Shown in pieces: positions 1 through 48,148 of a stretch of DNA of 48,148 nucleotides. Position 1 is the stretch's first letter, and every line of letters starts with the position of its first letter. The notes under the pieces are model-generated. The model saw nothing but the letters and a program-made list of their open reading frames with translations. It was not told the DNA's origin and did no database searches. The stretch spans positions 1 to 48,148 of the forward strand of contig JAOAEQ010000025.1 in assembly GCA_026416715.1 (NCBI GenBank), read 5' to 3'. The DNA is from a bacterium. Lineage in GTDB: Bacteria; UBP4; UBA4092; JAOAEQ01. The translations under genes were made by a program, and so were the position numbers.

Positions 1-2
1 AA

Positions 3-2714
3 ATATCGCATATCAAACAGCAGCTAACCCAGTTCGAAGAACTAATTCTAGAACGATATAACGCGATTAGTTCTGAAAGAACCGCTGACGTTCAGCCGGT
101 GTATGATAATGAGATAGAGATGAATAACAGGCTAACAGCCGCCGGTATCTCAGCGCCGGATAAACTCTACGCTCGTTTCACTGAACTGGAAGAATATCTC
201 ATTTCGCGAACTGAACTCTATCTTTCTCTGCTACCTGAACAGATCGAAGACCGAACTAGCAAGTTAGCGAATCGGCGAATCGGAGAGATACAGCAATTCG
301 AGCTGAAAATGCTTTCCATGGAAAGTTATCGCGGCCAGTTAGACGGATTCATAGCCCAACTGCAAAAATGGCAAAACGAAGCATATACGGTCTTTATCGT
401 CTGCGATAATCAGGGGCAACTCGAACGATTGGATGAACTGTTGAAAAGTAAAGAGGTCTCACCTGAAATCCTGCATACTGCCGGTTTTCATCCGAGACCG
501 AACGACTCTGGTAACGCTGAAAATAATAAACTTACCACTTTTGCTCCTTTGGTTCAACGCGCAGCAGCGGTCTATGTAACTGTTGGTCAGCTCCATACCG
601 GGTTCGCGATCCCAGAGATTAAATTAGCGTTTATAACCGACCGTGAGATTTTCAGCCGATATACACGGGTTCGACATTTTCGCCGGTTCCATGACGGTGT
701 GCCGATATCAACGTTTATCGAATTAACCCAAGGGGATTATCTGGTGCATGAAGATTATGGTATCGGGAAATATCTCGGAATCAAGAAAATGAATATCGAT
801 GAGCGGGAAAGTGATTTTCTCCTGCTGGAATATGCTGACGGAGATAAACTATACGTTCCGATTGAACAGATTAACCGTGTCCAGAAATATATCGCCGGTG
901 AAGGGATAGTTCCGAAACTGAATCATCTCGGAGATAAAGGATGGGAACGAACGAAACAGCGAGCGAAAGAAGCGATCCAGCAGATGGCGAAAGAATTGCT
1001 TGAGCTGTATGGTGCACGACAGATACTTACCGGTCATGCGTTTTCACCAGATACCATCTGGCAGCGGGAATTTGAAGCGTCGTTTCTGTTTGAAGAGACC
1101 CCCGACCAGTTGCGCGCAATTCAAGAAGTGAAAGAAAATATGGAACAGCCGAAACCGATGGATCGGCTGTTATGCGGTGATGTCGGTTATGGGAAAACGG
1201 AAGTAGCGATCCGCGCAGCGTTCAAAGCGGTTTTGGATAAAAAGCAAGTAGCGGTTCTGGTTCCGACAACGATTCTCGCTGAACAGCATTATCGAACGTT
1301 TTCTGAACGGCTAGCGGATTATCCGATCATCGTTGAGATGTTAAGTCGGTTCAAGAGCCGGAAACAACAGAAAGATATCATATCCCGAATTAAACAGGGA
1401 ACGGTTGATATCGTTATCGGCACACACCGGCTGATTTCGAACGATATTGCGTTTAAAGATTTAGGACTTTTAATTATTGATGAAGAACAGCGGTTTGGAG
1501 TTCGGCATAAAGAAAAATTGAAACAGTTGCGAAAAGAAGTCGATGTTCTCACCTTAACCGCAACGCCGATTCCACGAACCTTATATATGTCACTTTCTGG
1601 GATTCGAGATATCAGTATAATCAATACTCCGCCGGAAGACCGGCTGCCGATCATAACCTACATCCATCGGTTTAGCGATACGGTTATCCGAGAAGCGATA
1701 CTCCGAGAACTGAACCGTGGTGGACAGGTATATTTCGTGCATAACCGCGTTCAGAATATCGCCGCAATTGCGGAATACCTCCGGAAACTCGTTCCGGAAG
1801 CGAGAATTGCTATCGGACATGGGCAACTGCCCGTGAAAGAACTCGAACGGGTTATGCTCGCGTTTATAGCGAAACAATACGATGTGCTGGTCAGTTCAAC
1901 GATCATCGAGTCCGGACTGGATATCCCGAACGTGAATACGATTATCATCAATCGAGCGGATACGTTCGGACTCGCGCAATTATATCAGTTACGTGGACGG
2001 GTTGGTCGCGACCGGCATCAGGCGTATGCGTATCTTTTAATCCCGAAAGACTATACCGTATCTGACATTGCTGAAAAACGATTGCTCGCGATTCAGGAAT
2101 ATACTGAACTGGGGTCGGGATTCCGAATCGCCATGCGTGACCTTGAAATTCGCGGGATGGGAAACCTGCTTGGTCCGCAGCAGTCCGGCCATCTGGAAGC
2201 GATTGGATTCGATTTATATTGCAAACTGGTTGAAGAAACGATTCACGCACTGCAAGGGAAACCACTGCCGAAACGAATTGAAACTCGATTAAACCTGCCG
2301 GTTCCGGCATATTTCCCTGCATCATATATTCCGGATGAACGGCAGAAATTCTGGATTTACCGACGTCTCGCTGAACTCAACTCGGAATCAGAACTGGACG
2401 AAACCATTGCAGAATTGAAAGACCGATATGGTTCATTTCCACCTGAAGCGCAAACGTTGGTCGACCTAGTTCGGTTGCGTTTACGCGCAGCGCAACTCGG
2501 AATCAGCCAGGTGAGTTATCAGGAAAACCAATTAGTTATTCAATGTGATACCGCTGATACTGCAGCTACATTAGCGAAACAAATGAAAGTGAAATGCAGT
2601 AAGCATAGGGTGAAATTTGAAGTTCGAATATCGAATGGGAGTATTCAAGTTGATTTACCGAATATCACTGAAGAAACCCTAATCCCTACCATAAAAGATT
2701 TGATTACTATATAA
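3..2714 (+). CDS. mfd: Transcription-repair coupling factor Mfd, 5'-truncated by window edge
   Basis: Mfd is a dsDNA translocase that removes RNA polymerase stalled at lesions and recruits UvrA. The reading frame is open from base 3 with no upstream stop, so the GTG at 99 is internal and the gene starts outside the window. About 903 residues remain of a family usually near 1150, so the missing part is the N-terminal UvrB-like region. In order I see the remaining N-terminal/linker part, the CarD-like RNA polymerase interaction domain (GDYLVHEDYGIGKYLG, about base 735), Walker A GDVGYGKT (near 1176), DEEQRFG (near 1482), TATPIPRTL (near 1560), the second helicase lobe with SSTIIESGLDIPN and QLRGRVGRDR, and the TRCF C-terminal domain from about base 2310. 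All helicase motifs look intact. It is followed after about 90 bases by the ankyrin gene on the same strand. Confidence 0.97.
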   Translation: MSHIKQQLTQFEELILERYNAISSERTADVQPVYDNEIEMNNRLTAAGISAPDKLYARFTELEEYLISRTELYLSLLPEQIEDRTSKLANRRIGEIQQFELKMLSMESYRGQLDGFIAQLQKWQNEAYTVFIVCDNQGQLERLDELLKSKEVSPEILHTAGFHPRPNDSGNAENNKLTTFAPLVQRAAAVYVTVGQLHTGFAIPEIKLAFITDREIFSRYTRVRHFRRFHDGVPISTFIELTQGDYLVHEDYGIGKYLGIKKMNIDERESDFLLLEYADGDKLYVPIEQINRVQKYIAGEGIVPKLNHLGDKGWERTKQRAKEAIQQMAKELLELYGARQILTGHAFSPDTIWQREFEASFLFEETPDQLRAIQEVKENMEQPKPMDRLLCGDVGYGKTEVAIRAAFKAVLDKKQVAVLVPTTILAEQHYRTFSERLADYPIIVEMLSRFKSRKQQKDIISRIKQGTVDIVIGTHRLISNDIAFKDLGLLIIDEEQRFGVRHKEKLKQLRKEVDVLTLTATPIPRTLYMSLSGIRDISIINTPPEDRLPIITYIHRFSDTVIREAILRELNRGGQVYFVHNRVQNIAAIAEYLRKLVPEARIAIGHGQLPVKELERVMLAFIAKQYDVLVSSTIIESGLDIPNVNTIIINRADTFGLAQLYQLRGRVGRDRHQAYAYLLIPKDYTVSDIAEKRLLAIQEYTELGSGFRIAMRDLEIRGMGNLLGPQQSGHLEAIGFDLYCKLVEETIHALQGKPLPKRIETRLNLPVPAYFPASYIPDERQKFWIYRRLAELNSESELDETIAELKDRYGSFPPEAQTLVDLVRLRLRAAQLGISQVSYQENQLVIQCDTADTAATLAKQMKVKCSKHRVKFEVRISNGSIQVDLPNITEETLIPTIKDLITI

Positions 2715-2801
2715 TGGTATATCCTCAATCTACTTGACTGAAAATGAAAAGATAGAGAGAATTAAAATGAGTTTCCATTACTATTCACTTTGGAAAAAGT
2801 T

Positions 2802-4187
2802 ATGTTACAGATCAATATGACGCGGGATAATGTTGATATCTATGAATTATTAACCGCAATACGAAGAATCAATTTGTACCTATATGAAAGTACAATTCAG
2901 ATTACGTTAGAAAACAATACTACGGTAACAATGCCGCTTAGTATCGAATTTTCAAGAATGATATATGAACTCGGTCAATCAATCGCGGAAAGACTGAATT
3001 CAACGGATTCTTCCTGGGTTACATATTTTTTAAACGATATCGCTCCTGAAATATATATTCATTATCCAGACCATAAGCCGTGGAAAGTGAATTTTAATAA
3101 TTTTTATTTCGAACAAATCAAAGTACTGACAGAAGCGTTGACTTTAGAACGGAAACTCAATATTCCAGCTGATGAACTAATCGTAAAAGGGTACATTAAT
3201 TTACCGAGATGGATGAACGAGTTCATTTCGTTTGAAGCTTATTTTGCAGGACGTATTACTTCGGAAAATGCTATGGAATTTGTAAAAAAATTGAATTTGA
3301 AATTTGAGGAAGATATGTTTTTACTCTATGTGCGCGCAGCAAAAAAACGAGATACATTCGTTTCAATAATTTATTTATTAGCGGGAATGAATCCAAACGC
3401 AAAAGATAAAAACGGTTGGTCAGCTCTGTTGCTGGCTACTAATTCCGGAAATACTACCCTCGTTCAAGCGTTACTCGAAAAAGGTGCTCATGTGAATGAT
3501 AAAAATAATTCTGGGGTGACGCCGTTAATGATTGCTGCTGAAAAAGGTTATACCGAAATCCTGATGTCGTTACTCAACCATGGTGCTGATATAGAAGCGC
3601 ACGATAATTTCGGTTGGACTGCTTTGCTCCGCGCCGTAGAATCAGGCCATACTGAGATTGTTTCTGCTTTAATCGCACACGGTGCTAATATAGAACATAA
3701 AACGAAGTTCGGCTACACCCCGTTAATACTTGCTGCAGAAAAGGGGTATAGTAAAATAGCAAAAATTTTACTCGAAAAAGGCGCTGACATTTATGCGAAA
3801 ACTATCCACGGAAATACTGCTTTACTCACTGCGATAAAACATAGCAAAACTCAAATTGCTTTAGAATTGCTGGATAGAATGATTGATTTTGATGAGAAAA
3901 ATGATAAAGGGCAAACGGCGTTACTCGTTGCCTTAGAAAAAAACCGTACCAAAGTCGTTAACGCTTTAATAGAAAGAGGAGCAAATATCAATGTAAAAGA
4001 CAACTCCGGTTTAACTGCGTTGATGTATGCATCGCGGAACAGTGCACCATCGATAGTTCAGACTATCCTCGAACGAGGCGCAAATGTTAATGAGGTAGAT
4101 AATCAGAATATGACTGCGGTGATGTACGCACTAAAAAAACGTCGCTATAAAATCGTGCATCTGTTAAAAAACGCTGGCGCAACATAA
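2802..4187 (+). CDS. Ankyrin-repeat protein
   Basis: A 461-residue protein with no signal peptide or membrane segment, probably cytoplasmic. The N-terminal ~195 residues match no family I recognise. From about residue 200 there are eight consecutive ~33-residue ankyrin repeats with the usual TPLxxAxxxG and ALLExGAxxN pattern, for example GVTPLMIAAEKGY and LLEKGADI. A degenerate extra repeat probably precedes them. Ankyrin arrays bind protein partners, and no partner is identifiable here. I prefer the ATG at 2802, which follows GGAAA by about seven bases, over the in-frame TTG at 2790. It lies between mfd and dnaE on the same strand, but nothing in the sequence ties it functionally to either. 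Last repeat units are less regular, and the protein ends directly after the final one. Confidence 0.85.
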   Translation: MLQINMTRDNVDIYELLTAIRRINLYLYESTIQITLENNTTVTMPLSIEFSRMIYELGQSIAERLNSTDSSWVTYFLNDIAPEIYIHYPDHKPWKVNFNNFYFEQIKVLTEALTLERKLNIPADELIVKGYINLPRWMNEFISFEAYFAGRITSENAMEFVKKLNLKFEEDMFLLYVRAAKKRDTFVSIIYLLAGMNPNAKDKNGWSALLLATNSGNTTLVQALLEKGAHVNDKNNSGVTPLMIAAEKGYTEILMSLLNHGADIEAHDNFGWTALLRAVESGHTEIVSALIAHGANIEHKTKFGYTPLILAAEKGYSKIAKILLEKGADIYAKTIHGNTALLTAIKHSKTQIALELLDRMIDFDEKNDKGQTALLVALEKNRTKVVNALIERGANINVKDNSGLTALMYASRNSAPSIVQTILERGANVNEVDNQNMTAVMYALKKRRYKIVHLLKNAGAT

Positions 4188-4422
4188 AAAGAGAAAAACT
4201 ATGTATCCACCTAGGTTAGCATTATTTGAATATACGGAAAGTTAGCACGATATTCCGGATGTATGTCATTCTGCCCTGAGGTATTAGCGGAGCCCTTCCT
4301 GCAGGATAATAACGTACCCCAATTCAAGCTAAAAGCGGTGACCCTACCATATAGGAATGCAAATTCCAAAATCCAAATGTACATTACACCTCTGGGTTCA
4401 AGAATTTGAACTCGTTTTGACT

Positions 4423-4500
4423 TTAACCAGCATGCACGAGTAGCGGGGTAACTACGAACGAGATAGTATCTCGTTCGTAGTTACCCCAGATTCTGGTTAA
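4423..4500. repeat. 43-nt perfect palindrome with outer inverted arms
   Basis: Bases 4445-4465 are the exact reverse complement of 4467-4487, with a single G (4466) between them, giving a 21-bp perfect stem that begins GGGGTAACTACGAACG. An outer pair TTAACCAG (4423-4430) and CTGGTTAA (4493-4500) is also complementary. No poly-T tract follows, so it does not look like a simple terminator. The near-zero loop favours a cruciform-type DNA element or a small non-autonomous repeat. Confidence 0.9.
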
Positions 4501-4660
4501 GGATAAAAGTATCTGGTTTCAAGGACAAAATAATATCAACATTCAATATCCATCAATGAACGATGAATAACTCAACATAATACACCGAATCCATCCATGG
4601 TTATCTTCGGTGAAAAAAGCAATTGACTAAATCGGCATTGCACGATAAGATTTTTAATAT

Positions 4661-4778
4661 AAATTCAAATTTCAAAATTCAGAATCCAAATAAATCTTCA
4701 AATCATTCAATCAACCAATTGTTTTTATTATCTGATCAAATGATTTATTTGATATTGAAATTTGGGATTTGGGATTTA
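4661..4778. repeat. A-family imperfect inverted repeat upstream of dnaE
   Basis: The left arm (from 4661) is built of AAATTCAAATTTCAAAATTC-like units and the right arm (4733-4778) of the inverse type, ending GAAATTTGGGATTTGGGATT. Related arms occur at 9321-9602, 25413-25531 and 35740-35849. The right arm ends 11 bases before the dnaE ATG, so it replaces the usual leader. Confidence 0.7.
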
Positions 4779-4789
4779 CGAAAGTTATT

Positions 4790-7700
4790 ATGCTTAAAGA
4801 ACATGCGAATTTCGTGCATCTGCATGTCCATAGCCAATATAGTTTACTCGATGGCGCTTGCCGGATCGATAGTTTGATTGCAAAAGCTATTGAATATCGA
4901 ATGCCAGCGTTAGCGATAACCGACCATGGAAACTTGTTCGGAGCGATTGAATTCTATAAAAAAGCGCTGGATAAAGGAATTAAACCGATTCTCGGTTGTG
5001 AAATGTATGTTGCCCCGACGGATAGACGCGACCACAATGTTCGCTATGCAGAAGACGGCTCGAAAGAAAAAAATTATCATCTAATTCTGCTGGCGAAAAA
5101 TGAAAAGGGTTATAAGAATCTCATCCAACTATCCACGCTCGCGTATTTAGAAGGGTTCTATTATAAACCACGGATAGATTGGCAGTTACTCGAACAATAT
5201 CATACCGATTTAATAGCGTTATCCGCCTGTTTACATGGTGAAATTCCGCAAATGTTCCTATCCGGTCAGGATGATAAAGCGGAACAGGTAGCGAAACGGT
5301 TCATTTCCGTTTTTGGAAAAGAAAATTTCTATCTCGAACTCCAGCAGAACGGATTGCCTGACCAGACTATCGTTAATCGGAAACTCGTTGAACTTGGGAA
5401 AAAACTCGAGATTAAACTCGTCGCTACTAACGATTGCCATTATATGACTCGGGCGGACGCAAAAGCGCATGATATTTTACTCTGTATCCAGACCGGAAAA
5501 AAAGTATCCGATACCGAAAGATTGAAATTCGATACCGACGAATTCTATTTTAAATCGTATCAGGAAATAGAACAGCAGTTCGGTGAAGAACTGAAAGAAG
5601 CGGTGTATAATACGATTGAAGTTAGCGATAAATGCGGGGTCAAATTTGAATTTAATGAACCGCATCTTCCGAAATTTATCCCGCCAAAAAACCATACGTT
5701 ATCCAGCTATCTGGAAGAGATAGCACGCGAAGGATTACAGCGTCGGTTTAAAACTATTACGCCCGAAATCGAACAGCGGCTGAACTATGAATTAGAAATC
5801 ATCGAAAAGATGCGATATCGGGCATATTTTCTGATTGTTTGGGATTTCATTCAGTTCGCTAAAAATCGTGGGATACCGGTCGGACCCGGTCGCGGGTCAG
5901 CTGCAGGTTCGCTAGTCGCATATTGTCTCGGAATAACCGATATTGACCCGATAAAATATGGTCTTATCTTCGAACGATTCCTCAACCCTGAACGGGTTTC
6001 ACTGCCGGATATTGATATTGATTTCTGCTACCGACGTCGACAGGAAGTCGTTGAATATGTAACCAAAAAATATGGGGAAAAAAATGTCGCTCAGATTATT
6101 ACCTTTGGAACACTGGTAGCACGGAACGCGATTCGTGATGTCGGTCGCGTCCTGGATCTACCCCTAGCGGAAGTAGATAAACTAGCGAAACTGGTTCCGG
6201 AAAAAGCGTCCATTGAAGAGGCAATGAAAAATGTACCGGAATTAAAAGAACTGGTCAATAACAATCCGCAATATCAGGAGTTGATTCGTATCGCAACTTC
6301 GTTGCAAGGGTTAATCCGCCATGTATCAACCCACGCTGCCGGTATCGTTATCGCGCCGCAACCGTTAACCGAATTTTTACCACTCTATAAACACGCGAGT
6401 ACCCAAGAAATCACTACGCAATATGATATGGACGCTATCGAAACTATCAAACTGTTAAAAATGGATTTTCTTGGGTTACGAACTTTAACGGTTATCAGCG
6501 ATACAGTTAAACTGGTTGAGAAACGGCGAGGAATTAAACTGGATTTAGCCAATTTAACCTACGATGATCCGGCAGTATTTGCGTTATTCAGTCGAGCGGA
6601 TACGATGGGGATATTCCAGGTAGAAAGTCCGGGAATGCGGGATTTATTGAAAAAACTCTCACCCAGCAGAATTGACGATATTATTGCGATATTAGCGTTA
6701 TATCGACCGGGACCGCTTGGCAGTGAAATGATTGATGATTTTATTAAACGGCGCCATGGGAAAATCGCCGTGGAATATCCGCATCCGAAATTAGCGCCGG
6801 TGCTGGAAACCACGTATGGGGTGATTTTATATCAAGAGCAGGTGATGCAAATTGCAAATATACTTGCGGATTTCTCGATGCAGGAAGCAGATGAATTGCG
6901 CCGAGGAATAGGGAAAAAAGATGTAAAAAAAATAGAACAACAACGGATGAAATTCATCCTAGGGTGTAAGAAACATAAGATTGATGAACAGAAGGCAAGA
7001 GCAATTTTCGATTTAATGTCGCATTTTTCCGGATATGGATTCAATAAATCGCATGCTGCAGCGTATGCGATTATTGCATATCAAACCGCATATCTGAAAA
7101 TTTACTATCCGGTAGAATATATGGCTGCGCTCCTAACCAGTGAAATGGGTACCCATGATAAAATTGTGCTCTATATCAACGATTGTAAAGCGCATGGAAT
7201 TAAGGTTCTCCCGCCGGATGTCAATGAGAGTTATGCTGATTTCACCGTAGTAGATGATACCACTATCCGATTCGGACTCGGAGCAGTAAAAAATGTCGGA
7301 TTGAACGCTATCGAAGCGATTATTCAAGCGCGACAAGAAAAAAAGTTTACCGATTTATACGATTTCTGTGAACGAGTCGATTTGAGTGTGGTTAATTCCC
7401 GGGTGGTTGATAGTCTCATCAAATGCGGTGCGTTCGATTCATTAGGCGCGAACCGAGCGCAGTTAGTTCATGCGCTTGATACTGCGTTAGCTATCGGAGC
7501 CCAGCGGCAACAGGAACGGAAACTCGGGCAGACATCGTTTTTCGATATTCTCACGTCTGGTACCGAATCGAATAGAACCGAAGTGAAATATGAAAATATC
7601 CCTGAATTTGAAGAAGCTGTCTTGTTAAAATACGAAAAGGATTTATTAGGATTCTATATAACCGGTCATCCGTTAGCCACCTATGAAAACATTATCCGGC

Positions 7701-8266
7701 AATATGCGCAATCAACTACGGAATCAATTAAACAGATCGAACCGAATACGGTTACGTCATTAGCTGGTATTATTACTCAATGTAAAATTCAGATCGGCAA
7801 ATCCGGGAAACCGTTTGCGATATTCTCATTAGAAGATTTAACCGGACATCTGGATGATATCCGATGTTTCGGTGAAACCTTCGATAAAAACCGATCGCTA
7901 TTACATAAAGATAGTATGGTTTATATAACCGGGAAAGTAGATTTCCTGAACGATAAATTGAATTTTGTGGTTACTTCAATGTTACCAATTGACCAGGTTG
8001 AAGAGAAACTGACTTCTAGTATCCACATTCGGTTATCCACCGTCGGTTTAGAAGATGAAATGTTAACAAAACTGAAATCGCTACTTGACCAACATCGGGG
8101 AAATTGTGTAGTCTATTTACATATTGCAACGAATTTCCGGAATCAATCGTTTGAGGTTGAACTCCGTACTGACCCTAATCGCCGAGTAGCCGCTTCAGAA
8201 TCATTAATCGCAGGTATCGAGAATCTGCTCGGGCAGGGAACCGTATGGTTGAGTAATAAAGGATAG
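4790..8266 (+). CDS. dnaE: DNA polymerase III subunit alpha
   Basis: The replicative polymerase subunit of the DnaE type, 1158 residues, essentially the family's usual length. The PHP domain begins at once with HLHVHSQYSLLDG and keeps its metal-binding histidines. The palm carries GPGRGSAAGSLVAYCLG and PDIDIDF, which supply two catalytic aspartates, and KMDFLGLRTL supplies the third. The fingers/tau-binding region contains HAAAYAIIAYQTAYLK, and an OB-fold (near VTSLAGIITQCKIQIGKSG) lies in the C-terminal part. The ATG at 4790 is preferred over a TTG at 4769, because the extra residues would be translated from an A-family repeat arm and the PHP motif follows this ATG at normal distance. The downstream neighbour is accA, the same dnaE-accA order as in many bacteria. 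Confidence 0.97.
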   Translation: MLKEHANFVHLHVHSQYSLLDGACRIDSLIAKAIEYRMPALAITDHGNLFGAIEFYKKALDKGIKPILGCEMYVAPTDRRDHNVRYAEDGSKEKNYHLILLAKNEKGYKNLIQLSTLAYLEGFYYKPRIDWQLLEQYHTDLIALSACLHGEIPQMFLSGQDDKAEQVAKRFISVFGKENFYLELQQNGLPDQTIVNRKLVELGKKLEIKLVATNDCHYMTRADAKAHDILLCIQTGKKVSDTERLKFDTDEFYFKSYQEIEQQFGEELKEAVYNTIEVSDKCGVKFEFNEPHLPKFIPPKNHTLSSYLEEIAREGLQRRFKTITPEIEQRLNYELEIIEKMRYRAYFLIVWDFIQFAKNRGIPVGPGRGSAAGSLVAYCLGITDIDPIKYGLIFERFLNPERVSLPDIDIDFCYRRRQEVVEYVTKKYGEKNVAQIITFGTLVARNAIRDVGRVLDLPLAEVDKLAKLVPEKASIEEAMKNVPELKELVNNNPQYQELIRIATSLQGLIRHVSTHAAGIVIAPQPLTEFLPLYKHASTQEITTQYDMDAIETIKLLKMDFLGLRTLTVISDTVKLVEKRRGIKLDLANLTYDDPAVFALFSRADTMGIFQVESPGMRDLLKKLSPSRIDDIIAILALYRPGPLGSEMIDDFIKRRHGKIAVEYPHPKLAPVLETTYGVILYQEQVMQIANILADFSMQEADELRRGIGKKDVKKIEQQRMKFILGCKKHKIDEQKARAIFDLMSHFSGYGFNKSHAAAYAIIAYQTAYLKIYYPVEYMAALLTSEMGTHDKIVLYINDCKAHGIKVLPPDVNESYADFTVVDDTTIRFGLGAVKNVGLNAIEAIIQARQEKKFTDLYDFCERVDLSVVNSRVVDSLIKCGAFDSLGANRAQLVHALDTALAIGAQRQQERKLGQTSFFDILTSGTESNRTEVKYENIPEFEEAVLLKYEKDLLGFYITGHPLATYENIIRQYAQSTTESIKQIEPNTVTSLAGIITQCKIQIGKSGKPFAIFSLEDLTGHLDDIRCFGETFDKNRSLLHKDSMVYITGKVDFLNDKLNFVVTSMLPIDQVEEKLTSSIHIRLSTVGLEDEMLTKLKSLLDQHRGNCVVYLHIATNFRNQSFEVELRTDPNRRVAASESLIAGIENLLGQGTVWLSNKG

Positions 8267-8278
8267 ATTGTTAAAATA

Positions 8279-8362
8279 TCGGAACGGAACAACGAAAGAA
8301 CGTAAACATGAAAGATTGTATGCTCATGTGTTGTTCAGTTTTTCAGTTCTTAAGTTCCTCCG
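8279..8362. repeat. B-family inverted repeat between dnaE and accA
   Basis: A purine-rich left arm (GGAACGGAACAACGAAAGAA) is followed by a pyrimidine-rich right arm (GTTCAGTTTTTCAGTTCTTA). The arms are imperfect complements. Similar GAAAAACGGAAGAA-type elements lie at 21210-21309 and 46346-46428. It fills the ~100-base spacer. Confidence 0.65.
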
Positions 8363-8368
8363 TAATTA

Positions 8369-9319
8369 ATGGATATGAGTAATGAAATCATCTGGTTAGA
8401 TTTTGAGAAACCCATTGCAGAATTAGAACACAAACTTGAAGAAGCGCGGAACCAGCATAATTTGGATGAAGTCAGGGAATTAGAAACGAAACTAGAATCA
8501 GTTAAACGGGAAGTGTATGCGAATTTAACCCCATGGCAGCGGGTTAAACTTGCGCGACATCCGAAACGACCGTATTCGCTGGATTATATTAAATTAATGT
8601 TAACCGATTTCATTGAATTCCATGGCGACCGCAGGTTCGCTGATGATAAAGCAATCGTTGCTGGACCTGCGAAACTTGAAGATACTGCGATTATGGTTAT
8701 CGCTCAGCAAAAAGGGAGAGATATGAAAGAGAATGTCCGGCGTAATTTTGGTATGATGCATCCTGAAGGATATCGGAAAGCGTTACGGTTGATGCAACTT
8801 GCCGAAAAATTCTCGATGCCAGTGTTATGTATTATAGATACTCCTGGTGCGTTTCCGGGTATTGGTGCGGAAGAACGGGGGATATCCGAAGCGATAGCGT
8901 TAAACCTGCGGGAAATGGCATCGTTAAAAACGCCGATTGTAGCGGTGGTTATCGGAGAAGGAGGAAGTGGTGGTGCGCTTGGAATTGGCGTTGCGAATAT
9001 CGTCTTAATGCTAGAAAATGCGTATTATTCGGTTATTTCACCGGAAGGAGCAGCGGCGATATTATGGCGCGATGCTGCGAAAGCACCGCAAGCTGCAGAA
9101 GCATTAAAAATCACTGCCCAGCATTTATTGCAACTCGGGGTGATTGACGAAATTGTTCCTGAACCGCTTGGCGGTGCGCATCGAGATTACGAAACTACTG
9201 CCGCGACGTTAAAACAATATCTCATCAAACATTTCAACCAGCTTGCCGACCTTTCAACCGACCAGCTTATCGAACAGCGATATCAGAAGTTCCGCAACAT
9301 GGGAAAGTTTATTGAGTAA
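8369..9319 (+). CDS. accA: Acetyl-CoA carboxylase carboxyltransferase subunit alpha
   Basis: With AccD it transfers the carboxyl group from carboxybiotin to acetyl-CoA, the committed step of fatty-acid synthesis, in the cytoplasm. The 316 residues match the usual AccA length (about 319). The N-terminal helical part ([16 protein letters not shown]) is followed by [31 protein letters not shown] and the crotonase-fold core with [30 protein letters not shown] and [15 protein letters not shown]. These are the standard family signatures. An in-frame ATG lies two codons later (8375), and neither start has a strong ribosome-binding site. No accD, accB or accC is in the window. Confidence 0.97.
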
Positions 9320-9320
9320 C

Positions 9321-9602
9321 AAATCCCAAATCCAAATGTCAAATGAATTTCCAATGCCCAATGTCAAAAAACATTCATTTTGGCATTGCAAATAAGGTTT
9401 CTTCTGTTGTCATTGCGAGGAACATACCGACAAAACAATCTTGCTTTTGCGATTTGGGATTGCTTCGCAAAAACCGTTCGCAATGCCAGCAAGGTATCGG
9501 GATTGATTCGATTCACTCGCAATAACACCTGAATTTGGCATTTACATTTAAGCATTTGAAATTGGCCATTTATTTGACATTTGAGTTTTGCCATTGGGAT
9601 TT
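9321..9602. repeat. A-family element with long inverted ends
   Basis: The spacer between accA and the convergent isomerase gene starts with AAATCCCAAATCCAAATGTC and ends with an inverse arm finishing TTGCCATTGGGATTT. Both arms continue inward for about 50 bases with CAAAT/ATTTG units. Short open frames inside are translations of repeat sequence, not genes. A second, different inverted repeat (9408-9527) is nested in the middle. Confidence 0.75.
9408..9527. repeat. TCATTGCGAG-type MITE-like element nested in the A-family repeat
   Basis: The ends TGTCATTGCGAG (9408-9419) and CTCGCAATAACA (9516-9527) are complementary at 11 of 12 positions. Inside are AAAACAATCTTGC and GGATTGCTTCGCAA, the same vocabulary as the dispersed TCATTGCGAGCGAAGC...GGATTGCTTCG repeats known from many unrelated bacterial genomes. 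The nesting suggests insertion of one repeat into another. No transposase is present. Confidence 0.65.
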
Positions 9603-9613
9603 AAAAACTGCAC

Positions 9614-10534
9614 TTAAATCCCAGCTATTCTTAATACTTCTATACTATCTCGAAGCTCTGTTGCAGGAGCCGGTGGATGGACTTCGAGAACCCGAACGGT
9701 ATCCGGTTTAAGATATTTTGCGACCATCGAGAAATCGATGTTCCCTTTCCCAGGCGCTTGATGGTCTTGGTCGTCAACCATATCATGGAGATGGATTCCT
9801 ATCATTTTATCCGCATAAGTATCGAGGAATTCGGTATGCTTATTTATCCCAAGAAACTCGAACATCTGCCCATGGCCAACATCATGCCAATATCCGATAC
9901 TGCCGCCAGCGAATGTGGTAAAAATAACCGCTAATTCCGCAAAATTAGGGATATCATAAAAATGGTATCGGTTCTCAATTCCGAGTTTGATACCATAACG
10001 GAATCCGAATTCGTTCAGTTCATCCAGACTGCGTAATAACTGGTCGAAATGCGGCGCGATATATTTCTGCCGGGTAATTTGCATCTCTCGATATGCTTGG
10101 TCTCGTTCATTGGTTTTATTCTGTTTAATCAATTCAACGAGATGATGGGTTGACCGATGCCGCCCTTGAACCTGAATATATCCGGTATGGAATACTACCG
10201 GAATCCCGCCTAATTCAACTGCTATCTCGATAGTTTTTTTGGAATATTTAACCGCTAGTTTCCGTTCATCTTCATCGAGTGAAGTTAATAATAACGCATC
10301 ACCACTACCCTGTTCACGTTTTAGGATATCCGGTACCGGGCAGAAATTATGGATACTCACGATGTTAATTTCATTCTTTTTATGCAATGAAATTAGGTCG
10401 GTAAGCATCTCCGCTGATAATCGATATTCTGCTTCGATATGGTTAAATCCAGCTTGCTGTATCTCGTGAATTAACGCGATACCATTATCATGCCGATTAG
10501 CATTCCAACTGGTTGAAAGAGCATAGAGAGACAT
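9614..10534 (-). CDS. Xylose-isomerase-like TIM-barrel protein (sugar phosphate isomerase/epimerase family)
   Basis: A 306-residue protein of the AP-endonuclease-2/xylose-isomerase-like TIM-barrel superfamily. Members isomerise or epimerise sugars and polyols using a divalent metal. The likely metal ligands are visible in order: glutamate in LGIENRYH, Asp/His in WHDVGHGQ, histidine in IGIHLHDMVDD, and glutamate in VLEVHPP. The ALSTSWN start of strand 1 and PGKGNIDF near the end fit the family. No signal peptide, so cytoplasmic. The substrate cannot be read from sequence. It is downstream of, and co-directional with, the AAC(3)-like gene, separated by about 90 bases carrying weak A-family repeat sequence. 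Confidence 0.85.
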   Translation of the reverse strand: MSLYALSTSWNANRHDNGIALIHEIQQAGFNHIEAEYRLSAEMLTDLISLHKKNEINIVSIHNFCPVPDILKREQGSGDALLLTSLDEDERKLAVKYSKKTIEIAVELGGIPVVFHTGYIQVQGRHRSTHHLVELIKQNKTNERDQAYREMQITRQKYIAPHFDQLLRSLDELNEFGFRYGIKLGIENRYHFYDIPNFAELAVIFTTFAGGSIGYWHDVGHGQMFEFLGINKHTEFLDTYADKMIGIHLHDMVDDQDHQAPGKGNIDFSMVAKYLKPDTVRVLEVHPPAPATELRDSIEVLRIAGI

Positions 10535-10623
10535 ATAAATACATCCAAAATCTAAAGTTCAAAATTCAAATAAATTTTTAAATAATTTAATGATGAATAG
10601 ATTGATTTGACATCCGGATTTCA

Positions 10624-11439
10624 TCATGTGGATTTCGATAATGCAATCCATTTCTTTTTCGCTTCTAGCGTTAACAAGTATAGCGGGTCGGATTCAAGCT
10701 CGCGTAGAACCAGTTCGACCATCGGTCTAGCGGCAATTAATCGAACCGTTGATTTCCCGATTTTTCCGATGTGCATAATATTCGCATCTGATAGGAGCGA
10801 ATCGATTTTATTAAAATCGCGTTCCCAACCCCAGCGATGGATCCGACAGCGGATAATTTGCGTGGTTCCATCAGATCGAATGAGTTGCGCATCAACCGGT
10901 TCCGGCAAGAGATGATACGGACTATTCGCTATTTCTTCAACCAGATGTAATAGTGTACTGGAATTATGCATACATCCGATGAGGAGAATATACCCGCCTA
11001 GTTTAACCAGTTTACCGTATGGTGAATCCATAGCGCATGGCGTTTCGCAGGTTTCATGGTTCCGGGTTACATATTCCGCATAGTTGCCGATCGCAGCAAC
11101 TGAATGGGTTGGATGCAGACTTCGAACCGCTTGTTTTCGATGCCGAAATGTTTCCGGAATCATCCCAGTCCAGCAGGGAGTATTTATCGGGTCAAATACC
11201 GGCGGGATTATCGCATTCTGTTGCGCATTACCGGTCAACGTCGGAACTATAATTGTGCCTGTTTCTCCAACTGACTCTAACAATGCATCAATTACCGTTT
11301 CTGCTCCACCGTCAACATATCCGAAACTGCGTAATGAACTATGCACTAACGCAATACTTCCTTGCTGAAGTCCTAAATTCTGTAGTCCGTTGATAATATC
11401 AGATTTTGTAATCACAAAATTCTTGCTCTCCGAAATCAT
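10624..11439 (-). CDS. AAC(3)-family N-acetyltransferase
   Basis: A 271-residue member of the aminoglycoside 3-N-acetyltransferase fold, which moves acetyl from acetyl-CoA to an amine. Visible signatures are ALVHSSLRSFGYVDGG, GTIIVPTLTGN, TGMIPETFRHR, SLHPTHSVAAIG and DSPYGKL, giving a full-length family core. Family membership alone does not show antibiotic resistance. Many such proteins in environmental bacteria have unknown amine substrates, and here the gene stands next to a sugar isomerase and GHL10 glycosidases rather than resistance or mobile genes. An amino-sugar substrate is a reasonable guess. Start at the ATG complementary to 11437-11439. Confidence 0.85.
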   Translation of the reverse strand: MISESKNFVITKSDIINGLQNLGLQQGSIALVHSSLRSFGYVDGGAETVIDALLESVGETGTIIVPTLTGNAQQNAIIPPVFDPINTPCWTGMIPETFRHRKQAVRSLHPTHSVAAIGNYAEYVTRNHETCETPCAMDSPYGKLVKLGGYILLIGCMHNSSTLLHLVEEIANSPYHLLPEPVDAQLIRSDGTTQIIRCRIHRWGWERDFNKIDSLLSDANIMHIGKIGKSTVRLIAARPMVELVLRELESDPLYLLTLEAKKKWIALSKST

Positions 11440-11515
11440 TAAAAAAATATTTCCGTTATGTTCTTAAGGTTATTATTCTGAGCGTTCGTTGCGAGAAATG
11501 TCGTGCGGTAAGCGA

Positions 11516-13411
11516 TTATTTCAATTCATTCCACTCTTCAACTTTAGTGGTAGATAATAAATTGAAATTCAGCGTAGTAACATTTCCAGCAGAAACACTT
11601 AAACTAGGACTTGTTTTCATATAACTCGATTTCGCTGCGGTAACTGTATAATTACTACCTGGAGTGATATCGAAAAATGCATAGAATCCGGTTCCATCAG
11701 TTGATGTCACCGCAACGGTAGTTAACCCTTGTTTCAAGGATACCGTCGCTCGGTCAACCGTGCTGATTCCAAGCGTAACCGTTCCTATAACATATCCTTT
11801 CGTCGGAGCAGTTTTCCATGCCATTATCGGAGTCGAGACTGCGGAGTAAAACAAATGCGATTTCACCGCAGATTGAAATTCGCTTGCGGATTTCCCTTCG
11901 TTATTTGTTTCAGCATACGAATAAAAACTTACACCAAGCGGTAATCCGCGTGCGGTTTGATATACCCGTAACGATGACGCTTGCGCGAGCGTACTATCAA
12001 TCGCATTCATATACGCACCAAGAATTTTATATACATGCCGACCGTATGCCGAATCGAGTGCAAATACGCATTTACTCGACCAAACACTGAATGTATCGTC
12101 ATACGCCATATTTCCATTAAAATCGAGATAATGGTTTTTCATCCATTCACACCATTCCTGAAATTCATTATTATACGCATCAAGATATCCACTGGTTCCG
12201 GTGTTCCCCCAAGAGATAGTTGCTGCGGAAACTTTCACCCACGGTTTAACCGCAATAATACTCGCATAAATCTTTTTTACTAGCTGGGTCACCTGCCGAC
12301 GTCGCCATGCCCGCCAGGTATTATCCGTAGCGGATGGCTGACCGGTTCGACCATATTCTTCATTAAACCGGGCGACCGCAACGGTGTTATATCCCCATTC
12401 TACTCCGGGGTAGCGAACTAAATCTAACTGGATGCCATCAACATTATATGCCGTTGCAACGTGATATACTACGTTGAACGTATGCTGTTGTACTTCGGGT
12501 ACTCCGGGATCGAACCAAACGTTACTACCTGAAAAGATATTTCCAGCGGTATCGCGACTTGCCCATTCCGGATGCGCTAGATACGGATGTTTCGGAGTTC
12601 CAGTCGTAGCAATACTGGACGCCCAAATCGGATAGGTAGCAAACGCGGCATGGACTTCAAGATACCGTTTCCCGCCGGAAGTATCATGCGCTTTTGCAAT
12701 CAAATCCGCTAAACCGTCATATCCAGCGGTTAAATCTGTTGCTGGCGGTTCATACGGTGAATTCCGATAATATGCATTTCCACGTAACCGAACTTGAACG
12801 ATTACCGCATTATAATGATTCGACCGTAACGTGTTAATTAACGCATCGGTTTGCGCTGGCGTTTTAATCCCATCATGCCATGCATCTACCCATAATGCCC
12901 GGAATTCGTTCGGTTGCGTTGGCATCGGCGGCTGGTATGCGAATTTCGCAGCATCCGCGATAACTAACCCGGTAGTCGGATTGGAATAATTAGTTAGCAT
13001 TAAATATCCTGTTGTTCCTGAAGTAAACGGATATGTCCCGAGACTATACCATTGACTACCGTTCTCTCGCTGACTTATCGTAACAATATTGGTTCCACCA
13101 GCGTAACCAATAATATATTGCGCTGTACTCGACCGATTCGATCCAGCAACATACCAGGTGAATACTTCATAATTCCCAGCGGTATCAATCGTTGGTCGCC
13201 ACGTTGCACTACGGGTAGTATTGGTTGCATTCTGACTTCCGTAACGATATGTCGTCCCGTAATATCCGGGGTATGCACTGGTAACCGTCCAAGTCCCGAC
13301 TTCGGTATATCCTAGGTCACCGTCATCAATAATAAAATCTGTTCCGAACGAAATGGTATACCAACCCAGGATGATTATTACTGTTGCTATAACATCTTGC
13401 TTGAATTTCAT
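11516..13411 (-). CDS. Secreted GHL10 glycosidase-like protein with golvesin-type domain (first of three)
   Basis: 631 residues. A signal peptide (IIILGWYTISFG) is followed by a beta-rich domain at about 25-158 resembling the golvesin/xanthan-lyase C-terminal-like domain (ATWRPTIDTAGNYEVFTWY, GLVIADAAKF). A GHL10 (PF02638-type) TIM barrel spans about 168-490 and a carboxypeptidase-regulatory-like beta domain is at the C-terminus (GTGFYAFFDITPGSNYTV). Conserved acids in the barrel are E252 (YLEVHA), D301 (FDPGVPEV), D325 and D330 with R333 (VDGIQLDLVRYPG). Characterised GHL10 proteins such as E. coli DigH cleave denuded peptidoglycan, while others may attack exopolysaccharide. It is exported, but I see no C-terminal anchor. 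It belongs to a run of three related genes. Confidence 0.88.
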   Translation of the reverse strand: MKFKQDVIATVIIILGWYTISFGTDFIIDDGDLGYTEVGTWTVTSAYPGYYGTTYRYGSQNATNTTRSATWRPTIDTAGNYEVFTWYVAGSNRSSTAQYIIGYAGGTNIVTISQRENGSQWYSLGTYPFTSGTTGYLMLTNYSNPTTGLVIADAAKFAYQPPMPTQPNEFRALWVDAWHDGIKTPAQTDALINTLRSNHYNAVIVQVRLRGNAYYRNSPYEPPATDLTAGYDGLADLIAKAHDTSGGKRYLEVHAAFATYPIWASSIATTGTPKHPYLAHPEWASRDTAGNIFSGSNVWFDPGVPEVQQHTFNVVYHVATAYNVDGIQLDLVRYPGVEWGYNTVAVARFNEEYGRTGQPSATDNTWRAWRRRQVTQLVKKIYASIIAVKPWVKVSAATISWGNTGTSGYLDAYNNEFQEWCEWMKNHYLDFNGNMAYDDTFSVWSSKCVFALDSAYGRHVYKILGAYMNAIDSTLAQASSLRVYQTARGLPLGVSFYSYAETNNEGKSASEFQSAVKSHLFYSAVSTPIMAWKTAPTKGYVIGTVTLGISTVDRATVSLKQGLTTVAVTSTDGTGFYAFFDITPGSNYTVTAAKSSYMKTSPSLSVSAGNVTTLNFNLLSTTKVEEWNELK

Positions 13412-13498
13412 AGTGCAGTTTTCGACCTAGCTTCAGCTGAAGAAGGTTTATCAAGCTCTAGCCTAAAAAGTTTTTAACCGTCAGTTAAATTGATTAAA

Positions 13499-15505
13499 TT
13501 AGTAGTTATTATCCCGAGGAACGGCTATATTTTCATTATCGAAAACTTCAGACAACTCAAACCGGGATAATTCTACGGGAACCGTAACAAAATCTAAATC
13601 TACCGTGGTAACTAAACCAGCAAAAACTGGTTTACCAGACTGCAGGATACTATGTCCATAACCTGGAGGAGTATATGCGGTAATAGTATAGTTTCCTGGC
13701 GGTAAATCGATAAACGCATAAAATCCGGTTCCATCCGTGGTTGTTGTCCAAGCAGATAACGTTGATTCGTTCCGTGCAACCACTCGCGATTTATACACTA
13801 CTCGACCATTATAATATGGAACAGGACTGGTTGCACTACCATAAACATGACCTTTCAGAATCCCAGTTGTCGGTTGCGATTTCCATGACATTGATGGAGT
13901 ATGCGTGGCAGTCGAATAAAATTGGGTTGACATCATCTGATAAAATGCGGTGTTTGAAACGCCACCATCGTTAGTTGCACGATATGAATAGTTCACTATT
14001 CCATGCGCTTTAGCGGTTTCACGACAATAATATATCTGGCGGACGGTTTGTGTCGTAGTGTTGAGATACACCCCAGGACCGATATACGCATGTCTGCCGT
14101 AGGTGCTGTTTACCGCAAACGAAGCCCAGTTCCGAAATGTTGTCGGATAACTATCATCGTCAAAATACGCCATCGGAATACTAGCATCTAAAATATGCTG
14201 GTTCATCCAATATTGCCAATCTTGAAACACATCGGAATACGGCGCGGTACTAGAATATCCGGAACCATTCGGGTTTGGTGCCGGACTCCATGTAATCAAC
14301 GCGCCGGTAACTTTAACATTCGGATTGATTTCCATCGCATGTGCGTATACTTTTTTAACTAATGCCATGACCGCATCGCGCCGATACTGGCACCAAGTTG
14401 ACCAACCAGCTTGACTACTCGTAGTTGGCGGGGCATAGCCGTATTCTTGATGGAATCGGGTGCTAACAATCGAATTATATCCCCATTCAGCACCGTCGTA
14501 CCGAACATAATCATAATGAATTCCATCAACCTCATAATGTTTCACGACATCGAGATATACATCAGTTAAATAGTTAATGACATCCGGAACCCCTGGGTCA
14601 AGAAACATTGAAGTTCCAGAAGCGGTCGCTCCGGTATAACTTCTCGTAAACCATTCCGGATGGGTATAATATACATGGCGAGTCGTATCTGTTGTCGCCT
14701 GTCGAACCGTCGCACAAAGATAGGTTACCATCCACGCATGAACTTCAATATATGGTTTCCCACCGGAAGTATCGTGTGCATACTGAATCAATGTGGATAA
14801 CGCATCAAAATTTGATGGACTCAACCCACCAAAATAATTTTCAAATGTCGATTGATAAGCGACATCACCACGACGACGAACCTGCGGCAGAACTGCATTG
14901 AAATTATATCGCCGGGCAGTGTCAATCATGGCTGAACATTGTGTTGCGGTAAGTAGTCCTGCACCCCAAGCGTCTGCCCAGTATGCACGAAATTCGCCAC
15001 CAGAACGCATCGGCGGTAATTGAAACGAACTGAATTTAACCCCATCCGCCATAACCGCTTTGCCATTCTGTTTCGAATAGTTGGTAAGTTTAACGTATCC
15101 TGAAGTCCCTGCTGAAAATCTGAAGGTACCAAGTAAATTCCACTGCCCGCCATGAATCGTCTGGTTCGTATAAAAGCAGCTAACCCCAGCATCGTGGTAT
15201 ATATAATACTGCGCGTCAATCGGACGATTTCCTCCTTGTGGATACCATATCCAAACCTGATAGGTAGTTGTCGTTGGAATCGTCGGTCGCCAGATAGCAT
15301 ACGCGGTCGCATTTGCTAAACTTGACGTTGAAATTGCATACCGGTAATCTGCACCATATTTATCGCCGGAAACTGTAGCAACCGTCCAGTCACCGATGTA
15401 ACTGAATCCGGTGCTAGTGTTATCAACCACTATTTCTACTGAATAGCTGAAACTAATCTGACTAAAACTCAAAACAATAATCGTTAAAAAATGTTTCAGA
15501 TGCAT
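13499..15505 (-). CDS. Secreted GHL10 glycosidase-like protein with golvesin-type domain (second of three)
   Basis: 668 residues with the same order of parts as the downstream neighbour: signal peptide (HFLTIIVLSFSQISFSYS), golvesin-like beta domain at about 24-160 (IWRPTIPTTTTYQVWIWYP, KAVMADGVKF), GHL10 barrel from about 170 (EFRAYWADAWGAG), and a C-terminal carboxypeptidase-regulatory-like domain (GTGFYAFIDLPPGNYTI). Barrel motifs shared with the other two are HDTSGGKPYIEVHAW, FLDPGVPDV and VDGIHYDYVRYDG. A strong ribosome-binding site GAGGAGGG lies six bases before the ATG. The protein ends about 40 residues after the last domain with no visible anchor. It is separated from its neighbours by 87 and 117 bases. 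Likely an extracellular or cell-wall glycan hydrolase; substrate unknown. Confidence 0.88.
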   Translation of the reverse strand: MHLKHFLTIIVLSFSQISFSYSVEIVVDNTSTGFSYIGDWTVATVSGDKYGADYRYAISTSSLANATAYAIWRPTIPTTTTYQVWIWYPQGGNRPIDAQYYIYHDAGVSCFYTNQTIHGGQWNLLGTFRFSAGTSGYVKLTNYSKQNGKAVMADGVKFSSFQLPPMRSGGEFRAYWADAWGAGLLTATQCSAMIDTARRYNFNAVLPQVRRRGDVAYQSTFENYFGGLSPSNFDALSTLIQYAHDTSGGKPYIEVHAWMVTYLCATVRQATTDTTRHVYYTHPEWFTRSYTGATASGTSMFLDPGVPDVINYLTDVYLDVVKHYEVDGIHYDYVRYDGAEWGYNSIVSTRFHQEYGYAPPTTSSQAGWSTWCQYRRDAVMALVKKVYAHAMEINPNVKVTGALITWSPAPNPNGSGYSSTAPYSDVFQDWQYWMNQHILDASIPMAYFDDDSYPTTFRNWASFAVNSTYGRHAYIGPGVYLNTTTQTVRQIYYCRETAKAHGIVNYSYRATNDGGVSNTAFYQMMSTQFYSTATHTPSMSWKSQPTTGILKGHVYGSATSPVPYYNGRVVYKSRVVARNESTLSAWTTTTDGTGFYAFIDLPPGNYTITAYTPPGYGHSILQSGKPVFAGLVTTVDLDFVTVPVELSRFELSEVFDNENIAVPRDNNY

Positions 15506-15544
15506 GGAACCCTCCTCTAGAAATTTTTAATGTCAAATCATATT

Positions 15545-15591
15545 TCTCAATAACTAAACTATTACTTTAGTATGAGTGTTGAGTATTGAGA
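15545..15591. repeat. Double-stem hairpin between GHL10 genes
   Basis: TCTCAATA (15545-15552) pairs with TATTGAGA (15584-15591), and immediately inside ACTAAA pairs with TTTAGT. No U-tract on either side. It may act in mRNA stability or partial termination between the two genes, or be another dispersed repeat. Confidence 0.55.
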
Positions 15592-15622
15592 TTTGCTATG
15601 TGCTATTTCATTCATGGAACAA

Positions 15623-18103
15623 CTAGTTTTGATTCAGTTCGACTGTATCGAAATACATAGTCTGGGTTGGATTACCACTCGGATTAATCCCAACCACCTG
15701 CACCGCATTATATCTGGTTAATGGCGGATAAACGAACTGTAATTGTCGCCATTGATTCGGCGCCCATTTCCCCGGTTGCAGTACCGCATTTCCACTTTCA
15801 ATAATTTTTTTATACCCGCTATCGTAACTATAGAGATATAAATAAACTTTCTGACTATCATTGATGTTCCCCGCTCCACTATAGAGCCAAACCGAACCGG
15901 AAGCTAGATATCCAGCATTTGCGAATGCAAATAACTGACTCAATTTCGCCTTTTCACCACCAGATTGTGTTCCTTTCAACACGCCAGTACGCCCGAACCA
16001 TGAACTGACTTGACTCCAACTCCCAAGCCCGGTTCCATCACCGTAGATATCCACCATCCAGCCGGTTGTACCTGCATCGAAACTACTATTATTAATAACT
16101 ACCGGGGTTGAAGGAAGTATTGTTCCATCTAGAACCCAGATATAATCGAGATACAATCTACTGGTAATACCACTATTTGCCGGATTTATTCCAACAAATT
16201 GCACCGCTAATAACGTATTCTGTGCATAAAAAGATATCGCTAATTCTCGCCATGAACTCGCTATACTAAACCCACCGTTCCCTGGTTGAACTACAACATT
16301 TCCAGTCGCAACGATTGTCGATGAATTATCTAACTCCTGTAGATAGAGATATACTTTCTGTCGTTTATTTGCATCCGTAACATCTGTAGCTACTCGAGCG
16401 ATTGCAGTATACCATCCTGAACTTGGTACAGAAAAAATTTGGGTTAGTTTCCCTTTTTGCCCTCCGGTTTGCGTAAGGATCACGATGCCAGATTGACCGC
16501 TAAACGTATTGCCCCAAGAAAGGATGCCGGGAGAAATCGCATCCCCATACGTCGCGAAATACCATCTGCTGGTATCACTACTAACCGTAAACGCACCGTA
16601 ACTGTTCATATACGCGAGATTAAAATTGATATTCCGAATCTGACCAGCCATAATCGATTCGTTCATTGTACTCCGTTTTGCATAGGCATATCCCCAGTGG
16701 GTACCGTCAGCGAGAATGGTATATTTCCGGGAAGTAGCTACATTGAAAAAGGCGTAGAACCCGGTCGCATCCGTCGTGGTTATCTCATATACTGTCGTTC
16801 CGGAAGATAACATTACGAGCGCTCCATCAACCCCAACATTACCATAGGTTACCGTCCCTTTAATAATCCCAGTTGTCGGCGATGTTTTCCACGGCATATC
16901 TGGTGGGATAACATAATCTGGGAATAACGTTGTGGTTAAATAGGCATATAACTGATAATCTTCACTACCGCCAGCTTTTGTTGCATAACCGTATCGGTAT
17001 ATCTGCAGTCCTTGCGTATGTGCAGTATATCGCGAATAATAAAGTTGGTTATAAGTTTCGGTAATTGAATTGAGATAACTCCCCTGTAGAACATATACAT
17101 GCCGGCCACCACTCCAATTCATACACGCTAAATTCCAGTTTCGATATCGCGCTGCTCGTGTCGGGTTAGAATCTGGGTCGTATATCATCGGGGATAAATA
17201 ATCGAGAAAATGCCCTTCCATAAACAATTTCCAGTCTTGGAATACATCGAGATACGCGGATGAACTATAGAAATCCGTAGTCGTATATCCCCAAGGAATG
17301 GCACAGATAGATATTTTAATTTTCGGTTTTATTTCGAGTGCATTGGCGTAAAGTTTTTTTACTAGCGCAGTAATATTATCGCGACGGAATTGGTCGAATT
17401 GGTCATCCGTTGTTGTCGGAGTACCGGTTCGATTATAGAGTTTATTAAACCGCGCGATACTAATCGTATTATAGCTCCAGGTATTCCCAGGATAACGGAT
17501 ATAATCGAGTACTACCCCATCGACATCATAGCGTTTAACGACATCCATAAAAACGTTATGCTGATGTTCCTGAACTGCAGGAATCCCTGGGTCAAGATAA
17601 AACCCTTCAGAATTAGATGTTGCTCCGCTACTATCATACATCATATATTCCGGATGTGTTAAGAGAATATGGCCAGCAGGTGCGCCGGATAACGACCCTT
17701 TCCAGATACGGTTCGCAACCAGCCACGCATGCACTTCGATATACTTCTTCCCGCCGGAAGTATCGTGGGCAAGTTTAATCATTGCCGATAATGCATCGAA
17801 CGTCGGGTCAGGATCGTTCACCGCCGGATTATTCGCTCTTGGTTCGTATAATGACGTATAGTATGCATCACCTACTTTCCGCACTTCGGGAACAATAGCA
17901 TTAAAATGATAGGTTCGAGCGGTATTAACCAGAGTCGAAACTTCTGTCCAGTTTAAGAATGTTCCGTCACCCCAACTATAAATATATAACGACCGCAGTT
18001 CCGGTGTTCCACTGTAAGTAAGGCTTATGAATGTAGTTAGAATGATGATTATGATCGCGAGATACAAGGGAGGAATTTTACTAACTATTTCCCGTGTTTG
18101 CAT
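15623..18103 (-). CDS. Secreted GHL10 glycosidase-like protein with tandem C-terminal beta-sandwich modules (third of three)
   Basis: 826 residues from the ATG at 18103. A longer frame begins at 18205, but a good promoter at 18156-18184 lies inside that extension, and a signal peptide (PPLYLAIIIIILTTFIS) follows the shorter start. This copy lacks the golvesin-like domain; the GHL10 barrel follows the signal directly (ELRSLYIYSWGDG, GKKYIEVHAW, YLDPGIPAV, DVDGVVLDYIRYPG). Then come a carboxypeptidase-regulatory-like domain (GFYAFFNVATSRKYTI) and two related ~160-residue modules. The modules share TQTGGQKGKLTQIF/TQSGGEKAKLSQLF, QKVYLYL and VQFVGINP/VQVVGINP and resemble carbohydrate-binding beta-sandwiches. 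As the gene furthest upstream, it is likely transcribed first. Likely role: extracellular glycan hydrolysis with substrate anchoring. Confidence 0.87.
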   Translation of the reverse strand: MQTREIVSKIPPLYLAIIIIILTTFISLTYSGTPELRSLYIYSWGDGTFLNWTEVSTLVNTARTYHFNAIVPEVRKVGDAYYTSLYEPRANNPAVNDPDPTFDALSAMIKLAHDTSGGKKYIEVHAWLVANRIWKGSLSGAPAGHILLTHPEYMMYDSSGATSNSEGFYLDPGIPAVQEHQHNVFMDVVKRYDVDGVVLDYIRYPGNTWSYNTISIARFNKLYNRTGTPTTTDDQFDQFRRDNITALVKKLYANALEIKPKIKISICAIPWGYTTTDFYSSSAYLDVFQDWKLFMEGHFLDYLSPMIYDPDSNPTRAARYRNWNLACMNWSGGRHVYVLQGSYLNSITETYNQLYYSRYTAHTQGLQIYRYGYATKAGGSEDYQLYAYLTTTLFPDYVIPPDMPWKTSPTTGIIKGTVTYGNVGVDGALVMLSSGTTVYEITTTDATGFYAFFNVATSRKYTILADGTHWGYAYAKRSTMNESIMAGQIRNINFNLAYMNSYGAFTVSSDTSRWYFATYGDAISPGILSWGNTFSGQSGIVILTQTGGQKGKLTQIFSVPSSGWYTAIARVATDVTDANKRQKVYLYLQELDNSSTIVATGNVVVQPGNGGFSIASSWRELAISFYAQNTLLAVQFVGINPANSGITSRLYLDYIWVLDGTILPSTPVVINNSSFDAGTTGWMVDIYGDGTGLGSWSQVSSWFGRTGVLKGTQSGGEKAKLSQLFAFANAGYLASGSVWLYSGAGNINDSQKVYLYLYSYDSGYKKIIESGNAVLQPGKWAPNQWRQLQFVYPPLTRYNAVQVVGINPSGNPTQTMYFDTVELNQN

Positions 18104-18155
18104 GATTCTTACTTCTTTATTCTGTTCTAAACTACCTCCATTATTTATTAATGAT

Positions 18156-18184
18156 AGTCTATCGCAGAACGCCATCGTTGTCAA
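18156..18184 (-). promoter_or_regulatory. Sigma-70-type promoter for the GHL10 cluster
   Basis: Read on the minus strand: TTGACA (complement of 18179-18184), a 17-base spacer, then TAGACT (18156-18161). The -35 is perfect and the -10 matches four of six. It lies about 50 bases before the preferred ATG at 18103 and points into the GHL10 run. Confidence 0.6.
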
Positions 18185-18342
18185 TGAAAGGAAAACATTA
18201 ACCAAGTAAAATTCGTTACCCGGAAAATATCTTTTGGCGGATAGCTGGTCAGAAATCAGAAATAGGTATTCCGATCTACCAGTTACTTATTGGACGTTAG
18301 AACGAACAAGGGTATCGCCCGTTTGCTCTAAGCTGAACTATA

Positions 18343-18375
18343 AAATAAAAAAGCGTGAAATCCTAGTTTCACGCC
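18343..18375 (-). terminator. Rho-independent terminator of hisD
   Basis: On the minus strand the perfect 8-bp stem GCGTGAAA-CTAGGA-TTTCACGC is followed by TTTTTTATTTT. It lies about 30 bases after the hisD stop, separating hisD from the GHL10 genes. Confidence 0.88.
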
Positions 18376-18406
18376 TTTAATCCAACAATCTTTTTATTAC
18401 CTAACG

Positions 18407-19708
18407 CTATTGAATCAATTCTTGTAACCGGATTTGGATACTTTTCGCATGCGCATCTAATCCTTCAATTTCAGCTAATTCGAGTGCATATTTCGCGCTA
18501 TTCCGGAGCGCTTCTTTCGAATATTTCATATAATTCGACCGTTTCAGGAATTCATCTACATTCAAACCGGACGAAAACCGCGCAGTTCCACCTGTTGGTA
18601 AAACATGGTTCGGTCCGGCGATATAATCCCCAATTGGTTCCGGAGTATATTTCCCTAGGAAAATCGCACCGGCATGTTTTATTTTCGCCAATAGTTTTTC
18701 TGGTTCTCGAGTCATAATCTCTAGATGTTCCGGTGCCATATAGTTGGCTAATTCAACCGCTTGTTCTAAATTCAATACCACCGCTATACCACTATAATAC
18801 TGTAACGAATGTAACGCATATTTCGACCGATTTAATTTTCGGACTGTCCGACGGAGTTGGACTTTAACTGATTCCGCTAGTTCTGCAGAATCAGTAACCA
18901 GAACGGCACGGGAATCAAACTGATGTTCCGCCTGCGAAAGCATGTCCGCAGCAATATATTTCGCATCAGCGGTTTCATCAGCGATAATCATAATTTCGCT
19001 CGGTCCTGCTAGAGAATCAATATCAACCGTACCGAACACCAGCTTTTTAGCGATGGTAACATATTTATTCCCAGGTCCAACAATTTTATCAACTGCGGGA
19101 ATTGTTTCTGTTCCATAAGCAAGGGCAGCTATAGCTTGCGCTCCGCCAACTTTATAAATTTCATCTAAACGAAGTAAATCCGCTGCTACTAACAGAAACG
19201 GATTAATATTCCCGAATTTATCCGGCGGGGTTGTCACCGCTATCCGGGAACAACCGGCTACCTGTGCTGGGATAACACACATGAGTAGACTCGAAACGAG
19301 CGGCGCGGTGCCGCCAGGAACATATACGCCGATATTTTCTATCGGCTGAAATATTTGACCGAGTTCTATACCAGGTTGCGGTTTGTACGACCACGTATGG
19401 CGAAGTTGTTTTTTATGGAACGCAGTGATATTTTTTATCGCAAACTCGGTTGCCCGAATAAATTGACCGGTAACATTTTCATAGCAAAGATTGAGCTCTT
19501 TGGTAGTAACCCGAAGTGTCCCTGGAGTTAATTGCGCACCATCGAACCGTTTGGTATATTTAATCAGCGCGATATCTTTCTCTCGCCGCACATCGTTAAT
19601 AATCCGCTGGACTGTCCGTATTGTGGTATCGTCAACCGAACGGCGTGGCCGTAACAATTGCAATAACCAGTTGCGCTCTTTAGTGACCGAATAATTTAAT
19701 ATCCGCAT
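18407..19708 (-). CDS. hisD: Histidinol dehydrogenase
   Basis: It oxidises L-histidinol to L-histidine in two NAD-dependent steps, the last reactions of histidine synthesis. The 433 residues match the family length. Visible signatures are [57 protein letters not shown] (carrying the catalytic Glu-His pair and zinc-ligand Gln/His), and [18 protein letters not shown] with further zinc and substrate ligands. Every catalytic position I can identify is present. It stands alone, with no other his gene in the window, and has its own downstream terminator. Start at ATG (minus strand, 19708) with no obvious strong ribosome-binding site. Confidence 0.97.
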
Positions 19709-20049
19709 CGTGTGAATATCCGAAACTCAGAATATCAAAATGTAAAACCGTCTGTTAAACAATAGTATCCGTTGACCAAAATCATTTCTTTTTAAGAAAT
19801 ATACTCTTTGAGTTTATGTATGCTTATTAGAATCTCAGCGCATTATCATTATATACTAAAATCGTCTCCTACGAGAATAGTCTATCAGCTAGTATAACGA
19901 CGATTATCCTATTTTATTTTTGTAATGGCTAGAAGCATCCTATCTCTTCCTACCGCTTGGTTATGGAACACTTATCTTTGCGATTAATAATGTGTTAAAA
20001 TAAAGGTATAGAATATACACCGGTGTTCAATAACTTATACACAGTCAAT

Positions 20050-20154
20050 GGCTTCAACCGAGCTTCAGCTCAAGGATTGTAGATTATGCTTTTGTGGGCA
20101 TAATCCATTACAATCGAGAAACCTCATTCACCAAATAAACCCTCGGCTAAAGCC
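20050..20154. repeat. Nested inverted repeat upstream of sppA
   Basis: Outer arms GGCTTCAACCGAG (20050-20062) and CTCGGCTAAAGCC (20142-20154) are complementary at 11 of 13 positions. The inner stem GATTGTAGATTATGC (20075-20089) pairs with GCATAATCCATTACAATC (20098-20115) with a small bulge. It also includes the palindrome GAGCTTCAGCTC. Confidence 0.7.
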
Positions 20155-20180
20155 AGATCGAAAGAATTATATCTTACACT

Positions 20181-20208
20181 TTGAATTTCATCGGACATAA
20201 GTGATAAT
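20181..20208 (+). promoter_or_regulatory. Possible sppA promoter
   Basis: TTGAAT (20181-20186), a 16-base spacer, then GATAAT (20203-20208), about 35 bases before the sppA ATG. Both boxes are one or two bases off consensus in AT-rich sequence, so this is only plausible. Confidence 0.4.
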
Positions 20209-20242
20209 ATATATAATATTTTGAGGTTAGGAGGGTACCTTT

Positions 20243-21208
20243 ATGAGAAAGAGATGGTGGTTAATTGGTGGATTCGGTTGTTTTATTTTATTTATCGCAG
20301 GAATTGTTGCGCTTGTTTTCCTGCTGATATTAATTAGTGGGGAACAACCGCTGGTTCTTTCAGGGAAAAAAGTTGTGGTCATTGAAGTTATGGGACCAAT
20401 ATATCAATCGCAACCGTATATAGACTTATTGCACCGCTACAAAGATAGCCCGAGGGTTCGTGCAGTTATTTTGCGTATCAATAGTCCAGGAGGAACAGTT
20501 GGTGCGGCACAAGAGATATATCAAGAAGTGAAAAAACTCAGGAAAGAGGGAAAAATCGTCGTAGCGTCTATGGCGGACTTAGGGGCATCCGGCGCATATT
20601 ATATTGCCTGTGCTGCGAATGAAATTATTGCGAATCCAGGAACGTTAACCGGTAGTATTGGTGTGGTGATGGAAATGTTCAATATAGAAGAACTAGGAAA
20701 TAAAATCGGGTTACAGTTTACCACGATTAAAAGCGGAAAATTTAAAGATTCCGGTTCGGTGTTTCGCAAAATGACGAAAGAAGAACAGGTATATTTACAG
20801 CAATTGATTGATAATGTTCAACAACAGTTTTATCAGGTTGTAGTTGATAATCGAAAAGAAGCGGTGCGTAAAGTTATGTTATCTCAGAAGAAAGAGCGGG
20901 TAGGAATATCGGACACTGAAAAGCTCCAAGTTTCAACCTCCGATATTGAAGAATATATAAAACAACTGGCTGATGGACGAATCTATACCGGCCAACAGGC
21001 GAAAGAAGCCGGATTAATTGACGGACTAGGCAATCTTGAAACCGCAATAGACCGAGCAGCAGAACTCGCTCATATTCCTGGGAAACCTGATGTGGTTACG
21101 GTTCGACCTCGTGAGAAAACGTTATTTGAGACGTTGTTCAGCGAGATGGCTACTATTTTAACCCCACTCAAACGGAACGGGATTTCGCTTCAATACATTC
21201 TAAAGTAA
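20243..21208 (+). CDS. sppA: Signal peptide peptidase SppA, short (36K) type
   Basis: A membrane-anchored serine protease that digests cleaved signal peptides. The 321 residues fit the short bacterial form, which has one protease domain. A single membrane helix (about residues 8-32) is followed by the ClpP/crotonase-like core: VILRINSPGGTVGAAQEIY, the serine in DLGASGAYYIA and the general-base lysine in TIKSGKFKDSG. The catalytic Ser/Lys dyad is therefore intact. GRIYTGQQAKEAGLIDGLG is the typical C-terminal family motif. AGGAGGGT precedes the ATG at good spacing. The next gene is grpE, 190 bases downstream, with a B-family repeat between them. Confidence 0.95.
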   Translation: MRKRWWLIGGFGCFILFIAGIVALVFLLILISGEQPLVLSGKKVVVIEVMGPIYQSQPYIDLLHRYKDSPRVRAVILRINSPGGTVGAAQEIYQEVKKLRKEGKIVVASMADLGASGAYYIACAANEIIANPGTLTGSIGVVMEMFNIEELGNKIGLQFTTIKSGKFKDSGSVFRKMTKEEQVYLQQLIDNVQQQFYQVVVDNRKEAVRKVMLSQKKERVGISDTEKLQVSTSDIEEYIKQLADGRIYTGQQAKEAGLIDGLGNLETAIDRAAELAHIPGKPDVVTVRPREKTLFETLFSEMATILTPLKRNGISLQYILK

Positions 21209-21209
21209 A

Positions 21210-21309
21210 CCGAAAAACGGAAGAATGAAAAACGGATAAACGAAAACATTTATTCCGTATGTTTTTACGGTTTTATGTTTTACATTCTTTCGTTCCTTAT
21301 TTCTTTCCT
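21210..21309. repeat. B-family inverted repeat between sppA and grpE
   Basis: The left arm carries CGAAAAACGGAAGAATGAAA and the right arm TTTTACATTCTTTCGTTCCT, imperfect complements. Same family as 8279-8362 and 46346-46428. Confidence 0.65.
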
Positions 21310-21398
21310 TAATAATTTCAGTAGTTTATGATAAAATATATTGTTTAGGAAAAATTGTGATCTCATCTAATTTTTAAAGGAGATTGAGAGCTAACCCT

Positions 21399-22094
21399 AT
21401 GGTAGACCCTGATAAAACCATATCAAGTTCAACTGTTCCGCAATCGGATACAGAAAAAAAACCTGAACCGGAAAAAGCGAATGCCGAAGTTATGCAAGAA
21501 CCGAAACATAAACCGAAACTTGACAAACGTGAACGTGAGAAGTTGGAAAAGAAAATTGCGGAACTTGAAGCAATCATCGCGGATAAAGATAAAGTAATTG
21601 AAGAATTGAAAGATAAATGGTTACGAACCACAGCAGACTTTGATAATTTCCGCAAACGAATCAATAAAGAAAAAGCGGAATGGCGCGAATTTGCGCATGA
21701 GGAGATTTTAGAAGAAATTCTGCCGGTATTAGATAATTTCGATCGTGCATTAGCTGCGATGTTAACTTCGATACCGAACGAGTATACCTCTTTCTCAGAA
21801 GGAATGCAATTGGTATATAAGCAGTTTATTGATATTCTTACGAAACATAACATAACGCAAATGGAATGCGTTGGAAAACCATTCAACCCGCAATTCCATG
21901 AAGCGGTCATGGTTGTCCCGACAGCAGAATTTCCGGAAGATACGGTTATTGAAGAAATTCGTAAAGGATATTTATGGAACGATAAAGTGATCCGTCCGGC
22001 AATGGTGAAAGTATCTAAAATGCCGGTTCCTGGAAGTGTTGAACCTAGCAAAAAGCCGATTGATATTGCGCAAAATGAGGTAGAAATAGATTGA
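21399..22094 (+). CDS. grpE: Nucleotide exchange factor GrpE
   Basis: GrpE releases ADP from DnaK. 231 residues. The first ~45 are charged and disordered; a long coiled coil follows (about 48-105, rich in E/K/L heptads), ending at RTTADFDNFRKRINKEK, a typical GrpE signature. The C-terminal beta domain contains LPVLDNFDRAL, FNPQFHEAVMVVPT and GYLWNDKVIRPAMVKVSK, all diagnostic. The ATG at 21399 is preferred over a TTG at 21384 because that TTG directly abuts the AAAGGAGA sequence. Genes follow in the order grpE-dnaK-dnaJ, but hrcA, often upstream, is replaced by sppA. I see no CIRCE operator. Confidence 0.96.
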   Translation: MVDPDKTISSSTVPQSDTEKKPEPEKANAEVMQEPKHKPKLDKREREKLEKKIAELEAIIADKDKVIEELKDKWLRTTADFDNFRKRINKEKAEWREFAHEEILEEILPVLDNFDRALAAMLTSIPNEYTSFSEGMQLVYKQFIDILTKHNITQMECVGKPFNPQFHEAVMVVPTAEFPEDTVIEEIRKGYLWNDKVIRPAMVKVSKMPVPGSVEPSKKPIDIAQNEVEID

Positions 22095-22130
22095 GGGAGA
22101 ACTAGATTAGGAGCAAGGAAATCTATGTAA

Positions 22131-22203
22131 CTTCCGGCGGAAGATTATTCGCCTTTTAAGGCTAACAGCTCAATACCCCTGCGGTCTAGCGTAAAGCGGG
22201 GGT
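22131..22203 (+). other. Structured dnaK leader with three hairpins
   Basis: Three consecutive stems lie between grpE and dnaK: CTTCC-GGC-GGAAG (22131-22143), GCCTT-TT-AAGGC (22151-22162), and ACCCCTGC pairing with GCGGGGGT (22175-22182 and 22196-22203). None is followed by a T-tract. They could be an mRNA processing or stability region; that role is inference. Confidence 0.6.
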
Positions 22204-22236
22204 CAGATGTATAGAAGTTTAGGAGGAATATTTTTT

Positions 22237-24177
22237 ATGGCAGTTCAGAGTAATAAAGTTATCGGAATAGATTTAGGTACGACAAACTCTTGCGTAGCCG
22301 TTATGGAAGGTAACGAAGTGAAAGTTATTCCGAATGCTGAAGGACAACGGACTACACCGTCGGTAGTAGCGTTTACGAAAACTGGTGAACGGCTTGTCGG
22401 TCAGCTCGCAAAACGTCAAGCGATAACAAATCCGGAGAATACGATCTACTCGATCAAACGGTTTATGGGCAGACGATTTGATGAAGTTGCTCGTGAAATT
22501 GCTATGGTTCCCTATAAAATCGTTCGCGGTCCAAACGGTGATGTTCGCGTTGAAGTTGCGGGTCAGCAATATTCACCACCGGAAATTTCCGCTCGAATTC
22601 TGCAAAAAATGAAGCAAACTGCAGAAGATTTTCTCGGAACTGAAGTGACGAAAGCTGTGATAACGGTTCCTGCATATTTCAATGACAGTCAGCGGCAAGC
22701 AACGAAAGATGCTGGTCGAATTGCCGGATTGGAAGTGCTTCGTATCATCAATGAACCGACGGCATCCGCTCTCGCCTATGGATTAGATAAAAAGAAGAAT
22801 GAGAAAGTAGCCGTATATGATTTTGGCGGTGGCACGTTTGATATTTCAATACTCGAAATTGGAGAGGAAGGAGTATTTGAAGTGAAATCTACGAACGGAG
22901 ATACGCATCTAGGCGGAGATGATTTTGACCAGCGGATTATCGATTGGTTAGCTGATGAGTTTCAAAAACAGGAAGGAATAGATTTACGGAAAGATAAAAT
23001 GGCACTGCAACGATTGAAAGAAGCTGCTGAAAAAGCAAAATGTGAACTTTCTTCCACGATGCAGACTGATATCAACTTACCGTTTATCACCGCTGACGCT
23101 ACTGGTCCGAAACATTTAAATATCACGTTAACCCGTGCGAAATTAGAACAGCTTATTGGCGATTTAGTTGAAAAATCAGTTCAACCGTGTTTACAGGCAC
23201 TAGAAGATGCGAAACTTACCCCGGCGGATATTGACGAGGTTATTCTCGTCGGCGGGTCAACCCGAATTCCGTTAGTCCAAGAGACGGTTAAACGGATTTT
23301 TGGAAAAGAACCGCATAAAGGAGTTAATCCGGATGAAGTTGTCGCTATCGGTGCAGCGATTCAAGGTGCCGTACTTACGGGAGAGGTAAAAGATGTACTA
23401 TTACTCGATGTTACTCCGCTATCTCTCGGAATAGAAACGCTGGGGGGTGTATTTACGAAATTAATTGAACGGAATACGACAATCCCGACTCGAAAAAGTC
23501 AGATTTTCTCTACGGCTACTGACAATCAGCCAGCGGTAAGTATCCATGTTCTGCAAGGCGAACGACCGATGGCTGCAGATAACCGCACGCTAGGTCGATT
23601 TGATTTAGTCGGGATTCCGCCAGCGCCGCGTGGTGTCCCGCAGATCGAGGTGACGTTTGATATTGACGCTAACGGAATCGTTCATGTTTCCGCAAAAGAT
23701 TTAGCAACCGGGAAAGAACAAAGTATTCGAATTGAAGCGTCTAGTGGTTTAAAAGAAGAAGAAATTAAGAGAATGATTAAAGAAGCGGAAGAACATGCAG
23801 CTGAAGACCAAAAACGGAAGGAAGCGATTGAAATTAAGAACCATGCGGATACGCTTGTTTATACCACAGAAAAAACCCTTAAGGAATATGGTGATAAAGT
23901 TTCTGCGGAAGAGAAAGCAAATGTCCAGCAAGCAGTTGATGCCTTAAAAAAAGCTATCGAAAGTAATGATATAGAAAAAATCAAACTGGAGTCTGATAAT
24001 TTAATTAAAGCATCGCATAAACTTGCGGAACTCATGTATGCTGAAGCGGCAAAAAAACAACCACAGACTCAACCGACATCGGAAGAACCGTCATCCGGTG
24101 CACCGTCGGCAGAAGATAAAAAACAAAAAGAAGATATTGTAGATGCGGAATATAACGTAGAAAATGATAAGAAATAA
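22237..24177 (+). CDS. dnaK: Molecular chaperone DnaK (Hsp70)
   Basis: An ATP-driven cytoplasmic chaperone working with DnaJ and GrpE. 646 residues. The nucleotide-binding domain starts with [16 protein letters not shown] and includes [30 protein letters not shown] and [14 protein letters not shown]. The conserved linker [15 protein letters not shown] leads to the substrate-binding domain and helical lid, and the tail ends in [14 protein letters not shown], close to the usual EEVD-like acidic end. A longer frame starts at 22207, but AGGAGG at about 22219 places the start at the ATG at 22237. An inverted repeat separates it from dnaJ. Confidence 0.98.
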
Positions 24178-24180
24178 CCT

Positions 24181-24247
24181 ACACAGATTGTATGATAGAT
24201 TACCTCGACTTTAATAATCTATGTAATCTATCTTATATAATCTGTGT
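24181..24247. repeat. C-family inverted repeat between dnaK and dnaJ
   Basis: ACACAGATTGTATGATAGAT (from 24181) is mirrored by ATCTATCTTATATAATCTGT (ending about 24245). The arms are about 23-25 bases with few mismatches and a ~20-base loop. It fills almost the whole 84-base spacer, so it is transcribed as a stem-loop if dnaK and dnaJ share a message. Confidence 0.75.
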
Positions 24248-24261
24248 AACAATACGCTAAC

Positions 24262-25413
24262 ATGGTAGCGACGACAAAACGAGATTATTATGAAATTCTA
24301 GGAGTTTCTCGAGACGCTTCACTTGATGAAATTAAAAAGGCGTACCGAAAACTAGCTATGCAATTTCATCCGGATCGCAATCCGAATAATAAAGAAGCGG
24401 AAGAAAAGTTTAAAGAAGCTAGTGAAGCGTATGAAGTCCTTTCCGACCCGGAAAAAAGACAGCGATACGATGCTTACGGTCACGAAGGAGTGCGCAGTAC
24501 ATTCAGTCCTGGTGGTTTCACTTGGCAGGATTTCCATCATTTCAGTGATATTTCGGATATTTTCGGCGATTTAGAAGATTTCTTCGGATTAGGCAACATT
24601 TTCGGTGGACGTAGCCGTCGAACCCGGCGGACGATCCGACGTGGTGCCGATATACAATACGAACTAGAAATAACCCTTGAAGAAGCAGCGACTGGCGTGG
24701 AAAAGAAAATTGATGTTCCGCGACATGAAACCTGTCTTGACTGTCGCGGAACCGGGGCGAAACAAGGAACAAGCCCGCAATCCTGTCCAAGCTGTCATGG
24801 TTCAGGGCAGCAGCGATATACGCAAGGGTTTTTCACATTCGCACAAACCTGCACCCGATGTCGTGGCCATGGAACAGTTATAACCGACCCCTGTCCGCAA
24901 TGTCGAGGAACGGGATTGGTCGAACATATCCGGTCATTATCGGTTAAAGTCCATCCCGGAGTAGATACTGGCGTTCGGCTCCGCATTCGTGGCGAAGGAG
25001 AATCCGCTCCCGGCGGAGGGCAACCGGGTGATTTGTATGTATTAATCAATGTAAAACCGCATCCGATATTCGAACGACATGAAAATGATTTAGTCTGTGA
25101 AGTGCCAATAACTTTTACGCAAGCAGTTCTCGGAGCCGAAATTGAGGTTCCGACACTTGATGGCAAAGTTAAAATGAAAATTCCAGCGGGAACTCCGAGT
25201 CATAAACTGTTTCGCCTGAAAGGTAAAGGTATTCCAGACCTCCATGGACAGGGTATGGGAGATTTACATGTTCGAGTCGTTGTAGAAATTCCTACGAAAT
25301 TAACCGCAAAACAGAAAGAGCTACTATTAGAATTTGCGAAATCGCGCGGTGAAAATCTCGATTCGATTAGTAAAGGGTTTTTTGATAGAGTAAAAAGTTC
25401 GTTCGCTAACTAA
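24262..25413 (+). CDS. dnaJ: Chaperone DnaJ (type I Hsp40)
   Basis: 383 residues with all type I parts. The J domain (about 5-70) has HPD in [11 protein letters not shown], which stimulates DnaK ATPase. A G/F-rich stretch follows (about 75-115). The zinc region has four CxxCxGxG repeats: [24 protein letters not shown] and CPQCRGTG. Two C-terminal substrate-binding beta domains carry [17 protein letters not shown] and [20 protein letters not shown]. All zinc-binding cysteines are present. It follows dnaK by 84 bases on the same strand. No ribosome-binding site is obvious, because the upstream bases belong to the inverted repeat. Confidence 0.97.
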
Positions 25414-25531
25414 ATGCAAATGCCCGAAGCTAAATGTCACATGAATGGCAAATGACTTAACCTTGTAAATTAAATATTTAAAATGTGATATTTGACATTG
25501 ATTCGACATTTGCATTGGACATCTAACATTA
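25413..25531. repeat. A-family inverted repeat downstream of dnaJ
   Basis: The left arm carries AATGCAAATGCCC and AAATGTCACATGAATGGCAA; the right arm carries ATGTGATATTTGACATTG and CGACATTTGCATTGG, imperfect complements. It fills the spacer before the MFS-HEAT gene. Confidence 0.65.
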
Positions 25532-25543
25532 CTGTAATTGCTC

Positions 25544-27862
25544 ATGTCATCGGATTCAGCGATAGCAGAACCATCCATACCAGCTGCACCATCGACCCGA
25601 CTTCAATATTTACGAGGAATGCGAGCGTCCACAGTTGAAGGAACGCTAGCAACAATTTTCGGTAATCTAACGAGTGGCGCGATTTTAACCGGATTAGCCT
25701 TACATGTTGGCGCAACGAAACCGCAAATCGGAATCCTATTTTCCATCCCGGCATTAGCGAATTTGTTTCAACCGATAGCTTCACTTTGGGTAGAACGATT
25801 ACAGAGTCGAAAAATATACGTTGCCATTCTCGCTGGAATCGCTCGGGTTGTATTAAGTCTCTCGGTATTAACACTATTTCTGCCGAAACAATTCCAGGTT
25901 CCCTATTTATTTTTCATCATGCTAGTTTCGAGTATTTCCTCTGCCTGCGCCGGGCCAGCGTGGAACTCCTGGATGTCAGAAATGGTACCGGAAGATATCC
26001 GTGGTAAATATTTTGCAAATCGGAATGTGATTATGAATATGGTGGGAATGGTTATCGGACTCATCGCCGGAAAAACGCTCGATATCCTACAGGGGAATAC
26101 CGGATTTTTGATTTTATACGGAACAGGTTTGGTTGTTGCAATATTTAACGCTATCAGTTTCATCTGGCAATATGAACCACCACATCGTATTGATACCTCG
26201 CATCGACTCAATCTGCGTATATTTTATTTACTACCATTGCGGAACATTCAGTTTATGCGATTAATTCTATTCTATGCTTGCTGGACATTTGCTACCGGAA
26301 TCGCAGGACCGTTCTATGCCGTATTTATGATCGATGAACTTAAAATCCCTTATTTCCAAATTTATATTTTTGTTGCGATTAATACGATCATGCTGGTTCT
26401 TGCTTCGCCGGTCTGGGGTTATCTAGCAGATAAATTCGGAAACAAATTTATTGTTAAACTTGCAACGATTGTAATAACCTTTTTCCCGATATTTTGGGTA
26501 TTTAATACACCGCAAAATTATTTTCTTATTCCGCTCCTGCATTTTTTCGGCGGTATTATCTCTGCAGGGATGAATCTCGCTTCATTCAATTTATTTCTCG
26601 GTGCCGCGCCACGCAAAAATAAAGCAGTATATATGTCACTCTGGGCAGCGATTACCGGCGCAGTCGGATTCATCGCCCCAATTATCGGTGGGTATCTCAC
26701 TAAATTGTTAGCTCATTATGAATTAGTTATCGGTACGTTTGTTCTCGGTGATTTGCAAATGTTATTTCTCATTTCAGCCGGATTGATTTTTATCACCTCA
26801 TATCTATTACCGGAAGTTAGAGAAACGAAAACTGCTAGTGTCGGAACGGTACTTCGTCAAGTAGGAACACTAAATCCATTAGATTGGTTCGGTTTGTTTT
26901 ATCATCTCATATTATTTTCGCGGAGTAAAGAAGAGAAAACACGGTTGAAAGCAAGTAAAGCGTTGGGGAAAGTCGGGAGTCCATTAGCGGTTGATGAACT
27001 GCTCGATGCACTTGAAGATAGCAGTCCCGAAGTACGTGAATCTGCCGTATTAGCGTTAGGTGAAATCGGAGATGAACGTGCTGTAGATATTCTCATTTCG
27101 AAACTTTATTCGCCGGAAGAGAATATTCAAGCTGAAGCGGCGGAAGCGCTCGGTCGTTCGCAACATCCGAAAAGTGTAGAACCATTATTACAAAAATTAC
27201 CTGAAAGTGACCTCTATCTGAAAATTGAAATCATAAAAGCTTTAGGGAAAATTGGTGACCCGCGAGCGATTGATACCCTATATACTATGGTAACTGGCGA
27301 ACGTGATCCGAAAGTGTTCCCAACCTTGGTAGATGCGTTAGTTAAACTTCACGATACCCGAGTAATTCCTATCGCACTTGAACGATTGGATTTATTTTCT
27401 TCACGGGTAGTTCGTCGGCAGATACTCGATTCACTGGCAGAACTGCTCGGTGATGAAGATGATTTCTATGAAGTTTCTGCACTTGATCCCTATGGTCAAG
27501 ACGCTTGGGTCGCTAAACAACTTCGATGGATGCAACGCCGATTAACCAGTCGGAAAAGTCCGATCCCGGTATCGCAGTTCGAGTTGATTACCCAATCGTT
27601 TCGACAAGCGATCGACCAATTCGGTCAAGAAAAATATGATAATACCGTGGTTGCGTTAAGTAAAGTAACCCAGATTATTTCTGATTACGTTTCGAACCAA
27701 GCGCGTCAAACCGTAAATGCCGATCCATTTCACAATATCAAACTCAATCTTCAAGCGATTGAGCAACTGATTCAAATCAATCATTCGGTTAACCTCGACC
27801 GCGATGAAACCATTTTTATTATCGTCGCTCTTCTCCATGTCGTTGACACAATCACCGATTAA
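25544..27862 (+). CDS. MFS transporter fused to HEAT repeats and a helical C-terminal domain
   Basis: 772 residues. Residues 1 to about 430 are a major facilitator superfamily carrier with about 12 hydrophobic segments and the loop PAWNSWMSEMVPEDIRGKYFA, close to predicted permeases of unknown substrate. From about 440 the protein becomes soluble with about five HEAT (PBS-lyase-type) repeats, such as KASKALGKVGSPLAVDELLDAL and RESAVLALGEIGDERAVDIL. A helical ~140-residue tail from about 630 resembles nothing I know. HEAT repeats normally bind proteins, so the carrier may be scaffolded or regulated on the cytoplasmic side. The ATG at 25544 is used; the TTG at 25538 is an alternative. No frameshift at the junction: it is one continuous frame. 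Follows dnaJ on the same strand with no obvious functional tie. Confidence 0.85.
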   Translation: MSSDSAIAEPSIPAAPSTRLQYLRGMRASTVEGTLATIFGNLTSGAILTGLALHVGATKPQIGILFSIPALANLFQPIASLWVERLQSRKIYVAILAGIARVVLSLSVLTLFLPKQFQVPYLFFIMLVSSISSACAGPAWNSWMSEMVPEDIRGKYFANRNVIMNMVGMVIGLIAGKTLDILQGNTGFLILYGTGLVVAIFNAISFIWQYEPPHRIDTSHRLNLRIFYLLPLRNIQFMRLILFYACWTFATGIAGPFYAVFMIDELKIPYFQIYIFVAINTIMLVLASPVWGYLADKFGNKFIVKLATIVITFFPIFWVFNTPQNYFLIPLLHFFGGIISAGMNLASFNLFLGAAPRKNKAVYMSLWAAITGAVGFIAPIIGGYLTKLLAHYELVIGTFVLGDLQMLFLISAGLIFITSYLLPEVRETKTASVGTVLRQVGTLNPLDWFGLFYHLILFSRSKEEKTRLKASKALGKVGSPLAVDELLDALEDSSPEVRESAVLALGEIGDERAVDILISKLYSPEENIQAEAAEALGRSQHPKSVEPLLQKLPESDLYLKIEIIKALGKIGDPRAIDTLYTMVTGERDPKVFPTLVDALVKLHDTRVIPIALERLDLFSSRVVRRQILDSLAELLGDEDDFYEVSALDPYGQDAWVAKQLRWMQRRLTSRKSPIPVSQFELITQSFRQAIDQFGQEKYDNTVVALSKVTQIISDYVSNQARQTVNADPFHNIKLNLQAIEQLIQINHSVNLDRDETIFIIVALLHVVDTITD

Positions 27863-28047
27863 ATTCATTTCCCTTCTTATTGCAATCTGCTCTCTGTGAA
27901 CCCAACTTGCATATAGTCTAAACTGGACTCAATTCAAACTCTCAGCGGTACTAGTGATTTTGTAAGTTATCGTGTTTTTTACCATAAATTCTGTAAAAAC
28001 ATTAATGTTGATAACTATCACAGGGTGTAAAATTAAATGCATTTATT

Positions 28048-28338
28048 TTGGGACAACCTGGTTCCGCTAATTTTCCAGTTACTCCCGGAGCGTTCAACAC
28101 AACTCATAATTCACTTTTCATCTCAACATTAATTGCGAATGGTTCAAGTTTGATATATTCAACTTTTTCGGTGCTAGTAGAAGCGTGTATGGAGAAATAT
28201 CGCATCGATCTATTTGGAAATGTTTATATAACGGGGAATACCTATTCGAACGATTTCCCGAAAACGGCAAATGGATTCGATACCACTTATAACGAACGAA
28301 CTATCAAACAATACAAACAATACAGTTTTATTATGTAA
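28048..28338 (+). pseudogene. Remnant of an SBBP beta-propeller repeat protein
   Basis: The translated fragment has two recognisable SBBP-type repeat pieces: GSANFPVTPGAFNTTHN followed by a degraded ASGSALVYSTYLG-like stretch, then GNVYITGNTYSNDFPKTANG. Intact proteins of this family carry many such repeats and are hundreds of residues long with a signal peptide. Here only ~96 residues remain, with no signal and no continuation in any frame, so this looks like a gene relic. The spacer around it (27863-28434) shows nothing else I can name. Confidence 0.6.
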
Positions 28339-28434
28339 AATGGATTTATGCCGATTGTCAAGAGTAGAAAACTCGCGGTAGGTAAACTATGACACAAATA
28401 TACTAGAACCGATAATTTTCCATTGCAATGTAGT

Positions 28435-29421
28435 CTAACAACAGATGTTTTTCGCAGTTTTATAGGCCTTTTCGATAACTTCCAGCGCGCGCAGTCCATC
28501 AATGCCATCTACCCGAAGTTTTGAACCAGTAGCAACTGCTTTCAGGAAATCTTCGATTTCGAGTGTAAATCGGCTGGGAACCTCTAGTTTCGGTCTCTGC
28601 CATTCTTTATCTTTCGCCAGCCAATACCGTAATTCGTTTTTGTTATAACTATAAATTGCGGTTCCTTCGGAACCATAAACTTCAACAATCGCTTCACTAA
28701 TCGGAGTCGCCCAACTCGCTTCCACTGTTCCAATGACATTTGATTTCGATTTCAGGAGCATTATTCCAACATCTTCGACCTTAATTTTCTTATTGAACGT
28801 ATGGATTTTCCCGCTGACGGAAGCAACTTCGCCGAAGAAATACCGAAATATATCTACCGAATGAACAAGCGTATCCATAAACACTCCACCGCCGGCTAGT
28901 TTCGGATTTGAGAACCAAACTTGGTCAACGTTATGGAATTTTCCCGCAAACCGATTCCGAAACATCAGCACTGTTCCCAGTTTCCCGGAATCAATCAGTT
29001 TCTTCATCGCAACAATTGGCGTTTGGAACCGATGGCAAAATGCGGTCATTAATAATACTTGATACTTTTTCGCAGCGACTACCATAGCTTTCGCTTCCGC
29101 AACATTCATCGCTAACGGTTTCTCACAAAGTACATGGATCTTCTTCTTCAATGCATGTATTGCGATCTCTTTATGAAATGCCGGAGGAGTACAAATACTA
29201 ATCACATCTAATTGTTCTTTTGCTAACATTTCTTGATAATCAGTATACGGCACGCAATCATATTGATTCGCTCTTGTTCGCGCTGCCGCTTCGTTCACAT
29301 CCGCACAGGCGATAATCCGTGCACCATTCTGTTTATATCCCTCAAAATGTAATCCTGATATACCACCGCACCCGACGATACCGACCCGTATTTTCGAAAA
29401 CTTCGTTGATAATGATGCCAT
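28435..29421 (-). CDS. Gfo/Idh/MocA-family oxidoreductase (first of three)
   Basis: 328 residues, cytoplasmic. The N-terminal Rossmann fold binds NAD(P) (RVGIVGCGGISGLHFEGYK), and VLCEKPLAMN carries the conserved lysine of the EKP motif. The C-terminal alpha/beta domain has GGGVFMDTLVHSVDIFRYFF with the catalytic-type Asp/His. Members oxidise or epimerise sugars, inositols and their derivatives; the exact substrate cannot be inferred. It is last in a minus-strand run with two paralogues, a symporter and an isomerase, which suggests a sugar or polyol catabolic pathway. A spacer of about 130 bases upstream holds a D-family inverted repeat. Confidence 0.9.
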   Translation of the reverse strand: MASLSTKFSKIRVGIVGCGGISGLHFEGYKQNGARIIACADVNEAAARTRANQYDCVPYTDYQEMLAKEQLDVISICTPPAFHKEIAIHALKKKIHVLCEKPLAMNVAEAKAMVVAAKKYQVLLMTAFCHRFQTPIVAMKKLIDSGKLGTVLMFRNRFAGKFHNVDQVWFSNPKLAGGGVFMDTLVHSVDIFRYFFGEVASVSGKIHTFNKKIKVEDVGIMLLKSKSNVIGTVEASWATPISEAIVEVYGSEGTAIYSYNKNELRYWLAKDKEWQRPKLEVPSRFTLEIEDFLKAVATGSKLRVDGIDGLRALEVIEKAYKTAKNICC

Positions 29422-29444
29422 ACCAGTATCGACTCCTTATAATA

Positions 29445-29550
29445 AAAATTTAACCGCAAAGAGCGCTAAGCAAGACCAACTCCGCTAAGAAAAACATATA
29501 TTTTAGTCTTCTTAATGAAGTTAACTTAACGTCTTAGCGGTTAAAAATTA
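29445..29550. repeat. D-family inverted repeat (TTTAACCGC arms)
   Basis: TTTAACCGC (about 29450-29458) pairs with GCGGTTAAA (about 29537-29545), and the adjacent AAAGAGCGCTAAG and CTTAACGTCTTAG are similar inverse sequence. It resembles the AACCGCAAAGAGCGC-type dispersed repeats seen in many bacterial genomes. It lies between two oxidoreductase genes. Confidence 0.65.
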
Positions 29551-29555
29551 TATTA

Positions 29556-30545
29556 TTACTTTTCCAACGGTAGTTTAACCGGTGCTTTTTTCTTCGCTGC
29601 AGCATAAGCACCAAGCGCTACTTCCATTGCTTTCAATCCATCGTATCCGGTTACCGGAACTGGTTTATTTTGTTCAATGGCGGCAATAAACGATTTTATC
29701 ATTTCCAAATCCATATTCGAACCCCAATATACCCAATTCGGGCGAACATCATCGTTATTGTATAACGCCATTTTCTGGTTGAACGTATCCAACCAGATAA
29801 CCCCGTCAGTCCCAATAATATGCATGGTTACATCACCCCATGTCGGATACACGCTTGGTCGTGACCAACTCGGGTCGAGCGTCGCAAATATGCCATTATC
29901 CATTTTCAAACTCAGTATACCACAATCATCGATGGTAAAATTGTAAAATCGGGTATCTATTTCTGCATAAACTTCAATAAACTCAGATTTGGTAAACCAG
30001 CGCATTAAATCCGCTACGTGAACCGTATGGTCCATCACCGCACCGCCTCCACTTAATTTCTTGTCAATGAACCAACCGCCTGGCATCCGCCCGTGATTCG
30101 TCCCATTGATTGCAAGAATTCTACCGATTCGTCCTTCGTCAATCATTTGTTTAACCCGAACCACTGCCGGAGCGAATCGACAGGGAAATGCTGTCATCAA
30201 TTGCACTCCTTGCTTTTCACAGGTATCAATCATCGTTTGTGCATCTTTTACCGAAACGGATATTGGTTTCTCACAGAGAACATGTTTACCTGATTTCGCT
30301 GCCATAACGGTAAGTTTTTTATGGTTCACATTTTCACTGCATATGACTACCGCATGAATGTCAGTGTCTAGTAATTTCTCATAGCTCGAAAAAAACTTGG
30401 TCTGATGTAATTTAGCGATCTTTTTCCCGCGAGCTGAATTATCATCCGCAATGCCTACCACTTCAACATTCGGTAGCGATTTTAAACAAGTAATATAACT
30501 ATTCGCATGCATATGTGCAAAACTGAGCATCCCTACTTTAACCAT
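29556..30545 (-). CDS. Gfo/Idh/MocA-family oxidoreductase (second of three)
   Basis: 329 residues with a Rossmann domain (KVGMLSFAHMHANSYITCLK; the glycine-rich loop is less canonical than in its neighbours, with FAHMHA replacing the usual GxGxxG-like loop), HVLCEKPISVSV with the EKP lysine, and GGAVMDHTVHVADLMRWF in the second domain. A GGAGGA ribosome-binding site lies eight bases before the ATG. Only part of the sequence is conserved with the flanking paralogues, so these are old duplicates with probably different substrates. Middle member of the dehydrogenase run. Confidence 0.9.
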   Translation of the reverse strand: MVKVGMLSFAHMHANSYITCLKSLPNVEVVGIADDNSARGKKIAKLHQTKFFSSYEKLLDTDIHAVVICSENVNHKKLTVMAAKSGKHVLCEKPISVSVKDAQTMIDTCEKQGVQLMTAFPCRFAPAVVRVKQMIDEGRIGRILAINGTNHGRMPGGWFIDKKLSGGGAVMDHTVHVADLMRWFTKSEFIEVYAEIDTRFYNFTIDDCGILSLKMDNGIFATLDPSWSRPSVYPTWGDVTMHIIGTDGVIWLDTFNQKMALYNNDDVRPNWVYWGSNMDLEMIKSFIAAIEQNKPVPVTGYDGLKAMEVALGAYAAAKKKAPVKLPLEK

Positions 30546-30656
30546 ACTATTTGTCCTCCATAAAAAATAGATTACTTTGATTCAACTATTTATTCATCTG
30601 GGTAACCAAAAGTGTTTGCCCCTGGGTACTTACTCTATCGAAATCGGGGGAACCAT

Positions 30657-31646
30657 CTATGACAAATCTATCGGTTTCCCGGTTTTAATTGATTCTAATG
30701 CCGCTAGACTCACTCGCAATGCGCCGATCGCGTCTTTTGTGGTTATCGCCGGTTCCTTATCATTGACAACACAATCGATAAAATGTCGGATTTCCGCAGT
30801 ATAGGGGTCATCGGTTAACGGACTCTCCGGAACCGCTACGCCAACCGTTCCTTTATCCGATTTCCGTACCATAATATTCACAGGCATCGAATCGGACATC
30901 ACAAAATCAATCTGCCCTTTCGACCCGGTAATTTCAACTTTTACATTGAACGTATCCGGTTGCGCCCAGCTCCCTTCAACATGAGCAATAACCCCATTTT
31001 TATACCGAATAACTACCAGCGCATAATCGAGATGGTCTAATCCATCATAAACCAATCCGCGTGCAAAAACTCGTTTCGGTTCTCCGAAACACCAGTTTAA
31101 CCAGTCGAAATCGTGGATAATCATATCGAGAACGACTCCGCCACTCATCGGAATATTCGCATACCAATCATTCGATGCTCGCGGGAATCTTCCGGTTCGA
31201 CTCGTGCGCACTACCCCAGGCTTCCCGATTTTTCCGTGGTCTATCAACTGTTTCATCGTAACAAATTCCGGAAAGAAATGGAGAACATGACCGACCATAA
31301 ACTTAACTCCGGCAGATTTAACTGCTTTAACCATTTCCATTGCATCAGGTAGATTGCGCGCTATCGGCTTTTCACAGAAAATATGTTTTTTGGCTTTTGC
31401 AGCTTTCAAAACATATTCTTTGTGAAATGGTGTCGGTGTACAAATATCAATAACATCTAGCTCCGGATTATTAATCAGTTCATCCGGATTGGATGTTGCT
31501 TTTGCATCATACTGTTCCGCTAATCGAATGCACGACTCTAATATAGGGTCAGCGAATCCGATGAGTTTCGTTCCTGGAATTCGAGAATATGACTGCGCAT
31601 GCAATCGACCCATAGTGCCAGTACCGATGATACCGATTTTTAACAT
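30657..31646 (-). CDS. Gfo/Idh/MocA-family oxidoreductase (third of three)
   Basis: 329 residues. KIGIIGTGTMGRLHAQSY is a canonical NAD(P)-binding loop, IFCEKPIARNL holds the catalytic-type lysine, and MSGGVVLDMIIHDFDWLNW holds the conserved Asp/His of the substrate domain. This copy has the closest look to myo-inositol 2-dehydrogenase and scyllo-inositol dehydrogenase relatives, but that is a family resemblance, not a substrate call. GGGAGG lies 11 bases before the ATG. It directly follows the symporter gene (100 bases), which supports a shared role in using an imported sugar or polyol. Confidence 0.9.
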   Translation of the reverse strand: MLKIGIIGTGTMGRLHAQSYSRIPGTKLIGFADPILESCIRLAEQYDAKATSNPDELINNPELDVIDICTPTPFHKEYVLKAAKAKKHIFCEKPIARNLPDAMEMVKAVKSAGVKFMVGHVLHFFPEFVTMKQLIDHGKIGKPGVVRTSRTGRFPRASNDWYANIPMSGGVVLDMIIHDFDWLNWCFGEPKRVFARGLVYDGLDHLDYALVVIRYKNGVIAHVEGSWAQPDTFNVKVEITGSKGQIDFVMSDSMPVNIMVRKSDKGTVGVAVPESPLTDDPYTAEIRHFIDCVVNDKEPAITTKDAIGALRVSLAALESIKTGKPIDLS

Positions 31647-31746
31647 AGATTTATATCCTCCCGGTTATATTATGAGTTTTTATAATCGATAGTTTATTAT
31701 ACCATTTAATTACCATTGAATGTTCGGTATACAAACATGTTGTACC

Positions 31747-33228
31747 CTAATTTGCTTTCTGCTTATCCATAATAGGTCCAAGGAGATACGATAGTATAAA
31801 AGTTAACACGGTTCCAATAACGATTAACCAGCTCCATCCAATGGGAATTATTTTTTTCTCGGATAACACCAAGAGTATTGTCATACAGGCAGCATTAACA
31901 ACCATAGCGACAATATTCGCCTTATTCGCTACCCGTTTCGTTAGAATTCCTAATAAAAATACGCCTAGTAAACTTCCGTAGGTTACCGAAGTAATTTTAA
32001 ATGCTAGCCATAGAATCCCTTCCGAGAATTTACAGAGGAACGCGATTCCCATCAGAATCAATCCGAAAACAATGATCATGATTCGTGACATCCAGAGATA
32101 ATGTTTTTCGGAAGCATGTCTTACCATTAGCGGACGATATATATCGGTTACAAACGAGGAGGTTAACGAACTCAACGGCGAATCTATACTAGCTAAAATA
32201 ATCGTTGCTAATATCAATCCTTTTAATCCCACTGGAAGCGAATAGAGGACAAAATGAGAGAGAATTTTATCAGAATTATCCGGTAATGGCAGTTCCGGCC
32301 GCTGTTGATAAAAAACATATAATAAGGTTCCGACCGCTAAATAAATACATACTAACGGAAAAACTCCTGCTATCGTTGAAATAATCGCGCGCTGGCTATG
32401 TTGTCTGGTTTTAACAGTAAGTAACCGTTGAACCATTTCCTGGTCGGTACCGAACGCAGCTAAACTACCGAAAAACCCGTTTAGCACGGCAATTAATAAA
32501 GTAGTTGGATCGTTGATATCTAATTTTAAATTAAATAAACTGGTGCGACCTCCTTCACCAGCAATCCGCCATATTTCAGCTAGTCCGCCTTGAATCTGCG
32601 AATAGATATACCCAATTAAAACTATCCCGCCAATGAAAAACATTGTCGCTTCAAACGCACCAGTCCAAACTACCGCTTTAATTCCACCGAACGCAATAAA
32701 AATAATACTTACCGCAGTAAATAGTAGCAACGATTGACCTAACGTCCAGTCCATGATAACTGATACCGCTAAACAAGTAGCATATAACCGTACGCCGGAA
32801 GCCATTAACCGAGTAACGAAGAAGAATATTGAACCTGAATATTGTGATTGGATACCGAACCGATGCTGCAGAAATTCATAAATAGTAGTGCAATTATATT
32901 TAAAGAACACGGGGATAAATAAAAAAGCGACCGTGATTCGAGATAATGCCGAGCCGATAAAAAACTGGAGATAGTGCCAGTTTTCGCGATAACCCGTTGC
33001 GGGAACCCCGATAATCGTTAATGCACTGATTTCCGTTGCGACAAAGGATAAGGTCGCAACAATCATCGGAACCCTACGTTTTCCGAGAAAGAAATCTTCA
33101 GTATCTTCCTCTTTTTTCCCACTGAAATAGGCTATGATGAATAAGAGCGCAATCGCTCCACCGACAAACCAGAAATCAAGCGCACTTAATCCGCTCGTTA
33201 AATTCTGTACCCCTTGAACTGTATCCAA
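31747..33228 (-). CDS. Sodium/solute symporter (SSS family)
   Basis: 493 residues with about 13 hydrophobic segments, matching the SSS (SLC5-like) family that drives uptake of sugars, polyols, carboxylates or amino acids with sodium. Typical pieces are FFLGKRRVPMIVATLSFVATEISALT near the start of the core, VGLKGLILATIILASIDSPLSSLTS, and FGGIKAVVWTGAFEATMFF. The best start is a TTG (complement of 33226-33228) with GAGGT at good spacing; the first in-frame ATG comes only after the first membrane segment. Located between an isomerase and three dehydrogenases, it is the likely importer for their substrate. Confidence 0.9.
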   Translation of the reverse strand: MDTVQGVQNLTSGLSALDFWFVGGAIALLFIIAYFSGKKEEDTEDFFLGKRRVPMIVATLSFVATEISALTIIGVPATGYRENWHYLQFFIGSALSRITVAFLFIPVFFKYNCTTIYEFLQHRFGIQSQYSGSIFFFVTRLMASGVRLYATCLAVSVIMDWTLGQSLLLFTAVSIIFIAFGGIKAVVWTGAFEATMFFIGGIVLIGYIYSQIQGGLAEIWRIAGEGGRTSLFNLKLDINDPTTLLIAVLNGFFGSLAAFGTDQEMVQRLLTVKTRQHSQRAIISTIAGVFPLVCIYLAVGTLLYVFYQQRPELPLPDNSDKILSHFVLYSLPVGLKGLILATIILASIDSPLSSLTSSFVTDIYRPLMVRHASEKHYLWMSRIMIIVFGLILMGIAFLCKFSEGILWLAFKITSVTYGSLLGVFLLGILTKRVANKANIVAMVVNAACMTILLVLSEKKIIPIGWSWLIVIGTVLTFILSYLLGPIMDKQKAN

Positions 33229-33268
33229 ACAATTAACCTCAAAAAATCAATTCCAAATTCGAAACACT

Positions 33269-33296
33269 TTCCCAGCAAGCGTTCACCGCCTGGGAA
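33269..33296. other. Hairpin between isomerase and symporter genes
   Basis: TTCCCAG (33269-33275) pairs with CTGGGAA (33290-33296) around a 14-base loop. No T-tract follows on either strand. It could attenuate or process the message between the two minus-strand genes. Confidence 0.45.
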
Positions 33297-33413
33297 TCAT
33301 CTTGAGTCGTTTCTATTCTATTTAAAATTTCATGACCTAACGGGCGATTTACCGTAAGCTAAAGCCCCGAAAAACAAACGATTTGTTCTTGAAATGTTCC
33401 AAGTATATTAATA

Positions 33414-34247
33414 TTATTTTCTACCAATGATTCTTCGCATAGCCGCTGCCGTATCGAAAATCATCTGCTCCGCATGATGTTTCGGAGGGAAAATTTCTGC
33501 GGTTACATACCCATTATAACCTACTTCACCGAACGCTTGCATCACTTCCGGCCAATTGACATCACCATATAACAACGGAACGAAACCATGAATGGTTCCG
33601 ACATCAATTTTAAAATCTTTGAAATGCACCGCTTTAATTCGTTTCCCAAGAATACGGATCCATTGTTCCGGGAATCCATATAAGAGAACATTGCCAACAT
33701 CAAAATATGCACCAACATAGTTGCTTCCGACTTTATCAATAAAATCCCGGAATTCTAACGGAGATAAAAGAAACTTACTCCAAACATGTTCAAGCCCGAT
33801 ATTAACCTGATATTGTTCAGCGATCGGTGCAAGTTCAGATATCGCTTTCAATGAACGGTCATAGGCGATATCGTAAGGTATAATCCCGGCTTCCGGGGCA
33901 AATGACCAGACATGACCGGGAACAATCAGAACAGTGCTCACTTCCATATACGAAGCTAATTCGAGTAATTTCATTGCATTCTTTTTCGCCTGCTCCCGTT
34001 CTTCCTTTTTATCACTGGTAAAGGAATATCGCCAGAATAAGCCGGTAGACATACTGCTGATTTCGATACCAGTTCGAGCCGCTAACCGTTTAATTTTCTG
34101 CATATCCGCTTTTGTAGATTTTGCGGTTATCTCTCCGGTATCAGTAAAATTCACTTCGATCGCTTCGAATCCGGCTTGTTTTGCGAGTTTAAAACTCTCA
34201 GCTAAATTTCTAGTTCCAAACGCCCATTGGTTTATCCCAATTTTCAT
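33414..34247 (-). CDS. Xylose-isomerase-like TIM-barrel isomerase/epimerase
   Basis: 277 residues of the AP-endonuclease-2 superfamily, probable metal-dependent sugar isomerase or epimerase. Ligand positions in order are NIGLEHVW (Glu), VGAYFDVGNVLLYG (Asp), IKAVHFKDF (His) and YVTAEIFPP (Glu), a full set. The start KIGINQWAFG and FEAIEVNF are typical of the first strands. Closest by eye to hydroxypyruvate isomerase/tagatose-epimerase-like proteins. First gene of the probable operon with the SSS symporter and the three Gfo/Idh/MocA dehydrogenases, all on the minus strand. Confidence 0.88.
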   Translation of the reverse strand: MKIGINQWAFGTRNLAESFKLAKQAGFEAIEVNFTDTGEITAKSTKADMQKIKRLAARTGIEISSMSTGLFWRYSFTSDKKEEREQAKKNAMKLLELASYMEVSTVLIVPGHVWSFAPEAGIIPYDIAYDRSLKAISELAPIAEQYQVNIGLEHVWSKFLLSPLEFRDFIDKVGSNYVGAYFDVGNVLLYGFPEQWIRILGKRIKAVHFKDFKIDVGTIHGFVPLLYGDVNWPEVMQAFGEVGYNGYVTAEIFPPKHHAEQMIFDTAAAMRRIIGRK

Positions 34248-34257
34248 ATAAAAATTA

Positions 34258-34334
34258 AGATTACCTACGGTTTAAATTAAATTTCAGCGGTCATTCATTT
34301 CACGCTGGAATTCAATTTAAAACTTGTGTAATCT
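34258..34334. repeat. Inverted repeat between isomerase and TPR genes
   Basis: Outer AGATTAC (34258-34264) pairs with GTAATCT (34328-34334). The inner 19-base arm TTTAAATTAAATTTCAGCG (34271-34289) pairs with CGCTGGAATTCAATTTAAA (34303-34321) at 17 of 19 positions. It lies in the divergent promoter region, so it could be an operator or a dispersed repeat. Confidence 0.7.
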
Positions 34335-34437
34335 GTTGATAAAAAATTTTCTTAACTACGGTGAAAATAGTATACACAAAATTTGCTTTTTTTACAAGAA
34401 CTGATAGAATTATCCGGAAACATGCGCAAAATTGCGG

Positions 34438-34443
34438 TATAAT
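34438..34443 (+). promoter_or_regulatory. Possible -10 box of the TPR gene
   Basis: A perfect TATAAT lies 35 bases before the preferred ATG at 34478. No good -35 box is found at normal spacing, so this is weak. It does agree with the shorter start of the gene. Confidence 0.3.
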
Positions 34444-34477
34444 TATACTATTCACTGAAAGGTTAGTTATATATCCC

Positions 34478-35020
34478 ATGAAAAAATATCTCATATATCG
34501 ATTGGTATTATTGATTATTTTGATAATTTGTCTCATGGTTTATTATTTTGTGGCTTACCCCAAACAGCAAGCTGGTAAACATTTCAATCTAGCGGCTGCT
34601 GCGTTTGACCAGAATGATTTTCAGACGGCAATAAATGAATATAGGAAAGCATTAGAATACAAACCTGATGTTCCGGAGATATACCATAATCTGACGCTAG
34701 CATATATTCAAGCTGGCCAATTCGACTCTGCAATTGAATCCGGTCTCAAATCACTTCAGCTAACCCCGACGAATGCAGAAATGCATTATTATCTCGGAAT
34801 AGCGTATGAACAGAAAAACCTGAATGAACAGGCAATAGCTGAATATCGGAAATATCTTGAAGTGAAACCGACCGGAGAATTCGCTACGGAAGCGCAACAG
34901 CAGATAGCGGTGCTAAAAGAGAAATTATATCTGCCACAAACCGTTGAAGAGAAACTTGAGAAAGTCAACCGAGATTTGGATATGATTAACGAAGTGTTAC
35001 GCCGGCAACACGCAAAATAA
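34478..35020 (+). CDS. Membrane-anchored TPR protein
   Basis: 180 residues. One N-terminal membrane helix (about 5-28, LVLLIILIICLMVYYFVAYP) anchors three tetratricopeptide repeats (about 33-135, with NEYRKALEYKPDVPEIYHNL and SGLKSLQLTPTNAEMHYYLG), followed by a charged helical tail that may be a coiled coil (about 145-180). The bulk of the protein probably faces the periplasm or cell exterior. TPRs mediate protein-protein contacts; no partner is apparent. The frame is open back to 34361, but that part lies over a divergent spacer, lacks domain content, and the ATG at 34478 places the membrane helix correctly. Flanked by divergent and convergent genes, so it is its own unit. Confidence 0.75.
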   Translation: MKKYLIYRLVLLIILIICLMVYYFVAYPKQQAGKHFNLAAAAFDQNDFQTAINEYRKALEYKPDVPEIYHNLTLAYIQAGQFDSAIESGLKSLQLTPTNAEMHYYLGIAYEQKNLNEQAIAEYRKYLEVKPTGEFATEAQQQIAVLKEKLYLPQTVEEKLEKVNRDLDMINEVLRRQHAK

Positions 35021-35145
35021 CCATCGTAAACTGTAAAACTCACAATGCAAATTACCTAGATCAATCCAAGTTGCAAGTAGTCCTGTGATGGTGTCTATTT
35101 AAGATTAAAATGAGTTGTGTGAAATTCGGATTTTGATATTCAGCC

Positions 35146-35730
35146 CTATTTGATAAACTCTTGTAGTCCCTGCCGAATCATCATTACTGCAATCGCCGCT
35201 AGGAGTAAACTGATAACTTTCGATACTGCTTTCGCGCCACCTTTCCCGATAAACGCAATTATTGTATCCACGTAATAGAATAAGATACCGACAATCGCCA
35301 AATTCAAAAGTAACGAAACTAAAGTTGGGGTTATTCCGTGGATATCCGCAAACATAATCACCGTGGTTAACACCGCTGGTCCGACAATAAGCGGGACACC
35401 AATCGGAACAATCCCCATCGTTTCTTTCCCTACGCGCCATTCAGTAGATTCTTTCAACAAATCCATGATCGCCAGAACCAGCAGAATCAAGCCACCAGCG
35501 ATTTTAAAATCTGCTACGGTTACCCCGAGAACGGAAAAAATCCATCTGCCAATAAAAACAAAGAGTAATGCGACAATCGTTGCAGTTAACAGCGATTGCC
35601 ACAGAATTTTCATTCGCAATTCAAACGTAACTCCTTCGGTTAACGAGATATAGATTGGCAATAACCCTATCGCATCAACCGCAACAAAAAGCGGAATAAA
35701 CGTCAAAAGATATGGTTCGAAAAAATACAT
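35146..35730 (-). CDS. MarC-family integral membrane protein
   Basis: 194 residues with six hydrophobic segments, the size and topology of the MarC/UPF0056 family, whose transport function is still unsettled. Family motifs are FIPLFVAVDAIGLLPIY near the start, KIAGGLILLVLAIMDLL, and PIGVPLIVGPAVLTTVI (the GP in the fourth segment). The ATG at 35730 is preferred; the frame extends nine codons upstream to a TTG at 35757, but those bases belong to an A-family repeat. Convergent with the TPR gene and separated from it by 125 bases in which I see nothing clear. Confidence 0.9.
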   Translation of the reverse strand: MYFFEPYLLTFIPLFVAVDAIGLLPIYISLTEGVTFELRMKILWQSLLTATIVALLFVFIGRWIFSVLGVTVADFKIAGGLILLVLAIMDLLKESTEWRVGKETMGIVPIGVPLIVGPAVLTTVIMFADIHGITPTLVSLLLNLAIVGILFYYVDTIIAFIGKGGAKAVSKVISLLLAAIAVMMIRQGLQEFIK

Positions 35731-35739
35731 AAAACTAAT

Positions 35740-35849
35740 CCTAATATCAACACTCAAATGTCAAATAAACCATTAAATTTTAAACTCTAACAATATTTGG
35801 CATCAGGTCATTCCATACTGATTTGATATTAGGAGTTTGGCATTTAACA
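35740..35849. repeat. A-family inverted repeat upstream of marC-like gene
   Basis: CCTAATATCA (35740-35749) pairs perfectly with TGATATTAGG (35824-35833). Beyond them CAAATGTCAAATAA and TTTGGCATTTAACATT are the family's CAAAT/ATTTG units in inverse order. It fills the gap up to the stop of the next minus-strand gene. Confidence 0.7.
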
Positions 35850-36584
35850 TTAATTTTTTACTTTTATATTCTCCGGACTATCGAGAATAATCTCAATCCC
35901 ATACTGCGGCGGTTTAACAATTGTCCCGGTCACGTGAACCGTTTTCCCTTGGAATGAATAGGGATCGATTTTTTTCGATTCAAACTGTTTCGCTACTCGG
36001 TCGAAAATAACGACGGTGAATCCGTTCCGCTGTTCAGTAAAATTAAGGAAATAGGTGTTCGACCGAGCAGAATATCCGACTTTGAGAACTTTCCCTTCAA
36101 CCGTTACGCTCTGGTCAAGATATTTTTCTACATCAGCGACAGAAATAATTTTTCCAGCCCCTGCCGATTTCGTGCCGGTCGTTGCCGATGAACTAACTTG
36201 TGGGCTAGCGGTTCCCGCAACCACCTTAATTTCTGACGGGTCGTTTAAGATAATTTCAAGGCCATACTGCGGATGATTGATTATTTTCCCAGTTACCTGA
36301 ACAGTTTTCCCTTCAAACGAATTGATATCAATTTTAGCGGTTTGAAATTTACTTGCGGTTTGCGCAAAGATGACCACGGTAAATCCGCCTCGTTGCGGTG
36401 TAAAGTTTAAAAAATAGGTTTCTGACCTTGGTGACTTCCCAACCCGTAGAACCTTTCCTTCAACGGTAACGGTTTTATCAACATATTTCGCTACCTCGCT
36501 CACCGGAACCGTTGCGGATACTCCTATTCCTGCAAACAGAACTACGATACATAAACCGACTATACTAACAACGCTTCTTTTCAT
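35850..36584 (-). CDS. Exported protein with two duplicated OB-fold-like domains
   Basis: 244 residues: a signal peptide (about 1-24, SIVGLCIVVLFAGIGVSA), then two very similar ~97-residue units at about 26-122 and 147-243, joined by a Ser/Thr/Gly linker (123-146). Shared stretches include TVTVEGKVL, TYFLNFT, GFTVVIF, GKTV and PQYG-EIIL. The beta-rich pattern with VEGKV...VTGxI and ...YGxEIIL resembles bacterial OB-fold nucleic-acid/ligand-binding proteins of unknown function (YgiW/BOF-like or DUF-type). High similarity between the units suggests recent internal duplication. AGGAGG lies nine bases before the ATG. Function not known. Confidence 0.75.
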   Translation of the reverse strand: MKRSVVSIVGLCIVVLFAGIGVSATVPVSEVAKYVDKTVTVEGKVLRVGKSPRSETYFLNFTPQRGGFTVVIFAQTASKFQTAKIDINSFEGKTVQVTGKIINHPQYGLEIILNDPSEIKVVAGTASPQVSSSATTGTKSAGAGKIISVADVEKYLDQSVTVEGKVLKVGYSARSNTYFLNFTEQRNGFTVVIFDRVAKQFESKKIDPYSFQGKTVHVTGTIVKPPQYGIEIILDSPENIKVKN

Positions 36585-36611
36585 TTCTCAATTCCTCCTT
36601 TAACTTATTTT

Positions 36612-36708
36612 GCCGCGAAGATTGCTAACTCGAATGGATGCCGGAAGCGTTTTCGTTTACTTCCTTTTCGTATCATCCGGCTTCCCTGATGTAAATTATC
36701 TTCGTGGC
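36612..36708. repeat. Nested inverted repeat upstream of the OB-fold gene
   Basis: Outer arms GCCGCGAAGAT (36612-36622) and ATCTTCGTGGC (36698-36708) match at 10 of 11. Inner arms GGATGCCGGA (36636-36645) and TCCGGCTTCC (36676-36685) match at 9 of 10. It is the main content of the 213-base spacer. Confidence 0.7.
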
Positions 36709-36797
36709 TATTTCTTCGGTATTATATATTATATCATCTTTTTACATTATCTTTTTGGAATAAGGTATGTACGTATTTCTACTAAATTATAATAGGT

Positions 36798-38633
36798 TCA
36801 ATTTCTACTAATTTTTGAAAGGTCTATTGCAACAACGGTTCCATCAAACGCAGGTTGATAACAAATACCGTTATTGATAACCGGTCCAGAAAATAAGAAT
36901 CCGGTTTTCGAAATCGGAATCCGCTGAATTCTAGTTCCATCAATCGGATTCAATATTGCTAAATCTCCATTTAATAGCGGGATGTAGAATGTATTATTAT
37001 CTATGAGAATATGGCTAGCAAAAATCGGCTGTTTCAATTGGAGCGACCAATTCTTCGTGCCAGTTTCAGCATCTATTGCCATAATTTCGCCGCTTAGCCC
37101 GAAATGATATACATTCGTTCCATCATACGCTGGATTGGTTTGACATGCACGGGTTACCATTGTCCAAACCGTGTTCCCGGAAAATAGCTCGAAGGCATAG
37201 ACCCGACCGAGAACGCGTTTATCAATCGATTCTAATGCGGTATAAATAACCTTATTCCCAGCTAAAACCGGCATGGTTACTGACGGAGCCCAATAGATAG
37301 ACGTTCCGACTCGATTTATCCAACAAGTTGTACCGGTGTATGCATCCAAACTATACGCATTCCCATCCCAAGAACCGAAATATACTTTCCCTTGATGCAC
37401 CAGCGCTTGCGCAGAAATATGGTCTTGACAACCGAATTTCCATCGTTCCTGACCGGTTTTACAGTCTATCGCATAGAAATTACGGTCTCCGGAACCGATA
37501 TAGAGTAATCCGGAATTAACTGTTGGTGAGGCGATAATCGCACCACCGGTTTGAAATTTCCAATTTAATTTACCATTCTTCGCTTGGAAAGAATATATCC
37601 CCCCGTCAACTGTTCCGATATAAACCGTTCCATCGGCAAACGCTGGTGACCCGACAATTGCGCTATTAACGTTTACCTTCCAAATCTGCTTACCAGTTTT
37701 CGCATTGAGCGCATAGAATTTTCCCCATTCAGTTCCGAAGAATAATTTCCCTTCTCCGATTGCTGGTGGAAATTGCAATCCATCTGCTATCTTAGTCTTC
37801 CAGAGAATATGCGCTGACTGTATTTCTTCATCGGATTCTGCCGGGTGCGGAACAACTCGTTTTAACGATATACGGATGGTATCAGTAGCTGCAGTTTTCC
37901 CAATTTCGCAAGCATATGCGGTTATCTCGTTATCACCAACCTCGAACAATTTATATCCGCCAGTCCGTGTTGCTTTTGTCATCAGAATCGGGATGTTTTC
38001 AGTATAAGTTAACTTCTCAATATGCCCATGACCGACTAATATCGCGATAACATTATACGGTCGAATCACTTTAAATAACTCGCGATCATTATCAATATAT
38101 CTACCATCGGAAGCCGGTGGATGATGCAGCGCTAAGATAACCGGAGTTCCTTGCTTTAACGAGGTTAAATCTCGGGTCAACCAATCGAGTTGGGATTGAT
38201 ATATATGTCCGTGATGTTGCATTGGGATAGTATCGTCGAGAATAACAAAATGGAGTCCTTTATGGTCGAATGAATAATACCGTTTCCCAAAATATCGTTC
38301 AAACCGTTTCTTATAACTATCCGACCAGCGGATTTCATGGTTTCCCATAACGGAATAGACGGGGATATCTATCTGATGAATGAAAGTTGAATATAACGAA
38401 AATTCTAGCTCACTCCCAAGTTCAGTTAAATCCCCGGTATTAATAATAAACTCCGGTTTCGGTTGGAGCGCATTCATCGCTGGGATAACTTGTTTGAAGG
38501 TTTCAGTTCCAACTTGGTCGCCTATATGAGTATCCGTGAACTGGATAAACTGCCACGCTAATCCAGTCGAAAAAAGTATAAAAACTAATCCTAAACACCA
38601 ACTGATTTGGTACAACCCTACTTTTTGTCGCAT
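36798..38633 (-). CDS. Exported metallophosphoesterase fused to PQQ-type beta-propeller
   Basis: 611 residues. After a signal peptide or anchor (about 7-27) comes a calcineurin-like phosphoesterase domain with all metal-binding motifs: FTDTHIG, INTGDLTELG, VMGNHEIRW, ALHHPP and VGHGHIE. From about residue 290 a seven- or eight-bladed PQQ-like/quinoprotein-type propeller follows, with blades such as GKLFFGTEWGKFYALNAKTG, KQIWKV and GTVYIGTVDGGIYSFQAKNG. PQQ-like blades of this kind are usually protein-binding, not cofactor-binding. GGAGGG five bases before the ATG at 38633 decides the start over an upstream in-frame one. Likely a periplasmic or surface phosphoesterase of unknown substrate. Confidence 0.88.
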   Translation of the reverse strand: MRQKVGLYQISWCLGLVFILFSTGLAWQFIQFTDTHIGDQVGTETFKQVIPAMNALQPKPEFIINTGDLTELGSELEFSLYSTFIHQIDIPVYSVMGNHEIRWSDSYKKRFERYFGKRYYSFDHKGLHFVILDDTIPMQHHGHIYQSQLDWLTRDLTSLKQGTPVILALHHPPASDGRYIDNDRELFKVIRPYNVIAILVGHGHIEKLTYTENIPILMTKATRTGGYKLFEVGDNEITAYACEIGKTAATDTIRISLKRVVPHPAESDEEIQSAHILWKTKIADGLQFPPAIGEGKLFFGTEWGKFYALNAKTGKQIWKVNVNSAIVGSPAFADGTVYIGTVDGGIYSFQAKNGKLNWKFQTGGAIIASPTVNSGLLYIGSGDRNFYAIDCKTGQERWKFGCQDHISAQALVHQGKVYFGSWDGNAYSLDAYTGTTCWINRVGTSIYWAPSVTMPVLAGNKVIYTALESIDKRVLGRVYAFELFSGNTVWTMVTRACQTNPAYDGTNVYHFGLSGEIMAIDAETGTKNWSLQLKQPIFASHILIDNNTFYIPLLNGDLAILNPIDGTRIQRIPISKTGFLFSGPVINNGICYQPAFDGTVVAIDLSKISRN

Positions 38634-38956
38634 GAATCCCTCCAAGTATAATTTTATCAATGATTTTAATATAAAACCGGATAAATAGCTACTTCGATGT
38701 TACTGCGGAGAAGAATAGAGGGATATCGGTTATCCCTTATCACTCTCCATATAAGATTCGACTTTGATTCGGAATGATTAGGCTTGATGTTAGGTTAATC
38801 AAATTATAACATTCCCGCAACCAAACATAAACCAACCCCAAAACCGCATATGTGGTATTGTTTTTTCATTAATAACCATAGGCAAAGGAGTGGTATTTAA
38901 AAAAGGTAAGCAAGTAGTGAAGTTGAAAAATTCCTCTTGCCATTTCCTTTTACTCC
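38634..38956. other. 323-base spacer with one hairpin
   Basis: I see no gene here; a 60-residue frame at 38799-38981 has no family features and overlaps the next gene's end. The only clear structure is AGGGATA (38719-38725) pairing with TATCCCT (38731-38737) around a 5-base loop, without a T-tract. Confidence 0.55.
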
Positions 38957-39634
38957 TTAAGCTGGTGGGTACTCGGAGCAAAGCAGGAATTGTTTCGGTT
39001 CGTCTTCGATAATCTCCGGAAAGCGGGGCAACGCATCGAGGAAACGGTTATCTTTAACATCATCATTCACGAGCGATACTTCGCCAACGAGGACGTTCCC
39101 TTTCCCGATTTCCGCCCAGAAATTATGATAGAGTTTCGGGGGGAAAGTGATACTTTCTCCCGGACGAAGGGTTATGGTTGTTCCTGCAGGGAAAGTTTTT
39201 TGCATCCCGTCAATCGAAACGATAACATCTGAATCTGCAAGCTTCTCATGTTCATCCGAATTATAGAGTGTCATCTGGAGATTTCCACCCATCCGATTGA
39301 TGATATCTTCCATTTTCGTCCAATGGAAATGGAACGGGGTAACCTGATGTTCACGAACCAGCATAATCTTTTCGCAATATTTCTTCAGGCAATTCGGATC
39401 GTTCAGATTCCCGTTCCGTAAGGTGAATAAGATTAATCCGAACCGTTCGAAATTTCCGAGTCCGAAATCGGTTATATCCCAACCGAGCGCATGGTTCCGA
39501 ATCTCATCTACTTCGTGTCCTTTCGATTTCCATTCTTCCGGTGACCAATACGCAAACGGCGGTAACTGAAACTGGAATCGCTCGAAGGTTTTAATTGCTT
39601 CTCGAATATATTTATTGATTTCACTACGTCTCAT
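38957..39634 (-). CDS. D-lyxose ketol-isomerase
   Basis: 225 residues of the D-lyxose isomerase (cupin) family, which interconverts D-lyxose/D-xylulose and, more importantly, D-mannose/D-fructose. The match runs the full length: MRRSEINKYIREAIKTFERF, LPPFAYWSPEEW, GWDITDFGLGNFERFGL, LFTLRNGN, VTPFHFHWTKMEDIINRMGG, PGESITFPPKLYHNFWAE, GEVSLVNDD and DNRFL. The metal ligands H-x-H, Glu (HFHWTKMED) and the later His (LYHNFW) are all present. Cytoplasmic. It lies directly downstream of the GH38 gene on the same strand (71 bases), so the two may use a mannose-containing substrate in sequence. Confidence 0.92.
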   Translation of the reverse strand: MRRSEINKYIREAIKTFERFQFQLPPFAYWSPEEWKSKGHEVDEIRNHALGWDITDFGLGNFERFGLILFTLRNGNLNDPNCLKKYCEKIMLVREHQVTPFHFHWTKMEDIINRMGGNLQMTLYNSDEHEKLADSDVIVSIDGMQKTFPAGTTITLRPGESITFPPKLYHNFWAEIGKGNVLVGEVSLVNDDVKDNRFLDALPRFPEIIEDEPKQFLLCSEYPPA

Positions 39635-39705
39635 AGCAACATAGGGGATTGAGTATCGTTTTACACAAAGAATTAATGTTAATCACTGCAAATAGCTATT
39701 CTATT

Positions 39706-42570
39706 TTACCTGATAAGCTCAACCGTTACAACTTTTTTCTTTGGAATTGAAATGGTTATCGAATTATCCGGTTCTAATCGTAGCTTCCTGATAAACTTCT
39801 CTTCCATCGAGACAAGCTGAACCTTTCGGAGTTTTAACGCAGACGCAAAGCATACTTTACCTGTTACCCATGTATCAGTCGGATTATAAATGCGGAGTAT
39901 CAAATTTTTACTATATTCCGCTTTTTTAAATGCGCTTAAAACAAGGGTGGCTGGTTCTATAGATATGAAACTATAACTAGCAGGTAGTGTTCCTGATTTA
40001 TTATTCCGAGTAGATTGACCGACAAGTAAGGGGAAATGGAATCGTTCCACTTCCGCAAATAGGTTCCCTTTTTCCCAGTTACCTGAATGTGGAATAATAG
40101 CATATTCAAAAATATGCTTACCAAGCGATTGGCTCAACTCTTGTTCTGGTCGTTTTTCCCAGCGATAACTTACCGTACATAACGTAACCTCAAATGAACG
40201 CAGCAACGTTATCGCTAACGTTCGTGCCGGATTATCCATAACCTCATATTCATGTATCCCTTTAGTGATAATCCCAAATCCTTTCTCGCCATCGCTAACA
40301 TCAACGAACCGTAACATCGGATATCTCGGATTCTGCGTTAATCGGAACGGATGGTTTCTGTCTCTATCAATCAAGCGGTCACAAACATCAAACGGCGATT
40401 CCGCTGAAGAATATTTTGCGGTCGCTAATCCAGTTGGGAACAGCAATCGCAGTCGATGATTTTTACTTTGGTTATCAATGATCGTTTTCACGGCAACTGA
40501 TTTCGCACCGCGCTGCAGCGTGAAATATGAAGTTATTGTTAACGGTTTCATTTCTTCCGAACGAAAAGTATCGAGATACATATTATCATGGTCAACGAGC
40601 TCGCTATGTCCGAATCCAGCAGGTATTTCCATAAAATAATCTACTCGAACTGTTGCAGCGAGTTGGTTATTTTCAACCAGCGATATCCGAACCGGACAAC
40701 CGAGACTCGATACCACCTTATCTTGCATCATTCGCCGATGTTGCCAGGCAGTTCCTGCTTCACCTTCATCAATAAAATAATGCTGATTTGTATATGTCTG
40801 ACCATTAGATTTATCGTAAATTGATAGCGTTCCATCAGCGGTAACGGTTACCTGTAGAAATTCATTCTCAAGTTGGTTCGGCTGCGGTGATATCCAAGCA
40901 TCAATTCCCGGCGGAATAGCTACTGTCCGAACCGTATAAACTTTATATCCGAACGCAGGAATGTTTTCTGCCCAGAAATTAGTTTGTGCTACCTGACAGG
41001 GTAACGCCATCGTTAAATCGGTATTATTCCGAATCGTTTTTTCGCCTGGTTTCAGGGAAACTGTTGCCATGGGAACCGGGGTACCGGATTCATCGTAAAG
41101 ATTATAATACGCTAAGTTCACATCAGATTGCGCTTGTCCATCAACAACCCGGTGAAGTTGATTCGGGATATCAATATACGCAGTCACCACTTCTGATCGT
41201 GGATAAGGTGATGGATTAAAAACCGTTATCACAATCTCTTCCGGTTTAACTTTTTTCGTATTTATTCGAAGCTGGATTTTCGCGAGCGAATTCTGCAGCC
41301 AGGTATCAGCGATGCGAATCGTTTGATTGAGTCGATAGAACGCATCTTCTTCCAGCGCATCAATACCGCAGCCGGCGATTGTATCATGCGGCTGGCATTG
41401 TAGCAGCGATTTCCAGGCAAGTTCAAAATATTTCTCTGGATATTCTTCACCGAGCAGATAAGCGAGAGTTGAAAATGGTTCCGCTAATCGAGTTAAGATA
41501 TTTTCCGCTTCGACCAGTTTAATCTTCTGCCGTGGTCGTGCTGAAACCATATCGCCAAATAGAATCGTTAACGGAGATTGTTGACCCGGATATCGCATCT
41601 CGCCCCGAAACTGTTTCAATGTAGCCCGATTAACTGCAGACTTCAAATCCTCAACATATTTCGGCAGCGTGCTGAAAAAAAGTTTTTCACCCGGTTTAAG
41701 ATACTTTTGCAGTTTATTGAATATTTCAATTTCTAACGGGTCAGGTTGCGTTGAATCCATCCCTTGCATGAATGGAATTACGGGGGTAGAAAAATGTTTC
41801 TTCTCGCGATTAATTAAATCACGTAACGCTGCCTGCAATCGCGATTCATCGAGTTCTTTCAACGGCGCTTGCTGGAAATAATGGTCGTATTGTCGCATTG
41901 CATCAATCAATTTAAACGGAACCCCGCCGGATTTCCAATCAAAAACGCGGTCGCGGATACTTTTCCCGCCATAGACTACCGGCCGCCAGACAAACATATA
42001 GAAGTTATATCGGGCTGCGGAACCGAATCGGGAACAAAGTGCTACCGTTCCATCCGGTGATTCCCAGAGAAATTCCGCTTGCGGGGATTCAAAATTTGTT
42101 ATCCCGCGATAGAAAAATATGGTATCTATCCCAAAGCCAGCGTAAATCTGCGGTAGTTGTGACGGCTGGTTGAATCCGAACGGTGTATATCCAACCTTCA
42201 TTACGTTTCCGAATTCAGCAGCAACCTTATGTCCGATAAGCAGATTGCGAATCGTCGTTTCCCCATAGGTTATATTACAATCCGGTGCGGTATACCACGG
42301 TCCGATATTGAGACGTTCGGATTGAACGAATTTTTTAATCTGTTCCCGTTTTTGTGGCCGGATTTCCAGATAATCTTCTAGCGGAATCGTCTGCGAATCT
42401 AAGCAGAAAGTATATTCCGGATATTTTTCCATCATATCGAGTAGCGTATCCAGAAATTCTACGGTAAGTTTCCGGGTCTGCTGATAATTTAACGTCCATT
42501 CCCGGTCGAGATGCGAGTTCGGAATAAAATGCGCTCGGAGTGTGGTGTTTTTAGAATTAGCTTTTGTCAT
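39706..42570 (-). CDS. GH38 alpha-mannosidase-like protein lacking the usual nucleophile
   Basis: 954 residues without a signal peptide, about the size of E. coli MngB (mannosylglycerate hydrolase) and related GH38 enzymes. The N-terminal barrel begins IPNSHLDREWTLNY (zinc His/Asp retained), then GPWYTAPDCNITYGE and KVGYTPFGFNQPSQLPQIYA. In normal family members the last segment reads like GYLPDSFGMSGQLPHI, where the Asp is both nucleophile and zinc ligand; here that position is Phe (codon TTC). The later zinc histidine is present (CQPHDTIAGC). The helical and beta-sandwich domains follow. It may have changed chemistry, be inactive, or belong to a divergent subfamily. It is served by a perfect-consensus promoter at 42759-42786. 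Confidence 0.85.
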   Translation of the reverse strand: MTKANSKNTTLRAHFIPNSHLDREWTLNYQQTRKLTVEFLDTLLDMMEKYPEYTFCLDSQTIPLEDYLEIRPQKREQIKKFVQSERLNIGPWYTAPDCNITYGETTIRNLLIGHKVAAEFGNVMKVGYTPFGFNQPSQLPQIYAGFGIDTIFFYRGITNFESPQAEFLWESPDGTVALCSRFGSAARYNFYMFVWRPVVYGGKSIRDRVFDWKSGGVPFKLIDAMRQYDHYFQQAPLKELDESRLQAALRDLINREKKHFSTPVIPFMQGMDSTQPDPLEIEIFNKLQKYLKPGEKLFFSTLPKYVEDLKSAVNRATLKQFRGEMRYPGQQSPLTILFGDMVSARPRQKIKLVEAENILTRLAEPFSTLAYLLGEEYPEKYFELAWKSLLQCQPHDTIAGCGIDALEEDAFYRLNQTIRIADTWLQNSLAKIQLRINTKKVKPEEIVITVFNPSPYPRSEVVTAYIDIPNQLHRVVDGQAQSDVNLAYYNLYDESGTPVPMATVSLKPGEKTIRNNTDLTMALPCQVAQTNFWAENIPAFGYKVYTVRTVAIPPGIDAWISPQPNQLENEFLQVTVTADGTLSIYDKSNGQTYTNQHYFIDEGEAGTAWQHRRMMQDKVVSSLGCPVRISLVENNQLAATVRVDYFMEIPAGFGHSELVDHDNMYLDTFRSEEMKPLTITSYFTLQRGAKSVAVKTIIDNQSKNHRLRLLFPTGLATAKYSSAESPFDVCDRLIDRDRNHPFRLTQNPRYPMLRFVDVSDGEKGFGIITKGIHEYEVMDNPARTLAITLLRSFEVTLCTVSYRWEKRPEQELSQSLGKHIFEYAIIPHSGNWEKGNLFAEVERFHFPLLVGQSTRNNKSGTLPASYSFISIEPATLVLSAFKKAEYSKNLILRIYNPTDTWVTGKVCFASALKLRKVQLVSMEEKFIRKLRLEPDNSITISIPKKKVVTVELIR

Positions 42571-42691
42571 AACCCTTATTATACTCCTTAACTAAAACTA
42601 GAAATGACAATTTGCGGATTCATCTTCTGCTAGTAGAGATAGAGTTCTATGACTGAACTATTATTCCCTTGTGCACAAGCGAGTTTCCCTG

Positions 42692-42712
42692 CCTATAAAG
42701 GTTGTTTATAGG
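42692..42712 (-). promoter_or_regulatory. Hairpin in the GH38 leader
   Basis: CCTATAAA (42692-42699) pairs perfectly with TTTATAGG (42705-42712); flanking CCTG and CAGG can extend the stem past a one-sided bulge. It lies about 50 bases inside the predicted transcript and 120 bases before the gene. It could be an operator or an RNA switch; no known class matches. Confidence 0.5.
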
Positions 42713-42758
42713 TTAATGAACAGGCTAGCTCTGCATGTCCATCTATGTTTTATCTTGT

Positions 42759-42786
42759 ATTATACTCCACAATAAGCAGTTGTCAA
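42759..42786 (-). promoter_or_regulatory. Perfect-consensus sigma-70 promoter for the GH38 gene
   Basis: On the minus strand TTGACA (42781-42786 complement), a 16-base spacer, then TATAAT (42759-42764 complement). Both boxes match consensus exactly. It reads toward the GH38 gene, giving a predicted leader of roughly 180 bases. Confidence 0.75.
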
Positions 42787-42855
42787 TAGCAATAATTCAA
42801 GAAATTGTAATATCCTGATTCTACTAGAGTTATAGAAAAAATAGAATGATAAAAC

Positions 42856-42878
42856 CAAACTCACCATTGGTAAGTTTG
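42856..42878 (-). terminator. Terminator downstream of the radical SAM gene
   Basis: CAAACTCACCA-T-TGGTAAGTTTG forms an 11-bp stem with one mismatch. T-runs follow on both strands (GTTTTATC on minus, TTTTTT on plus), so it may work in either direction. It lies about 130 bases after the stop of the minus-strand radical SAM gene. Confidence 0.7.
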
Positions 42879-43005
42879 TTTTTTCTAGTCTTAAATTAAA
42901 TCAAGAAATGTATCTCTTAAACTAATTCTTGGGATTATGCGCAACGGATAATCAATTTTTATTACGATCCGGTATTCTACCCTGTCAGACGATACGAAAT
43001 ACCGG

Positions 43006-44352
43006 CTAATAGCCGGCGTCTAGCATCCCGCAACATTTTTTATATTTCTTACCGCTTCCGCAAAAACATAAGTCGTTCGGTTTCATTTTTTTACTTCGTT
43101 CTAGTTTCTTTTGTTGAGCTATAAGTTCTCTAATTGCTGAAGCTGGACGCCCAGCATAAACCAGTTGCCTCATAATTTCCATATATGGTCGGATATGTTC
43201 AAAAAACAATTTCAACCCTTGACATAGATAATTCAACCCCGGTTGCCCAGCTGGCGTTTGGAGAAACCGATGTTTCGGGCATCCACCATTACAGGCGAAC
43301 CGAACTTCGCATTGCTGGCAATATTCTGGTAATAACGCGGATTTATTTTTCCCAAACTGCTGTTGCTTTTCAGAATATACCAGTTCATTAAGCTGATGTT
43401 CTAAAATATTCCCGAGCGCAAACTTTGGATATACATAATGGTCGCAGGAATAGAGCATCCCGTTATGTTCGATAACCACCGTTTTCCCGCATTCAGGCGC
43501 AAACACACATAACGGGCTTCTCAATCCAAGCCAATTCGATAATGCATTATCAAAATATTGAACGAAAACTTCTCCGATATCCTGTTCAACCCATAAATCG
43601 AATATATCTATCAGGAACCGACCGAATTCTCGCGGTTCAACACTCCATTTCGTTACCTGCATTGATTTTTCTGGATGAACCAAATCCGGTGGAGAAGCAA
43701 GCGGTTGACTCCGCTCGGCTCCCTGTCCAATACCATTTGATTTTCGTTCCACAATTGGAATATACTGCTGATAGTTCGCGCCAATATTTTTCAGGAATTG
43801 ATAGATTACTTTTGCAGACCGCATATTCTTTTTATGGACGCAGGTTAACGTATTAAATTCTACCTGATGTTTTTTGAGAATCTCTAACCCGAGCATGACA
43901 CGGTCGAACGTCGGTTGCTGCTGGTTATTCACTCGGTAGCAATCATGGTATTCTTGCGGGCCATCGATACTCAATCCAATCAAAAAATGATGCTGCGCTA
44001 GAAATTCTGCCCAAGCGTCATTCAGCAGTATACCGTTGGTCTGGAAAGAATTAGTTATTTTTTTTCCATTAGCATATTTCTGCTGTAGCCGAATCACTTT
44101 CTGATAGAACTCTATTCCTAACAACGTTGGTTCGCCACCCTGCCAGCTGAAATGGATTTCTGGTACATCTTGCGACTGGATATATTGTTTTATATACGTT
44201 TCTAGCACCACATCTGACATCCGATACTGTTCGGTTGCCGGGAATAAATTATGCTTTTCCAGATAGAAACAATATCGGCACGCTAGATTGCAAAGCGGAC
44301 CTACGGGTTTGGCGATTATATGAAAGGCAAGTTCCGGATGATATCTCGGCAT
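43006..44352 (-). CDS. Radical SAM protein of the anaerobic sulfatase-maturase (anSME) type with SEC-C tail
   Basis: 448 residues. FHIIAKPVGPLCNLACRYCFYLEK starts the barrel with the CxxxCxxC cluster that binds SAM. The SPASM region has CVFAPECGKTVVIE, SCDHYVYPKFALGNI (with the Asp of the anSME signature) and YCQQCEVRFACNGGCPKHR, giving cysteines for two auxiliary clusters. The C-terminus adds a SEC-C zinc motif, NDLCFCGSGKKYKKCCG. anSMEs turn a cysteine or serine of sulfatases into formylglycine; related enzymes modify peptides. No sulfatase is in the window. It follows the methyltransferase gene by 44 bases on the same strand. The SEC-C tail makes it longer than the usual ~370-420 residues. 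Confidence 0.88.
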   Translation of the reverse strand: MPRYHPELAFHIIAKPVGPLCNLACRYCFYLEKHNLFPATEQYRMSDVVLETYIKQYIQSQDVPEIHFSWQGGEPTLLGIEFYQKVIRLQQKYANGKKITNSFQTNGILLNDAWAEFLAQHHFLIGLSIDGPQEYHDCYRVNNQQQPTFDRVMLGLEILKKHQVEFNTLTCVHKKNMRSAKVIYQFLKNIGANYQQYIPIVERKSNGIGQGAERSQPLASPPDLVHPEKSMQVTKWSVEPREFGRFLIDIFDLWVEQDIGEVFVQYFDNALSNWLGLRSPLCVFAPECGKTVVIEHNGMLYSCDHYVYPKFALGNILEHQLNELVYSEKQQQFGKNKSALLPEYCQQCEVRFACNGGCPKHRFLQTPAGQPGLNYLCQGLKLFFEHIRPYMEIMRQLVYAGRPASAIRELIAQQKKLERSKKMKPNDLCFCGSGKKYKKCCGMLDAGY

Positions 44353-44396
44353 GGCGTGTATATCGGAGAAACGACAACTCCATTCTGTTGCGGCTA

Positions 44397-45377
44397 TTAT
44401 ATCTGATATTTCTTACCTATTTCAATCATCGCTTGAATATTTGCTAAGGGAGTATCCTGCGGCAGGTCACAACCAGTGCTTAAAATCAAATTCTTTATTT
44501 CACGGGTTTCTGCCAAAAAATGTTGGGTAACATGTTTAACTTCGTCCACGGATAAATTTCGTACTACCCGCACAGGGTCTAGGTTGCCCATTAAGATAAC
44601 TTCATTTTTCATTCTACAGGCGATTTGCTTGAAATTAACTAGCGAATCTAAACTCAACGCTTCTACCCCTGTTTCGCACATTTTCTCAATCAGATGGCTA
44701 CTATCCCCGCAAATATGCAGAACTGATATTGCATGAATCGCACGCACAATTTTTTTAATATAATTTCCCGAGAATATTTCAAACTGGTTTGGCGATAGAA
44801 ACACTGCCGTCGGTTCGAGGATCGCAACGATATCCGCTCCACTATCTACTAACGCTACCGCATATTTGGTAATCACCTGCGTACAAAAGTTTAATATTTC
44901 ATGCAGGAATTCCGGCCGGTCAATAGTTGCCATAGCGATTTCGGAAGCGCCGGTAAGTAATCCTGCTAACGTAAATGGACCGATACAATATGCTCCTTTG
45001 AGCATATCTAGATGCTGGGACATCAGTTCCATAGTTTTTAGGAATACCGTAACTCGTCCATCTTTTAAGATATCGGTACACATAAACTGTTCTAAATCCG
45101 CTACTTCTTGAACCAAATGCTGTTCTACGGTCGGTGAGTCTTCTAATGGATAGCGAACCGGAACCCCTAACGCGCCAGCTTCAACTGATAAATCCATCAT
45201 GAAAAATATCGCATCCGGTTGGCACAATTCCGCTAATTCCGAAATTGACCAGAATTGGATACCCCAATTAAATACATTCTGTTTCAGCGTCGTATTTGTT
45301 AACTGCGTTCCCGGATATCCCATTAATGGAATTACCAGTCTCCGAGGATAACTATTAACGAGATTGATTAATCGCAT
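44397..45377 (-). CDS. MtbA/MtaA-type (UroD-fold) corrinoid methyltransferase
   Basis: 326 residues with the uroporphyrinogen decarboxylase fold. The zinc motif of the methyltransferase branch is visible: histidine and cysteine in HICGDSSHL and the later cysteine in STGCDLPQDTP, so it is more likely a methylcobamide-dependent methyltransferase (MtaA/MtbA/MtvA-like, moving a methyl group to CoM or tetrahydrofolate) than a heme enzyme. TLAGLLTGASEIAM and EVILMGNLDP are other family features. It starts five bases after the MTHFR stop and sits with fhs, which points to tetrahydrofolate as methyl acceptor. No corrinoid protein or MtbB/MtaB-type partner is in the window. Confidence 0.85.
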   Translation of the reverse strand: MRLINLVNSYPRRLVIPLMGYPGTQLTNTTLKQNVFNWGIQFWSISELAELCQPDAIFFMMDLSVEAGALGVPVRYPLEDSPTVEQHLVQEVADLEQFMCTDILKDGRVTVFLKTMELMSQHLDMLKGAYCIGPFTLAGLLTGASEIAMATIDRPEFLHEILNFCTQVITKYAVALVDSGADIVAILEPTAVFLSPNQFEIFSGNYIKKIVRAIHAISVLHICGDSSHLIEKMCETGVEALSLDSLVNFKQIACRMKNEVILMGNLDPVRVVRNLSVDEVKHVTQHFLAETREIKNLILSTGCDLPQDTPLANIQAMIEIGKKYQI

Positions 45378-45382
45378 ACGAT

Positions 45383-46297
45383 TTATTCCGAAAGAATAGA
45401 GCTAGGAAGTAATCCTGCTTGTTGGATGATAAGCGGTACTTGCGATTCCGCTTTTAACGGCATGAAATGGATTCCTGCAACCCCTTCAATACTCCGTAAT
45501 GCGGCAATGATTTCCAAACAAATCTTTTTCCCTTCTTCTTTCGGGTCAGACGCGGATTGCATCCGCTGGATTAGTTCGTCCGGAATACTCATTCCGGAAA
45601 CCTGTTCCTTCATAAACACGAACGCTTTCACCGACCGAACTAATAACACGCCAGGAAGAAAATACGCTCGGTTATGCAAATCACGGTCTCGAACCTGCCG
45701 CATCCACTGGTCGAATTTCTTCAAATCGAATACCGCTTGTGTTTGGATAAACTTTGCACCAGCGGTTATTTTCTTTTCCAGTTTCATCAGCTGGAGCGGT
45801 TCTGGAGTCGCAAACGGATTTGCTACCGCTCCGATAAAAAATTCTGGCGGGCTCTTAACTTCTTCCCCGCTCATTAATCTTCCCTGACATAATCCACTAA
45901 CTGCCTGGACTAGCTGAACTGAATCCATATCATAGACCGGTTTCGCTTCCGGTTGGGTTCCGAGAACTGGATGGTCGCCAGTTAAACAGAGTACATTCTT
46001 GATTCCTAGCGCAGCGGCACCGAGTAAATCACTCTGCAGCGCTAATCGGTTTCGGTCGCGACAGGTTAGCTGATAGATCGGTTCCAATCCCTCCTGAACA
46101 AGAATCGCGCTCGCCGCTAAACTTGACATCATCACGTTTGCAGATGCGTTATCAGTTAGGTTTACCGCAGTAACATAATTCTTATAATACCCGCATTTTT
46201 TGCGAACATCTTCTGGAGACGCACTCCGTGGCGGTTCCATTTCCGCACAGACCACAAAGGTCCCTGCGGTTAGAAGCGTCTGAAGGTGGCTAGGCAT
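45383..46297 (-). CDS. metF: Methylenetetrahydrofolate reductase (MetF-like)
   Basis: 304 residues, the bacterial length. A FAD-dependent TIM barrel that reduces 5,10-methylene-THF to 5-methyl-THF. Visible features are VVCAEMEPPRSASPEDV (active-site Glu region), TDNASANVMMSSLAA, YQLTCRDRNRLALQSDLLGA, LTGDHP (flavin-contacting Asp) and GAKFIQTQAVFD, all typical. The reductant partner is not encoded here. It is tightly coupled to the downstream MtbA-like methyltransferase (5-base gap) and follows fhs, so a methyl-THF branch is likely. Some anaerobes pair MetF with MetV or RnfC2; I see neither. Confidence 0.92.
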   Translation of the reverse strand: MPSHLQTLLTAGTFVVCAEMEPPRSASPEDVRKKCGYYKNYVTAVNLTDNASANVMMSSLAASAILVQEGLEPIYQLTCRDRNRLALQSDLLGAAALGIKNVLCLTGDHPVLGTQPEAKPVYDMDSVQLVQAVSGLCQGRLMSGEEVKSPPEFFIGAVANPFATPEPLQLMKLEKKITAGAKFIQTQAVFDLKKFDQWMRQVRDRDLHNRAYFLPGVLLVRSVKAFVFMKEQVSGMSIPDELIQRMQSASDPKEEGKKICLEIIAALRSIEGVAGIHFMPLKAESQVPLIIQQAGLLPSSILSE

Positions 46298-46311
46298 AGA
46301 TCAAAGGTTAA

Positions 46312-46428
46312 CTTCCAAATTCTAAATCCCAAATCCTAAATAATAGAAATGAAAGAATTAAAGAACTGAAAAACGGAAGAACAGTAAGACAAAAAAATTG
46401 TTCCTTCGTTCTTACGTTCTTACGTTGG
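46312..46428. repeat. A-family half element followed by a B-family inverted repeat
   Basis: CCAAATTCTAAATCCCAAAT is an A-type arm. It is followed by GAAAAACGGAAGAACAGTAA and the inverse TTCCTTCGTTCTTACGTTCT, a B-family hairpin (46346-46428). It fills the spacer between fhs and metF. Confidence 0.65.
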
Positions 46429-46432
46429 AGTA

Positions 46433-48106
46433 TTAGAATAACCCAGTTATTTTTCCGTTTGCATCTATATCAATGTTTTCCGCTGCGGGATGTTCCGGTA
46501 ACCCTGGCATGGTCATAATATCGCCCGTATATGCAACTAAAAAACCAGCTCCAGCAGATATTTTTACTTCTCGAACGGTTAAATTCCATCCTTTCGGTGC
46601 TCCTTTTAATAACTGGTCATCAGATAAGGATAACTGTGTTTTCGCCATACATATCGGCAATGAACTAAACCCGTTCCGATTCAAACTGTTGATATCATTT
46701 TCTGCACGATGCGTATATACGACACCATCTGCACCGTAGATTTCAGTAGCGATAATTCTTATCTTTTCGGTAATCGGTAAGTTTAAATCATAAAGGTAAT
46801 GGAACTGACTCGGAGTCGTTGCTAGTGTTTCCAGAACTGATTCCGCAAGCGCAATTCCGCCTGCACCACCTTTTGCAACCACATCAGAAATCGCACAGGC
46901 GACATTCTTCGCTCGACAATGTTCAATAAGATAATTCAACTCGTCTCCCGTATCATTAGGAAAACGGTTAATCGCAACAATGACCGGCACCCCGAACTTC
47001 TGCACGTTTTCAATATGTTTATCCAGATTCGCTATCCCTTTTTTCAATGCAGGTAGATTCGGTTCTGAGTATTTATCTTTCTCGACGCCACCGTGCATGT
47101 GCAACGCTCGAATCGTTGCGACTAAAATTGCAGCATCCGGCGCAAATCCTGCAGTTCGACAAACGATATTACAGAATTTCTCCGCACCTAAATCGGTGGC
47201 AAACCCTGCTTCAGTAACCACATAATCCGCTAGTTTTAGTGCCATTTTCGTTGCCAAGATGCTATTCGTTCCGTGAGCGATATTGCCGAACGGACCACAA
47301 TGTACAAACGCCGGTTGTCCTTCAATGGTCTGAACTAAATTCGGGTTTATCGCATCTTTCAATAATAACGTCATCGCACCAGCAGCTTTCAAATCACCGG
47401 CAGTAACCGGTTTCTTATCAAAGGTATATCCGACAACAATCCGCGCTAACCGTTCCTTCAAACTCTGTAAATCAGTGCATAACGCTAAACAAGCCATGAC
47501 TTCTGAAGCAACCGTTATATCAAATCCACTCTCGCGCGGAACGCCACCTTGCACTCGTCCACCGAGCCCGATAATAATATGGCGTAATGCACGGTCGTTC
47601 ATATCCACCACGCGTTTCCAGAGAATAGTTGTTGGGTCAATATCAAGTTCATTACCGCGCGCAATATGGTTATCAACCATTGCCGCTAGCAGATTATGTG
47701 CGGTTCCGACCGCATGGATATCGCCCGTAAAGTGAAGATTGATATCTTCCATCGGTAATACTTGCGAATATCCACCGCCAGCAGCACCGCCTTTAATTCC
47801 AAATGTCGGTCCTAACGACGGTTCGCGCAAACAGAGAATAACCTTTTTCCCGAGTTTCCCTAATGCTTGCGTTACTCCCACAGCGGTACAGGTTTTCCCA
47901 TCGCCAGCAGGAGTCGCGGTTATCGCCGTAACCAGAATAAGTTTCCCATTCGGTTTATGCTGTAGTCGCGATAACAAACTTAATCGCACTTTCGCTTTAT
48001 ATTTCCCATAATATTCCAACTCTTCTTCTGGAATACCTGCGCGACTGGCTATCTCCTGAATAGGTAATAATTTCGCTTGTTGTGCGATTTCGATATCCGT
48101 TAGCAT
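46433..48106 (-). CDS. fhs: Formate-tetrahydrofolate ligase
   Basis: 557 residues, the usual full length. It makes 10-formyl-THF from formate, THF and ATP, the first step of the methyl branch of the Wood-Ljungdahl pathway and a C1 source for biosynthesis. The P-loop TPAGDGKTCTAVG, EPSLGPTFGIKGGAAGGGYS, DIHAVGTAHNLLAA, GGVPRESGFDITVASE and MTMPGLPEHPAAENID are all diagnostic and intact. It is furthest upstream in the minus-strand C1 cluster. A repeat-filled 135-base spacer follows before metF. folD/fchA are not in the window. The promoter must lie at or beyond the right edge. Confidence 0.97.
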   Translation of the reverse strand: MLTDIEIAQQAKLLPIQEIASRAGIPEEELEYYGKYKAKVRLSLLSRLQHKPNGKLILVTAITATPAGDGKTCTAVGVTQALGKLGKKVILCLREPSLGPTFGIKGGAAGGGYSQVLPMEDINLHFTGDIHAVGTAHNLLAAMVDNHIARGNELDIDPTTILWKRVVDMNDRALRHIIIGLGGRVQGGVPRESGFDITVASEVMACLALCTDLQSLKERLARIVVGYTFDKKPVTAGDLKAAGAMTLLLKDAINPNLVQTIEGQPAFVHCGPFGNIAHGTNSILATKMALKLADYVVTEAGFATDLGAEKFCNIVCRTAGFAPDAAILVATIRALHMHGGVEKDKYSEPNLPALKKGIANLDKHIENVQKFGVPVIVAINRFPNDTGDELNYLIEHCRAKNVACAISDVVAKGGAGGIALAESVLETLATTPSQFHYLYDLNLPITEKIRIIATEIYGADGVVYTHRAENDINSLNRNGFSSLPICMAKTQLSLSDDQLLKGAPKGWNLTVREVKISAGAGFLVAYTGDIMTMPGLPEHPAAENIDIDANGKITGLF

Positions 48107-48148
48107 AAAACCCTACCGAAAAACTGAAAAACTAGAAACCAATTCGTA

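Follow-up and report, generated by a model that had tools for sequence, protein, structure and literature searches.

The adjacent genes g1, g2 and g3 probably encode secreted, glycan-active proteins of the GHL10 fold, in the DYIRY branch of that family, with the C-terminal modules of g1 serving as a lineage-specific surface tag used across the genome and the PVELSxF tail of g2 as a second label. We infer the surface location, the common partner of the tagged proteins and the cleavage of glycans by the barrels. Both tags are best read as new, that is, as putative C-terminal sorting or anchoring labels without an earlier description. A preliminary description of this DNA had reported the tandem modules of g1 as accessory domains, and overlooked that they and the g2 tail occur genome-wide at C-termini.

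The window, meaning the whole stretch of 48,148 nucleotides that was analysed, is contig 25 of the 2.96 Mb genome of an uncultured bacterium of the candidate phylum UBP4. All three genes lie on the minus strand and are transcribed in the order g1 (15623..18103), g2 (13499..15505), g3 (11516..13411). The Pfam matches and the orthologue in the related genome UBA6127 showed g1 to consist of a signal/TM segment, a GHL10 barrel (17054-17998), a carboxypeptidase-regulatory-like domain (16616-16864) and a C-terminal double module A+B of about 320 aa (15626..16588), a putative sorting or anchoring tag according to its recurrence, AlphaFold and Foldseek. In g2, a signal peptide is followed by a golvesin domain (15029-15433; Pfam Golvesin_C), the barrel (14156-14956; Pfam), a regulatory-like domain (13655-13810; Pfam CarboxypepD_reg) and a C-terminal tail with PVELSRFE (13499..13579), a putative short tag by recurrence of the motif in two genomes. 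The third gene has a signal peptide, a golvesin domain (12938-13333; Golvesin_C), the barrel (12119-12904; Pfam) and a regulatory-like domain (11558-11761; CarboxypepD_reg). Not all secreted proteins are tagged: g3 carries neither the long tag nor PVELSxF, both of which were looked for in this genome.

Most of the domain content given in the preliminary description was confirmed. The three GHL10 genes in a row scored 130, 119 and 124 bits with Pfam PF02638 (cut-off 27.9), the motifs HDTSGGKxY(I/L)EVHA, DPG(V/I)P and VDGxxxDx(I/V)RYxG were found in each of them, and N-terminal golvesin domains (PF25275) were present in g2 and g3 (110 and 112 bits; cut-off 31.6) and absent from g1. Tandem C-terminal beta-sandwiches do occur in one gene only, which is however not the third, since their carrier g1 is transcribed first. 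The carboxypeptidase-regulatory-like domain assigned to all three had a match in each, but only that of g2 reached the cut-off (32.3, with 31.3 for g3 and 26.0 for g1). The general view, that these are secreted, modular proteins in which a GHL10 fold is combined with a shuffled set of accessory domains, is supported by Pfam and by the structural model of g2 (pLDDT 85), in which both Cwp19 and golvesin are recognisable. This model came closest to the crystal structure of Clostridioides difficile Cwp19 (TM 0.79 over the target), ahead of the golvesin domain in a xanthan lyase from Paenibacillus (6f2p; for the golvesin domain of g2, E 2.4e-18 with rmsd 2.2 A) and, after that, of PgaB. In 6f2p the golvesin domain is C-terminal and attached to a lyase, whereas in g2 and g3 it is N-terminal and attached to a GHL10 barrel. 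Golvesin_C is a much-repeated module in this genome, with 15 matches (on C9, C14, C15, C21, C23, C25, C37 and C43), and it matched in 1 of 14 control genomes.

Transcription of g1, g2 and g3 together from one promoter is plausible. The genes are separated by 117 bp (g1-g2) and 87 bp (g2-g3), and an intergenic scan found no terminator-like site between them. A terminator-like hairpin with a 12-pair stem and a T-run (18349..18378, minus strand), 3' of hisD and upstream of g1, parts the set from hisD, and a promoter-like TTGACA-17-TAGACT lies upstream of g1 (18156..18184, minus strand), though not above chance for the region; shuffled sequence yielded at least as many hits to promoters and terminators as the region did. 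The transcript may extend past g3, since the next two genes have its orientation, with spacers of 76 and 89 bp: an AAC(3)-like acetyltransferase-family gene (10624..11439; Pfam Antibiotic_NAT, 209 bits), which scores under the NCBIfam resistance cut-offs, and a gene for a sugar isomerase/epimerase-like TIM barrel (9614..10534; AP_endonuc_2, 75.7 bits). Elsewhere in the window, segments 28435-34247 and 38957-44352 contain three Gfo/Idh-type dehydrogenases, a sodium/sugar-type symporter, isomerases and an alpha-mannosidase-like gene, all named by reading the sequence, as well as a radical-SAM/SPASM protein resembling sulfatase-maturing enzymes, for which SPASM is the actual match. Taken together, the genes of these segments would fit a polysaccharide-degrading lifestyle.

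The GHL10 family is expanded in this genome (19 matches, 16 of them over the cut-off) and has 16 matches each in UBA6127 (G001) and G013; 38 of the 60 comparison genomes have none. A tree of barrels aligned with E. coli DigH and Cwp19 split into two clades (100/100). The DDYFY clade holds DigH, Cwp19 and one copy from this genome (G000:C17:24122), and the trio falls in the other, large clade. Local tandem duplication of the trio was rejected by the test of a clade of the three alone (p 6e-50), and the genes are ancient paralogues. The barrel of g3 is the most diverged. That of g1 is 75% identical to its orthologue in UBA6127 and that of g2 59% (55% overall for the orthologue, L054). The cluster, for which a check in relatives had been proposed, is not conserved: UBA6127, the sole relative from the class that was compared, has a pair of a g1-type and a golvesin-GHL10 gene and a lone g2 orthologue. 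The proposed active site of Cwp19 consists of Asp196, Ser250 and Gln295, with Arg132 as a possible partner (PMC5765458). Both E. coli DigH and Cwp19 carry DDYFY, Ser250, Gln295 and Arg132. Aligned to them, the trio has D-(Y/L)-(V/I)-R-Y, Ala or Cys at 250 and Met at 295, and Arg132 is kept in g1 only. Pocket type and clade are imperfectly linked, since the 1106-aa product of L044:210-3530 (G000:C14), which combines three golvesin domains, a PKD domain, a GHL10 barrel and a PVELSAF tail, belongs to the trio's subclade and yet has DDYFY, NPYR and Ser250; moving it to the DigH clade was rejected weakly (p 0.02). Two very divergent GHL10 genes (L049:1-3850, G000:C3) adjoin a GH20 beta-N-acetylhexosaminidase-like gene.

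The last module of g1, used as a query, was found at 27 places in its genome, which correspond to 14 loci that contain the A+B pair whole or in part, namely g1 and 13 further places. The long tag was always terminal, with 0-17 residues between the module and the stop codon in every intact copy. Its carriers are 466 to 2020 residues long and begin with hydrophobic signal sequences, as judged by eye (one starts at a contig edge). The cargo is varied and includes the GHL10 barrel, choice-of-anchor V, an SBBP propeller, a beta-helix, a papain protease with a lectin-like domain and others, with related cargo detectable in one group of three segments only. As with C-terminal tags in general, the double module is thus fixed at the C-terminus of many unrelated proteins of one genome that have signal peptides by eye. 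One locus (C10) is interrupted by an in-frame TAA and another (C17) is cut by the contig end; the former encodes a small secreted tag-bearing protein (L105:1681-3366) whose homologues in UBA6127 are intact. An extra segment of about 200 aa precedes the long tag in three proteins of this genome (L094, L095 and L101), which keep the terminal YWDH(S/T/R)L(F/Y), and in many carriers of UBA6127; the segment plus the long tag may be the long form from which the tag descends. Within the genome the tails are 46-67% identical to each other, with a median dN of 0.41 and a dS of about 2.4 (18 of 66 pairs saturated). The copies are old and under purifying selection. Because identity is kept at this level with synonymous sites near saturation, the tails must have been maintained under selection for long, and the same near-saturation gives no support to the idea that the tail spread recently or is still undergoing gene conversion.

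The comparison with UBA6127, which limits the cross-genome analysis of tails to two genomes of the class, was informative on how the tag evolves. The g1 orthologue has a cargo part 63% identical over 514 aa but a C-terminal tail only 15% identical. From the idea of a lineage-specific tag, it was predicted that this other tail would recur in UBA6127, and it did: 18 matches were found, and in 16 of the 17 readable carriers the protein ends 0-20 residues after the tail. By hhalign (99.2%, E 2.7e-19), homology between the two tail families extends along their entire length and includes a shared terminal D.D...YWD..LF. In a tree of 24 tails, each genome formed one clade (100/100), and pairing of the tails by cargo was rejected in AU tests for g1 (p 9e-4), choice-of-anchor V (3e-6) and the papain protease (4e-7). 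Across the genomes, these three cargo pairs are 40-63% identical in the cargo and 15-18% in the tail; within this genome, the same three tails are 47-62% identical. The choice-of-anchor V protein (NF041895) carries the long tag in both genomes. Choice-of-anchor V domains are named for the different anchors that they have in different lineages, and one related NCBIfam model bears the name MXYO-CTERM-anchored. When 290 relatives were searched with a profile (E 1e-3), the long tag was matched in this genome and UBA6127 only. Grouping of the tails by genome fits co-evolution with one shared partner; a tail amplified once, early in each lineage, and then kept by purifying selection would look similar with only two genomes.

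The second putative label is a peptide. In g2, PVELSRFE stands 26 residues before the stop codon, and residues 642-668 are disordered in the model (pLDDT <50). A strict DNA pattern for the motif occurred 11 times in this genome and its reversed control not at all, and a looser P-V-E-L-x-x-F pattern occurred 21 times here and 32 times in UBA6127 (reversed controls, 5 and 3). When long open frames were considered, the motif lay 10-34 residues from the stop codon in all 18 cases of this genome (g2 and 17 others) and 10-26 residues from it in all 24 cases of UBA6127, 16 of which end exactly at residue 10; a response-regulator look-alike is among the 24, which leaves about 23. Over both genomes, 41 of the 42 motifs in long frames were thus PVELSxF-type tails near the stop. 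Positions that the pattern leaves free were conserved as well: Ser5 in 37 of 42, Val ahead of the Pro in 36 and Glu10 in 26. No relevant mention of a PVELS motif was found in the literature searched. PVELSSF-like strings begin fibronectin-type domains in bacteria that use type IX secretion (T9SS); in the tails of this genome and of UBA6127 no domain follows PVELSxF. MYXO-CTERM, PEP-CTERM and similar sorting tags are likewise short motifs that dozens of unrelated secreted proteins have close to the stop codon, but after PVELSxFxxE there is no transmembrane helix or basic end, and residue 10 is often the exact end.

Among known systems, T9SS offers a close parallel to the long tag in architecture. 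Its C-terminal domains are a conserved beta-sandwich on unrelated secreted proteins and decide their surface fate, with tails of about 100 aa in type A and 150-235 aa in type B (PMC12618676). An N-terminal signal peptide and a C-terminal beta-sandwich common to unrelated secreted proteins are shared with the long tag, which differs in being a CBM-like double module of about 320 aa instead of a single Ig-like domain of about 100 aa and in giving no sequence match. The type A tail TIGR04183 had no matches in this genome or in UBA6127, and occurred in 21 of the 60 comparison genomes (20 over the cut-off), several of them with at least 64 copies. A role of the tagged proteins as type A cargo was rejected on this absence from both genomes of the class. 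The type B model TIGR04131 was not listed for any of 12 full-length tails in an NCBIfam scan with E up to 10. A marker search for SprA had no match in this genome, and none in the control genomes either. We put forward, as less likely than not, the possibility that the UBP4 class has a new surface-sorting pathway, lacking type A tags, in which a jelly-roll tag co-evolves with its receptor separately in each genome and a second signal of about 10 residues, VPVELSxFxxE-COOH, is used.

The fold of the long tag leaves room for a different interpretation. AlphaFold modelling from 12 copies gave two tandem jelly rolls (pLDDT 93.3, pTM 0.90), for which Foldseek returned carbohydrate-binding proteins of the CBM type: the CBM22 tandem of Paenibacillus Xyn10C, the surface glycan-binding protein SGBP-B, CBM61, CBM16, CBM4 and a porphyran-binding CBM (E 1e-10 for the tandem; TM about 0.7 for single modules). 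Xyn10C, CBM61, CBM16 and SGBP-B share the module fold and the tandem arrangement with the long tag, but only about 10-18% identity, and the long tag differs in being fixed C-terminally on unrelated cargo. No family in Pfam or NCBIfam matched it. Assignment to a named CBM family by sequence was rejected, the only match being that of one copy to CBM_4_9 at E 0.47, and the hits of a PDB profile search were dismissed as nanobody-type chance matches. With this fold, the modules may bind external glycans rather than sort. The tandem could then be an ordinary CBM pair that ties enzymes and adhesins to an external food polysaccharide and stands at the C-terminus by mere habit. Such an explanation has the best structural matches in its favour, but we consider it rather unlikely, since much of the cargo (choice-of-anchor V, papain protease, beta-helix and SBBP proteins) has no obvious glycan role and the long tag is always terminal. 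That tail divergence tracks the genome and not the cargo also speaks against it, although a shared polysaccharide target could give the same pattern. Given that Foldseek finds CBM-like tandems and sequence searches find no family, a glycan-binding anchor fits the data as well as a translocation signal does; either would be an address label.

What the barrels do has to be weighed as well. The preliminary description had pointed to DigH, which cleaves denuded glycans (PMC12288456), and by this reasoning the trio would cut (denuded) peptidoglycan. The trio shares fold and Pfam family with DigH and Cwp19 (sequence match to Cwp19, 8e-21; fold match, TM 0.79), and both of these characterised GHL10 enzymes act on peptidoglycan, Cwp19 being a lytic transglycosylase (PMC6016235). 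Cwp19 also pairs its barrel with a C-terminal surface-anchoring repeat, CWB2, a pairing like that in g1, with an unrelated anchoring part. Because the trio belongs to the opposite clade (100/100) and has Asp196, Ser250 and Gln295 replaced, however, the transfer of DigH or Cwp19 function did not hold up; Arg132 is retained in g1 alone. Moreover, a DDYFY paralogue sits elsewhere in this genome. This gene (G000:C17:24122-25024, L001, 508 aa), its sole member of the DDYFY clade, would by its sequence be a better DigH candidate than the trio and the DigH/Cwp19-like protein here. We therefore regard a peptidoglycan-cutting trio as very improbable. A slightly less improbable alternative is that the barrels are no longer enzymes, and act as lectin-like or structural GHL10 folds at the surface. 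The expansion of the family would agree with this, as would the lack of an invariant classical second catalytic carboxylate across 32 mostly DYIRY-type barrels, in which, of the acids, D332 and D440 (g2 numbering) alone never vary and D327 and D234 are near-invariant. On the other hand, HDTSGGK, EVHA, DPG and D..R are invariant in six aligned UBP4 proteins, which suggests a functional pocket, and Cwp19 is active despite an unusual catalytic pair (PMC5765458, PMC6016235). A Pfam GHL10 match hides two clades with different pockets, and caution is needed in transferring DigH function on the basis of it.

In the reading that we prefer, of glycan-active barrels with C-terminal labels, the tagged proteins would be exported by means of the N-terminal signal peptide, after which the C-terminal tandem jelly rolls would fold. 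The folded C-terminal end could then be recognised by a common partner, either a surface receptor or a surface glycan, and the catalytic part would be displayed at the cell surface; the PVELSxF tail of g2 would act as a second, peptide-type label. Readable from the sequence, present on many proteins and exchanged between lineages as one piece, such a tag would yield a list of the surface proteome of an uncultured phylum and a handle for finding its receptor.
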